Origin: Kaistia adipata DSM 17808
GTDB lineage: Bacteria; Pseudomonadota; Alphaproteobacteria; Rhizobiales; Kaistiaceae
Direction: 5' to 3'
Length of the DNA stretch: 64,000 bases
Assembly (NCBI RefSeq): GCF_000423225.1
Contig: NZ_KE383992.1
Location: forward strand, 126,971 to 190,970
Of this stretch, positions 1-64,000 are shown one piece after another. A program made the translations under genes and the position numbers. Numbering within the stretch: the stretch's first letter is position 1; each line of letters opens with the position of its first letter. The notes under the pieces are model-generated. The model did no database searches. It was not told the DNA's origin and saw only the letters and a program-made list of their open reading frames with translations.

Positions 1-366
1 ATCGGCCTGCTCGCCATCACCTCGGCCGACCGGCTGAACGCCGGCTGGACGGCGGCGGGCCGCGCCCGCGAGCGCGGCCTCGTCCATGCCCAGTCGCATG
101 TCGAACGGCTGTTCGCCGAGCTGCCGCGCCATTGCGGCATCGTCACCGTGCTGGACGGCCATCCGGCGACGCTGGGCTGGCTCGGCGCGGTCGGCGGCCA
201 CCGCACCCGCTCGCTCGGCGTCGAGCATTTCGGCCAGACCGGCACGATCGCCGACCTCTACCGCCACCACGGCATCGACGCCCAGGCGATCGTCCGCGCC
301 GCGATGGGACTGGCCCCGGAAAAGCCGGTCCGCTACCTGCGCGAGGCCTCGGGCCCGGGGGTGTAG
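1..366 (+). CDS. Transketolase-family enzyme, C-terminal part (AceE-like pyruvate dehydrogenase E1 or relative)
   Basis: The frame is open from the first base, so the gene begins outside the window; 121 residues and a TAG stop are visible. The segment reads like the C-terminal domain of thiamine-diphosphate enzymes of the transketolase/AceE type: a TVLDGHPATLGWLGAV stretch, then EHFGQTGTIADLYRHHGID and a short tail. In this family the domain helps bind cofactor at the dimer interface. The catalytic pyrophosphate and pyrimidine domains are not in view, so pyruvate dehydrogenase E1 and other transketolase-like enzymes cannot be separated. A hairpin-rich intergenic region follows. Confidence 0.7.
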   Translation: MGLLAITSADRLNAGWTAAGRARERGLVHAQSHVERLFAELPRHCGIVTVLDGHPATLGWLGAVGGHRTRSLGVEHFGQTGTIADLYRHHGIDAQAIVRAAMGLAPEKPVRYLREASGPGV

Positions 367-377
367 GAGGCAGAGCC

Positions 378-410
378 TTCCCTTTGCCTCTCTTGGGAGA
401 GGTGAAGGGA
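378..410. repeat. Half-element of the CCTCTCCC palindromic repeat
   Basis: The core CCTCTC/GAGAGG is flanked by matching CCTTCCC and GAAGGGA arms, giving a single hairpin just after the stop codon at 366. It resembles one arm of the larger element at 512-634. It may also end transcription of the upstream gene, but it has no T-run. Confidence 0.5.
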
Positions 411-511
411 AGACATCAAAGCCACAGCGGCGCGAACTACCCGGACTGCATGTTCAGAACGCGACCATCATCCTGGGTGTCTGGCCCGAAATGCAGGGGA
501 CACTCTACTTT

Positions 512-634
512 CACCTCTCCCTGAGGGAGAGGTCGACGGCCGAAGGCCGGCGGGTGAGGGTTTACGGCCTCACCGGATGGTTTCCTAAACCCTCACCCGG
601 AGCTTCGCTCCGACCTCTCCCTCAGGGAGAGGTG
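512..634. repeat. Paired palindromic repeat (CCTCTCCCTGAGGGAGAGG family)
   Basis: Two GACCTCTCCCT.AGGGAGAGGT hairpins face each other, joined by complementary CGGGTGAGGGTTT and AAACCCTCACCCG arms, so the whole 123 bp can fold into one long hairpin with side arms. A second copy of the family lies at 5968-6094 inside an operon. Such mosaic elements are common in Hyphomicrobiales intergenic DNA. The rest of 367-759 holds only this, the half-element at 378-410 and the small palindrome at 680-711. Confidence 0.8.
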
Positions 635-679
635 AAGCGAAGGCGGCGTGGCGGGCCTTGTCCAATTACGGGCCAGACA

Positions 680-711
680 CTGAGGCGCTTCGCGCAAGCG
701 AAGCACCTCAG
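680..711. repeat. Short CTGAGG...CCTCAG palindrome
   Basis: The arms CTGAGG.GCTTCGC and GCGAAGC.CCTCAG enclose a GCAA loop. The flanking CCTCAGGATGATGG links it to the CATCCTGAGG repeat family seen as paired copies at 18131-18243 and 29617-29740. Confidence 0.6.
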
Positions 712-759
712 GATGATGGTGGAGCGGTTCAGTGGCCTAGGAAGGTCCGATCGCCCGCC

Positions 760-1590
760 TCAGGCGATCGTCTCGGTCGAGGCGCCGACGCGTTCGAGCA
801 GCGCGATCAGGCCCGCCTTCATCTGCGGCGCGCCGCCGGCGATGCGGTTACCCCTAAGCATGCCCTCGCCGGCGAGGAAATCGTTGTGCCAGCCGCCGGC
901 CTCCCGGATCAGGCAGAGGCCCGCCAGGCAATCCCACGAATTGATGTGCTGCTCGTAATAGCCGACGAGCCGGCCGCAGGCGACATAGGCGAGCATCAGC
1001 GCGCCGGAGCCGTTGCGGTAGAACATGCCGCCGGCGTCGAGCAGCGCCGTGACGAAGCGGCCGACATCGGCGGGCGGGATGCGGTGGTTGCTGCCGAAGC
1101 CGAGCAGCCCGTCCTCGATCGAGCGGCTCGGAGCGACCTCGATCGGCGCGTCGTTCAGGAAAGCACCCATGTCCTTGGCGGCCGAGAAGAACTCGTTGCT
1201 GACCGGTGCATAGATGACGCCGATCTCGGCCTCGCCGTCGACGGCGACGGCGATCGAGACGCACCAGTGCGACAGGCCGTTCAGGAACGGGCTGGTGCCG
1301 TCGATCGGATCGACCACCCAGAGCACGCCGGACGAGCCCTCCGCCAGACCGTCTTCCTCGCCGAGCACGCCGTCGTCCGGAAAGGCGGCCGCGATGCGGG
1401 CGCGGATCAGCACCTCGACCTCGCGGTCGGCGATGCTGACGACGTCCTGGCCACCCTGCTTGAATTCGACGGCGAGGGTGGCGAGCCGCTCGAAATAGCC
1501 GAGCGCCAGCGCGCCGGCTTCGCGCGCGACCTCCCTGGCGAGGGCGAGGCGGGCGGCGCGTTGTTCCGGGGAGAGAGCCAATTTCATCAT
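760..1590 (-). CDS. Inositol monophosphatase family phosphatase
   Basis: This is a metal-dependent phosphomonoesterase of the inositol monophosphatase / histidinol-phosphatase / CysQ superfamily, probably cytosolic. The expected metal-binding motifs are in order: LGEEDG, then WVVDPIDGT, and near the C-terminus NSWDCLAGL. From the ATG at 1590 the protein is about 276 residues, normal for the family; an upstream ATG at 1653 would add 21 residues with no domain content. The gene stands alone between palindromic repeats and a two-component system, so its substrate (inositol-, histidinol- or 3'-phosphoadenosine phosphate) is not set by context. Confidence 0.85.
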   Translation of the reverse strand: MMKLALSPEQRAARLALAREVAREAGALALGYFERLATLAVEFKQGGQDVVSIADREVEVLIRARIAAAFPDDGVLGEEDGLAEGSSGVLWVVDPIDGTSPFLNGLSHWCVSIAVAVDGEAEIGVIYAPVSNEFFSAAKDMGAFLNDAPIEVAPSRSIEDGLLGFGSNHRIPPADVGRFVTALLDAGGMFYRNGSGALMLAYVACGRLVGYYEQHINSWDCLAGLCLIREAGGWHNDFLAGEGMLRGNRIAGGAPQMKAGLIALLERVGASTETIA

Positions 1591-1694
1591 CCATGCAGGC
1601 GTGGGTTCCGCCGGGAACCTAGCACGGCCGGATGAAGACCCGACAACAGCCAATATTGAGCGCGCCGGCCCCCTTGCCCCGGAGGCCCCGCCGG

Positions 1695-2987
1695 TCAGGC
1701 CGCGGCCGCCAGCGGCAGGCTGATCTCCTGCACCAGCCCGCCGGTGGCGCCGTTGCGCATGACGATGCCGCCGCCGAATCGCTCAACGATCTCCTTGGAA
1801 ATGGCCAGGCCGAGGCCGGCGCCGGGCACCGACTGCCGCCTGGCCGGATCGACGCGGAAGAACGGCTCGAAGGCGCGCTCAATCAGCCCCTCCGGAATGC
1901 CGGGCCCCTGGTCGGTGATGCGGAGCACCGCCATGCCGCCCTCGCGGTTGAGCGTGACGACGCCGCCACCGCCATGGGTGGCCGCGTTGATCATCAGATT
2001 GCGCAGCGCCCGCGTCAGCGCCAGCGGCGCGGCGGAGACCAGCGCCGGCTCCAGCGAGCCGACGGTGACGGCGCGCCCCTGTACCGCGAGCTCGGTCGCC
2101 AGACGCCGCACCAGCTCGTCGAGCCGCACCGGCTCGCGCTCGCTCTCGTCGACCTCCTCGCGCACGAGGCGGATGGCGCTGTCGGCGATGCGGTCGAGCT
2201 CGTCGAGATCGTTCAGCCAGTTCTGGCGCTCGTCCTCGTCGAGGAACTCGGCCCTAAGCCGCATCCGCGTCATCGGCGTGCGCAGGTCGTGGCCGGCCGC
2301 CGCGACGAGGCGCATGCGGCTCTCCATGGCGTTCTTCAGCCGGGCCGACAGGCGGTTCAGCGCGCCGGCCGTCGCCCGCACCTCGGCCGAGCCGGTTTCG
2401 GGCAGCGGCGGCAGCACGCCGTCGACGCCGACCGAGGCGATCGCCGATTCGATCATCTGCAACGGCTTGGTCAGCCGGTTGGCGATCACGAGCGCGATCG
2501 CCGCGGCGCCGAGCACGATCGCCACCATCCATCCGATCAGTACCGTCCAGCCGGCGCGCTGCGGCGGCGTGTTGGAGAGCGGTACGGCGATATAGCCGAG
2601 ATCGGCGATCGGGATCGAGACCTGGGTCGGCCCATGCGCCCGCGGCTGGGTGACGACGACGTCGCGGGGATGGCCGATATGCGCCAGCATCTCGCGCAGC
2701 GACTCGGTCAGCTCCTCCTGCACCGGCCCACGCGCCGGCCGCGGCCGCAGCCGGATGCCGAGATCCTTGCCGCGCAGCGAGCCGCGCGCCACCTGGCCCT
2801 CCTGGAAATCCTCGGGATGACGCTCGACCAGCCGCGCGATCAGATCGATCTGGATCGCCGCCGGGCCGAGCGCGCGCCCGGGGCCCGGGCCGCCGATGAC
2901 GCTGACGGCGACCAGCGTGGCGAGCCCGACGACAGAGACGATCGCGACGACGACGAGCAGCGCGATGCGAAGGCGAAGCGAGTTCAC
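1695..2987 (-). CDS. Sensor histidine kinase (HAMP, HisKA, HATPase)
   Basis: This is the membrane sensor of a two-component system. A first transmembrane helix spans about residues 8-32 and is followed by a periplasmic segment of about 110 residues. A second helix (about 147-169) leads into a HAMP linker (about 170-220). The phospho-accepting H233 sits in GHDLRTP, and an ATPase domain follows with NLMINA, DQGPGIP and GAGLGLAIS. Translation starts at a GTG (2987) that overlaps the TGA of the response regulator, so the two are translationally coupled. The EnvZ-like layout and the divergent LTXXQ gene suggest envelope or cation/acid stress sensing; that role is inferred. Confidence 0.92.
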   Translation of the reverse strand: MNSLRLRIALLVVVAIVSVVGLATLVAVSVIGGPGPGRALGPAAIQIDLIARLVERHPEDFQEGQVARGSLRGKDLGIRLRPRPARGPVQEELTESLREMLAHIGHPRDVVVTQPRAHGPTQVSIPIADLGYIAVPLSNTPPQRAGWTVLIGWMVAIVLGAAAIALVIANRLTKPLQMIESAIASVGVDGVLPPLPETGSAEVRATAGALNRLSARLKNAMESRMRLVAAAGHDLRTPMTRMRLRAEFLDEDERQNWLNDLDELDRIADSAIRLVREEVDESEREPVRLDELVRRLATELAVQGRAVTVGSLEPALVSAAPLALTRALRNLMINAATHGGGGVVTLNREGGMAVLRITDQGPGIPEGLIERAFEPFFRVDPARRQSVPGAGLGLAISKEIVERFGGGIVMRNGATGGLVQEISLPLAAAA

Positions 2988-3709
2988 GCCGCGCCCTCCG
3001 TCTCGACCTTGACGGCGAGCTGGTAGCCGCCGTTGCGGACCGTCTTGAAGATCAGGAACTTGCCGTCGTCGCCGAGCTTGCGGCGAAGCCGGCTCATCAG
3101 GACATCGATCGAGCGATCGAGCGGATCGGCCTCGCGGCCCTGCGTCAGGTCGAGCAGCTGCTCGCGCGACAGCACGCGGCCGGGCCGGTCGAGGAAGACG
3201 CGCAGCAGGTCGAACTCGGCGCCGGTCAGCGCGACTTCGGCGCCCACGGGATCGATGACCGCGCGGGTCTCGGGCGAGGCGACGAAGCCGGCGAAGCGGT
3301 ACTGCGCGATCGCCGCCGGCGCCGCCTCGTGGATGTCGCCGGTGCGGCGCAGCACGGCGCGGATGCGGGCCAGCAGCTCGCGCGGGTTGAACGGCTTGCC
3401 GAGATAGTCGTCGGCGCCGATCTCGAGCCCGATGATGCGATCGACATCCTCCTTCAGCGCCGTCAGCAGGATGACCGGAATGTGCGGCCGCCGCTCGCGC
3501 AGCTGCCGGCAGATGTCGAGCCCGGACGCGTCGGGCAGCATGACGTCGAGGACGATCAGGTCGATCTGCTGCGTCGCCAGCTTCTCGTCGAGCTCGCGCT
3601 TGTCGGCGGCGAGCGTGACGCGCAGGCCCTGGCCGTCCAGATAGCGGCCGAGCAGCTTGCGGATTTCGAGATCGTCGTCGACGACGAGGATATGCGGTGT
3701 GGTGGACAT
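2984..3709 (-). CDS. OmpR-family response regulator
   Basis: This is the DNA-binding partner of the kinase encoded directly downstream. The N-terminal receiver domain carries the acidic pair D11-D13, phospho-acceptor D55 in LIVLDVMLP, T83 and K105 in GKPF. The C-terminal winged helix has the OmpR pattern LTGAEFDLL and RSIDVLMSRLRRKL. It has 241 residues, the normal length. The gene is divergent from the LTXXQ gene at 3953. Between them lie GAAAC repeats in helical phase, which are the likely binding sites. Confidence 0.93.
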   Translation of the reverse strand: MSTTPHILVVDDDLEIRKLLGRYLDGQGLRVTLAADKRELDEKLATQQIDLIVLDVMLPDASGLDICRQLRERRPHIPVILLTALKEDVDRIIGLEIGADDYLGKPFNPRELLARIRAVLRRTGDIHEAAPAAIAQYRFAGFVASPETRAVIDPVGAEVALTGAEFDLLRVFLDRPGRVLSREQLLDLTQGREADPLDRSIDVLMSRLRRKLGDDGKFLIFKTVRNGGYQLAVKVETEGAA

Positions 3710-3836
3710 CGGTTCGGTCGCCTCGGCCCCTCAATCAATCCGTGCGCGCGGTGCGTGCTGTGTTGCCTTCCCTCTATCGCGTCCACGCGCGCGAGGGGCA
3801 GGTTTTTCGTAACCGAGCGTCTCCACGGCACGGCGA

Positions 3837-3903
3837 GAAACACTTCGAAACAGATTTGCCGCCGGCGGACATGCCCGGAAACGAAACGACCTAACGGGGA
3901 AAC
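3837..3903. promoter_or_regulatory. Phased GAAAC direct repeats (candidate OmpR-type binding sites)
   Basis: GAAAC occurs at 3837, 3847, 3878, 3883 and 3899 in the divergent region between the response regulator and the LTXXQ gene. Spacings of 10, 31 and 21 bp (3837, 3847, 3878, 3899) put four copies on one face of the helix, as expected for OmpR/PhoB-type tandem binding. That they bind the regulator is inference. Confidence 0.4.
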
Positions 3904-3952
3904 GGCCGCTCCCTAGCTTGGGCTCATCCAGCGTAGCAATTGGAGATCTTCG

Positions 3953-4621
3953 ATGAAGCGTACTCTCGCAGCCCTTTCCATCGTCACCCTCGCCTCCGTG
4001 TCGGCCATCGCCATTGCGCCGGCCTTCGCCAAGCCCGACGCTCCCGCCGCCGCCGAGATGGCCAAGGATGGCGAGCGCGGCGAGATGCGGCGCGGGCCGC
4101 ATGGCGACCGGCACGCCGGCAAGCATGAAGGCCGCGGCGATCACGACAGGCGCGGCCATGGCGCGCACGGTCCGCGCAAGATGCAGATGTGGCTCGCCAA
4201 CAATCTCAGCGCCACCGAGACGCTGATCGGCATCACCGCCGACCAGCAGGACGCCTGGCGCGGCTATACCAACGCGCTGCTCGCCATGTTCGAGCGCCCG
4301 GCCCGCCCGGACGTGAAGCCCGGCGACAAGGCCGACGCCGCCAAGGTGCCCTTCGCCCGCGAGGAGCGCCTGATCCAGAACAGCACCGAGCGCGCCGCCA
4401 AGGCGGGCGAGCTGCAGAAGGCGATCGACGCGCTCAAGGCCAAGCTGACACCGGAGCAGTTGCAGAAGCTCGCCGACGCCGAGCTGCGCTTCGGTCCGCC
4501 GATGCGGGGTGGTCACGGCCATGGCCCCGACCGCGGCCCGCGCGGCGAGGCCCCGCAGGCCGCCCCCGACGGCGCCGACGCGCCCGACATGCCGGACGAC
4601 GCCGCGCCGCAAGCGGAGTAG
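3953..4621 (+). CDS. LTXXQ-motif (Spy/CpxP-like) periplasmic protein
   Basis: A small exported protein of 222 residues. The signal peptide ends near AFA at residues 23-25. A His/Arg/Gly-rich stretch (about 45-75) comes next, then a helical region containing LTPEQLQKL, the LTXXQ signature of the Spy/CpxP/ZraP-like family. The tail is again rich in His, Gly, Pro and acidic residues. Family members act as periplasmic chaperones or metal-binding accessory proteins in envelope stress. The divergent two-component genes and the GAAAC repeats upstream suggest it is their target. The His-rich segments could bind metal, which is inference. Confidence 0.75.
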   Translation: MKRTLAALSIVTLASVSAIAIAPAFAKPDAPAAAEMAKDGERGEMRRGPHGDRHAGKHEGRGDHDRRGHGAHGPRKMQMWLANNLSATETLIGITADQQDAWRGYTNALLAMFERPARPDVKPGDKADAAKVPFAREERLIQNSTERAAKAGELQKAIDALKAKLTPEQLQKLADAELRFGPPMRGGHGHGPDRGPRGEAPQAAPDGADAPDMPDDAAPQAE

Positions 4622-4698
4622 TCCGGTGGGCGTCCGCACCGCCGCCCCCCAGTGTGCGGACGCCCCGAATTCCAGAGAAACCTGACCTTTCTCGACCG

Positions 4699-4736
4699 AG
4701 GCCCTGTCCCTGAACCCCGAGGGACGGGGCCTTTTT
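4699..4736 (+). terminator. Rho-independent terminator after the LTXXQ gene
   Basis: A GC-rich stem (GGCCCTGTCCC pairing with GGGACGGGGCC, one G-T pair) with a TGAACCCCGA loop is followed by TTTTT. It separates the LTXXQ gene from the sugar-transport operon. Confidence 0.8.
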
Positions 4737-4768
4737 CACGTCCCGCGCCGGCGCCGATGCAGCGCATA

Positions 4769-4797
4769 TTGCACGCGATATACGATCGTGCTTACAT
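4769..4797 (+). promoter_or_regulatory. Candidate promoter of the sugar operon with internal ACGATCGT palindrome
   Basis: TTGCAC (4769-4774) and TTACAT (4792-4797) are 17 bp apart. The spacer contains the perfect palindrome ACGATCGT (4782-4789), itself within GCACG...CGTGC arms (4771-4791). This could be an operator for the GntR regulator encoded in the same operon. The promoter match is weak. Confidence 0.35.
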
Positions 4798-4854
4798 CGG
4801 GACTGCGAATGCGGGCTGGAGGAGCAGCACCGCGTATCGCCGAGGGAGGACACC

Positions 4855-5901
4855 ATGACGAAACGCCAACGCGGCGCGCGCTCGCGCGCCCTGCCGATGC
4901 TCGCTGCCGCCCTGATGGGCCTGGCCGCCGGCGCGGCGCACGCTTCCGACAACAAGATCGCTCTGATCCCGGGCGGCCCGCATCCCTATTTCGCCCCCTG
5001 GGAACAGGCCGGCAAGGACGCGGCGAAGGACTTCGGCATCGCCGCGGTCGACTTCAAGGTCCCGGCCGAGTGGAAGCTCAACCTGCAGACCGAGCTGGTC
5101 GAGAGCCTGGTGACCCAGGGCTACAACGCCTTCGGCATCTTCCCGGGCGATGCCGTCGGCATCAACTCGACCGTCGAGGAGCTTTCGGCCAACAGCATCC
5201 CGTCGCTGGCGCTCGCCGGCTGCGCGCAGGATCCGACCAAGGTCTCGTTCTGCTTCGGCACCGACGTCTACAACTCCGCCTATCTCGGCACCAAGGCGCT
5301 GATCGAGGCGCTCGGCGGCAAGGGCAAGATCGTGCATCTCGCCGGCCTGCTCGTCGACCCGAACACCAAGCTCCGCATGGATGCCGTCGAGAAGGCCGCT
5401 TCCGAGACCAACGGCGCCGTGACGGTCGTCCAGCACATCACCGACACCGATGCGCAGGAAGCCGCCGACCAGAAGATCAACGCCCTGCTCGGCGCCCAGA
5501 AGGACGAGATCGACGGCCTGATCTCGACCGCCTACATCCCGTCGGTGGTCGCCGCCAAGTCGCTGCGCAATCTCGGCGACAAGCGCATCAAACTGGTCGG
5601 CATCGACGACGACCAGATCGTGCTCGACGCCATCAAGGACGGCTTCGCCGCCGGCACGATGGCGCAGAACCCCTATGGCCAGGGCTATGTCGGCGCCTAT
5701 GTGCTCGACCTGCTCGCCAGCGGCACCTGCACGGTCAAGGCCGAGGCTCCCTTCGTGAAGACGCCGCAGACCGAGCGCTTCATCGATTCGGGCACGCTGC
5801 TGATCTCGAGCGCCAATGCGGCGACCTACAAGGACGACCTGAAGAAGATCACCTCGGAGATCCAGGCCTCCTTCAAGGACAAGTACCTGGACTGCAAGTA
5901 A
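4855..5901 (+). CDS. Sugar ABC transporter substrate-binding protein (RbsB type)
   Basis: This is the periplasmic binding protein of the ribose/xylose-type importer encoded downstream. A signal peptide is cleaved probably after AHA at residue 30. The mature part begins with KIALIPGGPHPYFAPWEQAG, the first strand and helix of a class-B sugar-binding fold, and later has KLVGIDDDQIVLDAI, typical of the second lobe. Its length of 348 residues fits the family. Aromatic residues near the N-terminus (HPYFAPW) would stack on the sugar. The ligand is unknown; the accompanying dehydrogenase suggests a sugar or sugar alcohol. Confidence 0.9.
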   Translation: MTKRQRGARSRALPMLAAALMGLAAGAAHASDNKIALIPGGPHPYFAPWEQAGKDAAKDFGIAAVDFKVPAEWKLNLQTELVESLVTQGYNAFGIFPGDAVGINSTVEELSANSIPSLALAGCAQDPTKVSFCFGTDVYNSAYLGTKALIEALGGKGKIVHLAGLLVDPNTKLRMDAVEKAASETNGAVTVVQHITDTDAQEAADQKINALLGAQKDEIDGLISTAYIPSVVAAKSLRNLGDKRIKLVGIDDDQIVLDAIKDGFAAGTMAQNPYGQGYVGAYVLDLLASGTCTVKAEAPFVKTPQTERFIDSGTLLISSANAATYKDDLKKITSEIQASFKDKYLDCK

Positions 5902-5967
5902 GCGGTTCGGCGGGTCGGCCTCCGGGCCGATCCGCACCTTGCCGGCTTAACGGCCGTTGCCGGGGTG

Positions 5968-6094
5968 CTTCACCTCTCCCAGAGGGAGAGGTCGGGCCGA
6001 AGGTCCGGGTGAGGGGTTGCGCCCTTTCCGGAGAGGTCCCGAACCCCTCACCCGCCGGCTGCGCCGTCGACCTCTCCCTCTGGGAGAGGTGAAG
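5968..6094. repeat. Paired palindromic repeat inside the transporter operon
   Basis: This element has the same build as the one at 512-634: CTTCACCTCTCCC.GAGGGAGAGGTCG at the left, its reverse complement at the right, and complementary GGGTGAGGGGT and ACCCCTCACCC arms between. It occupies the gap between the binding-protein gene and the first permease and ends 24 bp before the permease start. It probably stabilises the upstream mRNA or lowers downstream expression. Confidence 0.8.
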
Positions 6095-6118
6095 TGGTCG
6101 CTCACACATGGCTTCACC

Positions 6119-7138
6119 ATGACCCTATCCGTTTCCTCCGAAACCCGCGCGCGGCCGTCCTGGCTGGCGGAACAGGCGAATCTGATCGGCCTCGCGGCCA
6201 TCATCATCCTGTTCTGGGTCCTGTTCACGAGCCTCGCCCCCGGCTTTGTCTCGTCGTTCAACCTGTTCGCCCTGTCGCGCTCGCTCGCCGTCGACATCGT
6301 CATCGGCTTCTCGACCATGGTCGTGCTGGCGACCGGCGGCATGAACCTCGCCATCGGCTCGATCGGCGTCTGCGCGGTGATGGCGTCCGGCTTCCTGATG
6401 CAGACGATCGGCCTGCCGATCCCCGTCGCCCTGGCGCTGGCGCTGCTGCTCGGCGCCTTCCTCGGCTGGCTGAACGGCTTCGTCATCGTCCGCTCGGGCG
6501 TCAATTCCTTCATCATCACGCTCGCCAGCGCCAGCCTGTTCCTGGGCGGCATGCTGATCCTCTCCAAGGCGCAGACCTTCAACGCGCTACCGCCGGAGAT
6601 CGCCGCCTTCGGCCGCATGCGCTGGTGGGGCTTCGTCTCGCCGCTGCTATTCGTGGCGATCGGGCTCGGCGTGGCGCTGATCATCCTGTTCCGCTTCACC
6701 GCGCTCGGCCGCGAGATCCTCGCCGCCGGCGCCAATGCCCGCGCCGCCGAGCTCTCCGGCGTGCCGGTCGGCCGCGCCATCATCATCGCCCACACGCTCT
6801 CCGGCGCGCTCGCCGCCTCGGCCGGACTGATGCTGGTGTTCCGCCTCGGCGCCGCCATGCCGTCGATCGGCCAGGACTGGCTGCTGCCGTCCTTCCTCGC
6901 CCCGGTGCTCGGCGGCACGCTGCTCGCCGGCGGCTATGTCTCGGTCGTCGGCACCATGCTCGGCGCGCTGCTCGTCACCACCATCCGCTCCGGCCTTCTC
7001 GTCATGCAGATCGGCAATTTCTGGCTGCAGCTGTTCCTCGGCCTGATCCTTCTGTTCGCGGTCATGCTCGACCGCTACCGCAGCGTCTATGCCGAACGCC
7101 GCAGCCTGGGCCGCAAGAACGCTGGACGCCGCGCATGA
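6119..7138 (+). CDS. Sugar ABC transporter permease (RbsC type), first of two
   Basis: An inner-membrane permease of 339 residues with about nine hydrophobic segments and the family signatures MNLAIGSIG and ANARAAELSGV. The ATG at 6119 was chosen because any upstream in-frame start would lie inside the palindromic repeat. Its stop codon overlaps the ATG of the next permease (ATGA), indicating coupled translation of a heterodimeric pore. The two permeases are clearly related to each other. Confidence 0.9.
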   Translation: MTLSVSSETRARPSWLAEQANLIGLAAIIILFWVLFTSLAPGFVSSFNLFALSRSLAVDIVIGFSTMVVLATGGMNLAIGSIGVCAVMASGFLMQTIGLPIPVALALALLLGAFLGWLNGFVIVRSGVNSFIITLASASLFLGGMLILSKAQTFNALPPEIAAFGRMRWWGFVSPLLFVAIGLGVALIILFRFTALGREILAAGANARAAELSGVPVGRAIIIAHTLSGALAASAGLMLVFRLGAAMPSIGQDWLLPSFLAPVLGGTLLAGGYVSVVGTMLGALLVTTIRSGLLVMQIGNFWLQLFLGLILLFAVMLDRYRSVYAERRSLGRKNAGRRA

Positions 7139-8100
7139 CCAACAACATGACCCTCGGACAACGCTTTCTCGCCAATGAATGGTCGGCGCTCGCCGTCGCC
7201 ATCGCGATCGGCCTCGTCACCCTCGCCGTGCTGTCGCCGGCTTTCCTGACCGAGTTCAACATCTATGTGATGCTGCGCTCCTTCTGCGTCGTGCTGATCG
7301 TCGCCTTCGCGCAGATGCTCACGCTTGCCGTCGGTCAGATGAACCTGTCGGTCGGCGCGCTCGGCGGCCTGGTCGCGATCGCCGTCGGCGGCATGATGGA
7401 GAAATGGGGCTTCCCGGTTCCCGTCGCTGTCCTCTGCGGCCTCGTCATCGGCGCCGCCGGCGGCCTGATCAACGGCCTGCTCACCGTGCGGACGGGCATC
7501 AACGGCTTCATCATCACGCTCGCCACCGCCTCGGCCTTCACCGGCATCAATCTCGGCATCACCGAATCGATCCCGTTCTACAATCTGCCGGCGAGCTTCG
7601 TCGCCTTCGGCACCGAGCGCTTCTATGCGCTCCCCTACCTGCTGCTGCCGCCGGTGCTGATCGCCATCGCGCTCGCCTTCTTCCTGGCTCGCACCGTGCC
7701 CGGACGGCAACTTCTCGCCGTCGGCGGCAACCCGCATGCGGCCGAGCTTTCCGGCATCCCGCGCGACCGCGTCATCGTCATGGCCCACACGCTGTCCGGC
7801 CTGCTCGCCGGCGCCGCCGCCATCCTCGCCGTGGCGCAGCTCGGCTCGGCCCAGCCTTCGATCGGCGTCGACTGGCTGCTGATGTCCTTCGCCGCGCCGA
7901 TCATCGGCGGCGCGGCGCTGACCGGCGGCCACATCTCGGTCGCCGCCACCGCGCTCGCCGTCGTGCTCATCGTGATCATCCAGAACGGCATGGTGCTGGC
8001 CAAGGTCGACCCCTACTGGGTGCAGTTCCTGCTCGGCGCCCTGATCCTCGCCGCCGTCGGCTTGAACCGGCTGCGCGCCGTCCGCGCCGGAGGCGCCTGA
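7135..8100 (+). CDS. Sugar ABC transporter permease (RbsC type), second of two
   Basis: A second permease of 321 residues, homologous to its neighbour. It shares the MNLSVGALGG and NPHAAELSGIPR signatures and a series of hydrophobic helices. The start overlaps the previous stop by 4 bp, and the ATPase gene begins 3 bp after its stop. Two different permease genes in one RbsC-type importer imply a heterodimeric channel rather than the RbsC homodimer of enteric bacteria. Confidence 0.9.
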   Translation: MTNNMTLGQRFLANEWSALAVAIAIGLVTLAVLSPAFLTEFNIYVMLRSFCVVLIVAFAQMLTLAVGQMNLSVGALGGLVAIAVGGMMEKWGFPVPVAVLCGLVIGAAGGLINGLLTVRTGINGFIITLATASAFTGINLGITESIPFYNLPASFVAFGTERFYALPYLLLPPVLIAIALAFFLARTVPGRQLLAVGGNPHAAELSGIPRDRVIVMAHTLSGLLAGAAAILAVAQLGSAQPSIGVDWLLMSFAAPIIGGAALTGGHISVAATALAVVLIVIIQNGMVLAKVDPYWVQFLLGALILAAVGLNRLRAVRAGGA

Positions 8101-8102
8101 TC

Positions 8103-9629
8103 ATGCGTCTCACCATCGAAGGCATCGGCAAGGACTTTCCCGGCGTCACGGCGCTCGACAGCGTCTCGTTCGAGATCCTGCCCGGCGAGACCCACGCGCT
8201 GATGGGCGAGAACGGCGCCGGCAAGTCGACGCTGATCAAGATCATCACCGGCCTCTACCGGCCGGATCGCGGCCGCCTGCTCGTCGACGGCCAGCCGGTC
8301 GACTTCACCTCGCCACGCGACGCCATCGCCGCCGGCATCTCGGCCGTGCACCAGGAGCGCAACCTGATCCCGCGCTTCACGGTCGGCGAGAACATCATGA
8401 TCGAACGGCCGCCGACGCGGAACGGCGTCATCGACTTCGACAAGGTGCACGCCGAAGCGCGAAAATTCCTCGACATGATCGATCCGTCGATCGACACCCG
8501 CACCGAGGTCCGCCATCTCTCGGTGGCGCAGATGCAGATCGTCGAGATCGCCAAGGCGCTGTCGCTGGAAGCGCAGGTTCTGCTGCTCGACGAACCGACT
8601 GCCTCGATCACCGGCCATGAGGCCGACGCGCTGTTCGCCGTCGTCCGCCGGCTGCGCGACGAGGGCAAGGCGATCGTCTTCGTGTCGCACAAGCTCGAGG
8701 AGGTGATGGCGATCTCCGACCGCGTCACGGTGCTGCGCGACGGCCGCATCGCCGCCGCCGGCGAGCCGATCGCCAATATGAGCCGCGGCAAGATCGTCTC
8801 GGCCATGATCGGCCGCGAGGAGCGCGTCGCCGAGATGGGGACGCGCGCCGTCGACCGCTCGAAGACCGTGCTCGAGGCCAGGAGCCTCGCCACCTCGTTC
8901 GGCCACAAGGATGTCAGCTTCGAGCTGCACAAGGGCGAGATCCTCGGCCTCTACGGCCTGGTCGGCGCCGGCCGCACCGAAGTCGCCCGCGCGCTGATCG
9001 GCGACGGCAAGGTCACGGCCGGCGAACTGCGCCTGAACGGCCAGTCGGTGACGATCCCCGACGTGCCGACGGCGATCCGCCGCCATAAGCTCGGCTACAT
9101 CTCGGAGGACCGCAAGGCCGAGGGCCTGATCCTCACCCATCCGATCCGCTCCAACATCGCGATCTCGGTCTGGCGGCGCATCGCCTCGAAGCTGGGCCTG
9201 ATCACCCGCGCGGCGGAGCGCAAGGTCGCCGACCCGCTGGTCGCCAAGCTCGAGGTCAAGACGCCGTCGATCGAGCAGGCGGTCGGCAAGCTTTCCGGCG
9301 GCAACCAGCAGAAGGTGTCGATCGCAAAGTGGCTGGCGGCCGGCGTCGAGATCCTGATCATCGACGAGCCGACCGTCGGCATCGACATCAAGACCAAGAC
9401 GGCGATCCACGAGCTGATCGGCGAGATCACGCGGGGCGGCGTCTCGGTGCTGCTGATCTCCAGCGACATGCCGGAAATGATCACGCTCGCCGACCGCATC
9501 CTGGTGATGAACGACTTCACGCTGGTGGGCACGATCGAGAACTCGCGCCGCTACGAGACGATGAGCCGCGAGATCATGGGCTTCATCCATGCCGATGCCG
9601 AGGCCGGCCATGCCGCGACGCATGGCTGA
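8103..9629 (+). CDS. Sugar ABC transporter ATP-binding protein (RbsA type, two ABC domains)
   Basis: This is the energising subunit of the importer, 508 residues with tandem nucleotide-binding domains. Domain 1 has a complete Walker A (GENGAGKST, residues 35-43), signature LSVAQMQIVEIAKAL and Walker B LLLDEPT. Domain 2 has the degenerate Walker A GLVGAGRTE, signature LSGGNQQKVSIAKWL and Walker B LIIDEPT. This asymmetry, with one normal and one degenerate site, is typical of RbsA/MglA/XylG. It completes the transporter and is the only ABC ATPase in the window. Confidence 0.93.
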   Translation: MRLTIEGIGKDFPGVTALDSVSFEILPGETHALMGENGAGKSTLIKIITGLYRPDRGRLLVDGQPVDFTSPRDAIAAGISAVHQERNLIPRFTVGENIMIERPPTRNGVIDFDKVHAEARKFLDMIDPSIDTRTEVRHLSVAQMQIVEIAKALSLEAQVLLLDEPTASITGHEADALFAVVRRLRDEGKAIVFVSHKLEEVMAISDRVTVLRDGRIAAAGEPIANMSRGKIVSAMIGREERVAEMGTRAVDRSKTVLEARSLATSFGHKDVSFELHKGEILGLYGLVGAGRTEVARALIGDGKVTAGELRLNGQSVTIPDVPTAIRRHKLGYISEDRKAEGLILTHPIRSNIAISVWRRIASKLGLITRAAERKVADPLVAKLEVKTPSIEQAVGKLSGGNQQKVSIAKWLAAGVEILIIDEPTVGIDIKTKTAIHELIGEITRGGVSVLLISSDMPEMITLADRILVMNDFTLVGTIENSRRYETMSREIMGFIHADAEAGHAATHG

Positions 9630-9689
9630 GCCGCGTCGCTTGGCTGACGGCGCCGGGGTCTGACTGGTCCGGACTGGGAACCGGGGACG

Positions 9690-10682
9690 ATGATGGTCGA
9701 CCACGAAGCCGACGATCCGGCGCTGCCCCTCTACGAGGTGATCTACCGCGTGCTGCGGCGGCACATCGACGAGGGTGCGCTGCCGGACGGCCTCGTCATC
9801 GGCGAGACGGCGCTGGCGCGGGCCTTCCAGTCGAGCCGCATCCCGGCCGGCGCGGCGCTGAAGCGACTGGAAGATGAGGGCCGCGTCACTCGCTTCGGCG
9901 GGCGCGGACTGCTGATCGGCGCCGACCCCGAGGCCACGCCGCTCCGGCGCGACCTGGTCGAGGCCGGGTTGAAGCTGCCGGAAACGCGGATGCTGGAGCC
10001 ACGCACCCGCAACCGCCGCGCCACGCTCTATCCCGAGGTCGAGCACATCGTCGCCTGCTGCCTGCCCTATGGCCGCTTCCAGCTGAACGAGAGCCTGCTC
10101 GCCGACTATTACCGTGTCAGCCGCACCGTGGCGCACGAGGTGATGACCGCGCTCGACCGCGCCGGCCTGATCTTCCAGGACAGCAACCAGCGCTGGTATG
10201 CGGGGCCGCTGACGCCGGCGCTGATGCACGAGCATTTCGAGATGCGCTGGCTGCTGGAACCGCTGGCGCTGGAGCAGGCCTGGCCGGGGCTGAACCCGCG
10301 CGACCTCGCCGCCAAGCGCGAGCGCATCCTCGCCGTGCAGTCGGGCCGGCGCACCGCCGCGCGGCTGGAACGGCTGGAGCACGACCTGCATGTCGACACG
10401 GTGCTGCGCTGCGCCAACCGCCAGCTGCGCGACGCGATCCACCGCAGCCAGCTGCCGCTGATCGCCATGCACGACACCTTCCCGATCCTGCCCGACGCCG
10501 AGGAAATGCTGGCGGAGCACCTCGCCGTGTTCGACTGCCTGATCGGCCGGGACCCGGAAGGGGCGCAGAAGGCGCTGGAACGGCACCTGCGCCGCTCGCT
10601 CGGCCCCAACATGGAACGCCTGGCGACCAGAGAGCGGCTGGCGCCGCTGCGGCCCATGCCGTTCCTGATCGCCGTCGATTGA
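9690..10682 (+). CDS. GntR-family regulator with two winged-helix domains and an FCD-like C-terminus
   Basis: This 330-residue regulator is unusual in having two GntR-type DNA-binding domains in tandem. The first (about residues 12-75) contains LPLYEVIYRVLRRHI, GETALARAFQSSR and LKRLEDEGRV. The second (about 112-165) contains EVEHIVACCLPYGR, NESLLADYYRVSR and ALDRAGLI. A helical region (about 178-310) resembles the FCD effector-binding domain, with EMRWLLEPLALEQ and a run of helices. It lies 60 bp after the ATPase gene, in the operon it probably controls. Its ligand is presumably the imported sugar or a catabolite (inference). Confidence 0.8.
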   Translation: MMVDHEADDPALPLYEVIYRVLRRHIDEGALPDGLVIGETALARAFQSSRIPAGAALKRLEDEGRVTRFGGRGLLIGADPEATPLRRDLVEAGLKLPETRMLEPRTRNRRATLYPEVEHIVACCLPYGRFQLNESLLADYYRVSRTVAHEVMTALDRAGLIFQDSNQRWYAGPLTPALMHEHFEMRWLLEPLALEQAWPGLNPRDLAAKRERILAVQSGRRTAARLERLEHDLHVDTVLRCANRQLRDAIHRSQLPLIAMHDTFPILPDAEEMLAEHLAVFDCLIGRDPEGAQKALERHLRRSLGPNMERLATRERLAPLRPMPFLIAVD

Positions 10683-10807
10683 CCGAAGCGCGATCGTTGC
10701 GACCAGCGACAAATCATGCGGGATGACGCGGCTTCACTCGTGACGGGGCGGCGTCGCTTCTCTAGCTTGTTCGCCGGGAGAAGACGTCCATCCTGGAGGA
10801 AACAAGC

Positions 10808-11584
10808 ATGTATCTCGAGAAGCTCCGCCTCGACGGCAGGGTCGCGCTGGTCACCGGCGGCGGCCAGTCGATCGGCCTCGCCACCGTCGAGGCGCTGGCC
10901 GAGGCCGGCGCCACGGTGATCATCGCCGACCGCGACGAGGCCGTCGCCAAGGCCGGCCAGGCCAGCCTGAAGGCCAGGGGCCATGACGTCGAAGTCGTCG
11001 TGATGGACGTGACCGATTCGGCGCGGGTGAACCAGGTCGCCGACGAGGTCGTCGCCAAGCACGGCAGGATTGACATCCTCGTCAACAATGCCGGCATCGC
11101 CCGCAGCATGGTCCCGGCCGAGACCGTCGCCGACGAACTCTGGCTCAATGTCATCGACGTCAATTTGAACGGCACCTACTGGTGCTGCCGCGCCTTCGGC
11201 AACCACATGCTGAAGGCGGGCCGCGGCTCGATCGTCAACATCGGCTCGATGTCCGGCCTGATCGTCAACAAGCCGCAGGAGCAGGCGTCCTACAACGCCT
11301 CGAAGGCCGGCGTGCACCACCTGACCAAGTCGCTGGCGGCCGAATGGGGGTCTCGCGGGGTCCGCGTCAACGCCGTCGCGCCGACCTACATCAACACCCC
11401 GCTGGCCGCCAACGTCCTCAAGGAAAACCCGGATATGGCCGAGGCCTGGCTCGGCGGCACCCCGATGGGCCGCATGGGCGAGACCGACGAGATCGCCTCG
11501 GTGGTGCACTTCCTCGCCAGCGACGCCGCCAGCCTGATGACCGGCTCGATCGTCTCGGCCGATGGCGGCTATACCTGCTGGTAG
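10808..11584 (+). CDS. Short-chain dehydrogenase/reductase (sugar/polyol type)
   Basis: A classical SDR of 258 residues. It has the Rossmann glycine motif TGGGQSIG (near residue 17), NNAG, the catalytic serine in NIGSMSG, and YNASK. The C-terminal GGYT.W ending is common in SDRs acting on sugar alcohols and ketoses. GGAGG lies just before the ATG. A 125-bp gap separates it from the GntR gene, so it may have its own promoter. The probable role is oxidation of the sugar or polyol brought in by the adjacent importer; the exact substrate is not readable. Confidence 0.85.
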   Translation: MYLEKLRLDGRVALVTGGGQSIGLATVEALAEAGATVIIADRDEAVAKAGQASLKARGHDVEVVVMDVTDSARVNQVADEVVAKHGRIDILVNNAGIARSMVPAETVADELWLNVIDVNLNGTYWCCRAFGNHMLKAGRGSIVNIGSMSGLIVNKPQEQASYNASKAGVHHLTKSLAAEWGSRGVRVNAVAPTYINTPLAANVLKENPDMAEAWLGGTPMGRMGETDEIASVVHFLASDAASLMTGSIVSADGGYTCW

Positions 11585-11635
11585 CCGGACGTTCCCGGAT
11601 CGACGGGAAGGCGCGCCCCGGCGCGCTTTCCTGCC

Positions 11636-12670
11636 TCAGCCCGCGCCGAGCGGCGGGTCACTCTCGCCCGGCACCAGCTCCATCGGCCAGATTTTCTGCA
11701 CGACGCCGAGCGGATACTGGTCCTTATAGGCCGGCATGGTGGCGAGCAGCGATTGCGCCAGCTCGACGCCGACATCATGCAACGACAGCCGGTAGCAGGT
11801 CAGCGCCGGCGACAGGAAACGCGCCTGTGGGCTCTGCCGCAGCCCGATGATCGCCATGTCGCGGCCGGGCGTCAGGCCCGCGTCGAGCAGGCGGCGATAG
11901 AAGCCGATCGCAAGGTTCTCGTTGACCAGCACGACGGCGGTCGGCGGCTCGGGCAGCGCCAGCAGCCGATCGCAGACGCGGTAGCCGCCGAGCTCGGTGA
12001 TCTCGCCGCGGATGACGATGTCGGGGTCGTAGGCGATGCCGTGGCTCGCCAGCGCGGCCCGGTAGGACTCCTCGAAGATGTAGCTCAGATTGATGCCGCG
12101 CTCGGTGTTGGCGAGCGCGATGCGGCGATGGCCGCCGGCGACGAGCCGGGCCACGGACCGCGCCGCGATGCCCTCGAAGTCCATGTCGATCCAGGAATGC
12201 TCGCCGCCCGACAGGCTGCGCCCCAACGTCACGAAGGGGATGCCGCGCTCGATCAGGAAATCGATGCGCGGATCGGTGCGCTGCGTTGCCGAGAGGATCA
12301 GCCCGTCGGCAAACTGGCGCGAGACGACGCGGCGGACGTGGTCGAACGGGTCGTCCTCGGAGGCGCAGGGCAGCACGACGAGATCGAGCTTGTGGCGGGC
12401 GAAGACGGTCTGCACGCCGTCGAACACGCTCATGAAGAAGGTGTCGCCCTGCGTCTTGGTCTCGACGTTGGTCTCGATGGTGAAGCCGATGACATTGGTC
12501 GTGCCCTGGCGCAGGCTGCGGCCGGACTGGTTCGCGACATAGCCCATCGCCTCGGCGGCGGCGAGCACGCGCTTGCGCGTCTCCGGATTGACGTCGGCAC
12601 GGCCGTTCAGGGCCCGCGATACCGTGCCGATCGAGATGTTCAGCTGCTGCGCCAGCGCCTTGATGCTCAC
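11636..12670 (-). CDS. LacI-family transcriptional repressor
   Basis: 344 residues. The N-terminal LacI helix-turn-helix reads IKALAQQLNISIGTVSRALN followed by the hinge NPETRKRVLAAAEAMGY. A periplasmic-binding-like effector domain has VIGFTIETN, FADGLILSATQ and FVTLGRS. It is divergent from the Gfo/Idh gene; two LacI-type operators lie at 12810-12823 and 12841-12854 in the intergenic DNA. It therefore very likely represses the downstream catabolic/transport operon and perhaps itself, with release by a sugar ligand. Confidence 0.93.
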   Translation of the reverse strand: MSIKALAQQLNISIGTVSRALNGRADVNPETRKRVLAAAEAMGYVANQSGRSLRQGTTNVIGFTIETNVETKTQGDTFFMSVFDGVQTVFARHKLDLVVLPCASEDDPFDHVRRVVSRQFADGLILSATQRTDPRIDFLIERGIPFVTLGRSLSGGEHSWIDMDFEGIAARSVARLVAGGHRRIALANTERGINLSYIFEESYRAALASHGIAYDPDIVIRGEITELGGYRVCDRLLALPEPPTAVVLVNENLAIGFYRRLLDAGLTPGRDMAIIGLRQSPQARFLSPALTCYRLSLHDVGVELAQSLLATMPAYKDQYPLGVVQKIWPMELVPGESDPPLGAG

Positions 12671-12780
12671 AGATCCGTCTCCCCCTCAGACCGCCTTCCG
12701 GCAGCCTTGCGTACATCATTTTCGACGCCACTGGCATATCAGTTCACGCAAGCGCGCTTGGCGTCGTCATATTCCGCATC

Positions 12781-12809
12781 TTGACAAGCGTACCTCAATA
12801 CGATGTCAT
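12781..12809 (+). promoter_or_regulatory. Candidate sigma-70 promoter of the Gfo/Idh operon
   Basis: A consensus -35 TTGACA (12781-12786) is followed 17 bp later by TGTCAT (12804-12809). The first LacI operator starts at the next base, where the transcript would begin, a classic position for repression. Confidence 0.5.
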
Positions 12810-12823
12810 CGTAAACGTTTACG
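12810..12823. promoter_or_regulatory. LacI-family operator 1
   Basis: CGTAAACGTTTACG is a perfect 14-bp palindrome with a central CG, as in typical LacI/GalR-family operators. It lies just after the candidate -10 and 140 bp upstream of the divergent lacI-type gene. Confidence 0.8.
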
Positions 12824-12840
12824 GCCTTGTTGCGCCGCAC

Positions 12841-12854
12841 CGTAAACGTTTGCG
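12841..12854. promoter_or_regulatory. LacI-family operator 2
   Basis: CGTAAACGTTTGCG differs from operator 1 at one base and lies 31 bp further on (centre to centre), about three helical turns. It is enclosed by a perfect 10-bp inverted repeat, TTGCGCCGCA (12830-12839) and TGCGGCGCAA (12851-12860). Confidence 0.75.
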
Positions 12855-12897
12855 GCGCAACGAAATGAGGAAAATGGGCCGTGGGAGGAGCATTGGA

Positions 12898-13920
12898 ATG
12901 CAGCGCGCCGTCTTGATCGGTTGCGGAGCGATGAGCCGTGCCTGGCTCGAAGCCGCCAAGACCATCGAAGGTCTCGAAATCGTCGGCCTCGCCGACATCA
13001 ACCCCGACGCCGCGCGCGCTCGCGCCGCCGAGTTCGGCCTGACCGACATCGTCATCGCTACCTCGATCGAGGATCTGATCGCCGAGGCGAAGCCCGACAT
13101 CGTCTTCGACGTCGTCATTCCCGCCGCCCGCCATCACATCGTCTCGACCGCGCTCGCCGCCGGCTGCCATGTGCTGTCCGAAAAGCCGATGGCCGAGACG
13201 CTCGACCAGGCGCGCGACCTGATCGAGCGCGCCAAGGCCGCCGGCAAGCTGCATGTCGTGGTACAGAACCGCCGCTATCTCGAGGGCGTGCGCCGCATCC
13301 GCCGCGCCATCGAACAAGGCGCGATCGGCGACGTCACCTCGGTTCATTGCGACTTCTTCCTCGCCCCGCATTTCGGCGGGTTCCGCGAGCAGATGGACCA
13401 TGTGCTGCTGCTCGACATGGCGATCCACACCTTCGACGCCGCCCGCTTCATGTCGGGCACGGCGCCGGAAGCCGTCTATTGCCGCGAATGGAACCCGAAA
13501 AACTCCTGGTACAAGCAGGGCTCCTCGGCCGCGGCGATCTTCGAGCTCGGCGACGGCGTGATCTTCAACTATCGCGGCAGCTGGTGCGCCGACGGGCTGA
13601 TGACGAGCTGGGAATCGGCCTGGCGCATCGTCGGCACCAAGGGCACGCTCGTCTGGGACGGGCACCAGGACATTCGCGCCGAGATCGCCGGCCAAGCGGT
13701 CAACGGCCTCTTCTCCGAGGTGGCCGCCACCGGGATTCCTCCCCTCGGAACGTCCGACCGGACGGGTGGCCACCTCGGAGTCATGCAGGACTTCATCGCC
13801 GCGACGCGCGGCGGGCCGGAGCCCGAGACCGTCGGCCACCAGAACATCAAGAGCCTCGCCATGGTGTTCGGCGCGATCGAGAGCGCCGAGACCGGACGCC
13901 GCATCGAAATTTCGATCTGA
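12898..13920 (+). CDS. Gfo/Idh/MocA-family NAD(P)-dependent oxidoreductase
   Basis: 340 residues. The N-terminal Rossmann fold starts AVLIGCGAMSRAWLEAA and has the family signature VLSEKPMAETLDQA, whose EKP lysine is catalytic. A C-terminal alpha/beta domain follows, with HVLLLDMAIHTFDAARF providing the conserved Asp and His. The ATG at 12898 is preceded by GGGAGGAG; an earlier in-frame start would run through the operators. The family oxidises or reduces sugars, inositols and glycosides. It is first in an operon with a TIM-barrel isomerase and a sugar importer, which suggests oxidation of an imported polyol or sugar. Confidence 0.88.
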   Translation: MQRAVLIGCGAMSRAWLEAAKTIEGLEIVGLADINPDAARARAAEFGLTDIVIATSIEDLIAEAKPDIVFDVVIPAARHHIVSTALAAGCHVLSEKPMAETLDQARDLIERAKAAGKLHVVVQNRRYLEGVRRIRRAIEQGAIGDVTSVHCDFFLAPHFGGFREQMDHVLLLDMAIHTFDAARFMSGTAPEAVYCREWNPKNSWYKQGSSAAAIFELGDGVIFNYRGSWCADGLMTSWESAWRIVGTKGTLVWDGHQDIRAEIAGQAVNGLFSEVAATGIPPLGTSDRTGGHLGVMQDFIAATRGGPEPETVGHQNIKSLAMVFGAIESAETGRRIEISI

Positions 13921-13932
13921 AGGAAAGACGCC

Positions 13933-14841
13933 GTGACCACCAATCCCGTCCTCGACATCCGCATCGGCACGATGATCAAGGGGAATCTCCCCGACCCGGC
14001 CGCCTATGTGCGCCAGATCCTGCCGCTCGGCTTCGAATCGATCGAGCCGTTCTTCTGGCAGACCCTCGGCGGCAAGGACATTCCGAAGCTGGCGGCCGAG
14101 CTGAAGGAGGCGATCGGCGACGCCGACGTCAAGATCGACACGCTCGGCATGTTCGGCAACCCGCTCGAGACCACCGACATCGACCAGCAGACGCTCGAAG
14201 GCTGGAAGACGCTGATCGACAACGCCCACCTCTTCGGCGCCAAGACGATCGCCGGCTTCACCGGCCGCATCCGCGGCAAGTCGATCGAGGAGAGCCTGCC
14301 GCGCTACAAGCAGGTGTGGAGCGAGCTCGCCAAGCGCGCCGCCGACAAGGGCGTCCGCCTCGCCTTCGAGAACTGCGCCATGGACGGCAACTGGGCGACC
14401 GGCGACTGGAACATCGCCCACAATCCCGACGCCTGGGAGCTGATGTTCAACGAGACGCCGGACGAGAACATCGGCCTCGAATGGGAGCCGTGCCATCAGA
14501 TGGTCTATCTGATCGACCCGATCCCGCAGATTCGCAAATGGGCGCCGAAGATCTTCCACGTCCACGGCAAGGACGCGACCATCCGCTGGGACGTCATCCG
14601 CGAGAGCGGCGTGTTCGGCAAGCATCCCTTCGTGCAGATGCGCTCGCCCGGCTTTGGCGACAGCGACTGGACCCGTGTCATCAGCGAGTTGCGCCTGGCC
14701 GGCTACAAGGGCTGCATCGACATCGAGGGTTGGCATGACCCGGTCTATCGCAACGAGCTGGAGATGACCGGCCAGGTCAAGTCCTTGAACTATCTGAAGG
14801 AAGCCCGCGGCGGCATGGCCTTCATCCCGAACCCGGCCTGA
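13933..14841 (+). CDS. Sugar phosphate isomerase/epimerase family (AP-endonuclease-2-like TIM barrel)
   Basis: 302 residues from a GTG start 12 bp after the Gfo/Idh stop, with GGAAAG upstream. The sequence fits the xylose-isomerase-like TIM barrel. Metal ligands are probably the Glu of LAFENCAM, the Glu of GLEWEPCH with its His, the His pair of FHVHGKD, and the Glu of CIDIEGWHDP. Family members include IolE, IolI and hexulose 3-epimerases, which commonly work beside Gfo/Idh enzymes on inositol-like or keto-sugar substrates. The precise reaction is not determinable here. Confidence 0.85.
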   Translation: MTTNPVLDIRIGTMIKGNLPDPAAYVRQILPLGFESIEPFFWQTLGGKDIPKLAAELKEAIGDADVKIDTLGMFGNPLETTDIDQQTLEGWKTLIDNAHLFGAKTIAGFTGRIRGKSIEESLPRYKQVWSELAKRAADKGVRLAFENCAMDGNWATGDWNIAHNPDAWELMFNETPDENIGLEWEPCHQMVYLIDPIPQIRKWAPKIFHVHGKDATIRWDVIRESGVFGKHPFVQMRSPGFGDSDWTRVISELRLAGYKGCIDIEGWHDPVYRNELEMTGQVKSLNYLKEARGGMAFIPNPA

Positions 14842-14956
14842 TCCCTCGCCCGGCCGTAGAGAACTGCCCCCGCCGGTTTCCGGCGGGACTGCCGGGGCCC
14901 TGCCCCGCCACGCAGGAGGAGCGTGGGTTCGATTGCTCGCCACCAAGGAGGAAACG

Positions 14957-16180
14957 ATGGCGAAGTTTGCAAAGACCATTCTGCTGGGCGCTGCCGGCGC
15001 CCTGGCCATGACCGCCGCCGCTTCGGCGGAGCCGGTCGAGCTCAATGTATGGACGATCGATCGCCAGGCCGATCCCGGCTACGTCTATGTGATGGCGGAC
15101 GAGTTCCAGAAGCTGCATCCGGACATCAAGATCAACATCAAGCGCGTCGAGTTCGCCGACTGGGCGAACGACATGATGCGCGCCGTCGCCACCGGCACGA
15201 CGCCGGACATCGGCTATGTCGACAATCCGAACATGCAGTTCCTGTCGTCGAAGGGCGCGCTGCTCGACATCACGCCGTACCTGGCGGAATCGAAGATCGT
15301 CGACACCTCGAAGATCTATCCCGGCCCGCTCTCGACCATCACCTGGGACGGCAAGATCTACGGCCTGCCGCGCGGCTCCAACACGCTCGCGCTCTACTAC
15401 AACGCCGACATGTTCAAGGCCGCCGGCCTCGATCCGGACAAGCCGCCGCAGACCTGGCAGGAGCTCTACGAGACCGCCAAGAAGCTGACGGATCCGGCCA
15501 AGAACGTCTACGGCCTCGCCTTCTCGGCGAACGGCAACGAAGAGGGCACGTTCCAGTTCCTGCCCTGGGCCCAGTCGGCCGGCGCGGACTATGACAACAT
15601 CGCCGCCGACGGCGCCGTGAAGGCGCTCGAGCTCTGGCAGAAGATCATCGACGAGAAGATCGCCTCGCCCGACACGCTGATCCGCGGCCAGTATGATTCG
15701 ATGGCCACCTTCAACGCGCAGAACGCCGCCATGGGCATCTCCGGCCCGTGGGAACTGCCGCGCATGTCGAAGGACGCCAAGTTCGACTTCCGCGTCGCCA
15801 CGCTGCCGGTCTGGAACCTCGGCGACAAGCCGGCCTCCGCGCTCGGCGAGGGCAACAACGCCATCTTCGCGAAGACCCAGCATCCGAAGGAGGCGTTCAT
15901 GTTCCTCGAATACCTCTACTCGCAGATGCCGCGCGTCTGGAACGAGTTCGGCTTCGTGCCGTCCTATCCGGTCGAGGTGAAGGACCCGAAGTGGCCGGCC
16001 GCCTACGCGATCTTCGTCGAATCGATGCAGAACGCCCGCGCCCGCGGTCCCTCGCCGGACTGGGCCAAGATCTCGACGCCGATCTCGACCGCGATCCAGC
16101 AGGCGCTGACGCACAAGACCGACGCCAAGACGGCCCTGACCGAGGCCCAGGCGAAGATCGACGCGGTCATCAAGAAGTAG
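14957..16180 (+). CDS. Sugar ABC transporter substrate-binding protein (MalE/UgpB type)
   Basis: Periplasmic binding protein of the CUT1 type, 407 residues. The signal peptide ends around ASA at residue 24, and the mature part begins with PVELNVWTID. The ATG at 14957 follows AAGGAGGAAAC, a strong ribosome site, so the start 24 bp upstream was rejected. Typical extracellular solute-binding features include LPRGSNTLALYYNADMFKAA and GNNAIFAKTQHPKEAFMFL. It is followed by two permease genes, completing the extracytoplasmic and membrane parts of an importer, presumably for the sugar or polyol handled by the two upstream enzymes. Confidence 0.9.
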   Translation: MAKFAKTILLGAAGALAMTAAASAEPVELNVWTIDRQADPGYVYVMADEFQKLHPDIKINIKRVEFADWANDMMRAVATGTTPDIGYVDNPNMQFLSSKGALLDITPYLAESKIVDTSKIYPGPLSTITWDGKIYGLPRGSNTLALYYNADMFKAAGLDPDKPPQTWQELYETAKKLTDPAKNVYGLAFSANGNEEGTFQFLPWAQSAGADYDNIAADGAVKALELWQKIIDEKIASPDTLIRGQYDSMATFNAQNAAMGISGPWELPRMSKDAKFDFRVATLPVWNLGDKPASALGEGNNAIFAKTQHPKEAFMFLEYLYSQMPRVWNEFGFVPSYPVEVKDPKWPAAYAIFVESMQNARARGPSPDWAKISTPISTAIQQALTHKTDAKTALTEAQAKIDAVIKK

Positions 16181-16322
16181 TCGACCCGACAGCGGGGCCG
16201 GAGGCCGCGGGACCGATCTCCCGGGCCTCCGGCCCTTCCCTTCCTGCGCCCGCGATCGCCTCGACCGGCGGCAGGCGACGTCCCCCCGTTCCACCCCATT
16301 TCGTCCTTCTGGGAGCAAGCCG

Positions 16323-17225
16323 ATGTCAGCTCTTCTGCGCAGCGTGCGCGACGGCCGCGGTTTCGACGGCGTGCTGGCCCTTCTGGCACTGGCCTATCTG
16401 TTCGTCTTCTCGGCCTTCCCGCTGATCTACAACATCGCGATGTCGTTCCAGGAGGTGGACATGTTCAGTCTCGCCTCGCTGATCCGGCCCTTCGTCGGCC
16501 TCGCCAACTACCAGACCCTGTTCAGCAATCCCGATTTCTGGCCGATCATGTGGAACACCACGGTGTTCGTGGCCCTCTGCATCACCTTCCAGCTCGCCAT
16601 CGGCTTCGGCCTGGCGCTGTTCTTCCAGCAGGATTTCGTCGGCGCGAGCTATCTGCGCGGCCTGTTCCTGGCGGCCTGGATCATCCCGGCGCTGGTCGCC
16701 GGCGCGATCTGGAAGTGGATCTTCGCCGGTGACTTCGGCGTGCTGAACTACCTCCTGATCTCGTCCGGCCTGATCAACGAGAAGATCTTCTGGCTGTCGA
16801 CGCCGGCGCTGTCGCTCTATTCGGTCGTCCTCGCCAACATCTGGCTCGGCATCCCGTTCAACATGATCCTGCTCTCGGTCGGCCTCGCCGGCATCCCGAA
16901 AGACATGTACGAGGCGGCGGCACTCGACGGCGCGGGCGCGTGGAAGCGCTTCTTCTACATGACGCTGCCGATGATGCGCTCGACCATCGGCGCCGTCCTC
17001 TCGCTCGGCATCATCTTCACGCTGCAGCAGTTCGACCTGTTCGCCTCGCTGACCCAGGGCGGCCCGGCCAATTCCTCGAACGTCGCGCAATACTGGTCCT
17101 GGCAGCTCTCGTTCCAGAACTACGACATCGCCACCGGCAGCGCCGTCTCGGTGCTGATGCTCGGCTTCGTCATCGTCGTCGCCTTCCTGTATGTGCGCTC
17201 GACGCGCCAAGAGCATCAGGCCTGA
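16323..17225 (+). CDS. Sugar ABC transporter permease (MalF/UgpA type)
   Basis: 300 residues with six predicted transmembrane helices. The cytoplasmic EAA loop that docks the ATPase is clear: EAAALDGAGAWKRFFYMTLP, near residues 200-219. It lies between the binding protein and the MalG-type permease. No MalK-type ATPase is encoded in this operon or elsewhere in the window, so one must be shared from another locus. Confidence 0.92.
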   Translation: MSALLRSVRDGRGFDGVLALLALAYLFVFSAFPLIYNIAMSFQEVDMFSLASLIRPFVGLANYQTLFSNPDFWPIMWNTTVFVALCITFQLAIGFGLALFFQQDFVGASYLRGLFLAAWIIPALVAGAIWKWIFAGDFGVLNYLLISSGLINEKIFWLSTPALSLYSVVLANIWLGIPFNMILLSVGLAGIPKDMYEAAALDGAGAWKRFFYMTLPMMRSTIGAVLSLGIIFTLQQFDLFASLTQGGPANSSNVAQYWSWQLSFQNYDIATGSAVSVLMLGFVIVVAFLYVRSTRQEHQA

Positions 17226-17237
17226 GGAGAGAGACCC

Positions 17238-18050
17238 ATGAAACGCTACGTCCTCCTCGCCATCGCGCTGTGCTTCCTGGCGATCTACCTGTTCCCGCTC
17301 TACTGGATGTATCTGACCGCCTTCAAGCCGTCGTCGGAGACCTTCACCTATCCGCCGAAGTTCTGGCCGGACGACCCGCAGTTCAACTTCGCCAAGGTGT
17401 TCGTCGAGAAGAAGATGGACACCTATCTGTGGAACTCGCTGCTGATCGCGACGGGCACCACGGCGCTGGCCGCCTTCTTCGGCACCGGCTGCGCTTACGC
17501 GCTCGCCCGCGTCCGCAACGTCTGGATGGACATCGTCCTGTTCCTGATCCTGATGATGCAGGTGCTGCCGCCGTCGCTGATGGCGACGCCGATCTTCGTG
17601 CTGTTCAACCAGATCGGCCTGATCACCACGCCGCGCTTCGCGGTCGTGCTCGCCCAGACGGCCAAGGTGCTGCCGCTCTACATCGTGCTCTGCCGCACCT
17701 CGTTCATGCAGATCCCGAAGGAGCTCGAGGAGGCCGCCCGCGTCGACGGCGCCTCGCGCATCGCCGCCTTCTTCCGCATCATCGTGCCGCTCGCCCGCAA
17801 CGGCATCCTCGTCACCTCGGTGCTGATCTTCCTGCAATCCTTCGGCGAGTACGTCTATTCGCGCACGATGATCTCGCAGGAGGAGCTGCAGACCGCCACC
17901 GTCGGCCTGATGAACTTCATGGGCCCGAACACGACGGACTGGAACGGCATCATGACCTATGCCGTGATCTACGTGACGCCGATCGTGCTGGTCTTCATGC
18001 TGCTGCAGCGCAAGATCGTCAGCGGCCTTACCGCCGGCGCGCTGAAGTAG
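17238..18050 (+). CDS. Sugar ABC transporter permease (MalG/UgpE type)
   Basis: 270 residues and six hydrophobic helices. The EAA loop reads EEAARVDGASRIAAFFRII, and the C-terminal LLQRKIVSGLTAGALK is the characteristic MalG end that reaches into the ATPase interface. GGAGAGAG precedes the ATG. It is the last gene of the LacI-controlled operon and is followed by a strong terminator. Confidence 0.92.
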   Translation: MKRYVLLAIALCFLAIYLFPLYWMYLTAFKPSSETFTYPPKFWPDDPQFNFAKVFVEKKMDTYLWNSLLIATGTTALAAFFGTGCAYALARVRNVWMDIVLFLILMMQVLPPSLMATPIFVLFNQIGLITTPRFAVVLAQTAKVLPLYIVLCRTSFMQIPKELEEAARVDGASRIAAFFRIIVPLARNGILVTSVLIFLQSFGEYVYSRTMISQEELQTATVGLMNFMGPNTTDWNGIMTYAVIYVTPIVLVFMLLQRKIVSGLTAGALK

Positions 18051-18069
18051 GACCGCCACGCCAAGCAAA

Positions 18070-18101
18070 AGCCCCGCCCGGAACACCGGGCGGGGCTTTT
18101 T
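18070..18101. terminator. Rho-independent terminator at the end of the MalG-type gene
   Basis: AGCCCCGCCCGG pairs perfectly with CCGGGCGGGGCT around an AACA loop. T-runs follow on the plus strand, and an A-run precedes (AAAAGCC), so it could also act on minus-strand transcripts arriving from the opposing operon. Confidence 0.88.
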
Positions 18102-18130
18102 CCTTCTGCTCTGCAATGCACCGCCGCCCA

Positions 18131-18243
18131 CATCCTGAGGAGCCCCGAAGGGGCATCTCGAAGGACGCACAACGGGAATGCGACGCCGTCTCGAAGGCCG
18201 TGCATCCTTCGAGACGGCTTGCTACGCAAGCCTCCTCAGGATG
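18131..18243. repeat. Paired CATCCTGAGG inverted repeat
   Basis: CATCCTGAGGAG at the left is the reverse complement of CTCCTCAGGATG at the right. Inside are smaller hairpins: CCCCGAAGGGG, CGTCTCGAAGG facing CCTTCGAGACG, and GCTTGCTACGCAAGC. Related copies are at 29617-29740 and, as a half, at 680-711. It fills the gap between two converging operons. Confidence 0.8.
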
Positions 18244-18278
18244 TTGGGGCCGGGTTCCGCAGAGCCGCTGGAAAGTGC

Positions 18279-19484
18279 CTACTTCACCTCGGCGACCGAT
18301 CCCCTGGCGATGAAGCCGTCGACCGTCGCGGCGTCGAAACCGAACTCTTCGAGGATCTCGCGCGAATGCTCGCCGATGCGCGGCGCCGGGCGCTCGATCT
18401 CGGACGGCGTCTTCGACATCTTCACGGCCGGCGCCACCACCTTGACCGTGCCGGCCGTCGGGTGCTCGTAGCTGGTGATCGCGCCGATATGCTTCACCTG
18501 CGGGTCCTGCTCGGCCTGCAGGTGCGTCTTCACCTCGCCGCACCAGATGTCGACGGCGAGCATCGCCTGCATCAGGTCCGCCGTCGTCCAGGCCTTGGTC
18601 AGCGCGGCGAGCTTCTCCCAGATCTCGTCGCGCTTGTCGAACAGGTCCTTCGGGTTGTCATAGACGAGCAGGCTGTCGTCGCCGAGCACGCCGACGAAGC
18701 GCTTGAACGGGCTCATCGCCACCGTCACCCAGCCGTCCGAGGTCGGATAGACGCCGAACGGCGCATCCATGCCGGGATGGCCGATGCCGGATTTCGGACG
18801 CACGAAGTCCTGCTGGAAGTTCATCGCCATCAGCATTTCCTGGCCCTGATGCGCCAGCATGGCCGAGAGCAGGTCGACCTTGATCTCCTGGCCCTCGCCG
18901 GAGCGCTCGCGCCAGTAGAGCGCCGAGAGGATGCCATAGACCATGTTCATGGCGCCGATCTGGTCGGAGAAGCCGGAACCGACCGGCACCGGCGGGCCGT
19001 CGCCGCGGCCGGTCGCCGCCGCGATGCCGGTGAGCCCCTGGATCAGCATGTCCTGGCCGGGCCGCGACAGATACGGACCGCTCTCGCCATAGCCGGAGCC
19101 GGAGCAGTAGATGATGCGCGGGTTGATCTTGGCGAAATCGGCATAGCCGAAGCCGAGCCGCTCCAGCACGCCGGGGCGGAAATTCTGCACCACGACATCG
19201 GCCGTCTCGGCGATCCTGTAGAGGATCTCCTTCGCCTCGGGCGCCTTCAGGTCGAGCGCCAGCGAGCGCTTGTTGCGGTTCCAGGCGAGGAAGTTGGGGC
19301 TCTCCGTGCCACCGACCCAGCGATTGTTGAAGGTGAGCGTGCGGAACAGGTCGCCCTGCCCCGGCCGCTCGACCTTGATCACGTTCGCGCCCATGTCCGC
19401 GAGCAGCTGGGTGGCGAAGGGGCCCTGCAGAAGATGGCTCAGATCGAGGACGGTAACGTCCTGAAGGGCCTTGGCGGCGGTCAT
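18279..19484 (-). CDS. CaiB/BaiF family (class III) CoA-transferase
   Basis: 401 residues. The N-terminal LDLSHLLQGPFATQLLADMGA is diagnostic of class III CoA-transferases. NRNKRSLALDLK and the PGQDMLIQG segment follow; the Asp there (D145) matches the catalytic acyl-forming aspartate of formyl-CoA transferase. The enzyme moves CoA between carboxylic acids. It is the last gene of a nine-gene minus-strand operon that also encodes an importer, an enoyl-CoA hydratase, an SDR and a lactonase, so the acceptor is probably a sugar-derived acid (inference). It lies 58 bp after the lactonase gene. Confidence 0.92.
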   Translation of the reverse strand: MTAAKALQDVTVLDLSHLLQGPFATQLLADMGANVIKVERPGQGDLFRTLTFNNRWVGGTESPNFLAWNRNKRSLALDLKAPEAKEILYRIAETADVVVQNFRPGVLERLGFGYADFAKINPRIIYCSGSGYGESGPYLSRPGQDMLIQGLTGIAAATGRGDGPPVPVGSGFSDQIGAMNMVYGILSALYWRERSGEGQEIKVDLLSAMLAHQGQEMLMAMNFQQDFVRPKSGIGHPGMDAPFGVYPTSDGWVTVAMSPFKRFVGVLGDDSLLVYDNPKDLFDKRDEIWEKLAALTKAWTTADLMQAMLAVDIWCGEVKTHLQAEQDPQVKHIGAITSYEHPTAGTVKVVAPAVKMSKTPSEIERPAPRIGEHSREILEEFGFDAATVDGFIARGSVAEVK

Positions 19485-19542
19485 GGTCGGTTCCTCACAC
19501 TCGTCTTGTCGGCGCGCCCGCCTCGCGGACGGCCGGGGCTGG

Positions 19543-20457
19543 TTAGTCGGTCTTGTCCGCCGAACGGCGCCAGAGCGGCGTGGCGGAGGTGTCGGTGTCG
19601 ATCTTCGTCACGTGCCAGCGGCCGAGATTGGCCGTGTAGAGCGCGGCGCCGTCGAAGGCGATATTGGTCGGATGGGCGAGCACATGCGCGGTCGCGTCCT
19701 CGATATAGATCTCGGCGGCGCCTCCGCCGGCCGGAATCCGGAGCACGCGCGACGGCTCGTAGCAGCCGACGAACAGCGCGCCGGCATCGTCGAAGGCGAG
19801 GCCGTCCGGCAGGCCTGGCAGGTCATCCGAATAGGTCGTCGCCGCGCCGGCCGAGCCATCCGCGCGAAACGCGATGCGGGTGATCCGGCGGGCGAAGGTC
19901 TCGCAGAGGAGGAGCGCGTCGCCTTCCGGCGAAAGCGCCATGCCATTGGCGAAGTCGAAGGGACCGCCATGCCAGACTTCGCCGGCACCGGTCTCGAGGT
20001 CATACGACCAGATCGACGGGCCGGGATCGCTCGGTCCGCGCGTGTCGGAAACATAGAGCCGGCCGCGCGCCCGATCGACGACCGCGTAGTTCGGCACCTC
20101 GATGCCGGGCGCGGTGAAACGCGCCAGCGACCGGTCGGCGAGGTCGAGGCGGAACACCGCGGAATAGCGGGAATCGCAGGCGAACAGCGCCCGGTCGCCG
20201 TCGAAGGCGAGGCCGAGCAGGAAACCGCCCGTCGAGGCGACCTCCTCGATCTCGGACCCGTCCGGCGCGATGCGCAGGATCTGGCCGTTCTCGCTGCCGG
20301 CCCAGACCCAGCCGTCCGGACCGACCGCGACCCCCTCGGGGTGCTGCAGGCGCGGCGACGAGAAGATGCCGTCGAACAGGACGGTGGCCCGCTCCGCCGG
20401 CAGGAGGGTCGGCCCGCCCGTGGTGAAGCCGTGATGCATCGCCGCGCCCGCCATCAT
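19543..20457 (-). CDS. SMP-30/gluconolactonase-family lactonase
   Basis: 304 residues forming a six-bladed beta-propeller of the SMP-30/LRE type. Metal-site signatures are present: PEGVAVGPDGWVWAG, GFLLGLAFDGD, VPNYAVVD, DFANGMALSPEGDALLLCET and GLPDGLAFDDAG. The latter two match the Asn and Asp ligands of the family. It hydrolyses aldonolactones to aldonic acids. Its ATG overlaps the stop of the mutarotase-like gene (ATGA). In this operon it would open the lactone made by the neighbouring dehydrogenase. Confidence 0.88.
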   Translation of the reverse strand: MMAGAAMHHGFTTGGPTLLPAERATVLFDGIFSSPRLQHPEGVAVGPDGWVWAGSENGQILRIAPDGSEIEEVASTGGFLLGLAFDGDRALFACDSRYSAVFRLDLADRSLARFTAPGIEVPNYAVVDRARGRLYVSDTRGPSDPGPSIWSYDLETGAGEVWHGGPFDFANGMALSPEGDALLLCETFARRITRIAFRADGSAGAATTYSDDLPGLPDGLAFDDAGALFVGCYEPSRVLRIPAGGGAAEIYIEDATAHVLAHPTNIAFDGAALYTANLGRWHVTKIDTDTSATPLWRRSADKTD

Positions 20458-21569
20458 GCGCCCCGCGTCAGGAACGCCGCGTCATAGGGCACCGCCAGGC
20501 TGGCGCCGCCCTCGTCGGTCAGGACGAGCTCGGAGCCGCGCGCCTCGATCGAGGCGACCCGCGTCCAGCCCTCGGGCAGCGCGAGGCCGCCGAGGACGTT
20601 GCGGACATCGACCTCGCCGGCCGGATCGAGGCTCAGGAAGGTCGGAATGCCCTCCTCCTGCCACGGGTTCGGCGCGATCGACGCCTTGTGGCCATGGCCG
20701 CCATAGGTGCGGCCCTCCTCGAGGCCGAGCACGCCGATGTGGCGGCCGTTCCACGGCTGATAGTCGCGGCCGCCATTCGAGAACCACATCATGGTGATCG
20801 GGTAATCGGCCGGGCTCTTCAGCGACAGGAAGATGTCGCGCTTGTCCGGCCGGACCGCAGCCGCCCAGCCGAGCGGGTTCGACGGCTCCTCGACCAGCGA
20901 CAGGAAATCCTCGTGCTTCGAGCCGAACGGATAGGTGGTGAGATCCGCCGTGGTGCCGTCGGCGCGCGGCGCCTTGGTCAAATCGGTGAAGCGCGCCGGA
21001 TAGGCGAGCAGCGAGCGGCCCTGCGAGGGATCGGATTCGATCGCGGTCGCCGGCGTCGTGCCGTAGCGCTTCGGCGAGAAGGAGAGCCGGCCGCCGCCGT
21101 CGAAGCGGGTCATGGCGTGGTTGGCGACGGGGATGTCGCCCTCGCCGCCGATGAAGACGTGCCGCTCATAGAGGAACGGATGGCCGTCGCGGACGGTGAA
21201 TTCCTTGACGAGGCGGGCGCCCTGCACGCGCTTCACCAGCTCGTAGCGCGCCGTCTGGCCGCCCTCGGGAAGCGCCGTCACGTCGACGAGCTTCCAGGGC
21301 GAATTGGCCGGCCAGCCATGCAGCGTCGTCACCTCGATGTCACTGGTCGAGAACGGCGCGCAGAAGAAGTCGCCGGAAAGGAAGCGGAGATTGGCGTCGA
21401 TCGATTCGTCCTCGACGATCGCCTTGTCGTCGATCCAGGGCGCCGTGTGCAGCGGCTCGACCGCGCGGCCGTCCCGCGTGACCGCGAAGACGCGGACATG
21501 ACCGCCGCGCAGGTCGAGCGTCGCGCGGACGCCCTTCGCCTCGATGGTATGGAAATTCCCGTCGCTCAT
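20454..21569 (-). CDS. Uncharacterised protein, possibly galactose-mutarotase-like fold
   Basis: 371 residues from the ATG at 21569, which follows GGAAGGAA; a longer frame exists but adds a low-complexity leader. No family is named with certainty. The pattern of short strands (GGHVRVFAVTRDGRAVEPLHTAPW, FLSGDFFCAPFS, FLYERHVFIGGEGDIPVANHAMTRF split among glycines) looks like the beta-sandwich of aldose 1-epimerase-like carbohydrate-binding proteins. The His in ANHAMTRF and the acidic residues could be the active site. It is coupled by 4-bp overlap to the lactonase gene, which supports a role in handling a sugar or its anomers. Confidence 0.5.
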   Translation of the reverse strand: MSDGNFHTIEAKGVRATLDLRGGHVRVFAVTRDGRAVEPLHTAPWIDDKAIVEDESIDANLRFLSGDFFCAPFSTSDIEVTTLHGWPANSPWKLVDVTALPEGGQTARYELVKRVQGARLVKEFTVRDGHPFLYERHVFIGGEGDIPVANHAMTRFDGGGRLSFSPKRYGTTPATAIESDPSQGRSLLAYPARFTDLTKAPRADGTTADLTTYPFGSKHEDFLSLVEEPSNPLGWAAAVRPDKRDIFLSLKSPADYPITMMWFSNGGRDYQPWNGRHIGVLGLEEGRTYGGHGHKASIAPNPWQEEGIPTFLSLDPAGEVDVRNVLGGLALPEGWTRVASIEARGSELVLTDEGGASLAVPYDAAFLTRGA

Positions 21570-21600
21570 TCCGCTTCCTTCCCGTGATGTCGGTTGCGCG

Positions 21601-22383
21601 TCACTCGCCCCGAACGACGAGGCCTCCGTCGACGCGCAGGATCTCTCCCGTGATGAAGGAAGCCCGATCGCTGGCCAGGAACAAGACCGCTTCGCCAACT
21701 TCCGGCGCTTCTCCAAAGCGACCGAGCGGATGGGCGTTGTTCCAGCTGGCGATCAGCCCCTGCGGGTCGGGATGGGTGGCGAAGATCTTCTCGTTCAACG
21801 GCGTCATGATCGTGCCGGGCGCCACCGCGTTGACGCGGATGCCGTGCGGGGCGAGGTCGATCGCCGCCTGCTGGGTCAGCGCGTTGATGCCGCCCTTCGC
21901 CGCCGCATAGGCGGCCCAGCCCTTGAAGCCGGCGAGCGACTGCACCGACGACATGTTGACGACGGCGCCCTTGCCGCGCTTGCGCATCTCGGGGACGCAG
22001 ACGCGCATGCCGCGCCAGACGCTGGAGAGATTGGTGGTGATGACGGTGTTCCAGCTCTCCTCGTCGATCTCGTCGACGACGCCGCCGATCGCCCGCGCGG
22101 CGTTGTTGACGAGGATGTCGATGCCGCCGAAGGCCTCGACCGCCGCCGCCGCCATCGCCTGCATGTCGGCCATCACGGCGACGTCGGTGCGCACGAAGAT
22201 CGCCTCGGCGCCGGAGGCCCGGAGGCCCGCCGCGGTTGCCGAGCCCGCTTCTTCGTCGATGTCGGCCACCACCACGGCGGCCCCTTCCCGCGCCAGCGCC
22301 TCGGCGGAGGCGCGGCCGATGCCCATGGCGCCGCCGGTGACGACGGCCACCCGTCCGGAAAGTTCGGTTCCACGCATGGTCAT
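21601..22383 (-). CDS. Short-chain dehydrogenase/reductase
   Basis: 260 residues with the SDR hallmarks TGGAMGIG, NNAA, NMSSVQS and YAAAK, and the end GGLVV common to sugar-oxidising members. The ATG at 22383 overlaps the stop of the enoyl-CoA hydratase gene (ATGA); a second ATG 6 bp downstream is also possible. In the operon it probably oxidises the imported sugar or an intermediate with NAD(P), giving the lactone or keto-acid used by the other enzymes. Confidence 0.85.
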   Translation of the reverse strand: MTMRGTELSGRVAVVTGGAMGIGRASAEALAREGAAVVVADIDEEAGSATAAGLRASGAEAIFVRTDVAVMADMQAMAAAAVEAFGGIDILVNNAARAIGGVVDEIDEESWNTVITTNLSSVWRGMRVCVPEMRKRGKGAVVNMSSVQSLAGFKGWAAYAAAKGGINALTQQAAIDLAPHGIRVNAVAPGTIMTPLNEKIFATHPDPQGLIASWNNAHPLGRFGEAPEVGEAVLFLASDRASFITGEILRVDGGLVVRGE

Positions 22384-23165
22384 ATTCCCTTGAAGACCGG
22401 ATCACGTTTGTCGAGGAAGGCGTCGATGCCCTCCTGGCCGTCGGCCGTGCCGTAGAGGCGGAACAGCACTTCCTGCTCGAAGCCCTGCGCCACCGGCAGC
22501 GCCGCGTCGGGCCCCTGCCGGATCAGCCGCTTCATCTCGGCCTGCGCCAGCGGCGCCACCTTGAGCATGGCGCGGGCGCGGCCGAGCACCGTTTCCACCA
22601 GCGCCTCGTCGGCGACGCATTCGGCCGCGAGGCCAAGCTGGAAGGCGCGCTCGCCGGTGATGCGGCGCGCCGCCAGCATCACGTCCGAGGCGATGATCCG
22701 GCCGACGGCGCGGGTCAGGCGCTGCGTGCCGCCGCCGCCGGGCGACAGGCCGAGCAGCCCTTCCGGCAGGCCGAGGCGGGCGCTCGTCGCGCAGAGGATG
22801 ACGTCGCAGCAGAGCGCGATCTCGAAGCCGCCGCCGAGCGCATAGCCACGGATCGCCGCGATGGTCGGCTTCGAAAGCGCCTCGAGCTTGTCGAAAATAC
22901 GCCGGCTTTCCAATTGGTAGGCGATGAACTCGGCCCGACGGTTGCCGCGATATTCGGCGATGTCGGCGCCAGCGACGAAGGCCTTCTCGCCCGCGCCGGC
23001 CAGGATGACCACGCGCACGGCCGGGTCGACGGCGATCGCGTCGAGATGCGCCTCGAACTCGCGCATCAGCGGCGTCGACAGCGCGTTCAGCTTGTCGGGC
23101 CGGTTGAAGGTGAGCCGGACGATACCGGGTTCGAGTTCATCGCGAAGAACCAAAGGTTCGGACAT
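22380..23165 (-). CDS. Enoyl-CoA hydratase/isomerase (crotonase) family protein
   Basis: 261 residues. The oxyanion-hole segments AFVAGADIAEY and GYALGGGFEIALCCDV and the catalytic region LGLPEGLLGLSPGGGGTQRL are all intact. Both glutamates used by hydratases (GGGFE and LPEG) are present, so hydratase activity is plausible. It is placed 5 bp after a transporter permease and before an SDR, in an operon with a CoA-transferase. This suggests it hydrates, dehydrates or cleaves a CoA thioester derived from the imported compound rather than acting in fatty-acid oxidation. Confidence 0.88.
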   Translation of the reverse strand: MSEPLVLRDELEPGIVRLTFNRPDKLNALSTPLMREFEAHLDAIAVDPAVRVVILAGAGEKAFVAGADIAEYRGNRRAEFIAYQLESRRIFDKLEALSKPTIAAIRGYALGGGFEIALCCDVILCATSARLGLPEGLLGLSPGGGGTQRLTRAVGRIIASDVMLAARRITGERAFQLGLAAECVADEALVETVLGRARAMLKVAPLAQAEMKRLIRQGPDAALPVAQGFEQEVLFRLYGTADGQEGIDAFLDKRDPVFKGI

Positions 23166-23170
23166 CGGGA

Positions 23171-23998
23171 TCAGCCTTTCACGGCGCCGGCGGTGAGGCC
23201 GGCCACGAACTGGCGCTGCAGGAGGAAGAAGATCGCGATGACGGGGACCGAGATCAGCACCGAACTCGCCATCAGCTCGCCATAGCGGATGCCGTACTGG
23301 CCGATGAAATCGTTCATGCCGACCGGCAGCGTCCGCATCTCCTTGGTCGAGGTGAAGGACAGCGCGAACAGGAATTCCTGCCAGGTGACGATCAGCACGA
23401 ACACGGCGGTGGCGACGATGCCCGGCTTGCAGAGCGGCAGGATGATCAGGAAGAAGATCTTGAACGGGCCGGCGCCGTCGATCGCCGCCGCCTCCTCCAG
23501 CGCCACCGGCAGCCGGGCGAGGAAGCCGCGCAGCATCCAGATCGCCACCGGCAGCGTCACGGTCACATAGGCGAGGATCAGCGAGGTGTAGGTGTTCAGC
23601 AGATCCGCCGCCTTCATCATCTTGTAGATCGGGATGATGATGGCGCTGGCCGGGAACATCTGCGCCACGATGACGAGCACCATCAGGATCGACAGGAGCC
23701 GCATCTGGGTCCGGGTGAACGAATAGGCGGCGAAGAGCGCCAGCGTCACCGTGATCACGACAGTCGAGAGCGAGACGACGACCGAGTTCAGGAAATAGGT
23801 GCGGAACTCCGGCCGGAACGCCGTCAGGTAGTTCTCGAAGGTCGGGTTTTCCGGCCAGAGCCGGGCGGGGATGGCGAAGGGTTCGGCCGCCGGCTTCAGC
23901 GACACCGAGACCATCCAGAAGAACGGCAGCAGGATGACGACACAGAGGCCGAGCTGCAGCAGGAGCAGCAGCAGGCGGTGAGTCCTGGACGGGGTCAT
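23171..23998 (-). CDS. Sugar ABC transporter permease (MalG type)
   Basis: 275 residues with six hydrophobic helices, EAA loop EEAAAIDGAGPFKIFFLIILP and the C-terminal LLQRQFVAGLTAGAVKG. The ATG at 23998 overlaps the stop of the MalF-type gene. It shares overall design, but not close identity, with the permease at 17238. No ATPase follows; the operon continues into metabolic genes. Confidence 0.92.
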   Translation of the reverse strand: MTPSRTHRLLLLLLQLGLCVVILLPFFWMVSVSLKPAAEPFAIPARLWPENPTFENYLTAFRPEFRTYFLNSVVVSLSTVVITVTLALFAAYSFTRTQMRLLSILMVLVIVAQMFPASAIIIPIYKMMKAADLLNTYTSLILAYVTVTLPVAIWMLRGFLARLPVALEEAAAIDGAGPFKIFFLIILPLCKPGIVATAVFVLIVTWQEFLFALSFTSTKEMRTLPVGMNDFIGQYGIRYGELMASSVLISVPVIAIFFLLQRQFVAGLTAGAVKG

Positions 23999-24876
23999 GC
24001 CGCAGCCCTCCGGCTTCCGCGCTGGGTGAGGAAGTAGAGCGTGATCAGGAGCGCCAGCACGACGATCGAGACGACGCCATAGCCGGCCGCCTCGCCGAAG
24101 CGGAACTGGCCGAAGCCGAGCTCGTAGATCTTGGTCGGGAAGATGTGCGTCGAATTCTGCGGCCCGCCGCGGGTCAGTACCCAGATCATGTCGAAATAAT
24201 TGAAGGTCAGGATGGTGGTCAGGATGAAATTGATGGCGATCACTTCCTTCATCGACGGCAGCACGACGTGCCAGAGCCGGCGCGTCGCGCTGGCGCCGTC
24301 CATCTTGGCGGCCTCGATCTGCTCGGCTTCGACGTTCTGCAGCGCCGCGAGGAAGACGACGGTCGAGAACGGAAAGCCCTTCCAGACGGCGGCGATGACG
24401 GCGGCGGCCATGGCGGTCGAACTGTCGGCCAACCAGGCGAGGCCCTGATCGCCGAAGCCGGCGGAAATCAGGAAGGAATTGATGAGCCCGAGCTGCGGGT
24501 CGTACATGAAGCGCCACAGGATGGCGGCGACGACGCCGGGCAGCACCCAGGGCAGCAGCACCAGCGAGCGCATCAGGCCCTGGCCGGGCAGTTTCTGGTT
24601 CAGGAGCAGCGCGCAGAGGAAGCCGAACACGTTCTGCAGCACCACGACGGCGACCGTCCAGACAATGGAATTCCGGACGATCTGCGCGAAATCGGCGCTA
24701 CCAAAAATCTTCTGGTAGACGGCGAGGCCGACGAATTTCGGCGTCGGATTGATGAAGGAGGTCGAGTAGAGGCTCTCGATGACCGTGCCGATCATCGGGT
24801 AGTACATCAGCACCGCGACCAGCAGGACGGCCGGCGTCACGAAGATCCAGGTGAGCCAGCGATCGCGTTTCAGCAT
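23995..24876 (-). CDS. Sugar ABC transporter permease (MalF type)
   Basis: 293 residues with six transmembrane segments. The EAA loop is IEAAKMDGASATRRLWHVVL. The ATG at 24876 follows the palindrome-rich gap after the binding-protein gene. It forms the membrane pore with the MalG-type protein encoded next. Confidence 0.92.
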   Translation of the reverse strand: MLKRDRWLTWIFVTPAVLLVAVLMYYPMIGTVIESLYSTSFINPTPKFVGLAVYQKIFGSADFAQIVRNSIVWTVAVVVLQNVFGFLCALLLNQKLPGQGLMRSLVLLPWVLPGVVAAILWRFMYDPQLGLINSFLISAGFGDQGLAWLADSSTAMAAAVIAAVWKGFPFSTVVFLAALQNVEAEQIEAAKMDGASATRRLWHVVLPSMKEVIAINFILTTILTFNYFDMIWVLTRGGPQNSTHIFPTKIYELGFGQFRFGEAAGYGVVSIVVLALLITLYFLTQRGSRRAAA

Positions 24877-24935
24877 GAGTTTCGGTTCTTCTCGTTTTTG
24901 GGCAGCGGACGCGGAGCGGGCGCCGTCCCGGGCAG

Positions 24936-24998
24936 GAACCCGGGATCCAGGCGGCCTGAAACAGGCCCGGATGGATCCCCGCCAAGGCGGGGATGGCG
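24936..24998. repeat. GGATCC-flanked palindromic repeat
   Basis: GGGATCCAGGCGGCCTG faces CAGGC.CGGATGGATCC, followed at once by the perfect small hairpin TCCCCGCCAAGGCGGGGA. It lies in the 182-bp gap between the binding-protein and MalF-type genes; a further CCCCTCCCG...CGGGAGGGG hairpin follows near 25020-25055. As at 5968-6094, a hairpin block sits immediately after a binding-protein gene, where it may trim downstream expression. Confidence 0.6.
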
Positions 24999-25058
24999 CG
25001 GCGGAGCTCCCCTGCCCGGCCCCCTCCCGCGGACGGGAGAGGACCGGGAGGGGGAACC

Positions 25059-26276
25059 TCAGTTCAGCCCGTCGATGGCGGCGCAGGCCTTCTGCGCGGC
25101 CTCGGCCGGGTTGGCGCCGGAATAGATGTCCTGCGCCAGCGTCACCTCGATGTCGGAAACCTCGAGATAGCGGGCCGAGAGCGGACGCGGCTGCGCGTTC
25201 TGGAGGTGCGTCATGATCTTGTCGGCGCCCTTGCGGTTCGCCTCGAGGAAGGTCTTGGCCGCCTTGACGTTGGCCGGCACCAGATCGACGACCGCGCCGT
25301 TGACGTCTTCCTTGGTCAGGAACTGGATGAACTTCCAGGCCGCTTCCTGATGCGGCGACGACTTGTAGACGACGAGGTTCCAGCCGCCATAGGTGCCGAC
25401 CGGGGTCTTGCCGGCGGGGGCCGTGCCGTTCTCGAAGTCCCAGTCGATCTTCGACTTCTGCAGCGTCGGCTGCTCCAGCGCCGGCCAGAACTCGACGCCG
25501 AGCGAGCCGTTCAGGAACAGTTCGCGCATGTCGCCCGACGAGGCGTTCAGGATGCCCTTCGGCGCGAACGGCACCAGCGACTGCAGATAGGCGAGCGCCT
25601 CGACCGATTCCTTGCTGGTCAGCGCGCACTTGCCGTCCGCGTCGAGAACCTTGCCGCCATTCGAGAAGATGAAGGAGTCCATGACGACGACGGTATCTTC
25701 GCCCTTGTGGCCGAACAGGCCGACGCCATACTTGCCCTTGGCCGGGTCGGTCAGCTTCTCGGCCGCCGCCTTCAGGCCTTCCCAGGTGGCGATCGAGGCC
25801 GGGTCGATGCCGGCTTCCTTGAACAGCGCCTTGTTCAGGAACGAGAACTGCCAGACGTCGACGTTGAACGGGATGCCGTAGAGCTTGCCGCTGTAGTTGG
25901 CCGAATCCCAGGCACCCTTGAAGAAGGTCTCGGGCGAGATGCCGGCGGCCTTGGCCTGCTCGTCGAGATCGGCGATCGCGCCGGCCTCGGCGAAGGCGCC
26001 CTGCCAGATCTGGTCGACGGTCGAGACGTCGGGCGCGTTGCCGCCCTGCACGGCGGTCAGCAGGCGCTGCTGGAACTCCGGATAGGGGATGGTCGTGACT
26101 TCGATCTTGATGCCGGGATTCTCGGCCTCGAAGCGCTTGACCGCCTCCTGCTGGTACTGGCTCAGGCCGGATTCGGTCTGCTGGTTGTCCCAGAACTTGA
26201 GCGTGATGGTCTCCTGCGCGATGGCCGCGGGCGTCAGGCCCGCCAGCATCGTCGCGGCGAGAAGCAGTTTCCTCAT
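25059..26276 (-). CDS. Sugar ABC transporter substrate-binding protein (CUT1 type)
   Basis: 405 residues. A signal peptide ends after AIA at residue 20 and mature TITLKFWDNQ follows. The ATG at 26276 follows GGGAGGGAACC; an upstream ATG at 26303 was rejected. Solute-binding-family stretches include GNAPDVSTVDQIW, YGIPFNVDVWQFSFLNKALFKEAGIDP in part, and GTYGGWNLVVYKSSPHQEAAWKF. It lies between the composite regulator and the two permeases. Ligand unknown, presumably a sugar or sugar-like compound. Confidence 0.9.
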   Translation of the reverse strand: MRKLLLAATMLAGLTPAAIAQETITLKFWDNQQTESGLSQYQQEAVKRFEAENPGIKIEVTTIPYPEFQQRLLTAVQGGNAPDVSTVDQIWQGAFAEAGAIADLDEQAKAAGISPETFFKGAWDSANYSGKLYGIPFNVDVWQFSFLNKALFKEAGIDPASIATWEGLKAAAEKLTDPAKGKYGVGLFGHKGEDTVVVMDSFIFSNGGKVLDADGKCALTSKESVEALAYLQSLVPFAPKGILNASSGDMRELFLNGSLGVEFWPALEQPTLQKSKIDWDFENGTAPAGKTPVGTYGGWNLVVYKSSPHQEAAWKFIQFLTKEDVNGAVVDLVPANVKAAKTFLEANRKGADKIMTHLQNAQPRPLSARYLEVSDIEVTLAQDIYSGANPAEAAQKACAAIDGLN

Positions 26277-26330
26277 GATGGTTCCCTCCCAGTTTCTCAA
26301 CAAAATTGCCCGGGCAATCCGCCCGGCAGG

Positions 26331-28091
26331 CTAGGCTGTCTTCCGGTTCCCGACCGGCCGGTCACTCCGGGTCGCCACCCCCTCTTCCGGCTCTTCGTCG
26401 GCGAGCGTGATGCGCATGCCGAGCGAGGCGAAGGCGAGCCGATCCGCCGGCAGCGAGGCGGAATCCGTGATCAGGTCGTCGACGGCGCCGAGGCCGGCGA
26501 TGCGGTGACTGGCTTCGACGCCGACCAGCGAATGGTCGGCCATCACCACCACCTCGCGCGAGGCGTCGACGAAGCGCTTGGCGGCGAGCGCCAGCCGCTC
26601 GTCGGTGGCGGAGGGCCCGAAATGCGGCGAGATGCCGTCGACCGAGAGAAAGGCGCGGTCGACCCGCATCGTCTCGAACAGCGCGCCGAGGCTCGGCCCG
26701 ACGAGGCAGCGATCCTTTGCCTGGTATTCGCCGCTGGTCATGATCAGCTTCAGCCCGGGCCGGCCGGAAAGCCGCTCCATGACGTCGACGGCGTTGGTGA
26801 CGATGGTGATGCCGCTGCGCCCGGTCAGCTCGTCGGCGAGCAGCGTCGAGAGCGTGCCGCCATTGATCAGGATGGTGTCGCCGGCACGCACCAGGCGCGC
26901 CGCGCTCTTCGCGATCAGCCGCCGGATCGCGGCGATCTCGCGGGCGATGCCGGATTGCGGCGCCGCGATCTTCAGCTCGAAGCCGAGCGCCTCGGCCCGC
27001 TCGCGCATGGCGCGCGCCATGTTGCGGTACCAGTCATGCGCCGGATAATGCGGCACGAAGCCGATGGCGCGACGCGGACCGACGGAGCGGACGAAAGCCG
27101 GACGCTCGGCGGCGCCGAGGATCGCCGCCTCGGCTTCCGGCGCCAGCACCCAGCCATTTCCAGACTTGAGGTAGTAGCGGTCGAGCGTCTCCGGCGTGAC
27201 GACGACATGCGGCGTGCGGATCTCGTCCGGCATCGCGCTGCCATGCAGCGCCGCGGCCAGCGTCTCGACGGCGCGGATGCCGACGATCTCGGGAAAGAGC
27301 GCCGCGGTCGCCTTCAGCTTTCCGCGCGAGGCCAGGGCGTCGAACAGGGCCGCGCCCTCGCCGCCGACGGAGAACGCGCGGACCGCGTCGGCGCCGGCCT
27401 TGTCGGAGGCCTCGATCGCCGCCAGCACCGAATGGTCGTTGACGCCGAAGATCACGTTGATGTCCGGATAGGCGGCGAAGGCATCGAGGCTGGCCCTGAG
27501 CGCGATGCGGAAGCTGCCCTGGCCGTCGACCCGCCACGGCCGCACCGTACCCCGGAACGTCTCGCCGAAACCCTTGATGAAGCCGTCGCAGCGGGCGCGC
27601 GTGTTGGGCAGGTTCTCCAGCGAGACGAGCAGGACGCGCGCCTCGGCGATCCCACCCGACAGCATCCGCCCCGCGGCGCGGCCGAGCTCGCGCCCGGCGG
27701 TGAAATTGTCGGGACCGAGATAGACGCCGCCTTCCTGCGGCGAGGATTCGGCGAGGAAGGGGATGCGCCGGCGCTTCGCCAGCATCCGGAGCGTGTCGGC
27801 GCCACGCCCTCCGATCGGCGGCAGCACGATGGCGTCGACGCCCTCGACCTCGTCCTGCAGCGCGTTTTCACGCGGCGCCGGGGCCTCGGCCTTGTCGGCG
27901 CCAGCGACCGGGAGCAGCGCGCCGCCATGGGTGCGCTCAATCCGCCCCTCTTCCGCCAGGCGGACGATGTCCCGGCGAATCGTCACGCTGGAGACGCGGC
28001 CGATGCGCTGCGCGATCTCCAGCACGGAGACCTCCTCGCCCGCCTGGGCGAGGATCTCGATGATCCGGTCTTCGCGCTTCGATTTGATCAT
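26331..28091 (-). CDS. Composite regulator: DeoR helix-turn-helix, periplasmic-binding-like segment, DeoR sugar-phosphate sensor
   Basis: 586 residues from the ATG at 28091, more than twice a normal DeoR protein. Residues 3-61 are a DeoR helix-turn-helix (REDRIIEILAQAGEEVSV, SSVTIRRDIVRLAEEGRIER, THGGAL). Residues about 82-310 look like a sugar-binding periplasmic protein without its first strands: VDAIVLPPIGG, VYLGPDNFTAGRELGR, INVIFGVNDHSVLAAIEA. Residues 341-400 look like the missing N-terminal part (RAIGFVPHYPAHDWYRNMA). They run straight into a DeoR C-terminal sensor (401-560): AGDTILINGGT, TIVTNAVDV, DRAFLSVDGI, MADHSL. It may sense both a free sugar and a sugar phosphate. In-frame ATGs at 28121 and 28169 are alternative starts. 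It heads the operon below. Confidence 0.8.
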   Translation of the reverse strand: MIKSKREDRIIEILAQAGEEVSVLEIAQRIGRVSSVTIRRDIVRLAEEGRIERTHGGALLPVAGADKAEAPAPRENALQDEVEGVDAIVLPPIGGRGADTLRMLAKRRRIPFLAESSPQEGGVYLGPDNFTAGRELGRAAGRMLSGGIAEARVLLVSLENLPNTRARCDGFIKGFGETFRGTVRPWRVDGQGSFRIALRASLDAFAAYPDINVIFGVNDHSVLAAIEASDKAGADAVRAFSVGGEGAALFDALASRGKLKATAALFPEIVGIRAVETLAAALHGSAMPDEIRTPHVVVTPETLDRYYLKSGNGWVLAPEAEAAILGAAERPAFVRSVGPRRAIGFVPHYPAHDWYRNMARAMRERAEALGFELKIAAPQSGIAREIAAIRRLIAKSAARLVRAGDTILINGGTLSTLLADELTGRSGITIVTNAVDVMERLSGRPGLKLIMTSGEYQAKDRCLVGPSLGALFETMRVDRAFLSVDGISPHFGPSATDERLALAAKRFVDASREVVVMADHSLVGVEASHRIAGLGAVDDLITDSASLPADRLAFASLGMRITLADEEPEEGVATRSDRPVGNRKTA

Positions 28092-28100
28092 ATTGATCAC
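28084..28100. promoter_or_regulatory. Paired TTGATC direct repeats, site 1 (candidate DeoR-type operator)
   Basis: TTGATCATATTGATCAC is two TTGATCA copies 9 bp apart. It overlaps the ATG (28091) of the composite regulator, fitting autorepression. A matching site lies at 28172-28188. Confidence 0.5.
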
Positions 28101-28171
28101 AATTCCCTTGCTGACAGCCATTATCGGCAAGGCTTTCCGGCATTCAAGGCCGGATTGCCGTATGGGCAATA

Positions 28172-28188
28172 TTGATCGAGTTGATCAA
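28172..28188. promoter_or_regulatory. Paired TTGATC direct repeats, site 2 (candidate DeoR-type operator)
   Basis: TTGATCGAGTTGATCAA again has two TTGATC copies 9 bp apart, 88 bp from site 1, in the divergent region between the regulator and the nucleoside hydrolase gene. A single GATCAAATT follows at about 28205. It could serve both transcription directions. Confidence 0.5.
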
Positions 28189-28331
28189 ATCACGCGATCC
28201 CGGCGATCAAATTGGAGAAAGCCCGCGCGGACCGAATAAAGCGCCGGAGCGACCACTCGGCCCCTGTTCGGCCATGGCGATATGCTGGATCCTGTGCCGA
28301 CCGGATTTGAGACCCATCATCAGGACAGAGA

Positions 28332-29333
28332 ATGCCCAAGACCGCTTCCAGCCCAGGCCCCATCAAGGTCATCTACGATACCGATCCCGGCATCGACGAC
28401 GCGATGGCGCTGCTCTTCCTCGAATATGCGCCGGCGATCGACCTCGTCGGCATTACCACCGTGCTCGGCAACGCCTCGATCGAGACGACGACGCGCAACG
28501 CCCTGTTCCTGAAGCAGTATTTCGGGATCCAGGCCCCGGTGGCGCGCGGCGCCGACCGCCCGCTGGTGCTCGAGCTCGCCGACGAGCCGCCCCACCACAT
28601 CCACGGCCATAACGGCCTCGGCGACGTGCCGATTCCGGAGACGCTCTCGGTCACCGAGCACGAGCTCCCGGCGCATCGCTTCATCATCGACATGGTGCGC
28701 AAGCATCCCGGCGAGATCACCATCGTCGCCGTCGGCCGGATGACCAATCTGGCATTGGCGCTGCGCGAGGACCCCGGCATCGCCGACCTGGTCAAAGAGA
28801 TCGTCATCATGGGCGGCGCCTTCGGCTATTCCGGCCATTCCGGCAATGTCACGCCCGTCGCCGAGGCCAACATCATCGGCGACCCGCACGCCGCCGACGA
28901 GATGTTCGCGGCCAGCTGGCCGATCGTCGTGGTCGGCCTCGACGTCACGCAGGAATGCGTGATGTCCACCGCCTACATGCAGGAACTGCGCGAGAAGGCC
29001 GGCAAGGCGGGCCAGTTCTGCTGGGACATCTCGCGCGTCTACGAGGATTTCTACCGCGCCGCCACCGGCATCGACGGCATCTTCGTGCACGATTCCTCGG
29101 CTGTCGCCTATCTGCTCGACCCGAGCCTGTTCACCACCCGAACCGGCCCGATCAAGGTGGTGACCGAAGGCATCGCCATCGGCCAGACCATCCAGAAGCC
29201 GTCGACCCGCTCCTTCCCGCCCGGCGTCTGGGACGGCCTGCCGGATCACACCATCTGCACGGATGTCGACGGAAAGCGCTTCCTCGACCTCTACTTCCAG
29301 ACGATCGTCGACGGCGCCGCCGCGCGGGCGTGA
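28332..29333 (+). CDS. Nucleoside hydrolase (inosine-uridine preferring type)
   Basis: 333 residues. The N-terminal calcium-site signature DTDPGIDDAMAL (residues 16-27) is diagnostic for this family. NGLGDV, VAVGRMTNLALAL, IVIMGGAFGYSGH, EANIIGDPHAAD and the late HDSSAVAYLLDP, with its active-site His and Asp, are also present. The enzyme hydrolyses nucleosides to base plus ribose in the cytosol. It is divergent from the composite regulator and upstream of a SorC-type regulator and deoC, so it may feed pentose into that pathway. Confidence 0.93.
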   Translation: MPKTASSPGPIKVIYDTDPGIDDAMALLFLEYAPAIDLVGITTVLGNASIETTTRNALFLKQYFGIQAPVARGADRPLVLELADEPPHHIHGHNGLGDVPIPETLSVTEHELPAHRFIIDMVRKHPGEITIVAVGRMTNLALALREDPGIADLVKEIVIMGGAFGYSGHSGNVTPVAEANIIGDPHAADEMFAASWPIVVVGLDVTQECVMSTAYMQELREKAGKAGQFCWDISRVYEDFYRAATGIDGIFVHDSSAVAYLLDPSLFTTRTGPIKVVTEGIAIGQTIQKPSTRSFPPGVWDGLPDHTICTDVDGKRFLDLYFQTIVDGAAARA

Positions 29334-29616
29334 GATCGGAGGGCGGCCACCGGCCGCCCTTCTCCGCTTTACGGGAGACTTGTCGCCCCCAGTTCTCCAC
29401 CGGGACCGTGCCACCCTCCTCCGCCACCCGCGCGAAGGCGGCGATCCATGCAACCGCGCCCTTCGCCGGTGAACCTCCCGATACCTCAGCTGGATGGATC
29501 CCGGCTCGGAGCCGGATGACGGCGAGCGTGGGGCAAAGGCCGGAGGGAGACTTCCCGACACCGGCTCATGCGACCTTTGTACCATCCTGCCCAGCCATCA
29601 CGCAGCGCTCGCGTTC

Positions 29617-29740
29617 CATCATCCTGAGGTGTCCGAGCGCAGCTCGGGCCTCGAAGGACGCACCGTCTCGGAGTAGCCGTCAGCTGCACAGACGCCGTGC
29701 GTGCTTCGAGACGCCCCTTCGGGCCCTCAGCATGATGAGG
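29617..29740. repeat. Paired CATCCTGAGG inverted repeat, second copy
   Basis: CATCATCCTGAGG at the left faces CCTCAGCATGATG at the right, with CTCGAAGGACGCA and GTGCTTCGAGACG inside, the same arrangement as at 18131-18243. It accounts for much of the 536-bp gene-free stretch 29334-29869; the rest has a few short hairpins and the regulator's operator, and I see no coding potential. Confidence 0.75.
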
Positions 29741-29831
29741 GCGGTGCTCCGCCCAAGTCCCCTCGGAGAATAGTGAAGGGACGCGCGGGCCCATCCCGCG
29801 CATTGACTCTGCCGAAACGACAGCCTATTTC

Positions 29832-29868
29832 ATTTCACATAAGTGATCGTCAATCACATATGTGAAAT
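29832..29868. promoter_or_regulatory. Double palindromic operator before the SorC-type regulator
   Basis: TCACATAAGTGA (29835-29846) and the perfect palindrome TCACATATGTGA (29854-29865) are 19 bp apart. ATTTCA and TGAAAT at the outer edges make the whole 37 bp one larger, nearly perfect inverted repeat centred at 29850. It ends 1 bp before the regulator's ATG, consistent with autoregulation. Confidence 0.75.
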
Positions 29869-29869
29869 C

Positions 29870-30874
29870 ATGGCGAGCCCCAGCCCGATCCGCACGGCGA
29901 GTGACGAGCAGCGCGAGCACCTGATGGTGCAGGTCGCGAAGCTCTATTACGACCTCGAGCGGACGCAGGGCGAGATCGCGACCGAGCTCGGCCTGACCCG
30001 CTGGCAGGTCGCGCGGCTGCTGCGCGATGCGCGCGAGAGCGGCATCGTCCGCATCGCCATCGTGCCGCGCGCCCAGCGCCTGCCGGCGCTCGAAGCCCGC
30101 CTGCAGACCGCCTTCTCGCTGCGCGAGGCGATCGTCGTGCCGGCGATCGGCGACGGCGCCGTGGCCCAGGACGCGGTCGCCCAGGCGGCCGGGCAATATC
30201 TCGCCACGCTGAGCCCCCGTCCCGGCCTGATCGGCGTATCCTGGGGCCGGACCATGGCGGCGGTCGCGCACTGGCTGCCGCCCGGCTGGAACGACGGCGT
30301 TCGGATCGTCCTGATGAACGGCGCGACCAATTCGAGATCGGCGCGGCTCGCCACCAACACCGTCGCCGAGCGCTTCGCCGAAAGCGGCAACGGCACGGCG
30401 ACGCTGCTGCCCGTGCCGGCGATCGTCGGCCGCGCCGAGACACGCGAGGTGCTCGAAGCCGACCCGGTCATCGCCGACGTGCTGGCGCTCGCCGAGGAGG
30501 CGCCCGTCGCCTGCTTCGGCCTCGGCGGCATGGCGGGCTCCGTCCATATCGAATCCGGCTACCTGACCGACCGCGACGTCGACGGCCTCGCCGAAAAACA
30601 CGCGGTGGGCGACCTGCTCGGCCGCTTCATCGACGCGGAAGGCAAGATCGCCGATCCGGCGCTCGACGCCCGCACGATCGGCCTCGCGCCGGAAAAGCTG
30701 CGCGACAAGACGCATGCGATCGGCGTCGCCGCCGGCAAGTCCAAGCACGCCGTCGTCCTCGCGGCGCTCAAGGCCCGTTACGTCAACGTCCTCGTCACCG
30801 ACGAGGCGACCGCCCTATTTGCTCTATCCGAACTCGCCCTTTCCGAAGCCCGGGAGAAGACCCATGCCGGCTGA
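29870..30874 (+). CDS. SorC/DeoR-type (sugar-binding) transcriptional regulator
   Basis: 334 residues. The N-terminal helix-turn-helix (about 22-60) reads AKLYYDLERTQGEIATELGLTRWQVARLLRDA in two halves. The large effector domain has GLIGVSWGRTMAAVA and LMNGATNSR, and ends with IGVAAGKSKHAVVLAALKARYVNVLVTDEATA split into the family pattern. This is the type to which Bacillus DeoR and CggR belong, with sugar-phosphate effectors. It overlaps deoC by 11 bp, so the effector is probably deoxyribose-5-phosphate (inference). The ATG at 29870 was preferred to the GTG at 29843, which lies inside the operator. Confidence 0.88.
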   Translation: MASPSPIRTASDEQREHLMVQVAKLYYDLERTQGEIATELGLTRWQVARLLRDARESGIVRIAIVPRAQRLPALEARLQTAFSLREAIVVPAIGDGAVAQDAVAQAAGQYLATLSPRPGLIGVSWGRTMAAVAHWLPPGWNDGVRIVLMNGATNSRSARLATNTVAERFAESGNGTATLLPVPAIVGRAETREVLEADPVIADVLALAEEAPVACFGLGGMAGSVHIESGYLTDRDVDGLAEKHAVGDLLGRFIDAEGKIADPALDARTIGLAPEKLRDKTHAIGVAAGKSKHAVVLAALKARYVNVLVTDEATALFALSELALSEAREKTHAG

Positions 30875-31856
30875 CGGCTCCACCAAGGCTCCGCCGCTCT
30901 CCAATGCCCTGACGCGCAATGACGGCACGCCGCTCCGGACCGACTGGTTCGAGGGCGCGCAGGTCAACACCTCCGCCGCCGAGCGCCGCGCGAGTACACT
31001 GACGACGCGGCGCACGGTGAAGAAGGAATACCAGGCCGCCTGGCTGGTGAAGGCGGTGACGCTGATGGACCTGACGACGCTCGCCGGCGACGACACGCCC
31101 GGCCGCGTGCACCGGCTCTGCATGAAGGCGCGGCGGCCGTTCCGCGACGACCTGGTCGAGGCGCTGGGGCTTGCCGGCGATCCGCCTGTCGTCGGCGCCG
31201 TCTGCGTCTATCCGACCATGGTCGCCCCGGCGGTCAAGGCACTCGCGGGTTCCGGCATTCCCGTCGCCTCGGTCGCCACCGGCTTCCCGGCCGGCCTGAC
31301 GCCGCTCAAGCAGCGGCTGGAAGAGATCCACTACGCCGTCGGCGAGGGCGCGCACGAGATCGACATCGTCATCACCCGCGCGCATGTGCTGAATTCCGAC
31401 TGGCAGGCGCTCTATGACGAGGTCGCGGCGATGCGCGAAGCCTGCGGCGAGGCGCATCTGAAGGCGATCCTCGCCACCGGCGACCTGAAGACGCTGCGCA
31501 ACGTCTACAAGGCGTCGATGGTCGCCATGCAGGCCGGCGCCGACTTCATCAAGACCTCGACCGGCAAGGAAGACGTCAACGCGACGCTGCCGGTCAGCCT
31601 CGTCATGTGCCGCGCCATCCGCGACTACGAGGCGGCGACCGGCTTCAAGATCGGCTTCAAGCCGGCCGGCGGCCTTCGCACCGCCAAGGACGCCATGGCC
31701 TGGCTGATCCTGATGAAGGAAGAGCTCGGCAATCGCTGGCTCGAGCCCGACCTCTTCCGCATCGGCGCCAGCTCGCTGCTGGCCGACATCGAGCGGCAGA
31801 TCGAGCACTACGTCACCGGACGCTATTCCTCCACCATCCGTCACGCGCTCGCCTGA
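30864..31856 (+). CDS. deoC: Deoxyribose-phosphate aldolase
   Basis: 330 residues, with about 70 residues before the aldolase barrel, longer than the roughly 250-residue bacterial form but similar to the longer DERA types. DLTTL is the barrel start. The Schiff-base lysine K230 is in DFIKTSTGK and the second catalytic lysine K266 is in GFKPAGG. It cleaves 2-deoxyribose-5-phosphate to glyceraldehyde-3-phosphate and acetaldehyde. The ATG lies within the last codons of the regulator gene. The aldehyde dehydrogenase gene 11 bp downstream would remove the acetaldehyde. Confidence 0.95.
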   Translation: MPADGSTKAPPLSNALTRNDGTPLRTDWFEGAQVNTSAAERRASTLTTRRTVKKEYQAAWLVKAVTLMDLTTLAGDDTPGRVHRLCMKARRPFRDDLVEALGLAGDPPVVGAVCVYPTMVAPAVKALAGSGIPVASVATGFPAGLTPLKQRLEEIHYAVGEGAHEIDIVITRAHVLNSDWQALYDEVAAMREACGEAHLKAILATGDLKTLRNVYKASMVAMQAGADFIKTSTGKEDVNATLPVSLVMCRAIRDYEAATGFKIGFKPAGGLRTAKDAMAWLILMKEELGNRWLEPDLFRIGASSLLADIERQIEHYVTGRYSSTIRHALA

Positions 31857-31867
31857 GGGGACCGAAC

Positions 31868-34261
31868 ATGGCACTCGTCAAGGACATCCTGGTCAGCATG
31901 GACTACGGCCCCGCCCCCGAGGCGAACGATCAAATCACCGCCTGGCTCGACGGCCACAAGGACGGCTTGAATCACTTCATCGACGGCAAGTTCGTCGCGC
32001 CGTCGGAAGGCGGCCGCTTCGACGTGTTCAACCCGGCGACCGAAGGCCTGCTGGCGCGGGTCGCGGAGGGCAGCGCCGCCGACGTCGACAAGGCGGTGAA
32101 GGCGGCGCGCAAGGCGTTCAAATCGTGGTCGGCGCTCTCCGGCCATGACCGCGCCGTCTATCTCTACGCCATCGCCCGCCACATCCAGAAGCGCGAGCGA
32201 TTCCTCTCCGTGCTGGAGACGATGGACAACGGCAAGCCGATCCGCGAAACACGCGACATCGACATTCCGCTCGTCGCCCGCCATTTCTACCATCATGCCG
32301 GCTGGGCCGAACTGATCGAGAGCGAGTTCCCCGGCGAGGGGCCGGTCGGCGTCTGCGGCCAGATCATCCCGTGGAACTTCCCGCTGCTGATGCTGGCCTG
32401 GAAGATCGCGCCGGCGCTCGCCGCCGGCAACACGGTCGTGCTGAAGCCGGCGGAATACACGCCGCTGACGGCGCTCGCCTTCGCCGAGATCTGCCGCGAG
32501 GTCGGCCTGCCGGCCGGCGTCGTCAACATCGTCACCGGCGACGGCGTCACCGGCAACGCCATCGTCGAGCACGCAGACGTCGACAAGATCGCCTTCACCG
32601 GCTCGACCGAGGTCGGCCGCATCATCCGCGAGAAGACCGCGGGCACTGGCAAGAAGCTCTCGCTCGAGCTCGGCGGCAAGTCGCCCTTCATCGTCTTCGA
32701 GGACGCCGACATCGACGGCGCGGTCGAGGGCGTGGTCGACGCGATCTGGTTCAACCAGGGCCAGGTCTGCTGCGCCGGCTCGCGGCTCCTCGTGCAGGAG
32801 GGCGTCGCCGAAGCCGTCTACGCCAAGCTGCGCGCCCGCATGAGCAACCTCCGCGTCGGCGATCCGCTCGACAAGTCGGTCGACATGGGCGCCATCGTCG
32901 ACCCGGTCCAGCTGAAGCGCATCCGCGAGCTCGTCGCGAAGGGCGAAGCCGAGGGCGCGACGCTCTTCCAGGTTAACGAAGGGTTACCAAAGAAGGGCTG
33001 CTTCTTCCCGCCGTCGCTCTTCACCAATGTCGCGCCGGCGTCGACCATCGCCGAGGTCGAGATCTTCGGGCCGGTGCTCGCCGGCATGACCTTCCGCACC
33101 CCGGACGAGGCGGTGGCGCTCGCCAACAACAGCCGCTACGGCCTGGCCGCCTCGGTCTGGTCCGAGAACATCAACCTGTCGCTCGACGTCGCCGCCAAGC
33201 TGAAGGCCGGCGTCGTCTGGATCAACGGCACCAACATGTTCGACGCCGCCGCCGGCTTCGGCGGCTATCGCGAGAGCGGCTTTGGTCGCGAGGGCGGGCG
33301 CGAGGGCATGGCCGAATATCTGAAGCCCGCGAGCGACAAGCCCTTGAAGGCGGACGATAAAATCGCTGGCAAGCTGTCGGCGCTGCCGGTCGCGGACGAA
33401 GAAATTTCCGGCCTGCCGTCGATCGACCGGACCGCGAAGCTCTATGTCGGCGGCAAGCAGTCGCGGCCGGATTCCGGCTATTCCTACACGGTGCTCGGCC
33501 CGAAGGGCCAGCCGATCAGCCAGGCCGGCCTCGGCAACCGCAAGGACATCCGCAACGCCGTCGAGGCGGCCGGCAAGGCCGGATCCTGGGGCGGCGCGAC
33601 GGCGCACAACCGCGCGCAAGTCCTTTATTATGTTGCCGAAAACCTCTCCTCGCGGACAAAGGAGTTCGAGGCGCGGATCGTCGCGATGACCGGCGCTTCG
33701 GCCAAGGCGGCGGCGGAAGAGGTCGCGGTTTCGATCCGGCGGACGTTCTGGTACGCGGCGCAGGCCGACAAGTTCGACGGCGCGGTGCATGCGACCAAGT
33801 CGCGCCACGTCACGCTCGCCATGAACGAACCGTTCGGCACGATGGGCATTCTCTGCCCGGACGAGGCGCCGCTGCTCGGCTTCGTGTCGCTGGTGATGCC
33901 GGCGATCGCGATGGGCAACCGCGTCGTCGTCGTCCCCTCCTCCAGCCATCCGCTGGCGGCGACGGATTTCTATCAAGTCCTTGATACGTCGGATGTTCCG
34001 GCCGGCGTGGTCAACATCGTCACCGGCGAGCGCGACGTTCTCGCCAAGACGCTGGCCGAGCACGACGACGTCGCCGCGCTCTGGTATTTCGGCTCGAAGG
34101 CCGGCAGCGCCATGGTCGAGAAGGCCTCGTCCGGCAATCTGAAGCCGGTCTGGGCCAACCAGGGCATTCCGCGCCGCTGGGCCGAACCCTCGGCGCAGGG
34201 CCGCGAGTTCCTGCGCCGCGCTACCCAGGTCAAGAACATCTGGGTTCCGTACGGCGAGTGA
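31868..34261 (+). CDS. Two-domain aldehyde dehydrogenase (ALDH16 type)
   Basis: 797 residues, versus about 490 for a normal ALDH. The N-terminal domain is complete: PWNFP with N170, FTGSTEVG, E267 in LELGGK, the catalytic Cys (C301) in NQGQVCCAGSR, EIFGPV and GFGREGG. The C-terminal part (about residues 520-797) is a second ALDH-like domain with PFGTMGILCPDEAP and FGSKAG, but it stops before a Cys-containing active site and is probably structural. This is the ALDH16 layout. Following deoC by 11 bp, it probably oxidises acetaldehyde to acetate. No frameshift is needed to explain the fusion. Confidence 0.9.
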   Translation: MALVKDILVSMDYGPAPEANDQITAWLDGHKDGLNHFIDGKFVAPSEGGRFDVFNPATEGLLARVAEGSAADVDKAVKAARKAFKSWSALSGHDRAVYLYAIARHIQKRERFLSVLETMDNGKPIRETRDIDIPLVARHFYHHAGWAELIESEFPGEGPVGVCGQIIPWNFPLLMLAWKIAPALAAGNTVVLKPAEYTPLTALAFAEICREVGLPAGVVNIVTGDGVTGNAIVEHADVDKIAFTGSTEVGRIIREKTAGTGKKLSLELGGKSPFIVFEDADIDGAVEGVVDAIWFNQGQVCCAGSRLLVQEGVAEAVYAKLRARMSNLRVGDPLDKSVDMGAIVDPVQLKRIRELVAKGEAEGATLFQVNEGLPKKGCFFPPSLFTNVAPASTIAEVEIFGPVLAGMTFRTPDEAVALANNSRYGLAASVWSENINLSLDVAAKLKAGVVWINGTNMFDAAAGFGGYRESGFGREGGREGMAEYLKPASDKPLKADDKIAGKLSALPVADEEISGLPSIDRTAKLYVGGKQSRPDSGYSYTVLGPKGQPISQAGLGNRKDIRNAVEAAGKAGSWGGATAHNRAQVLYYVAENLSSRTKEFEARIVAMTGASAKAAAEEVAVSIRRTFWYAAQADKFDGAVHATKSRHVTLAMNEPFGTMGILCPDEAPLLGFVSLVMPAIAMGNRVVVVPSSSHPLAATDFYQVLDTSDVPAGVVNIVTGERDVLAKTLAEHDDVAALWYFGSKAGSAMVEKASSGNLKPVWANQGIPRRWAEPSAQGREFLRRATQVKNIWVPYGE

Positions 34262-34396
34262 TACCCACCGCCCGCTCCGCCGCCTTCCGCCAAGGAAGCG
34301 GTGGAGCGTCGCTCTTCTGAGCTTGAGCCGGCGCCCCCGTTCGGGCCAGTCTGCCCTAACGGCACCGAGACGAACGTCGTGCCGGCGGGGGAAGCC

Positions 34397-34888
34397 ATGC
34401 GGGCCGCGGTCACGTCCTATCCGCTCGAATGCGTCACATCCGGCGGACCGGACGACGCGACACGCGCCTATGTCGAGGCGGCGGGCCCCTGCTTCGACGA
34501 TCTGCGCGTCGTCACGGCGCAGCTCGCCGGCCTGCTGCTGCTCCAGGCGAGCGGCGCCCGCTCGGCCGGGCCGGATCACCCGATGCGCGCCGTCGCCGAA
34601 GAGCTGCTCGAGACCGCCCGTGACGCCACGCTGCGCCTCGCACCGCGCTCCCCTCGCGCCCGCCATCACCACGAGCACCTCCTGGCCACGGCCGCCCGGC
34701 TGACGGAAGCGCTGGCGCGGATCCGCGCCGCTCTCCTCGACCGCGAAGGCGTCACCGAGCCGACGCGGCTGCTCAACGCCGCCTGGACGGAACTCGGCTC
34801 CGCCTCGCGCGCGCTCCCCGGCTTCGACCTGATCGACCTCACCGGCGCCTGCTGCGCGATGCATACGCCCGGCCCCGTCAAAGCCTGA
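34397..34888 (+). CDS. Hypothetical protein, mainly helical
   Basis: 163 residues from the ATG at 34397, which follows GGGGGAAG; an in-frame ATG at 34301 would add 32 residues of no clear character. I do not recognise a family. The sequence is Ala/Leu/Arg-rich and helical, with ELLETARDATLRLA and TAARLTEALARIRAALLD. There is no signal peptide or clear transmembrane helix, and it ends with a CC pair. It lies between the ALDH and the metallo-hydrolase genes, 19 bp before the latter, so it is probably cotranscribed. Confidence 0.6.
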   Translation: MRAAVTSYPLECVTSGGPDDATRAYVEAAGPCFDDLRVVTAQLAGLLLLQASGARSAGPDHPMRAVAEELLETARDATLRLAPRSPRARHHHEHLLATAARLTEALARIRAALLDREGVTEPTRLLNAAWTELGSASRALPGFDLIDLTGACCAMHTPGPVKA

Positions 34889-34907
34889 AGCGCGGCCGGG
34901 AGGGCCC

Positions 34908-35789
34908 ATGTCCATCTATTCGATCTGGGTGCTGGAATATGCCTACATCCCGGAAATGCCGCTGAGCGCGCTGGTCTATGGCGAGCACAACAAGGGAACC
35001 TGCAAGCTTCCCTACGCCTACACGCTCCTGAAGAGCGACGAGCACACGATCCTGATCGATTGCGGCCATGACGACGCGGCCTATGGCAAGTTCCTGGCCG
35101 ACCGCTCCGGCGTCGTGAATTTCGCCGCGCCCCGCGACGTGCTGGCCGAGGTAGGGATGACGCCCGAGGACATCGACCACGTCATCATCACCCACGCCCA
35201 TTTCGACCACATGGGCGGCCTCGCGCTGTTTCCGAACGCGACATTCCACGTCCAGGAGACCGAGCTCTCGCGCTGGATCTGGGCGATGTCGCTCGACCGG
35301 CGCTTCCGCTGGCTGATGCGCACGACCGACCCGGCCGACATCCTGCGCTGCGTGGAGCTCGCCCGCGACGGCCGCCTCGTTTCGGTGAACGGCGACAGGG
35401 AGGACGTGTTTCCCGGCATCGACCTCCGGATCGCCGCCGACACACACACGCCCGGCTCGCAATTCGTCGTCATCCGCAATGACGGCCAGCGCGCAAGCGA
35501 CGACAGCTTCGTCGTCACCGGCGACCTCGTCTACCGGATGGAGAACCTCGATGGCGGGGAGCCGGCGGACCCGTTCTACCGGCCGGTCGGCATGGGCATC
35601 GGCAGCCAGACCAACATGGTGTTCGCGCTTGATGCGATTGTGGAGGCCGCCGGCGGCGACCTCGGCCGGGTCGTCCCGCCGCACGAGGCGCGGCTTCCGG
35701 AAATATTCCCGTCGCGCGTCTCTGAACGGGGTCTCCACCTCATCGAGGTGGCGCTCGCCGATGGTGCGACGAGCCGGGTCCGAGCCTAG
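34908..35789 (+). CDS. Metallo-beta-lactamase-fold hydrolase (N-acyl-homoserine lactonase-like)
   Basis: 293 residues. The metal motif HAHFDH (H96, H98, D100, H101) is intact; further ligands probably lie in ADTHTPGSQ, VVTGDLVY and VPPHEARL. No signal peptide is seen. The overall pattern resembles the AHL-lactonase subgroup, whose members open lactones, but other esters or lactones are equally possible. In this cluster a sugar-lactone or quorum-signal substrate is conceivable. Its TAG stop overlaps head-on with the stop of the PfkB gene (CTAG, 35786-35789). Confidence 0.82.
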   Translation: MSIYSIWVLEYAYIPEMPLSALVYGEHNKGTCKLPYAYTLLKSDEHTILIDCGHDDAAYGKFLADRSGVVNFAAPRDVLAEVGMTPEDIDHVIITHAHFDHMGGLALFPNATFHVQETELSRWIWAMSLDRRFRWLMRTTDPADILRCVELARDGRLVSVNGDREDVFPGIDLRIAADTHTPGSQFVVIRNDGQRASDDSFVVTGDLVYRMENLDGGEPADPFYRPVGMGIGSQTNMVFALDAIVEAAGGDLGRVVPPHEARLPEIFPSRVSERGLHLIEVALADGATSRVRA

Positions 35790-36745
35790 ACGGGCGATCC
35801 GCCGGTGTTCGAGAGATCGCCCCAGCCGAGCGGCAGCGGCGTGCTCTCGGTTGGGCGGCCGCCGAGCGTCGTCGTCGCGGCTGCGCCAGCGGCAACGCCG
35901 CGGTTCAGGCAGATGTCGAGCGCCTTGCCGGCGAAGCGTGCCGCGAGGAAGCCGGCGAGGAACGCGTCGCCCGCGCCGGTGGTGTCCTTGACGTCGACGA
36001 CGGGCGCCGGCGCCTTCAGTCGGATCGACTGGTTGGCCGCTTCCGCCCCCGCCGCGCCGCGCTTGATGACCGCGAGGTCGTAGCGCGCGGTCAGGAAGCG
36101 GATCTGCTCGGCCTCGTTGCGCGTGCCGGTCAGGCAGGCGGCTTCCTCGGCATTCGGGAAGATGATCGACGCGTCGCTGGTCCAGCCGAGGAAATTCGAC
36201 GGGCCGACCTCCTCGAGGAAGCCGACCGAGGCGGGATCGACCGTCACCGTGATACCGCGCGCCCGCGCCACGGCCATCAGCGCCATGACGGCGGCGCGCG
36301 GACCGGGCGTGAACAGGGCGTAGCCGGAGACATGCACCAGATCGATCTGGTTCAGCATGGAAAACGGCAGATCGTCCGCGCAGAGCCCATCATTGGCGCC
36401 GCGATCGGTCAGGAAGCTGCGCTCGCCGCCCTCGGAGAGGAGCACGATCAGCATGCCGGTGGCGCGCGTGTCGTCGGCGGCGAGCACCGGCACGACGCCG
36501 ACGTCACGGAGCGCCTGCTCCTGCTCGGCGAGGTCGCGGCGGCCGACCCGGCCGGCGAAGGCGACGGGAATGCCGAGATGGGCGAGCCAGGCCGCCTGGT
36601 TGCAGCCCGAGCCGCCCGGATAGAGGCCGATCTTGGCGCGGCGGTCGGAGCCTACGACCAGCGGCCCCTCCGGGCGCACGATGACATCGGTCATGACGTC
36701 GCCGATGACGAGCATGCGGGGGCGGAGCGGAACGGAGGCGGTCAT
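35786..36745 (-). CDS. PfkB-family carbohydrate kinase (ribokinase-like)
   Basis: 319 residues. The N-terminal GGSGCNQAAWLAHLG matches the first PfkB signature and the C-terminal DTTGAGDAFLAGF carries the catalytic Asp and the anion hole. It phosphorylates a sugar or nucleoside with ATP. It converges on the deoC-ALDH cluster and may supply (deoxy)ribose-5-phosphate from sugar released by the nucleoside hydrolase; that link is inference, since the substrate cannot be read. Confidence 0.88.
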   Translation of the reverse strand: MTASVPLRPRMLVIGDVMTDVIVRPEGPLVVGSDRRAKIGLYPGGSGCNQAAWLAHLGIPVAFAGRVGRRDLAEQEQALRDVGVVPVLAADDTRATGMLIVLLSEGGERSFLTDRGANDGLCADDLPFSMLNQIDLVHVSGYALFTPGPRAAVMALMAVARARGITVTVDPASVGFLEEVGPSNFLGWTSDASIIFPNAEEAACLTGTRNEAEQIRFLTARYDLAVIKRGAAGAEAANQSIRLKAPAPVVDVKDTTGAGDAFLAGFLAARFAGKALDICLNRGVAAGAAATTTLGGRPTESTPLPLGWGDLSNTGGSPV

Positions 36746-36873
36746 GGCGAAAACTCGAATCGGAAAGGCGGCTCAATCTCTCTCCTATAGAGAGGAATGC
36801 GGCCGGCATTAAGCTTGAACCGCGCCGCCAAACCCTCCATGTCTGGCATCTGCCCATTCTCATCGAGGCCCGC

Positions 36874-38922
36874 ATGACCGCCGACAATCCGCTGCTCGCG
36901 CCCTGGACCACGCCTTTCGGCGTCCCGCCCTTCGCATCGATCACGCCGGCGCACTACACGCCCGCCTTCGAGGCGGCCATCGCCACCCACAATGCCGAAA
37001 TCGCTGAAATCGCTGAGAATCGCGAGGCGCCGACCTTCGACAATACGATCGCCGCCATGGAGCGCGCCGGGCGCCAGCTCGACCGCGTCGCCAGCGTGTT
37101 CTTCAACCTGACCGGCGCGCATACCAATGACGAGCTGGAGACGATCGAGCTCGACCTCGCGCCGGTGCTGTCGCGCCATAGCAGCGCGATCTACCAGAAC
37201 GCCAAGCTGTTCGCCCGCATCGACGCGCTCTTCAAGGCGGGCGCCGCCGGCCGCGACGCCGAGCAGGCCCGCGTGCTCGACCGCTATCACACCGCCTTCG
37301 TCCGCGCCGGCGCGGCGCTCGCGCCCGAGGCCAAGGCGCGGGTCGCGGCGATCTCGGAACGCCTCGCGACGCTCGGCACCAATTTCGGCCAGAACGTGCT
37401 CGCCGACGAGAAGAGCTGGAGCCTGGTGCTGGAGGGCGAGGACGACCTCGCCGGCCTGCCCGACTTCCTGCGCGACGCGGCCGCCCAGGCGGCGAAGGAG
37501 CGCGGCCTCGACGGCAAGCACGTGATCACGCTGTCGCGCTCGTCGATCGAGCCGTTCCTGCAATTCTCCGCCCGCCGCGACCTGCGCGAGAAGGCGTTCG
37601 CCGCCTGGATCGCCCGCGGCGAGGCCGGCAAGACCGACAACCGCGCCATCATCGCCGAGACGGTGGCGCTGCGTGCCGAGCGGGCGAAGCTGCTCGGCTT
37701 CGAGACCTTCGCCCACTACCGCCTCGATGATTCCATGGCCAAGACGCCGGAAGCCGCGATGGGCCTGCTCCAGTCCGTATGGACGCCCGCCCGCGCCCGC
37801 GCGATCACCGAGCGCGACGCGCTGCAGGAACTGGCACGCGCCGAGGGCGGCAATTTCGACATCGCCGCCTGGGACTGGCGCTATTATTCGGAGAAGCGTC
37901 GCAAGGCCGAGTTCGATCTCGATGAAAGCCAGCTGAAGCCCTACCTGCAGCTCGACAAGATCATCGCCGCCGCCTTCGACACCGCGACGCGATTGTTCGG
38001 CGTCACCTTCACCGAGCGTTTCGACGTTCCCGTCTATCACCCCGACGTGCGCGTGTTCGAGGTCAGGGATCGCGACGGCAAGCCGGTCGGCCTGTTCCTC
38101 GGCGATTATTTCGCCCGCTCCTCGAAGCGCTCCGGCGCCTGGATGAGCGAATATCGCGGCCAGGAGCGGCTCGCCGGCGACATCCGCCCGATCATCGTCA
38201 ACGTCATGAACTTCGCCAAGGGCGCCGAGGGCCAGCCGACGCTGCTCTCCTTCGACGACGCCCGCACCTTGTTCCATGAGTTCGGCCACGGCCTGCACGG
38301 CCTGCTCTCCGACGTCACCTATCCGCTGCTCGCGGGAACCAACGTGGCGCGCGATTTCGTCGAGTTCCCGTCGCAGCTCTACGAGCACTGGTTCGAGCAG
38401 CCCGACGTGCTGGAGCGCTTCGCGCTGCACTACAAGACCGGCGAACCGATGCCGCAGGCGCTGATCGACCGGCTGATGGCGAGCCGCACCTTCAACCAGG
38501 GTTTTGCCACCGTCGAATATGTCTCGTCGGCACTGGTCGATCTCGAATTCCACCTGCTCGCCTCGACCGAGGGGCTGGACGCCACGGCGTTCGAGGCCCG
38601 GATTCTCGACGAGATCGGCATGCCGGAAGCGATGGTCATGCGGCACCGCTCGCCGCATTTCCAGCACGTCTTCGCCGGCGACGGCTACTCCTCGGCCTAT
38701 TATTCCTATCTCTGGTCCGAGGTGCTCGATGCCGACGGCTTCGGTGCCTTCGAGGAAGCGGGCGACATCTTCGCGCCCGACGTCGCCACGAAGCTGCGCG
38801 ATTTCGTCTACGCCGCCGGCAACCGGCGCAAGCCGGAGGAAGCCTATCGCGCCTTCCGCGGCCGCGATCCGGAGCCGTCGGCGCTGCTCAGGAAGCGCGG
38901 CCTGCTGGAGGCGGCCGAATAG
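36874..38922 (+). CDS. dcp: M3-family metallopeptidase, peptidyl-dipeptidase Dcp
   Basis: 682 residues, the right size for Dcp/oligopeptidase A. The zinc motif HEFGHGLH has H468, E469 and H472, with the third ligand in the following helix (ARDFVEFPSQLYEHW). The N-terminal PPFASITPAHYTPAFEAAI and the late GDGYSSAYYSYLWSEVLDAD are characteristic of the family. It is probably cytosolic, since no signal peptide is visible, and degrades peptides from the C-terminus two residues at a time. It is a single gene. Confidence 0.9.
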   Translation: MTADNPLLAPWTTPFGVPPFASITPAHYTPAFEAAIATHNAEIAEIAENREAPTFDNTIAAMERAGRQLDRVASVFFNLTGAHTNDELETIELDLAPVLSRHSSAIYQNAKLFARIDALFKAGAAGRDAEQARVLDRYHTAFVRAGAALAPEAKARVAAISERLATLGTNFGQNVLADEKSWSLVLEGEDDLAGLPDFLRDAAAQAAKERGLDGKHVITLSRSSIEPFLQFSARRDLREKAFAAWIARGEAGKTDNRAIIAETVALRAERAKLLGFETFAHYRLDDSMAKTPEAAMGLLQSVWTPARARAITERDALQELARAEGGNFDIAAWDWRYYSEKRRKAEFDLDESQLKPYLQLDKIIAAAFDTATRLFGVTFTERFDVPVYHPDVRVFEVRDRDGKPVGLFLGDYFARSSKRSGAWMSEYRGQERLAGDIRPIIVNVMNFAKGAEGQPTLLSFDDARTLFHEFGHGLHGLLSDVTYPLLAGTNVARDFVEFPSQLYEHWFEQPDVLERFALHYKTGEPMPQALIDRLMASRTFNQGFATVEYVSSALVDLEFHLLASTEGLDATAFEARILDEIGMPEAMVMRHRSPHFQHVFAGDGYSSAYYSYLWSEVLDADGFGAFEEAGDIFAPDVATKLRDFVYAAGNRRKPEEAYRAFRGRDPEPSALLRKRGLLEAAE

Positions 38923-39007
38923 CCCGACGGCGAATTCGCGGCGCGGCGCTGGCCTTCGGCTCAGGAATCGCTATTGTCCGCGGCCAAACATCAAGAGGAT
39001 CCGCATC

Positions 39008-39202
39008 ATGGCCGTTTCCAAGTCAGACCTCACCCAGATCGAGCTCAAGACGCTCGCCCGCGTGTCGCGCCCCGGCCCCTATGTCGGGCTCAACGGCAAG
39101 GCCGTGCAGAAGCTGATCGAGCTCGGCCTCGTGAAGACCCGCGTCAACGGCTATGTGCTGACCGAGGAAGGCATCGGCCTGCTGCGCGCCGACGCCGAGT
39201 AG
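39008..39202 (+). CDS. Small conserved-looking hypothetical protein
   Basis: 64 residues beginning MAVSKSDLTQIELKTLARV. The sequence can form a small winged-helix-like fold: three helices, then VNGYVLTEEGIGLLRAD, which resembles the wing of MarR-like domains. Codon use matches neighbouring genes, AAGAGGA precedes the ATG, and a strong terminator follows, so it is likely real. Function unknown. Confidence 0.7.
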   Translation: MAVSKSDLTQIELKTLARVSRPGPYVGLNGKAVQKLIELGLVKTRVNGYVLTEEGIGLLRADAE

Positions 39203-39221
39203 TCGCGACGGCGACCTAAGA

Positions 39222-39257
39222 AAGAGCCCCCGCGCGGATCGCCGCCGGGGGCTCTTT
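39222..39257. terminator. Rho-independent terminator
   Basis: AGAGCCCCCG pairs with CGGGGGCTCT and is followed by TTTTCG. A-rich sequence on the other side (AAGAAAGAGCC) lets it also work for the converging SDR gene. Confidence 0.85.
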
Positions 39258-39275
39258 TCGTTTGGGCTCGATCGG

Positions 39276-40070
39276 TCAGTCGGGCAGCACGACGCCGATC
39301 TTGGCGAGCAGGCCGCCATCGACCTTGTATTCGCCGCCGGTGCAGAAGGCGGCGCGGGGACCGGCGAGGAAGGCGATCATCGCGCCGACATCCTCGGGCC
39401 GGCCGACGCGGCCGATCGGATGCGCCGCGCCCCAGGAGGCGATCACCTCGTCCTCGGTCTTGCCATCGAGGTTCTCGCTCGCCGCGAAGCGCAGCATCGG
39501 CGTATCGATCGAGCCGGGGCAGACGGCGTTGACGCGGATGCCGTCCTTGGCGTGATCGAGCGCCATGGCGCGGGTCAGCGCCAGCAGGCCGCCCTTGGAG
39601 GCGACATAGGCGGCGACATTGGTCTGGCAGGCGATGCCCTGAACCGAGGCGATGTTGACGATCGCGCCACCGCCCGACTTGCGCATCACCGGAATGGCGT
39701 GATGGGCGGTCAGATAGGTGCCCTTCAGGTTGACGCCGAGCACGCGGTCCCAATCCGCCTCCGACATGGTCTCGACCGTGCCATAGGGCTGGATGGCGGC
39801 GCTGTTGACGATGATATCGATGCGGCCGACTTTCTCCGCCGCCTCCGCCACGAGGGCCGAAACCGACGCGTCGCTGGCGACGTCGCCGACAACGCCATGC
39901 GCCTTGCCGCCCTCGGCCTCCAATGTAGCCACGGCCTTGTCCAGCGCGCCCCTGTCCAGGCCGAACAGGACCACCGTCGCGCCCTCCGCCGCCAGCGCCC
40001 GCGCGCCGCCAAAGCCGATGCCGGTGGCGCCGCCCGTCACGATCGCCACCTTGCCCGCCAATTCCGCCAT
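39276..40070 (-). CDS. Short-chain dehydrogenase/reductase
   Basis: 264 residues. TGGATGIG, NSAA, NIASVQG and YVASK give the complete SDR active site. The ATG at 40070 follows GGGGAGCGAG; earlier in-frame ATGs lack a ribosome site. It is about 130 bp from a TetR gene read in the same direction, and has no metabolic partners beside it, so the substrate is open. Confidence 0.85.
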   Translation of the reverse strand: MAELAGKVAIVTGGATGIGFGGARALAAEGATVVLFGLDRGALDKAVATLEAEGGKAHGVVGDVASDASVSALVAEAAEKVGRIDIIVNSAAIQPYGTVETMSEADWDRVLGVNLKGTYLTAHHAIPVMRKSGGGAIVNIASVQGIACQTNVAAYVASKGGLLALTRAMALDHAKDGIRVNAVCPGSIDTPMLRFAASENLDGKTEDEVIASWGAAHPIGRVGRPEDVGAMIAFLAGPRAAFCTGGEYKVDGGLLAKIGVVLPD

Positions 40071-40204
40071 TCGTCTCGCTCCCCTCGTCATTTCTATGGG
40101 GGGCCGGCCGTCTCCTCCGCCAGGCCCCGCCGCCACGCCTCATCCGACGCGGCGCGGCCGCTACCCTGCCATTCCCGCGCCGCGCGCGCTACGGCCTCGG
40201 CACG

Positions 40205-40777
40205 TCAGGCCCCGCCATTCTCCGCGACCAGTGCGGCGACCAGGCGAGCCAGTTCGCGCCGGACATGATCGCCGATCGGGCCCTCGGGATCGAAGCTCCA
40301 CCAGAGGAGCGATCCCTGCCATTGCGCCGCCATCAACTGGCCGATGTCGCGAGGGGCGGCCGGCGTATTCGCGAAGCAGGCATCGAGCGCCGCGACCAGC
40401 GCGGCCTGCCACGCCGCGCCGCGCGCGCGGAGCTGCGGATCGCGCAGATCCTCGCGCAACACGAGAAGCCCCTCCGCATAGGCTTCGATCTCGCCATAGT
40501 CGGAGAGCCCGACGAGGAGCGCGATGGCGCCCGCCGGCGTCCTCGGCACCGCCGCCACGAGGCTCGCCGTCTGCGCGTCGAGACCGTCCCAGGCCCGCAG
40601 CAGCGCGGCCTGCTTCAGCGCGGCCTTGCTGCCGAAGCGCTGCACCAGCGTCGCGCCCGACAATCCGCAAGCCCGCGACAGGCTCTCGAAGGTCAGCGCC
40701 TCCGGCCCGCGCTGGTGGATGAGGCCGAGCGCCGCGTCGAGCACGGCTTCGTCGGACAGTGTCTTGCGGCGCGCCAT
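40205..40777 (-). CDS. TetR-family transcriptional regulator
   Basis: 190 residues. The helix-turn-helix is TFESLSRACGLSGATLVQRFGSKAALKQAAL in two parts, preceded by SDEAVLDAALGLIHQRG. The C-terminal ligand domain is Ala/Leu-rich and not assignable. The ATG at 40777 was chosen over 40789 because the latter touches the inverted repeat at 40791-40812 and leaves no room for a ribosome site. It is divergent from an SDR gene that it probably represses. Confidence 0.85.
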   Translation of the reverse strand: MARRKTLSDEAVLDAALGLIHQRGPEALTFESLSRACGLSGATLVQRFGSKAALKQAALLRAWDGLDAQTASLVAAVPRTPAGAIALLVGLSDYGEIEAYAEGLLVLREDLRDPQLRARGAAWQAALVAALDACFANTPAAPRDIGQLMAAQWQGSLLWWSFDPEGPIGDHVRRELARLVAALVAENGGA

Positions 40778-40790
40778 CTTGACTCTCATT

Positions 40791-40812
40791 TATAAACGAA
40801 TAATCATTTATA
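40791..40812. promoter_or_regulatory. Candidate TetR operator
   Basis: TATAAA and TTTATA are separated by 10 bp in the divergent TetR/SDR promoter region; a direct repeat TCATTTATA overlaps it. The local AT-richness contrasts with its surroundings, so it may also contain the -10 elements. Confidence 0.5.
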
Positions 40813-40850
40813 TATTGAAATCGCCCGACAGGAAAGCCGGAGAACGGAAA

Positions 40851-41765
40851 ATGTCGACGGATCTGCAAGGCAGGATCGCCCTCGTCGCGGGCGCGACGCG
40901 GGGCGCCGGGCGCGGCATCGCCACCGAACTCGGCGCCGCCGGAGCGACGGTCTACGTCACCGGCCGCTCGACCCGGGCGCAACGCTCCGAATACGACCGG
41001 CCGGAGACGATCGAGGAGACGGCCGAACTGGTGACGGCGGCAGGCGGCCGGGGCATCGCGGTGCCGACCGACCATCTGGTTCCCGAGCAGGTTCGAGCTC
41101 TGGTCGAGCGGATCCGCGCCGAGCAGGGACGGCTCGACATCCTGGTCAACGACATCTGGGGCGGCGAGAAGCTGTTCGAATGGAACAAGCCGGTCTGGGA
41201 CCACGATCTCGACAACGGACTTCGCCTGCTACGCCTCGGCATCGACACGCACCTCATCACCGCGCATTTCGCCCTGCCGCTCATGATCGAGCGTCCGGGT
41301 GGCCTGCTGGTCGAGATGACCGACGGCACGGCGGAGTACAACGCCACGCACTACCGGCTGTCGCCCTTCTATGATCTCGTCAAGACGGCGGTGAACCGCA
41401 TGGGTTGGGCGCATGCGAAGGATCTGGCGCCGCATGGCGCGACGTCGGTGTCGCTAACGCCGGGCTGGCTGCGCTCGGAAATGATGCTGGAGCATTTCGG
41501 CGTCGCGGAAGCGAACTGGCGCGACGCGACCGAGACCGACGCGCATTTCGCCATCTCCGAGACGCCGCGCTTCGTCGGCCGCGCCGTGGCGGCGCTGGCG
41601 GCCGATCCCGAGCGGGCGCGCTGGAACGGCCAGTCGCTCTCGAGCGGCGGGCTGGCGCAGGTCTATGGCTTCACCGACCTCGACGGCTCCCGGCCGGACG
41701 CGTTCCGCTACCTGCTCGAGGTGCACGAAGCCGGCAAGCCGGCCGACACCACCGGCTATCGCTAG
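40851..41765 (+). CDS. SDR-family oxidoreductase (atypical, DHRS1-like)
   Basis: 304 residues. The cofactor loop AGATRGAGRG and the YDLVK catalytic pair are present. The NNAG motif is changed to NDIWGG, and no serine sits at the usual position before the Tyr (Thr residues lie nearby in EMTDGT). This matches the divergent SDRs related to DHRS1. The ATG at 40851 follows GGAGAACGG. Divergent transcription from the TetR gene and a shared inverted repeat suggest induction by a small molecule, perhaps the substrate. Confidence 0.8.
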   Translation: MSTDLQGRIALVAGATRGAGRGIATELGAAGATVYVTGRSTRAQRSEYDRPETIEETAELVTAAGGRGIAVPTDHLVPEQVRALVERIRAEQGRLDILVNDIWGGEKLFEWNKPVWDHDLDNGLRLLRLGIDTHLITAHFALPLMIERPGGLLVEMTDGTAEYNATHYRLSPFYDLVKTAVNRMGWAHAKDLAPHGATSVSLTPGWLRSEMMLEHFGVAEANWRDATETDAHFAISETPRFVGRAVAALAADPERARWNGQSLSSGGLAQVYGFTDLDGSRPDAFRYLLEVHEAGKPADTTGYR

Positions 41766-41934
41766 CGGCGGCCGGACCGCGAAGCAGGCACGACCCTCGA
41801 AGAAATCATGCCGCCGCAACGTCATGACGCGGCCAATAGTGCGCAAGAATTCGATGCCGGCGACATTTACCGAATTGTAGAATCTTTGCTGTTTCATCTT
41901 CCGAAAGCTGCAAGGCTCTCGAAAGGAACGGACC

Positions 41935-42435
41935 ATGCAAATCACCCGACTCAGCAAGACGGCGCTCGTCGCCTCCATCGCCTTTTTCGCGACGCTCGTC
42001 GCGTTCGGCAACATCACCGATTACGGCTCGAACTTCGAGTTCGTGCAGCACGTCCTGCTGATGGACACGATCTTCCCGAACGCGACGATCCATTACCGCG
42101 CGATCAGCAATCCGACCCTGCACCATGTCGCCTACAACCTGATCATCGCCGCCGAGACGCTGACGGCGATCCTGTGCTGGATCGGCACCTTCGCCATGCT
42201 CGGCCGCCTCGGCGCCGACGCCCGCTCGTTCAACCGTTCGAAGAAGTGGGCCATCGGCGGCCTCGCCTTCGGCTTCCTGGTCTGGCAGGTCGCGTTCCTG
42301 TCGGTCGGCGGCGAATGGTTCGGCATGTGGATGTCGCAGACCTGGAACGGCATCGAATCGGCGTTCCGCTTCTTCATCACGATCATCTGCGTGCTGATCT
42401 TCGTCTCGATGCCGGACACCGAGCTGAACGACTGA
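41935..42435 (+). CDS. DUF2165-family small membrane protein
   Basis: 166 residues with four hydrophobic segments: near residues 10-26, 62-90, 102-124 and 136-155. The stretches VAFGNITDYGSNFEFVQHVLLMD and IAAETLTAILCWIG match the pattern of DUF2165, predicted small integral membrane proteins of unknown role. It stands alone. A likely TetR operator and TetR-SMR pair follow, with no clear link. Confidence 0.8.
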   Translation: MQITRLSKTALVASIAFFATLVAFGNITDYGSNFEFVQHVLLMDTIFPNATIHYRAISNPTLHHVAYNLIIAAETLTAILCWIGTFAMLGRLGADARSFNRSKKWAIGGLAFGFLVWQVAFLSVGGEWFGMWMSQTWNGIESAFRFFITIICVLIFVSMPDTELND

Positions 42436-42649
42436 CGCTTTTCTCCGCGGCCCGTCGCCCCGACGATCGGCCGCCCTGCTTCCGCGACCGGCGCATGACT
42501 CCATGCGCCGGTCGTCTTCGTTTTGGCGGGTGCCTGAGCCATTCGTCGAAGGATGTGACCCACCTTCTGTCGGGCGGATTCCCTTCGCTCGAACCGACCC
42601 GCTCGAAACCGCGCGCATTGCCACCCCGCCTGGTCCCCGTCATCCCTTG

Positions 42650-42675
42650 AAACATACCGACCAAATGGTATGTTT
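42650..42675. promoter_or_regulatory. Operator of the TetR-SMR pair
   Basis: AAACATACC and GGTATGTTT form a perfect 9-bp inverted repeat with an 8-bp spacer, 5 bp upstream of the TetR ATG. This is a typical TetR/AcrR site placed for autoregulation. Confidence 0.8.
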
Positions 42676-42680
42676 AGGAC

Positions 42681-43256
42681 ATGACGATCGCGCATGAACG
42701 CAAGAAGCAGCCCGAACGGGTCCGCCGCAGGCTTCTCGACTGCGCGGCGAACCTTGCCGTCGAGACGGGCCTGTCGTCACTGACCATCCAGGCGGTCGCC
42801 GATGCGGCGGACGTGACCAAGGGCGGCCTGTTCCATCACTTCCCCAGCAAGGAGAAGCTGATCGAGGGCGTGTTCATCGATCTGCTGGAGCAGCTGGACG
42901 CCGAGATCGATGCGCTGCTTGCCGACGATCCCGTCGCTTATGGCCGCTTTACCCGCGCCTATGTCGATTCGGCGATCCGCCTGATGGAATCGAAGATACC
43001 AAGCCCCTGGGGCGCGCTGTCGATTTCGATGATGACCGACCCGATGCTGCGGCGGCTTTGGTCGGACTGGTATCGCGCGCGCCTGCTGCGACATGCCGAT
43101 ACCGATTCCGATCCGGCGCTGGAAATCGTCCGCTACGCCGCCGACGGCATCTGGCTGTCCGATCTCTGCGATCTGGATCCGGCGCTCCGCATGGAGCGCT
43201 GCGCGCTGCGCGACCGGCTGCTCGAAATGACCCAACCCGAGAGAGACCTGCCATGA
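42681..43256 (+). CDS. TetR/AcrR-family regulator
   Basis: 191 residues. The helix-turn-helix has LTIQAVADAADVTKGGLFHHFPSKEKLIEGV in two parts, an unmistakable TetR signature. The C-terminal half is helical with a WGALSISMM stretch. Its stop overlaps the ATG of the SMR efflux gene (ATGA), so regulator and pump form one transcript. A perfect inverted repeat lies directly upstream. It most likely derepresses the pump on binding a toxic cation. Confidence 0.92.
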   Translation: MTIAHERKKQPERVRRRLLDCAANLAVETGLSSLTIQAVADAADVTKGGLFHHFPSKEKLIEGVFIDLLEQLDAEIDALLADDPVAYGRFTRAYVDSAIRLMESKIPSPWGALSISMMTDPMLRRLWSDWYRARLLRHADTDSDPALEIVRYAADGIWLSDLCDLDPALRMERCALRDRLLEMTQPERDLP

Positions 43257-43597
43257 GTTCCCCGCTCGTCACCTACGCGTCGCTCGGCGTCGCCATCGCT
43301 TGCGAGGTCATGGGAACCACACTCCTGCAGCAGACGCAGCAGTTCACGCGACTGCTGCCGACGCTCGGCACGCTCGTCTGCTATGGCGCCGCGTTCTACT
43401 TCCTGACGATCGTGCTGAAGACCATGCCGGTCGGCATCGCCTATGCGATCTGGAGCGGCCTCGGCATCGTGCTGATCTCTGCGATCGGCCTGGTCCTGTT
43501 CCGCCAGACGCTCGACACGGCGGCGCTGATCGGCCTCGGCTTCATCATCACCGGCGTCATCATCGTCAACGTCTTCTCGAATTCGGTGTCGCACTAG
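43253..43597 (+). CDS. Small multidrug resistance (SMR) efflux protein
   Basis: 114 residues with four transmembrane helices. The essential glutamate of the family is E18 in IACEVMGTTLLQQ. GIAYAIWSGLGIVLI is the dimerisation and signature helix. It exchanges protons for cationic drugs or quaternary ammonium compounds, or guanidinium in the Gdx subgroup. Only one SMR gene is present, so a homodimer is expected. It is cotranscribed with the upstream TetR gene. Confidence 0.92.
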   Translation: MSSPLVTYASLGVAIACEVMGTTLLQQTQQFTRLLPTLGTLVCYGAAFYFLTIVLKTMPVGIAYAIWSGLGIVLISAIGLVLFRQTLDTAALIGLGFIITGVIIVNVFSNSVSH

Positions 43598-43663
43598 AAC
43601 CGTTCGGCGCCGGACATGCGCTGAACGCCGCCCCCCGCTCGAGCCTGGATGGCGGCCGACGCT

Positions 43664-44035
43664 TCAGAGCGCCGTGCCGATCACCATCAGGCAGTAGCCG
43701 GCGAGCGCGCAGTTCACGAGCAGGAAGTAGATATGCGGCTGGCGCGCCTCGCCCTTGAAAACAAGAGGATTGTGAAAGAGCACCGTGGCGCCGATCAGGA
43801 ACAGGATCAGCAGCGCCGCGCCCCAGGGCGCCAGGATGCCGAACACGACCGACAGGCCGCCGACGAGCTGCGACGCGAAGCCGAGCGCCGTCACCGGCGC
43901 GGGCAGCTTCCAGCCGTAGTTGGTCTCCGGCGTGCTGCGCTCGGCATAGCGCAGAAAATTGCGGATGCCGGCGATGACGAAGAACAGGCCGAGGACGATC
44001 CGGCCGACAAGGATCAAAAAGGCTGCGAATGTCAT
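43664..44035 (-). CDS. DoxX-family membrane protein
   Basis: 123 residues with four hydrophobic helices. The start MTFAAFLILVGRIVLGLFFVIAG.RNF is the DoxX pattern; later SQLVGGLSVVFG and FLIGATVLFHNPL follow. The ATG at 44035 follows GGGGGGAAAT. DoxX-like proteins are linked to quinol oxidation or redox stress but most are uncharacterised. It lies 109 bp downstream of the cytochrome c / multicopper oxidase genes on the same strand and could belong to that unit. Confidence 0.85.
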   Translation of the reverse strand: MTFAAFLILVGRIVLGLFFVIAGIRNFLRYAERSTPETNYGWKLPAPVTALGFASQLVGGLSVVFGILAPWGAALLILFLIGATVLFHNPLVFKGEARQPHIYFLLVNCALAGYCLMVIGTAL

Positions 44036-44144
44036 GATTTCCCCCCGCATCATGAACTAGCGGATCCCGGCGCGACAGAAAAGCGCCTTGATGCCGTTCG
44101 CGCGTCGAGGGCCAGCCACGGCATGCCGCGGCCGGCCGCCGAGA

Positions 44145-44597
44145 TCAGCCGCCCGAGAGCTGGCGCTGATAGTCGGCTTCGCGCGGTGGCCAAGTGCTCT
44201 TGATGTAGTCAAGCACCGCCGCGCTTTCGGCGTCGGTCAGGACATCCGCGAAGCCCGGCATGTCGCTCTCGTAGCCGTCGCCGACGACGGCCGCCGTGCC
44301 GAGCCGGATGATCGCCAGCAGCTGCGCGTCGGCATGGTGCCAGGTGTGGCCGCTCGCATCATGCGGCGGCGCCGGAAGGCGACCGTCCGGGCGACGGTTG
44401 CGCCAGTCCGGCTGCCCCTCCAGCTTGGCGCCGTGGCAGCTCGCGCAACTCGCGTCATAGACCGTCTTGCCGAGAGCTATCCGCTGCTCGAGATCCGCGC
44501 CCGCACGCATCGCGGTCCTTTGCGCGTTCGCGGAATAGAGGCCGACGCCGGCAATCGCCACGAAGGCCACGCCGGCCAGGATCCAGCGAGCCCTCAT
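44145..44597 (-). CDS. Membrane-anchored or exported cytochrome c
   Basis: 150 residues. An N-terminal hydrophobic segment (residues 5-25) acts as signal or anchor. A single haem site CASCH (C51, C54, H55) follows, and the probable axial Met is M113 in SDMPGF. The ATG overlaps the stop of the multicopper oxidase gene (ATGA), so the two proteins are made together. The cytochrome may be the oxidase's electron donor. Confidence 0.9.
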   Translation of the reverse strand: MRARWILAGVAFVAIAGVGLYSANAQRTAMRAGADLEQRIALGKTVYDASCASCHGAKLEGQPDWRNRRPDGRLPAPPHDASGHTWHHADAQLLAIIRLGTAAVVGDGYESDMPGFADVLTDAESAAVLDYIKSTWPPREADYQRQLSGG

Positions 44598-46096
44598 GTT
44601 GCCACCCGGAACTCGGTCATCATGCCGGTCGCCAGATGCGGCATGTGATGGCAATGCAGCATCCAGCTCGCCGCCTCGCCGGCATCCAGCGCGACGGTGA
44701 CCATGCTCATCGGCGGCACATAGACGGTGTCGCGCCTGGCACCGGCGACGCGGCGGCCGTTGATGCCGACGACCTGGAAGGCATGGCCATGCAGATGCAT
44801 CGGATGCCCCATCATCGACATGTTGTGGAACGCCAGTTCCACCCGCTCGCCGGCGGTCGCAGCGACGGGCCGATGCTCACCCCAGACCGCGCCGTTGATG
44901 GTCCAGACATAGGGCTGCATCGATCCGCCGAGCATGACCATCTGGCTGTGGTCGACCGCCCGATCGGACAGGCCTTCGATGGCGGCGAGACCGCTTTCCT
45001 GCGCTAGGTCGATGTCGAAGGGCGGCGCCTCGACCTCCGCCTTGGGCTCGAGCCTGGCAATGGCGGCGCCGGGGGTGGACAGGATGATACCGGTCCGTTC
45101 CCGCGCCCCCTCGCGCAGGGCCAGGATGGGCCACGCGCCGCCCTCGTTCGGCAAGTCGATCTCGATGTCGAGACGCTGGCCCATGGCGAGACCGAAGCGC
45201 GACCCGGAGACGGGCTGCACATCATGACCGTCGACGGCGACCAGCCGTCCAGTGGCAGCCCCCGTGTCGATCCAGAACACCGTCGCCGCGGCGGCATTGA
45301 TGACGCGAAGCCTCACCCGGCCGCCGCGTTCGACGCTGACGATCTCCGGATCCGACAGGGTCCGGTCATTGGCGAGATAGGCATCCCAATCATAGTCGTT
45401 CAGATCCATCGCCATGCCGCCCATGTCCATCGGCATCGCCATGGCGCCGTCTGCGGAAACGCCATGATCCATGCCGGCCATGCCGCCATCGTTCATGCTG
45501 CCGTGGTTCATGCCGGCCATTCCGCCGGAAGCCGTGCCGCCCCCGTGCCCTCCGCCATGCCCACCCAGGATTTGCTCCAGAACCTCCTCCGGCGCCTTGA
45601 AGGAGAAATCATGCAGAAACAGCACGACCTCCTGCCGGTCGGCCGCGACATCCTCAGGCCTGCGCACGATCAGGGGTGCCGCCAGCAGCTGCATTTCCTG
45701 GATCGGCACATGGCTGTGCATCCAGTGGGTGCCCGGCAATGGGGCGAAGTCGTAGCTGCGGCTCTCGCCCGGCGCGAGCAACGGCATCGGCATGTCGGGC
45801 ACGCCATCCTGCGCGTTCGGCGGGATCTGACCATGCCAATGGATGATCGTGCCGATGTCGAGATCATTGGTGAGATCGACCCGGAAACGCTGGCCCGGGT
45901 CGAGGACCAGCCCCTGCCCGCCGGGGCCCGCGAGCCCGAAGACGGTGGCCGCGCGACCGTCGATGTCGAGCGTGCGCCGCGTCGCGGCGAGCCGAAGGGG
46001 AGCGGCCGGCTGGCCGAAGGCCATGGCGGGGAACTGGGCTGCGGCCAGCGTGGCCGCGCCGGCGGCCATGAAGCCGCGTCTCGAAAGGGTTTTCAT
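44594..46096 (-). CDS. Multicopper oxidase with Met/His-rich insert (CopA/CueO-like)
   Basis: 500 residues, exported by the Tat pathway (SRRGFM near residue 5). The four copper motifs are present: HWHG (H86, H88), HWMHSH (124-129), HPMHLHGHAF and the late HCHHMPHLATGMM. An insert at about 178-231 is rich in Gly, His and Met (GGHGGGHGGG, MAGMNHGSM, MPMDMGGMAMD), like the copper-binding segments of CueO and CopA. It probably oxidises Cu(I) or organic substrates in the periplasm. It is coupled to a cytochrome c gene, which is unusual for a simple copper-detoxifying oxidase. ATG 46105 is an alternative start. Confidence 0.9.
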   Translation of the reverse strand: MKTLSRRGFMAAGAATLAAAQFPAMAFGQPAAPLRLAATRRTLDIDGRAATVFGLAGPGGQGLVLDPGQRFRVDLTNDLDIGTIIHWHGQIPPNAQDGVPDMPMPLLAPGESRSYDFAPLPGTHWMHSHVPIQEMQLLAAPLIVRRPEDVAADRQEVVLFLHDFSFKAPEEVLEQILGGHGGGHGGGTASGGMAGMNHGSMNDGGMAGMDHGVSADGAMAMPMDMGGMAMDLNDYDWDAYLANDRTLSDPEIVSVERGGRVRLRVINAAAATVFWIDTGAATGRLVAVDGHDVQPVSGSRFGLAMGQRLDIEIDLPNEGGAWPILALREGARERTGIILSTPGAAIARLEPKAEVEAPPFDIDLAQESGLAAIEGLSDRAVDHSQMVMLGGSMQPYVWTINGAVWGEHRPVAATAGERVELAFHNMSMMGHPMHLHGHAFQVVGINGRRVAGARRDTVYVPPMSMVTVALDAGEAASWMLHCHHMPHLATGMMTEFRVAT

Positions 46097-46166
46097 GTGC
46101 GTCATCCCGGGACAGGTGTCCCGCTTGAAATCCAGGGGGCACGGCGGGGCTCGCCCCGCCGCGGGC

Positions 46167-46532
46167 TCAAGGAAGACGCGGTATGGGAGGACGATCGCCG
46201 GGGCCCGGGGCCGTCGCCACGAGCACCTCACCAGGGTGACGACGATAGGATTTCTGCGGGGCCGTCACGCCCGATGGCGCGGGAGCGGGCCAGAGCATCG
46301 CGCCCGCCCCCATGCAGACCAACTCGCAAAGGCCCGGCTCGTCGGCGCAGATGCTGTCGGCGGCGCAGGCTGGCGCCTTCGACATCGCGGCATGATCGAG
46401 GTGCGGATCCATGTGCTGCATCGGCGCGGCGGTGTCGCGCGCCATGGCCATGCCGGTTTCATGTGCCGAGGCCGCGAGAGACACGACCGCAAGCGCCATC
46501 ACCGAGACGAGGATCATCAGGGTCCGCAACAT
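46167..46532 (-). CDS. Small exported Cys/Met/His-containing protein
   Basis: 121 residues from the ATG at 46532. A signal peptide of about 23 residues ends at ASA. The mature protein has MAMARDTAAPMQHMDPHLDH and four Cys in a 19-residue stretch (CAAD.ICAD, LCELVC), suited to binding copper. I do not recognise the family. It is 70 bp upstream of the multicopper oxidase gene on the same strand, so a role in periplasmic copper handling is likely but inferred. Confidence 0.65.
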   Translation of the reverse strand: MLRTLMILVSVMALAVVSLAASAHETGMAMARDTAAPMQHMDPHLDHAAMSKAPACAADSICADEPGLCELVCMGAGAMLWPAPAPSGVTAPQKSYRRHPGEVLVATAPGPGDRPPIPRLP

Positions 46533-46633
46533 GCGCGCAAGATACCGGCTCGCCGTGGCGATGTCCAACCGCTCCGGCCATTCGACGGAACGCAGGCGGC
46601 CGTCGCCGCGCGAGAACCGAGGCCCGAAATGCA

Positions 46634-46656
46634 AAAACGCCCCGACAGGGCGTCTT
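46634..46656 (-). terminator. Terminator on the minus strand, probably the original tRNA-Arg terminator
   Basis: Read on the minus strand, ACGCCC-TGTCG-GGGCGT is followed by TTTTT. It lies immediately outside the left copy of the 32-bp tRNA repeat. Removing the island would place it directly after the tRNA-Arg 3' end, so it is the likely native terminator of that tRNA. Confidence 0.75.
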
Positions 46657-46688
46657 AAATGGCGCGCCCGAAAGGATTCGAACCTCTG
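46657..46688. repeat. Left attachment repeat (copy of the tRNA-Arg 3' end)
   Basis: 32 bases, including the CCA end, T-arm and part of the variable region, are identical to 52096-52127. A less perfect match continues for about 20 bases into the anticodon arm. Only the 3' half of the tRNA is here, so it is not a functional gene. Confidence 0.9.
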
Positions 46689-46703
46689 CCCCCCAGATAC
46701 GTA

Positions 46704-46772
46704 GGCTCTCTGAGGGAGCCGCCTCTTCTATTGTCAGAGGCCGAGCAACTTGATTGCAGCTTCGAGTTGCCA
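46704..46772. repeat. Diverged 69-bp repeat, left copy
   Basis: Shares GGCTCTCT...GGAGCCGCCT and a following stretch with 50253-50321. On the minus strand both copies read as the same peptide end (LEAAI then a stop) followed by a small GGCTC/GAGCC hairpin, so they may be 3' remnants of related genes. The two copies flank the glycosyltransferase gene. Confidence 0.45.
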
Positions 46773-46895
46773 ACGCGCGCCGCCACGATTGACGCCACGT
46801 CACAGTGCGGCGAACGAGACTTGCTTAAACCGGCGTGTTAGATACTTTTCAAACTAGCATCGAGCCCCTAGCGCGACCAATTTTTGGCGCCTAGA

Positions 46896-49800
46896 ATGCC
46901 GAATTCGGAGTCAGAATTGTCTAGACTAAGTACACTTATCTACAGAATGCTTCCTCGGATTCGACAGAGGCGTGAAGTTTCCAAAATACGCGGCAGCGTT
47001 TACTTTGATTCCAAATGGTATACAGAGACGTATGAAGATGTAAGGTTAGCCGGGACAGATCCTGCGCGACACTACTATTTCCACGGCGCCGCCGAAGGAC
47101 GGGAACCCGGCCCCGAATTTCGGTCACATCGATATTTCGAAGCTTTTCCCGCTGCGTATGGTAGCAACCCCCTGCTTCATTGCGTTGTCAGCGGCAACGA
47201 GCGCGCGTTTCTCTCCGCCCGCACCGCCCCGCGCCGGCCCCACCAGTTAGCAGCAATAAACACCGCTCTGGCATCTCCGCCAAAATCTCGGGAAGCCCTC
47301 GATTCGATTCAATCGACACCGATTCTTGTTGAGCCGCTGGTGGCATGGCAGGTCTACAACGCACCGACGTCGCGGCGATCGGAACTGATCAGGCGCGCCC
47401 TAGACGATAGGGCGCCAAAACTCACTGGCATTTCCATTGTAATGCCCGTCTACAATCCGCCAATATTTGCCTTGCAAGAGGCGGTAGAGAGCGTTCTCAG
47501 CCAGAGCTTCCAGGATTGGGAGCTACTGATAGCTGACGATTGCAGCACGGAGCCAGAGGTTCGCGAATACCTAGAATCGCTTGAGCGCCTCGATGAACGC
47601 ATCAAGGTAAGATTTCGCTCTGTTAACGGCCACATATCTGCCGCCACCAACGACGCCAGCGAAATGGCGACAAAGGAATATATCACGTTTTTAGACAACG
47701 ACGATCGGTTGGCACCCGATGCCCTGGCAATTTTGGCCCTATTCCTGGCAAATAGCCAGCATACGTCAGTATTCTATAGCGATGACGCCGTAATTTCGGA
47801 CACCAATCACTACTCGCGTGTGAAATTTAAACCAGGATGGTCACCCGAGCTATTATTGTCTTTCTGCTATATATCTCACCTGAAGGGAATGAAACTCTCG
47901 CTCTATCGTAAGATAGGAGGATGCAGGACTGGCTATGAAGGCTCACAGGACCACGATCTATTCTTGCGAGCCACCGAGCTTGCGGAAGACGTGCTCCATA
48001 TCCCGCACGTACTATATGAGCGCCGCCCGCTTCCTGGATCAACAGCCATATCCGGCAATGCAAAGCCTTACAGCTTCGACGCAGGCATCCGAGCGGTACA
48101 AGATGCCTTCCAGCGCAGAAAAGCAATATGCAGTGTCCGGCGGCCAGATTGGGCCGTGAAGGCCGGCGCAGGAGTTTACGAACCTATATTCCCGGACGAC
48201 GGGCCATCCGTCGCAATTGTTATCCCAACCTACAACTCGTGGCGCTTGCTTAACAGGCTGCTCACAAGCATGAATATTACAAAATACCGCAACTATAAGG
48301 TATATATCGCAGATAATGAAAGCAATGACGCGGATACTTTGGGCTACCTCAAAAGTCTTTCAGAAAAATTTAGCGTCATAAGGGTAACCAGGAAAAATGG
48401 AGTTTTCAATTTCGCCAATATTAATAACGTAATGGCGGACAGGTGCTCAGAAGATTATTTGTTATTTCTTAACGATGACACTGAGGTTATTCAAGAGAAC
48501 TGGCTCAGCCAATTGGTCGGCTGGGCGCAAATATACGGGGTAGGTGTCGTTGGCGCGAGACTACTCTTCAGCGAGAGCCGCATCCAACACGGCGGGATCA
48601 GTGTGGCAGGGCCGCTTTCAGAGGGGCTAACTCTATTTCGCGGACTAGCCCACCAGCACCCTTATATTGATCCTCGAGTAGCTCGGAATACCATGGCGGT
48701 AACCGCAGCATGCATGTTGACTAGCCGCCATCTATTCAAAGCGCTCGGTGGGTTCGACGAGACAAGTTTCGCTGTAGCCTACAACGATGTTGACTATTGC
48801 CTACGCGTTCGAAACGCCGGCTATCGCTGCGTTTATGCTGGCGAAGCGGCCCTCCTACATCATGAGGGCACCACACGAGGAAAGCGCAATAGCATCCACG
48901 AAATCTCGGCGATGAGGGATGCTCTTCGGCACCAAAAAGACCCCTATATCAGCCCTCACCTGCACCTTTCAGCGGGGCGGCTCGAGCTTAAGCCTACGGT
49001 TGTACCGGTTGCATCCGAAACCCCGGTCTCCGTACTTGTCGTTAGCCACAACCTTAACCTTGCAGGGGCGCCCAACAGTCAGGCGGAGATCGTAATTGGA
49101 TTGAAGCGGAAGGGAAGGGTATTGCCTGTGGTCGTCAGCCCTGAAGACGGCCCTCTTCGCGCGAAATACGAGGCGGAAGGAATTCAAGTAGTAATCCTTG
49201 ACGAACATCCAGTTGCCCTACGCGCTAAGCTAACGCCTGAGCTGTTCTTTCTGAGGATCGGACGACAACTTACAAAGCTTGGCGTCGCACGATTTCAGGT
49301 TGTCTACGCGAATACCGCAGAAGCATTTTGGGCTATACAGCTAGCCCGAATGGCAGGAGTCCCAAGCGTGTGGAATATTCGGGAAAGCGAGCCATGGGAG
49401 ACATACTATGACGGCTTCCGGAGCACGATGCGGGACCTGGCGATAGACACGTTCGCTATCCCGTATCGAGTTGTCTTCGTTGCAAATAGTACCAGACGAT
49501 CGTGGACCCCCGTGGATCGGCTTGGGAACTTCGTCGTTATCCAAAACGCTCTTCCGAAAAGCTCGAATGACAAGACACCTGCTCGCAGGGCATCAGCGCG
49601 GCAGCGTCTAGGTATTGATGACAACCAAGTTATGATTCTGAATTTGGGAACAATTTGCTCCCGCAAAAACCAAAGGGAAATGATTGAAGGCATCGATTTC
49701 ATTGCGGATGCTCAACGAGCACGTTGCAGGGTGTTCTTAGTGGGCGCTCGCCAAGACGCGTACGCCGAGTCCCTGAGACAGTTGATCGCGACGAAGCCCT

Positions 49801-50195
49801 GGAAGGATCAAGTCACGATTGTCCCAGAGACGACCGACGCCTCCGACTACTGGCTAGCAGCCGACGTGTTTTGCTTCACCTCAAGAATGGAAAGCTATCC
49901 ACGCGTGATCCTTGAAGCGATGGACGCGGGCTTACCCATTGTGACAACTCCCGTTTTCGGCGTAGTCGAGCAGGTCCGGGAGGATGAAAATGCGCTTTTC
50001 TACGCTAGCGGTGATATCGCGAAGTTAGGGTCCCAGCTCGCCGTCCTGATCGCAGACGATGAGCGGCGTGCGCAGATGGCGAATGCCTCCAACGCCGTGC
50101 TGCGATCCCTCAATTCGCACGAGGAATTGTTGGAGAGCTACGCCGAAATCTTCAGCGCCGCAAGGGAAAGCAACGTCCCAATGCCTAGCGCCTAG
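46896..50195 (+). CDS. Large trimodular glycosyltransferase (GT2-GT2-GT4)
   Basis: 1099 residues from the ATG at 46896. An N-terminal region (about 25-75) has YFDSKWYTETYEDVRLAG and HYYFHGAAEGREPGP, a domain often preceding polysaccharide glycosyltransferases. GT2 module 1 starts near residue 178 (ISIVMPVYNPP) with acidic motif DND at 267-269. GT2 module 2 starts near 438 (VAIVIPTYNS) with NDD at 526-528. The GT4 module starts near 711 (VSVLVVSHNLNLAGAPN) and has the donor-site motif ESYPRVILEAMDAGLP from 999. No signal or transmembrane segment is seen. It probably builds a surface glycan. Codon use is AT-richer than the chromosome, pointing to transfer. It is the only complete large gene of the island. 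Confidence 0.9.
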   Translation: MPNSESELSRLSTLIYRMLPRIRQRREVSKIRGSVYFDSKWYTETYEDVRLAGTDPARHYYFHGAAEGREPGPEFRSHRYFEAFPAAYGSNPLLHCVVSGNERAFLSARTAPRRPHQLAAINTALASPPKSREALDSIQSTPILVEPLVAWQVYNAPTSRRSELIRRALDDRAPKLTGISIVMPVYNPPIFALQEAVESVLSQSFQDWELLIADDCSTEPEVREYLESLERLDERIKVRFRSVNGHISAATNDASEMATKEYITFLDNDDRLAPDALAILALFLANSQHTSVFYSDDAVISDTNHYSRVKFKPGWSPELLLSFCYISHLKGMKLSLYRKIGGCRTGYEGSQDHDLFLRATELAEDVLHIPHVLYERRPLPGSTAISGNAKPYSFDAGIRAVQDAFQRRKAICSVRRPDWAVKAGAGVYEPIFPDDGPSVAIVIPTYNSWRLLNRLLTSMNITKYRNYKVYIADNESNDADTLGYLKSLSEKFSVIRVTRKNGVFNFANINNVMADRCSEDYLLFLNDDTEVIQENWLSQLVGWAQIYGVGVVGARLLFSESRIQHGGISVAGPLSEGLTLFRGLAHQHPYIDPRVARNTMAVTAACMLTSRHLFKALGGFDETSFAVAYNDVDYCLRVRNAGYRCVYAGEAALLHHEGTTRGKRNSIHEISAMRDALRHQKDPYISPHLHLSAGRLELKPTVVPVASETPVSVLVVSHNLNLAGAPNSQAEIVIGLKRKGRVLPVVVSPEDGPLRAKYEAEGIQVVILDEHPVALRAKLTPELFFLRIGRQLTKLGVARFQVVYANTAEAFWAIQLARMAGVPSVWNIRESEPWETYYDGFRSTMRDLAIDTFAIPYRVVFVANSTRRSWTPVDRLGNFVVIQNALPKSSNDKTPARRASARQRLGIDDNQVMILNLGTICSRKNQREMIEGIDFIADAQRARCRVFLVGARQDAYAESLRQLIATKPWKDQVTIVPETTDASDYWLAADVFCFTSRMESYPRVILEAMDAGLPIVTTPVFGVVEQVREDENALFYASGDIAKLGSQLAVLIADDERRAQMANASNAVLRSLNSHEELLESYAEIFSAARESNVPMPSA

Positions 50196-50252
50196 ATTGC
50201 CGCGGGCGTGCGAGTCCGTCGTCGACCGGGCGGTCGGAAACAGCATAGAGGT

Positions 50253-50321
50253 GGCTCTCTAGTGGAGCCGCCTTTTCAGTTTTCAAAGCTCCGATTTCCT
50301 GATCGCCGCCTCAAGTTCCAG
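50253..50321. repeat. Diverged 69-bp repeat, right copy
   Basis: Counterpart of 46704-46772, about two-thirds identical by eye. Apart from this, the 278 bases between the glycosyltransferase stop and the DUF982-like gene (50196-50473) show nothing I can support. Confidence 0.45.
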
Positions 50322-50473
50322 GGCGGCCGCACAACCGACCTCAAGCCCTCAGGTCAAGAATACTTATAAATCCGGAATATTCTCCAAGAAACCTCTGAAG
50401 GCTCTTCTTACGCCTCCCCGATGCGGAAACCGACTCCAGATCAGCATGAGAGTGTCGTCGAGCCGAGCAAGCC

Positions 50474-50740
50474 TCACCCCAACCGCATCACCTTCGCGAT
50501 CAGCCCCTGCCACATCCAAGCGACGCCCGCGCCGACGAAGCTGCCAGCGATCCCAGCCACGAAGAGCGCGCCGACGCCTCGCCGCTTCCAGATCCGGACC
50601 TCGGCCGGCGCTCGCCCCTCCCAGGCGTCGAGGCAAACCTGCCGCGCCGCCCAATGCACCTCGGTATCCCCGAACGCCGGCGGCCATCGTTCCAACAGCC
50701 ATTCCGCCGCGCGCTCGACATCACCGATCGCTCGCCGCAT
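50474..50740 (-). CDS. DUF982-like small protein with C-terminal membrane helix
   Basis: 88 residues from the ATG at 50740, preceded by GGGAGGGAA. The N-terminal part (DVERAAEWLLERWP, HWAARQVCLDAWEG) matches the pattern of DUF982, short proteins abundant in Hyphomicrobiales. A hydrophobic segment near residues 60-80 (GALFVAGIAGSFVGAGVAW) is added at the end. A longer reading frame upstream was rejected. It lies in the genomic island on the opposite strand to its neighbours. Function unknown. Confidence 0.65.
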   Translation of the reverse strand: MRRAIGDVERAAEWLLERWPPAFGDTEVHWAARQVCLDAWEGRAPAEVRIWKRRGVGALFVAGIAGSFVGAGVAWMWQGLIAKVMRLG

Positions 50741-50813
50741 ACTAGTTCCCTCCCAGATCTGCACAGGCTCGAAACGGTGCAACATCCGCTGGAAAGTAGC
50801 GCGAGACGGCGTC

Positions 50814-51083
50814 ATGGCCACTGAATTGCACGTCGCTGAGGCCGCGAGAGGCGCTGCGGCCGTCGGCAAGCTGTATCTGGTCGAGTAGGAGGTCGCCCAG
50901 CGCGTCGGCGTCTCGGAAAAGACATGGCGCCGCCTCGCGCCGGTGCTCGAGCGCGACGGACTGCCCCGGAAAGACGCACTGATCGGCAAGCGCTACCGGC
51001 CGGCCGTGCGCGCCTGGCTGGACAGGTGCCATGCGATTCATGGCACTATCTCCGCGTCCGCCCAGGACGGAGAAGAGAATTAG
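50814..51083 (+). pseudogene. Island helix-turn-helix protein gene, interrupted by an in-frame TAG
   Basis: Reading from the ATG at 50814 gives 24 residues ending LYLVE, then TAG at 50886-50888. In the same frame the sequence continues EVAQRVGVSEKTWRRLAPVLERDG and KRYRPAVRAWLDR to a stop at 51081. Joined, this is the 90-residue helix-turn-helix protein often found just before integrases of alphaproteobacterial islands (excisionase-like). No alternative start lies between the TAG and the helix. It ends 3 bp before the integrase remnant. Confidence 0.7.
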
Positions 51084-51085
51084 GG

Positions 51086-52032
51086 ATGATGGAAACTGTC
51101 GATGCGCCGGGCCTCAAGTGGCGCCAGCACGCGGATGGCGTTCGGGTGCCCTATTGGGTCGCCCGTGGCGACATCGCCAAACGCGGATACGAACCGAAGA
51201 CGGCTCGCCTGCACTATGGACCCGACGACCTCGAGGCCGCCCCAAGGAGGAGGGCGAACCCGAGCAGCTGCGCTCGGCTCACGGACTGATGACCATGCTG
51301 CGCATGGTGATCAACTTCGGCGTTCTGGCAGAGGTGCCGGAATGCGATCGGCTGGCAGCAATTCTTGCCAAGGCACGTTTCCAGGTGCCAAAGCTGAGAA
51401 AGCAGACGCCGAGCCTCGACCAGGTGCAGGCCATCATCGCGGCAGCACACGAGGCCGGGGCGCATTCCATCGCCTTCGGCCAGGCGCTGCAGTTCGAAGG
51501 CATGTTCCGCCAGTCGAGCGTAACGGGTCAGTGGGAGCCGGACGAGAACGCAACCGGCGGGATCCGCATGAACGGCAAGCGCTGGACGGATGGCCTTACA
51601 TGGGCGCATCTCGACAGCCAGGGCCTGATCGACTTCGCGACGCCGAAGACTGGCCGCGAGATGAAGATCGATACGACGCTCTACCCCCTCATCGCGGCCG
51701 AGATCGCCCGCGTGCGGACGGAGGATCGGATCGGGCCGATGATCATCGACGAGCGCTCAGGGCTGCCCTACTCCGAAAAGGAGTACAGCAAGCGCTGGCG
51801 CAAGATCGCAACTGCAGCCGGCGTCCCGAAGGAAGTCTGGAACAGGGATAGCTGCGCAGGCGGCATCACCAAAGTACGGGATGCGGGCGCTGCCGTGGAA
51901 GATGTGTCGAAGCATGCGGCGAATTCCGACCCGACAGTCACGTCGAGGGTCTACGATCGCGGCGAGCTGGAATCATCGCGCCGGGTCGCAACCAAGCGAA
52001 AGGAGCACCGGGAACGCGTGGGGAACGGGTGA
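51086..52032 (+). pseudogene. Tyrosine recombinase (integrase), internally deleted and frameshifted
   Basis: The N-terminal piece (from ATG 51086, APGLKWRQHADG, PYWVARGDIAKRGY) runs to LEAAP near 51243. The frame then changes and resumes as catalytic domain from AHGLMTMLRMVINFG. About 100 residues expected between these parts, the DNA-core-binding domain, are missing. In the catalytic domain FRQSSVTGQWEP and PKTGREM survive and the end SRVYDR keeps a Tyr, but DSCAGGIT has Cys where relatives have Arg (DSRAGG). The enzyme is almost certainly inactive. It abuts tRNA-Arg, its former target. Confidence 0.8.
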
Positions 52033-52095
52033 TGGGGAACGCATAGGGAACGCGCTTCAGAGCGGCTTCGGTCAAGCCGTTGAATTTTCGAAGGA

Positions 52096-52127
52096 AAATG
52101 GCGCGCCCGAAAGGATTCGAACCTCTG
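52096..52127. repeat. Right attachment repeat (3' end of tRNA-Arg)
   Basis: 32 bases identical to 46657-46688. The integrated element restored the tRNA 3' end here, as is usual for integrases of this kind. Confidence 0.9.
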
Positions 52128-52175
52128 ACCCCCAGATTCGTAGTCTGGTGCTCTATCCAGCTGAGCTACGGGCGC
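52099..52175 (-). tRNA. tRNA-Arg (anticodon ACG)
   Basis: A 77-nt cloverleaf on the minus strand: acceptor GCGCCCG/CGGGCGC, D-arm AGCTCAGC.GGATAGAGC, anticodon arm CCAGA/TCTGG with loop CTACGAA (anticodon ACG), T-arm GGTTCGAATCC, discriminator G and an encoded CCA. The 3' end doubles as the right attachment site of the island. Confidence 0.95.
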
Positions 52176-52315
52176 CTGCCGATTTTCGACGCCGGGGAGC
52201 AACACTCCGGGGCGCCGTGCCGACCATCAGGTCGTCGACGAGGGGATTGCTACAGCCTCGTTCCGACGAATGCAAGCGGCGATTTTCACGATCCTGTGGG
52301 GAAAATTTGGAACCC

Positions 52316-53836
52316 CTAGCCAACCCTGGCGCGGGCGGCGAGATCCAGGGCGATCGGCCGGTCGGGTATGGTGATCTCGAAAACCGCTCCCGGCGCGCGC
52401 TGGTCGACCAGCCCGATCGTGCCGCCATGCGCCCGCACGATCTCCGCCGCGATGGCCAGACCGAGCCCCGTCCCCCCCGGTCGAACGCCCCCCTGGAACG
52501 CTTGAAACAGATGCTCGCGCGCCTTGACCGAGACGCCGGGTCCCGTGTCGCCGACCCGGATCGACACGACCGATCCCTCGCGGCGCGCCTCGATCCAGAG
52601 CCGGCGGACCACGGCCGGATCGGCCTCGCCTTCCATCGCCTGAACGGCGTTACGGCAGAGATTGAGCACGACGCGAAACAGTTGCTCGGGATCGGCATCG
52701 ACCTCGAAACCCGACGCCACCCGGCTCTCGAAACGGATGTCGGGATGATTGTCGAGCCCGAGCACCTCGGCGGCGTCGTGCACGACCCGCGCCAGTGCGA
52801 CCAGACGCCGCTGCGGCTCGCGCTCGCGCGCCCGGCCATAGGTGAGGGTCGACTGGCAATACTCGATGGCCCGCCCGAGCGCGGCGATCAGCTTGGGCGC
52901 GAACCGCTGGACGGCGGGATCGGGCAAGGCCGCGATCCGGTCCGAAAACAGCTGCGCCGAGGCGAGCAGATTGCGCAGGTCGTGATTGACCTTCGAAACG
53001 GCGAGCCCGAGATCGGCGAGATGGCGCTTCTGCGCCAGCGTCTCGGTCAGGTGCCCCTGCATCGCCGCCAGCTTGACCTCGGCAATGCCGATCTCGTCCG
53101 AACGTCCGCTCGGCTCGATGATCCGCGCCCGGTCCTCGGGGTCCTCCGAATAGAGCACCATGGCCTGAGCCAGCCGCCGCATCGGCCGGATCAGCATGCG
53201 CTGCAGGCTGACATAGATGAACACCGCCGTGAGAATCGAGATCACGGCGGAAATCACCAGCATGGCCCACGCGAAATTCAGCATCGCCGCCCGCAGCGGC
53301 CGGTCGCTGATCACCAGCTCGAGGCTCTGCCCGCCGACTTCCGGGCCGATGACGCGCAGCGTGCGCGGCTGCCAGGCCAGCAGCGTCGCGATGGCCGCGG
53401 CGGCGGAGCCGATCAGATCGGTATGGCGGAGGTCCGCGATCTCGTCGACGCTCGGCGGCATCTCGTTCGTCGCCAGCAGTCGCGTCACGTCGCCGGTGCG
53501 CAGCACGATCGCCGTCGCGCCGACCGATGCGAGCAGTTCGTCCTGCACCGCGCGCGGCACGTCACTCCAGGCCGACGACCCGAGCAGGACACTCGCCGCC
53601 TCGGCCGTCGCCAGCCGCTCCTCCAGGAAGCTGACGCGGTAGCCGGAAATCGCAGGGACGAAGGCCGCCACCTCGCTGATCATCACGAAGACGACCGTGA
53701 GGCAGATCAGCTTGAGAGAAAGCCCGAAGCCATGGCCGCGCGGACGCACAGGCGTGACCTCCGGAACCGCGGCCTGCTCGATCGTGCCGCCGTCTCCCGC
53801 TCCGACGTTGATGCCCGTCACACTGCCGTCGTTCAA
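52316..53836 (-). CDS. Sensor histidine kinase
   Basis: 506 residues from a TTG at 53836 preceded by AAGGAGCG; no closer ATG fits. Two membrane helices (about residues 39-60 and 205-230) bound a periplasmic sensor region. A HAMP-like linker follows, then a HisKA-like helix pair with the phospho-accepting His in VNHDLRN. The ATPase domain has NLCRNAVQAM, GDTGPGV and GGTGLGLAIA. No response regulator gene is adjacent, so it is an orphan kinase here. It lies between tRNA-Arg and the rpmH promoter. Confidence 0.88.
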   Translation of the reverse strand: MNDGSVTGINVGAGDGGTIEQAAVPEVTPVRPRGHGFGLSLKLICLTVVFVMISEVAAFVPAISGYRVSFLEERLATAEAASVLLGSSAWSDVPRAVQDELLASVGATAIVLRTGDVTRLLATNEMPPSVDEIADLRHTDLIGSAAAAIATLLAWQPRTLRVIGPEVGGQSLELVISDRPLRAAMLNFAWAMLVISAVISILTAVFIYVSLQRMLIRPMRRLAQAMVLYSEDPEDRARIIEPSGRSDEIGIAEVKLAAMQGHLTETLAQKRHLADLGLAVSKVNHDLRNLLASAQLFSDRIAALPDPAVQRFAPKLIAALGRAIEYCQSTLTYGRAREREPQRRLVALARVVHDAAEVLGLDNHPDIRFESRVASGFEVDADPEQLFRVVLNLCRNAVQAMEGEADPAVVRRLWIEARREGSVVSIRVGDTGPGVSVKAREHLFQAFQGGVRPGGTGLGLAIAAEIVRAHGGTIGLVDQRAPGAVFEITIPDRPIALDLAARARVG

Positions 53837-53994
53837 TCGGCGCTCCTTCGTGGCCGATGACGGGGCATGATGCGCCAAGCCGACGCACCGCGTCAAACCA
53901 ACGCTTGCCCGGCGCGGCCAGTCCCCTCGCCGCCATCGCCGACACCCGCCGCCATTCGGCTCACGCGTCGGTTCACCAGCCGGCCGGAGTCGCG

Positions 53995-54023
53995 TTGACT
54001 TGGCCGGACCTTGTCCGTATAAG
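53995..54023 (+). promoter_or_regulatory. Sigma-70 promoter of rpmH-rnpA
   Basis: TTGACT (53995-54000) and TATAAG (54018-54023) are 17 bp apart, one mismatch each from consensus. The distance to rpmH leaves a leader of about 130 bases. Confidence 0.75.
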
Positions 54024-54159
54024 CCGGGCACACGAGAGCACGCTCCCCGTCATGCCTTGGCTCGGATTACCTGTCCGAACTGAAACACGCCGTCGGGAAG
54101 GCTCGCTCATCCGACGATTGACATTGAATTCGAGGGGCCGCCCCGGGCGGTGACGACGC

Positions 54160-54294
54160 ATGAAGCGCACCTATCAACCGAGCAAGCTCGTTCGCAGCCG
54201 CCGTCATGGCTTCCGCGCCCGCATGGCGACTGTCGGTGGCCGCAAGGTCATCGCTGCCCGCCGCGCCCAGGGCCGCAAGAAGCTCACTGCCTAA
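54160..54294 (+). CDS. rpmH: 50S ribosomal protein L34
   Basis: 44 residues beginning [20 protein letters not shown] and ending GRKKLTA, a complete L34. It is a structural protein of the large ribosomal subunit. It is first in the conserved rpmH-rnpA-yidC order and was too short for routine reading-frame detection. Confidence 0.98.
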
Positions 54295-54335
54295 TTCGGC
54301 AGGGGATGGCCGGCCGGCGCCCGGAAAGGCTTCCC

Positions 54336-54779
54336 ATGGATCAGATGAAGACCATGGATCGTCTCAAGAAACGCGCCGAATTTCTCGCCGTCGCCGGAGG
54401 GGCTCGTGCCTCCCGGCGCGGTTTTGTGTTGCAGAAGCGCGATCCCGACGCGGATGCACCGGACCGTGCCGCGCGCATCGGCTACACGGTCACGAAGAAG
54501 ATGGGCAATTCGCCCGAGCGCAATCGGATCCGGCGCCGACTGAAGGCGGCGATCCACCTCGCCGGTGGCGCGCACGCCGCCGCGGCGACGGATTATGTGC
54601 TTGTCGGCCGCCGCGCCGCTCTGTCGCAGCCCTTCGAACTTCTCGTGGCGGACCTTATTTCCGGCTTCGACGCCCTGCAGCGTCCCGCCGCCGGCGCGCG
54701 CCGGTCCGAGCGTGGCAAGGAACAGCCCGGCAACCGGGCCAAGCGACCTCACCCGAAAGACGTGAACGATGACCGATAA
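54336..54779 (+). CDS. rnpA: Ribonuclease P protein component
   Basis: 147 residues. The RNase P basic motif NSPERNRIRRRLKAAIH follows the GYTVTKKMG strand, both diagnostic. A basic, disordered tail of about 30 residues is typical of alphaproteobacterial RnpA. The ATG at 54336 has GGAAAGG upstream; internal ATGs at 54345 and 54354 are possible. The protein binds the RNase P RNA for 5' processing of tRNA. Its end overlaps yidC by 11 bp. Confidence 0.93.
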   Translation: MDQMKTMDRLKKRAEFLAVAGGARASRRGFVLQKRDPDADAPDRAARIGYTVTKKMGNSPERNRIRRRLKAAIHLAGGAHAAAATDYVLVGRRAALSQPFELLVADLISGFDALQRPAAGARRSERGKEQPGNRAKRPHPKDVNDDR

Positions 54780-56592
54780 CCGCAATCTGATCCTAGCCGT
54801 CGTCCTGTCCGTGGCGGTGGTTTTCGGATGGCAGTATTTCGTCGCTGGCCCGAAGCTCGAGCAGGCCAGCCGGATTGCGCAGGAACAGCAGCAGGCCTCT
54901 CACGAGGCCGCCTCGGCCGCCGCCGATGCCGCCGCGCCCGGCACGAGCGCGACGCCGGGCACTCCGGCCCAGGCCGCGCCCGGCGCGATCCTGACGCGCG
55001 AGGCGGCGCTCGCCACCACGCCGCGCGTGCCCATCGACACGAAGTCGGTCACCGGCTCGATCAACCTGAAGGGCGCCCGGCTCGACGACCTGCATCTCGA
55101 CGGCTTCCGCGAGACGGTCGAGCCCAACAGCCCCACCATCATCCTGCTCTCGCCCTCCAACGCCCCGAACGGCTATTTCGGCGAGTTCGGCTGGGTCGGC
55201 CAGGCGGGAACCGCGGTTCCCGGCCCCGACACGCTCTGGACGGCCCCCGAAGGCGCCAAGCTCACGGTCGAGACGCCGGTGGTGCTCACCTGGGACAACG
55301 GCGCCGGCCTGACCTTCACCCGCACGATCTCGGTCGATCCCGAGTTCATGTTCACCGTCAAGGACGAGGTCGCCAACGCGACCGGCGCCCCGGTCACGAT
55401 CTCGCCCTATGGTCGCGTCACGCGCCTCGGCGAGCCGCATGTCGCGGGCTACTACATCCTGCATGAGGGACCGCTCGGCGTTCTCGGCGACAACGGCCTG
55501 CAGGAATTCACCTACAAGCACCTGCGCGAGGACGGCCCCGCCACCTTCGCCGGCGTTTCGACCGGCTGGCTCGGCATCACCGACAAGTACTGGGCCGCCG
55601 CCGTCGTGCCGCGCGACACCAAGACCTTCGACGCCAGCTTCGCCCATGTCGGCGGCGCCAACCCGCTCTACCAGGCCGACTTCAAGAGCGCGCCGGTCAC
55701 GATCGCGCCGGGCGGCACCGCGACCGCCGAGAACCTGATGTTCGCCGGCGCCAAGCAGGTCAACGTCATCCAGCACTACCAGGACAGCCTCAAGATCGAC
55801 CGCTTCGATCTCCTGATCGACTGGGGCATGTTCTACTTCTTCACCAAGCCGTTGTTCTACCTGCTCGACTGGTTCTACCGTCTGGTCGGCAATTTCGGCG
55901 TCGCCATCCTGCTGGTGACGGTCGTCGTCAAGGCCGTGTTCTTCCCGCTCGCGAACAAGTCGTACAAGTCGATGAGCGCGATGAAGAAGGTGCAGCCGGA
56001 GATGCAGGCGATCCGCGAGCGGTTCGCCGACGACAAGGTGAAGCAGCAGCAGGAGCTGATGGCGCTCTACAAGAAGGAAAAGATCAATCCGCTCGCCGGC
56101 TGCTGGCCGGTGCTGATCCAGATCCCCGTCTTCTTCTCGCTCTACAAGGTCATCTTCGTCACCATCGAGATGCGGCACGCGCCGTTCTTCGGCTGGATTC
56201 GCGACCTCTCCGCACCCGATCCGACCTCGATCTTCAACCTGTTCGGCCTGATCCCGTGGACCGTGCCGGCCATGCTGCTCATCGGTGTCTGGCCGCTGAT
56301 CATGGGCGTCACGATGTGGGTGCAGATGCGCCTCAACCCGGCGCCGACCGACCCGGCCCAGCAGGTTATCTTCAACTGGATGCCGGTGATCTTCACCTTC
56401 ATGCTCGGCACGTTCCCGGCCGGCCTGGTGATCTACTGGGCCTGGAACAACACGCTGTCGATCATCCAGCAATATGTGATCATGCGGCGCCAGGGCGTCG
56501 ACGTGAACCTGCTCGGCAACATCCTGTCGAGCTTCAAGAAGAAGCCGAAGGACAGCGGCAAGCCGTCCGAACCCACCAAGGCAAAGAGCTGA
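54769..56592 (+). CDS. yidC: Membrane protein insertase YidC
   Basis: 607 residues, the long Gram-negative form. TM1 is at residues 6-24 (LILAVVLSVAVVFGWQYF). An Ala/Pro-rich linker and a large periplasmic beta-sandwich (to about 350) come next. The conserved C-terminal insertase core has FGVAILLVTVVVKAVFFPL, PEMQAIRERFADDKVKQQQE, the Cys-containing NPLAGCWPVLIQIPVFFSLY and the last helices. It inserts proteins into the inner membrane with or without SecYEG. Confidence 0.98.
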   Translation: MTDNRNLILAVVLSVAVVFGWQYFVAGPKLEQASRIAQEQQQASHEAASAAADAAAPGTSATPGTPAQAAPGAILTREAALATTPRVPIDTKSVTGSINLKGARLDDLHLDGFRETVEPNSPTIILLSPSNAPNGYFGEFGWVGQAGTAVPGPDTLWTAPEGAKLTVETPVVLTWDNGAGLTFTRTISVDPEFMFTVKDEVANATGAPVTISPYGRVTRLGEPHVAGYYILHEGPLGVLGDNGLQEFTYKHLREDGPATFAGVSTGWLGITDKYWAAAVVPRDTKTFDASFAHVGGANPLYQADFKSAPVTIAPGGTATAENLMFAGAKQVNVIQHYQDSLKIDRFDLLIDWGMFYFFTKPLFYLLDWFYRLVGNFGVAILLVTVVVKAVFFPLANKSYKSMSAMKKVQPEMQAIRERFADDKVKQQQELMALYKKEKINPLAGCWPVLIQIPVFFSLYKVIFVTIEMRHAPFFGWIRDLSAPDPTSIFNLFGLIPWTVPAMLLIGVWPLIMGVTMWVQMRLNPAPTDPAQQVIFNWMPVIFTFMLGTFPAGLVIYWAWNNTLSIIQQYVIMRRQGVDVNLLGNILSSFKKKPKDSGKPSEPTKAKS

Positions 56593-56613
56593 GGCTCGCA
56601 ACGAGGCTGAGCC

Positions 56614-57255
56614 ATGCCCGAAATCGACCAGGAAGAGATCGACCGCCTCGAGCGCGGCCGGCTCTTCTTCGCCAAGCCCTGGGACTTCGTGATGAGCGTC
56701 CCGTCGATCGAGATCCTGCCGCCGATCGGTCCGGCCGAGATCGCCTTCTCCGGCCGCTCGAACGTCGGCAAGTCATCGCTGATCAACGCGCTGACCAACC
56801 GTATCGGGCTGGCGCGCACCTCGAACACGCCGGGCCGCACCCAGGAGCTGAACTTCTTCACCTCCAACAGCGGCCTGTCGATCGTCGACATGCCGGGCTA
56901 CGGCTATGCCGAGGCGCCGAAGAAGCTCGTCGATGCGTGGAACCGGCTGATCAAGGACTATCTGCGCGGCCGGGTCAGCCTGCGTCGCGTGTATGTGCTG
57001 ATTGATTCGCGCCATGGGCTGAAGGCGAACGACAAGCTGACGCTCGACCTGCTCGACCAGACCGCGGTCTCGTACCAGATCGTGCTGACCAAGGTCGACA
57101 AGCTGAAGACCGGCGAACTGGCCAAGGTCCGCGCCGCGACGGAAGCGGCGATCGCCAAGCGTCCCGCCGCCTTCCCGACCATCATCGCCACCTCTTCCGA
57201 AACCGGCGAGGGCATGGATCTGCTCCGCGCCGAGATCGCCCAGCTCGCAAGCTGA
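56614..57255 (+). CDS. engB: Ribosome-biogenesis GTPase YsxC/EngB
   Basis: 213 residues. The G1 motif [10 protein letters not shown]2 TPGRTQ, G3 [10 protein letters not shown]4 TKVDK and G5 TSSETGEG are all intact. EngB assists late assembly of the 50S subunit and septation in many bacteria. It follows yidC by 21 bp, as in other Hyphomicrobiales. Confidence 0.97.
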
Positions 57256-57356
57256 CGACCTTTTCGTCGGCCCGAGCGGCGAACCTATCGTCGTCATTGT
57301 TCCGCCACCCCAGAATCGCTATAGAGCCCTGCCTTTGAGCGGAGCGGAGATTTGAG

Positions 57357-58259
57357 ATGGATATGCGGCTGGAGGACAGCACCGACCCCGAGCTGACGGC
57401 GCGTCTCATTGCCACGGCGCTGCCCTACATGCTGCGCTATGACGAGAAGACGGTCGTCGTGAAGTTCGGCGGCAATGCCATGGGCTCGGAAGAGCTCGGC
57501 AAGGCCTTCGCCGAGGACATCACGCTGCTGAAGCTCGCCGGCATCAATCCCGTCGTCGTGCATGGCGGCGGGCCGCAGATCAACGCCATGCTGAACCGGC
57601 TCGGCATCAAGTCCGAATGGGCCGGCGGCATGCGCATCACCGACAAGGCGACCGTCGAGGTCGTCGAGATGGTGCTGGCCGGCTCGATCAACAAGGAGAT
57701 CGTGCAGACGATCACCGAGGCGGGCGGACGCGCCATCGGCCTGACCGGCAAGGACGGCAACATGGTCACGGTGCGGCGTCTGTCGCGCACCGTCGTCGAT
57801 CCCGATTCGAACATCGAGAAGGTCGTCGACCTCGGCTTCGTCGGCGAGCCGACCCGCGTCCGCACCGAAGTGCTCGAAGTGCTGGCCAAGTCCGAGATCA
57901 TCCCCGTGCTCGCGCCGGTCTGCGCGGGCGAGGACGGCGAGACCTACAACGTCAACGCCGACACCTTCGCCGGCGCCATCGCCGGCGCGCTCGACGCCAG
58001 CCGCCTGCTGTTCCTGACCGACGTTCCCGGCGTGCTCGACCGCAACAAGCAGCTGATCAAGGAACTCTCCGTCGCCGAGGCCCGCGCGATGATCGCCGAC
58101 GGCACCATCTCCGGCGGCATGATCCCGAAGGTCGAGACCTGCATCGAGGCGCTCGACCGTGGCGTCGAGGGCGTCGTCATCCTCGATGGCAAGACCCCGC
58201 ATGCCGTGCTGCTCGAGCTCTTCACCGAGCGCGGCGCCGGCACGCTGATCAAGCGCTGA
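57357..58259 (+). CDS. argB: Acetylglutamate kinase
   Basis: 300 residues. [20 protein letters not shown] with the glycine-rich acetylglutamate loop, [10 protein letters not shown], the Asn of [13 protein letters not shown], and KVETCIEAL are the classical ArgB motifs. It phosphorylates N-acetylglutamate in arginine synthesis. The N-terminal helix before the kinase core fits the arginine-inhibited hexameric type, which is inference. Confidence 0.97.
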
Positions 58260-58984
58260 TGACGGACGCGACGACCCGGGACAAGCCCATGCCGGCGACG
58301 CTGGAAAGCCTCGCCGACATTCGCTCCTGGGTCTTCGATCTCGACGACACGCTCTATCCGAAGCACACGGGCGTGTTCGACCAGGTCGGCGCCCGCATCC
58401 AGCTCTATCTCGAGCGCCATTTCTCGATCTCGCCCGAAGAGGCGGTCGCCGTTCGGCGCGACTACTACCGTCGCCACGGCACGACCCTGCGCGGCCTGAT
58501 CGTCGAGCAGGGCATCTCGCCAGACGCCTTTCTCGATTTCGTGCACGACATCGACCATTCGCCGCTCGCGCCCGATCCGGCGCTCGTCGCGGCGATCGAG
58601 CGCCTGCCCGGCCGCCGCTTCGTGCTCACCAATGGCTCGCGCAGCCATGCCGAGCGCATCATGGCCCGTATCGGCCTCGGCGATCAGTTCGAAGACATCT
58701 TCGACATCATCCGCGCCGATTTCCTGCCCAAGCCGCATCCGGACACCTATCGCCGCTTCCTCGGCGAGAACGCGATCGACCCGACCAGCGCGGTGATGTT
58801 CGAGGACCTGCCGCGCAACCTCGAAGTGCCGAAGGCGCTCGGCATGGCGACGGTGCTGGTGGTGCCGCGCGGCGAGAGCACCGTCCCGGCCGAGAGCTGG
58901 GAGACGACAGCCAGCACGGCGCATATCGACCATCTCACCGACGATCTCGGCGCCTTCCTCGGCCGACTCAACCCGCGCGCCTGA
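58259..58984 (+). CDS. HAD-superfamily pyrimidine 5'-nucleotidase
   Basis: 241 residues. Motif I is FDLDDTLYP (nucleophile first Asp), motif II LTNGSR, motif III the Lys in LPKPHP, and motif IV FEDLPRN. The DLDDTLYP start and helical cap match the SDT1-like pyrimidine 5'-nucleotidase group that dephosphorylates UMP/CMP. Its ATG overlaps the argB stop (TGATG), so the genes are coupled. A 263-bp gap with no clear feature follows before dapD. Confidence 0.9.
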   Translation: MTDATTRDKPMPATLESLADIRSWVFDLDDTLYPKHTGVFDQVGARIQLYLERHFSISPEEAVAVRRDYYRRHGTTLRGLIVEQGISPDAFLDFVHDIDHSPLAPDPALVAAIERLPGRRFVLTNGSRSHAERIMARIGLGDQFEDIFDIIRADFLPKPHPDTYRRFLGENAIDPTSAVMFEDLPRNLEVPKALGMATVLVVPRGESTVPAESWETTASTAHIDHLTDDLGAFLGRLNPRA

Positions 58985-59247
58985 CGGGCCCTTCGCCACG
59001 CCGGCCATGGCCGGTCGGCCACGCCAGGCTGGCTCCGGCCCGAGGACCGCCCATGCCGCGCCCCGAGCCCGACCGCCGATGCGGCGGCGGCGCCCAGTGA
59101 TTCGGAAGCCACCCGCAGGCAGTAGCGCACGGCGAAAAACCGGCAGCGCCGCGCCTTGCGCGTTGACTTCCCGGCAGTGCCCGATATCGTCCCGGCCGAA
59201 CCGATACGGCCACGCCTCCCCCGGCCGAAATCCAATTCCAGGGATAG

Positions 59248-60102
59248 ATGATGACCACGCACGACCTCGCCGCCCTCCGGACCACCGTCGAAGCCGCTTT
59301 CGAGGATCGCGCCAACATCAGCACCGCGACGCAGGGCGCCGTCCGCTCGACCGTCGAGACCGTGCTCGCCCTGCTCGACAAGGGCGAGGCGCGCGTCGCC
59401 GAGAAGATCGACGGCGACTGGGTCGTCAATGACTGGCTCAAGAAGGCGGTGCTGCTCTCCTTCCGCCTGAACGACATGGCGCCCATCTCCGGCGCGCCGG
59501 GCGGCTCGTCCTGGTGGGACAAGGTGCCGACCAAGTTCGAGGGCTGGGGCGCGGACGAATTCGGCCAGGCCGGCTTCCGCGCCGTTCCGGGCGCGATCGT
59601 CCGCCGCTCGGCCTTCATCGCGCCGAACGTCATCCTGATGCCGTCCTTCGTCAATCTCGGCGCCTATGTCGACAGCGGTACCATGGTCGACACTTGGGCG
59701 ACGGTCGGCTCCTGCGCCCAGATCGGCAAGAACGTGCATCTCTCGGGCGGCGCCGGCATCGGCGGCGTGCTCGAGCCGCTGCAGGCGAGCCCCACCATCA
59801 TCGAGGACAATTGCTTCATCGGCGCCCGCTCCGAGGTCGTCGAGGGCGTCATCGTCGGCGAGGGCTCGGTCATCTCGATGGGCGTGTTCATCGGCGCCTC
59901 GACCAAGATCGTCGACCGCGAGACGGGCGAGGTCCACATGGGCCGCGTGCCGCCCTACTCCGTCGTCGTCTCCGGCTCGATGCCCGGCAAGACGCTGCCG
60001 AACGGCCAGCCGGGCCCGTCGCTCTACTGCGCCGTCATCGTCAAGAAGGTCGACGCCAAGACCCGCTCGAAGACCAGCGTGAACGAGCTGCTGCGCGACT
60101 GA
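59248..60102 (+). CDS. dapD: 2,3,4,5-tetrahydropyridine-2,6-dicarboxylate N-succinyltransferase
   Basis: 284 residues. The hexapeptide-repeat left-handed beta-helix runs through [30 protein letters not shown], the catalytic [14 protein letters not shown], and the closing [17 protein letters not shown]. It performs the succinyl-CoA-dependent step of diaminopimelate/lysine synthesis. The start is a tandem ATG. dapE follows 16 bp later. Confidence 0.98.
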
Positions 60103-60118
60103 TCCGGGACCCGTCACC

Positions 60119-61273
60119 ATGGCCAGCGATCCCGTCCGCATCCTGCAAGACCTCATCCGCTGCCCGTCGGTAACGCCTGCGGAAGGCGGGGCGCTCGCCT
60201 ATCTGGAGAGCGTCCTCACCGAGGCCGGCTTCGCCGTCGAGCGCCCGGTCTTCTCCGAGGCGGGCACGCCGGACGTCGAAAACCTGTTCGCCACCATCGG
60301 CACGGGCGCACCGCACTTCGTCTTCGCCGGCCACACCGACGTGGTGCCGCCCGGTGACGCCGCGCGCTGGAGCCATGGCCCGTTCGACGGCGACATCGCC
60401 GAGGGCGAACTCTATGGCCGTGGCGCCGTCGACATGAAGGGCGGCATCGCCGCCTTCGTCGCGGCGGCGCTCGATTTCCTCGCCGAAGGCGGGCACAGGC
60501 AGGGCACGATCTCGCTGCTGATCACCGGCGACGAGGAAGGCCCCTCGATCAACGGCACCTCCAAGCTGCTCGCCTGGGCGGCGGAGCGGGGCCATCGCTT
60601 CGACGCGTCGATCGTCGGCGAACCGACCAATCCGGAGCGCATTGGCGACGCCATCAAGGTCGGCCGGCGCGGTAGTCTCTCGGGCACGGTCATCGTCAAC
60701 GGCCGGCAGGGCCACGTTGCCTACCCGCACCTGGCGCAGAACCCGATCCCGCAGCTGACGACGCTGATCCGCCGGCTGACCGCCGAGGGGCTCGACACCG
60801 GCAGCGAGCGCTTCGACGCCTCGAACCTCGAATTCGTCGGGCTCTCCGTCGACAACAGCGCGTGGAACGTGATTCCCGCCGAGGCGCGCGCCCGCTTCAA
60901 CATCCGCTTCAACGACCAGTGGACGCGGGCGACGCTGGAAGCCTGGCTGATGAACCGCCTCGAGGAAGCGGCCGGCAATTCGATCGATTTCGAACTGCTG
61001 CTCGAGCCGGGTGGCAGCGAGTCCTTCCTCACCCATTCGGAGAAGCTGATCGGCACCCTGACAGAGGCGATCGAACGGGTGACCGGCCGCAAGCCGGCGC
61101 TTTCGACCAGCGGCGGCACGTCCGACGCGCGCTTCATCAAGGACTACTGCCCGGTCGTCGAATTCGGCCTCGTCGGCCAGACGATGCACCAGGTCGACGA
61201 GCGCGTCGCTCTTGACGATCTCGCGGCGCTCACGAACATCTATCGCGGCTTTCTCGATCAGTATTTCGGATAA
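60119..61273 (+). CDS. dapE: Succinyl-diaminopimelate desuccinylase
   Basis: 384 residues of the M20 metallopeptidase family. Metal site: H in FAGHTDVVPPGD, D in GRGAVDMKGG, catalytic and bridging Glu in GDEEGPS, Glu of VGEPT, and the final His of GQTMHQVDE. A dimerisation domain is inserted in the middle. It removes succinate in lysine/peptidoglycan precursor synthesis, the step after DapC. Confidence 0.97.
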   Translation: MASDPVRILQDLIRCPSVTPAEGGALAYLESVLTEAGFAVERPVFSEAGTPDVENLFATIGTGAPHFVFAGHTDVVPPGDAARWSHGPFDGDIAEGELYGRGAVDMKGGIAAFVAAALDFLAEGGHRQGTISLLITGDEEGPSINGTSKLLAWAAERGHRFDASIVGEPTNPERIGDAIKVGRRGSLSGTVIVNGRQGHVAYPHLAQNPIPQLTTLIRRLTAEGLDTGSERFDASNLEFVGLSVDNSAWNVIPAEARARFNIRFNDQWTRATLEAWLMNRLEEAAGNSIDFELLLEPGGSESFLTHSEKLIGTLTEAIERVTGRKPALSTSGGTSDARFIKDYCPVVEFGLVGQTMHQVDERVALDDLAALTNIYRGFLDQYFG

Positions 61274-61285
61274 GGCGTCGGCCGG

Positions 61286-61870
61286 ATGATCAGCCCCCAG
61301 TCGTCCAGCGCGCTGATCGGTGCGCTGGAGTTTTTTCTCGGCCGGCGCGAAGGGCTGCAGCGCTTCGACTTCAGCCTAGACGGCTTCTGGCGGTCCTTCG
61401 GCGCGATCCTCTACATCCTGCCGTTCTTCGCCATCAACGTCGCCGTCGAGCACCGGCTGCGACCGCCGGACGTGATGGTCACGGGGCCGTCGGATTTGGT
61501 CTTCGTGCTGTCGCGGCTGCTCGATCTCGGGCTGGACTGGGTGATGATGCCGCTGCTGCTCGCGGCCTTCGCCAAAAACCTCGGCATCGTCCGCAGCTAC
61601 GCGTCCTACATCGTCGTGCGCAACTGGGCGTCGGTCGTCATGTCGGCGCCGCAGGCGCTGATCGCGCTGCTCGCCGGGCTCGGCCTGCTGCCGCTCGAAT
61701 TCGCCGCGATCCTGTCGCTGGCCGTCATCGGCGTCATGCTGCGCTATCACTACCAGATCGTCGGCGCGACGCTCGGCGGCTCGCCCGCCTTCCGCGCCGG
61801 ACTGGTCGGCGCCGACCTGGCGTTAAGCCTCATCCTCTCCGGCGTCTTCAGTCGCCTGTTCGGCGGTTGA
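61286..61870 (+). CDS. Conserved-type inner-membrane protein of unknown function
   Basis: 194 residues with about five hydrophobic segments: near residues 37-54, 72-97, 115-133, 138-156 and 170-190. An N-terminal [15 protein letters not shown] stretch precedes them. I do not recognise a named family. It begins 12 bp after dapE, so it is probably in the dap operon. Its last 48 bases overlap the 3' end of truA on the other strand, a convergent arrangement. Confidence 0.7.
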
Positions 61871-62608
61871 GCCGTAGTCGACCTTGACAAGGTAGAGCCC
61901 GCCCGGCGGCGCCACCGGGCCGCAGGCCTTGCGGTCGCGCGCCTCCAGCACCTCGCCGACGCGCGCCGCCGGCCACTTGCCCTCGCCGACCTTCTTCAGC
62001 GTGCCGACCATGGAGCGGACCTGGTTGTGCAGGAAGGAGCGGGCCGAGACGCCGAACAGCACATGGTCGCCCTCGCGGGTGATCTCCAGCCGGTCCAGCG
62101 TCTTCATCGGGCTCTTCGCCTGGCAGTCGGCCGAGCGGAACGTCGTGAAATCATGCCAGCCGAGCAGAAGGTTCGCCGCCTCCTGCATCGCGTCGATGTC
62201 GAGGCGCTTGCGCACGTCCCAGACGCGGTTGATTTCCAGCGCCGCCGGCGCGCGGCGATCGAGCACGCGGTAGATGTAGTGTCGCTTCACCGCCGAGCGG
62301 CGCGCGTCGAAATCGTCCGGTACCGGCTCGGCCTCGATCACGGCGATCGGCTCCGGCCGCAATTGCGCGTTCATCGCGTCGCGGATGCGCAGGCCGGCCC
62401 ATTTGCCGGTCAGATCGAAATGCATCACCTGGCCGGTCGCGTGCACGCCGGCATCGGTGCGGCCGGCGCCGCGCGTCGACACCGTCTCGCCGGAAAAGCG
62501 CAGGATCGCCTCCTCCAGCGACTGCTGCACCGAAGGCGCGTTGGCCTGGCGCTGCCAGCCGGCATAGGGAACGCCGTCATATTCGATCAGGAGCTTGTAG
62601 CGGGGCAT
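61823..62608 (-). CDS. truA: tRNA pseudouridine(38-40) synthase
   Basis: 261 residues. [21 protein letters not shown], in two parts, and the catalytic Asp in [12 protein letters not shown] identify TruA, as do [13 protein letters not shown] and the C-terminal PPGGLYLV. It modifies U38-U40 of tRNAs. The longer frame upstream was rejected because it runs through the repeat at 62618-62722. The gene follows fmt on the same strand. Confidence 0.96.
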
Positions 62609-62617
62609 GGCCGGCCT

Positions 62618-62722
62618 GGAGCGTTTTCGAGCGAAGTGAATGCCGGTTCGCGTGAAGAAAACGCGATCAAACGAAGAGCTGGAGCCGTTCTTCGTTTCAC
62701 CGAAACGATGAAACGGCTCTAG
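62618..62722. repeat. GAGCGTTTTCGAGCGAAGTG palindromic repeat
   Basis: A compound element in the fmt-truA gap. GCGTTTTC faces GAAAACGC, and AGCCGTT..CGTTTC faces GAAACG..AACGGCT. The outer CTCTAG end supplies the stop codon of fmt. This repeat type is common between genes in Hyphomicrobiales. Confidence 0.75.
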
Positions 62723-63651
62723 CCGACGACGTCGCCCGGCGCAACCGCCGCGCCGCGCAGGAACTCGCCGGCGCGCAGCGGCTTGCCGCCGGCACGCTGC
62801 ACCTCGACGAGCCGGACCGCGCCGTCGCCGCAGGCAATCGTCAGCTGGTCGTCGAGCACCGTGCCGGGAGCGCCGGAGCCTTCCGCGCGCGTCGAACGCA
62901 GCACCTTGACCCGCTCGGCCTTGCCGCCGAGCGTCATCTCGCACCAGGCGCCGGGAAAGGGCGACAGGCCGCGAATGTGGTCGTGCACTCGGCTCGCCGG
63001 CAACGTCCAGTCGATCCGCGCCTCGCCCTTGTCGATCTTGGCGGCGTAGGTGACGCCCTCCTCCGCCTGCGGCACGCTGTCGAGGCCGCCGCGCGAGGCG
63101 GCGGCGAGCGCCCGCACCATCAAATCGGCGCCGAGCCGCGCCAGCTTGTCGTGCAGGTCACCGGTGGTGATGTCGGGGGCGATCGCAATCTTCTCGACCA
63201 TGGCGACGGGCCCGGTGTCGAGCCCGGTCTCCATGCGCATGACCATCACGCCGGTCTCCGCATCGCCGGCCATGATGGCGCGATGGATCGGCGCGGCGCC
63301 GCGCCAGCGCGGCAGCAGCGAGGCATGCAGGTTGAGGCAGCCCTCGCGCGGCGCGTCGAGGATCGCCTGCGGCAGGATTAGCCCATAGGCGACCACCACC
63401 GCGACGTCGGCATCGAGACCGGCGAAGGCCTCCTGCTCGTCGGCGCCCTTCAGCGATTTCGGCGTGAAGACGGGAATGCCGAAGCGCTCCGCCGTCTCGT
63501 GCACGGGCGACTTGCGCTCGGCCATGCCGCGGCCGGCCGGACGCGGCGGCTGCGTGTAGACGGCAACGACCTCGTGGCCCTGACCGATGATCTCGACCAG
63601 CGTGGGCACAGCGAATTCGGGCGTGCCCATGAAGACGACGCGGAGGCTCAT
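62719..63651 (-). CDS. fmt: Methionyl-tRNA formyltransferase
   Basis: 310 residues. [15 protein letters not shown], the folate-binding core with [11 protein letters not shown], the catalytic [16 protein letters not shown] and the Asp of ETGLDTGP are complete. A C-terminal OB-like domain follows from about residue 205. It formylates initiator Met-tRNA. It is 7 bp downstream of def, its partner enzyme. The TAG stop lies in a palindromic repeat. Confidence 0.97.
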
Positions 63652-63658
63652 ATCCGCC

Positions 63659-64000
63659 TCACATCTCGTCGGGGGTGTGCGACTTGAACTCCGGCCGGAC
63701 GCCGGTCTTGGCGGCCTTGACGAACTTCTTGATCACCATGTCGCGCTTCAGCCGCGACAGGTAGTCGATGAAAAGCTTGCCATCGAGATGGTCGATCTCG
63801 TGCTGCACGCAGGTGGCGAGGATGTCGTCCGCGTCGATCTCCTGCAGCTTGCCGTCGCGATCGAGATAGCGGATGCGGACGGAAGCGGGGCGCTCGACCT
63901 CGGCGTAATAGTCCGGGATCGACAGGCAGCCTTCCTCGTAGACCGAGCGCTCGTCGGAGGAGGTCAGGATCTCGGGATTGATCAGGAACAGCGGCGCGGG
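63659..64000 (-). CDS. def: Peptide deformylase, C-terminal part
   Basis: The gene runs off the right edge; the last 113 residues are visible. The metal motif EGCLS supplies Cys, and QHEIDHLDG supplies two His and the catalytic Glu. The [13 protein letters not shown] helix and a short tail end the protein. It removes the formyl group from nascent proteins. The def-fmt-truA order is conserved in this bacterial group. Confidence 0.96.

Follow-up and report, generated by a model that had tools for sequence, protein, structure and literature searches.

A DeoR-family regulator from Kaistia adipata with a probable circularly permuted sugar-binding domain between its two halves

The regulator gene, its family and its operon

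The window, i.e., the whole stretch of 64,000 nucleotides of Kaistia adipata DNA that was analysed, carries on its minus strand a regulator gene (26331..28091) that starts with an ATG at 28091, terminates with a stop codon at 26331, and encodes a protein of 586 amino acids with no internal stops. A long plus-strand frame over the same gene was rejected as antisense; the conserved domains sit in the minus frame. Pfam places an HTH_DeoR domain at residues 6-60 (27912..28076, minus strand; 44 bits against a cut-off of 21) and a DeoRC domain at residues 390-544 (26460..26924, minus strand; 128 bits against a cut-off of 31.8), and the order along the chain reads HTH_DeoR, putatively permuted Peripla_BP_4, DeoRC. 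Four blocks fill the space between the two outer domains, all on the minus strand. Variable linker 1, residues 62-81 (27849..27908), has a mean pairwise identity of 0.16 and no invariant position among its 20, and is followed by the body of the binding domain, residues 82-310 (27162..27848). Variable linker 2, residues 311-340 (27072..27161; identity 0.21, no invariant residues), leads to residues 341-400 (26892..27071), which are the putative displaced N-terminal part of that domain. The stretch of residues 384-402 (26886..26942, minus strand), where a match to Peripla_BP_4 positions 1-56 ends and DeoRC starts, is proposed to be a helix shared by both domains. The preliminary description of this locus had set the boundaries at residues 3-61, 82-310, 341-400, and 401-560; these fit the Pfam matches as well as the conservation blocks, the limits of the latter having been chosen from those same boundaries. 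None of the eight Pfam families found in the window protein at E ≤ 1 is a LacI helix-turn-helix.

A scan with two short motifs over a collection holding one genome per species (84,980 species) identified at least 39 motif-bearing loci with the regulator. Thirty-five of them belong to records named Alphaproteobacteria or to genera taken as such, including Kaistia, Bauldia, Rhizobium, Shinella, Sinorhizobium, Microvirga, Roseibium, Actibacterium, and Jannaschia; three are found in Vibrio and one in a metagenome-assembled genome (MAG) labelled Exiguobacterium profundum. The Vibrio copies suggest a transfer between classes. The family is unevenly scattered over whole-genome samples: the regulator is present in 10 of 28 genomes of the taxonomic family (including one fragment at a contig edge), in 11 of 397 genomes of the order sample (one partial), and in the phylum sample solely in its own genome, 1 of 398, when the best three candidates per genome were scored at E 1e-50. 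The alignment used below holds 37 members, i.e., 35 of the 39 loci together with the window protein and L015; it omits L026 (a near-duplicate of L025), the fragments L027 and L053, and L039, in which a stop breaks the frame. L028 is included and lacks its very N-terminus owing to a contig end. Identity of the members to the window protein goes down to 35%, and several of the 37 are near-duplicates, so that they are not 37 independent lineages. HTH_DeoR, Peripla_BP_4, and DeoRC are matched in each of the 37 at E ≤ 0.001, an architecture wider than the two-domain HTH_DeoR/DeoRC plan throughout. The homologues of the full architecture that the preliminary description had proposed to look for are therefore at hand, as a family that shares the whole domain order.

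Downstream of the regulator, and likewise on the minus strand, lie the genes for an SBP_bac_1 binding protein of a transporter (25059..26303), ABC permease 1 (longest open frame 23995..25629, probably starting near 24880), ABC permease 2 (longest open frame 23171..24517, probably starting near 24000), a protein of the enoyl-CoA hydratase/isomerase family (ECH; 22380..23165), a short-chain dehydrogenase (SDR; 21601..22383), a conserved protein of a family without a name (longest open frame 20454..21716), and an SMP-30/gluconolactonase-like protein (19543..20457). The next gene on the same strand, after that for the SMP-30-like protein, encodes a CoA-transferase of family III (18279..19484). The operon at 18279-26303 pairs a sugar-type ABC transporter with an enoyl-CoA hydratase, an SDR, an SMP-30-like protein, and a CoA-transferase III.

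As a rule, the regulator gene is followed by those for the transporter binding protein, two permeases, ECH, SDR, the orphan protein, the ATPase, and SMP-30, in this order. Counting genes on the strand of the regulator with at least half of each query covered, the transporter binding protein and both permeases are found in all 39 loci, the SDR in 38, ECH in 36, SMP-30 in 33, an ABC ATPase in 32, and the orphan protein in 31; ten loci have the CoA-transferase and ten a second solute-binding protein. The absences partly reflect the limited DNA of a locus (L053, for example, spans 4 kb). In Shinella HZN7, where the regulator is annotated as a “substrate-binding domain-containing protein”, two further genes come after the usual operon genes, one for an extracellular solute-binding protein and one for a CoA-transferase. 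The three Vibrio loci (L050, L052, and L056) combine a regulator of 35% identity with a similar operon, in which SMP-30 is not matched. No ABC ATPase was found in the locus DNA of the six loci L018-L023 (from Kaistia, two MAGs of Bauldia, and an alphaproteobacterial MAG), and the ATPase of these transporters may be supplied from elsewhere. Among the best 25 of 72 NCBIfam matches for ECH and the best 25 of 229 for the SDR, the sole model above its cut-off is “glucose 1-dehydrogenase”, a broad subfamily, for the SDR. The product of 20454-21716 gave no match in NCBIfam (two copies) or Pfam (three copies), and its Shinella copy gave no match to a solved structure; the Vibrio copy has one weak Pfam match at E 0.095. 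By these searches it is an orphan family tied to the operon. As a whole, the gene content suggests that a carbohydrate-like substrate is handled by a route linked to CoA.

A putative operator, made up of two GATC pairs in tandem with a spacing of 9 bp, is located at 28174..28208, ~85-117 bp upstream of the ATG, and a third pair with the same 9-bp spacing (28086..28098) lies over the start codon. Within the 64-kb window, AT-flanked GATC pairs occur at three places only, all of them in 28086-28208. Upstream of the gene, 28 of 33 loci have a pair of GATC sites 9-10 bp apart; for comparison, such pairs occur in 76 of 2231 other windows of 250 bp and in 24 of 3300 shuffles. L027, L028, and L053 were left out of the count for having too little upstream DNA. 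With L025, L026, and L039 added, of which only L039 has a pair, the count becomes 29 of 36. The seven loci lacking a pair include all three Vibrio loci, in which the upstream GATC sites are spaced by 20 or 30 bp. Tandem-repeat motifs are described in a passage of PMC3870299 for the DeoR-family RhaR regulators. Drawing on the conserved operon, the GATC repeats, and the tandem motifs of RhaR, it is likely that the regulator controls its own gene and the operon; by analogy, the control would be repression rather than activation. The intergenic region that holds the GATC repeats also holds the start of a nucleoside hydrolase gene. This gene belongs to a divergent plus-strand group at 28332-34261, which further encodes a protein with a “Sugar-bind” domain, which we take to be a SorC-type regulator, a DeoC-type aldolase, and an aldehyde dehydrogenase.

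Order and pocket of the binding domain

Pfam finds Peripla_BP_4 in the window protein in two stretches. The best match covers residues 83-284 and corresponds to positions 54-256 of the 258 in the profile, and residues 343-397, when searched in sub-stretches, match profile positions 1-56 with 25.4 and 29.3 bits (E 1.2e-5 and 8.2e-7) in two different cuts, scores that do not reach the curated whole-protein cut-off of 35.1 bits. By these matches, the Peripla_BP_4 domain is complete in sequence, with its start in its middle. As judged from the profile, residues 82-310 are the counterpart of strand 3 through the C-terminus in RbsB-type binding proteins, residues 341-400 would supply strand 1, helix 1, strand 2, and helix 2, and linker 2 (311-340) is the connection of the natural C-end with the natural N-end of the putative binding domain.

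The same order is seen throughout the family. From 30 binding proteins retrieved with PF13407 we built an HMM and ran it over the 37 members; in all of them the body comes first and the N-terminal part second. Along with the three Pfam matches in each member, this shows that the finding is not a chance one. The match of the body starts at model positions 51-57 in 35 members and at 38 and 96 in the other two; the match of the segment starts at model positions 1-9 and falls from residue 320 onward. The segment matches have E < 0.01 in 14 members and 0.01 or worse in 23, with positive bit scores in 34 and negative ones in three, and a few members show chance matches of similar strength, such as L031 with 0.6 bits elsewhere against 0.5 bits for the segment. 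Among 30 ordinary DeoR proteins, the best score of the same kind is 1.1 bits (L116, residues 174-270 of 289), within the C-terminal domain.

Restoring the natural order improves the matches. The re-ordered window protein aligns with Peripla_BP_4 positions 1-256 in a single stretch with 84.1 or 92.2 bits, depending on which of two joins is used, against 80.5 bits over two stretches in the native order. When an HMM of the re-ordered family was compared with the 30 binding proteins, the mean score was 23.8 bits, against 20.5 bits for the body alone, 21.8 bits for the native order, and 22.2 bits for the best of 20 column shuffles of the segment; it exceeds the body alone in 24 of the 30 binding proteins and the native order in 28, and the native-order HMM too gains 1.3 bits over the body alone. 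Among solved structures, the best match of the native protein is 7e7m (E 1.5e-9), and that of the re-ordered protein is E. coli RbsB, 1dbp, at E 2.3e-12 (3.1e-9 in the native order), with the re-ordered alignments beginning at residue 19 of 1dbp and residue 4 of 2ioy. The segment profile by itself gave no significant match to a solved structure (best E 0.14); two of its ten matches are binding proteins, at the expected place (14-55 and 25-63). A search of 385 genomes of the class for the junction of C-end with N-end outside the regulator family, with the best eight candidates per genome at E 1e-25, returned solely the regulator's own genome.

The linkers 62-81 and 311-340 are variable in the 37 members and the blocks between them are conserved. 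At the other end of the segment, no member has a gap within residues 339-402; residues 390-397 are common to the Peripla_BP_4 1-56 match and the DeoRC match, and the binding-protein HMM carries the segment match of the window protein to residue 400. We infer from this that the two domains would share a helix, helix 2 of the binding domain continuing as the first helix of DeoRC.

The ribose contacts of RbsB given in a passage of PMC3676853 are N13, F15, F16, D89, R90, R141, N190, D215, and Q235, and F164 appears as a further pocket residue in a table of PMC2630998. These residues were mapped by hand counting along the alignments with 1dbp (native order) and 2ioy (re-ordered). D89, R90, R141, N190, and D215 fall on E115, S116, R167, N218, and E245 of the body. 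N13, F15, and F16 fall on H352, W354, and Y355 of the displaced segment, a mapping that rests on the 2ioy row and its numbering in common with RbsB, as the 1dbp alignment begins at residue 19. All eight positions are invariant in the 37 members. In the same manual mapping, Q235 corresponds to L265, which is Leu or Phe in the members, and F164 to G190, which is Gly. The probability of finding eight of ten contacts on invariant positions is 5e-7 (hypergeometric; 33 invariant among 289 positions), and that of three out of three in the displaced segment is 6e-4, both calculated with kinship ignored. The simplest reading is that both pieces form a single ligand cleft. The ligand would be carbohydrate-like, as the pocket hints, and degraded through CoA thioesters, as the operon hints.

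The complementary profile ranges, their swapped order, and the conservation of both argue that this part of the regulator is probably an RbsB-type binding domain that was circularly permuted in nature, the two pieces of which would be packed into one domain within one chain. The proposal of the preliminary description, a permuted binding domain inserted between the DeoR halves, is supported by the profile order, the HMM, the re-ordering, and the pocket positions.

The same sequence evidence would also result from a domain swap, in which the displaced segment of one chain would fill in the binding domain of the next subunit, so that the sensor exists in the oligomer only. The gap-free junction with DeoRC and the variable 30-residue linker permit either arrangement, and there is a precedent in PMC6335823, part of which describes a ribose-binding protein (RBP) forced into swapped dimers by domain insertion. 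Nevertheless, a linker of 30 residues would probably suffice to close the domain in a single chain and nothing demands a swap, and we regard this arrangement as unlikely, albeit deserving serious attention.

In another reading, the gene holds two partial binding domains that arose by tandem duplication, the second being a 60-residue remnant that merely links to DeoRC. Tandem duplication with subsequent trimming is one plausible way to circular permutation, and the weakness of the segment match in many members agrees with such a remnant. On the other hand, the pieces are complementary (profile positions 54-256 and 1-56) with almost no overlap, the variable linkers hold no leftover of other domain parts by the binding-protein HMM, except in L015, where the body matches from model position 38, and the invariance of H352, W354, and Y355 at pocket positions is not expected of a remnant. 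This makes two partial domains quite improbable. That residues 341-400 are only the linker helix of an ordinary DeoR sensor and residues 82-310 a domain complete by itself, which the preliminary description had held against its own proposal, is barely credible: the end of the segment from residue 390 does fall in the DeoRC profile, but 30 ordinary DeoR proteins have no comparable match, the body of the window protein lacks profile positions 1-53, and the segment also provides three invariant pocket positions.

The DeoRC domain and the proposed relay

In UlaR and LacR, residues of the GTT and Asp-x-x-Lys type bind the phosphorylated effector. All 30 ordinary DeoRC domains examined have the Lys of Asp-x-x-Lys, which none of the 37 members has (position 522); for the second Thr of GTT (position 414), the counts are 28 of the 30 and only two of the 37. 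The Asp of Asp-x-x-Lys is kept in 34 members, and the general DeoRC residues G412, T432, N433, G454, D519, and D543 in most or all of them. E455, D497, and E498 are among the family-specific invariant residues of the domain. Mean pairwise identity is 0.52 for DeoRC and 0.49 for the binding domain, and 14 of 158 DeoRC positions are invariant. Because the canonical residues are lost and the domain is still constrained, DeoRC would be either a relay or oligomer domain or the sensor of something else.

These results bear on the further suggestion of the preliminary description that the regulator may be a dual-input repressor, in which the permuted domain senses the free sugar and DeoRC its phosphate. 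Such a device is compatible with the permutation, and a DeoRC domain as conserved as the binding domain may still bind something. However, the Lys is gone in every member and the second Thr is replaced in nearly all, and no sugar kinase was found among the scanned genes of the Kaistia operon or in the annotation of the Shinella HZN7 operon. The permuted binding domain of the preliminary description is supported; sensing of a sugar phosphate by DeoRC is not supported in the form proposed, and the dual-input repressor as a whole appears distinctly doubtful.

The reading that we favour, and consider probable on the evidence from sequence, is a DeoR-family regulator in which a permuted RbsB-type (type I) sugar-binding domain lies between HTH and DeoRC and which would serve as an operon repressor with a helix relay. 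In this permutant, the binding domain would run from strand 3 to the natural C-terminus, through the 30-residue linker into the natural first two strands, and helix 2 would then pass gap-free into the first helix of DeoRC. The HTH would occupy the tandem GATC-centred repeats of the promoter and repress the regulator's own gene and the downstream operon. A small carbohydrate-like ligand of the operon would shut the cleft lined by H352/W354/Y355 and E115/S116/R167/N218/E245. The shared helix is the place where the closing cleft could pull on DeoRC; its movement would shift the DeoRC oligomer, and the DNA would be let go.

A more tentative proposal goes one step further. The natural and conserved permutation may itself be an allosteric device, in which the fold was opened between helix 2 and strand 3 and helix 2 was welded to DeoRC, with DeoRC acting as a relay free of sugar-phosphate sensing or sensing another metabolite of the operon. 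A CoA thioester is one possible candidate for the latter, given the CoA enzymes of the operon and the ISOCOT fold that a passage of PMC10580937 states for DeoRC.

Relation to known systems

The component families of the regulator are known, and we have not seen their order described in open-licence papers, where a word-matched literature search returned no description of it. Like members of the DeoR family of the GlpR/AgaR/DeoR type, the regulator has HTH and DeoRC at its ends, is encoded by the leading gene of an operon, and is preceded by a tandem-repeat operator, which is putative here. It differs from them in ~300 extra residues between the ends, which include the probable permuted binding domain, and in the absence of the canonical DeoRC Lys and of the second Thr of GTT.

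In the LacI/GalR family, an HTH is fused to a type I sugar-binding fold, and the joining of these two elements is shared by the regulator. In contrast to LacI/GalR proteins, the HTH is of the DeoR type, the fold appears permuted with the body before the N-terminal part, a DeoRC domain is added, and the best matches by sequence among solved structures are ribose-binding transport proteins. With these RbsB-type periplasmic proteins (Peripla_BP_4) the regulator shares the fold, as judged by the profile, and the eight contact positions that are invariant in its family. Unlike in the periplasmic proteins, the fold sits inside a regulator and its first 56 profile positions are shifted to the end.

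Protein engineers permute binding proteins and insert them as switches. Passages of PMC6335823 and PMC6079105 describe cpGltI, a permuted binding protein that serves as an insert, and binding proteins fused to DNA-binding domains, one of which is a DeoR. Those permutants and chimeras are designed, whereas the arrangement in the Kaistia regulator is natural and conserved; it looks like an evolved version of the engineers' design, in which the pocket, the weld, and the target operon are all conserved. The regulator offers a natural test of two questions: how the closure of a cleft reaches a DNA-binding domain, and what becomes of DeoRC when sensing has passed to a different domain.
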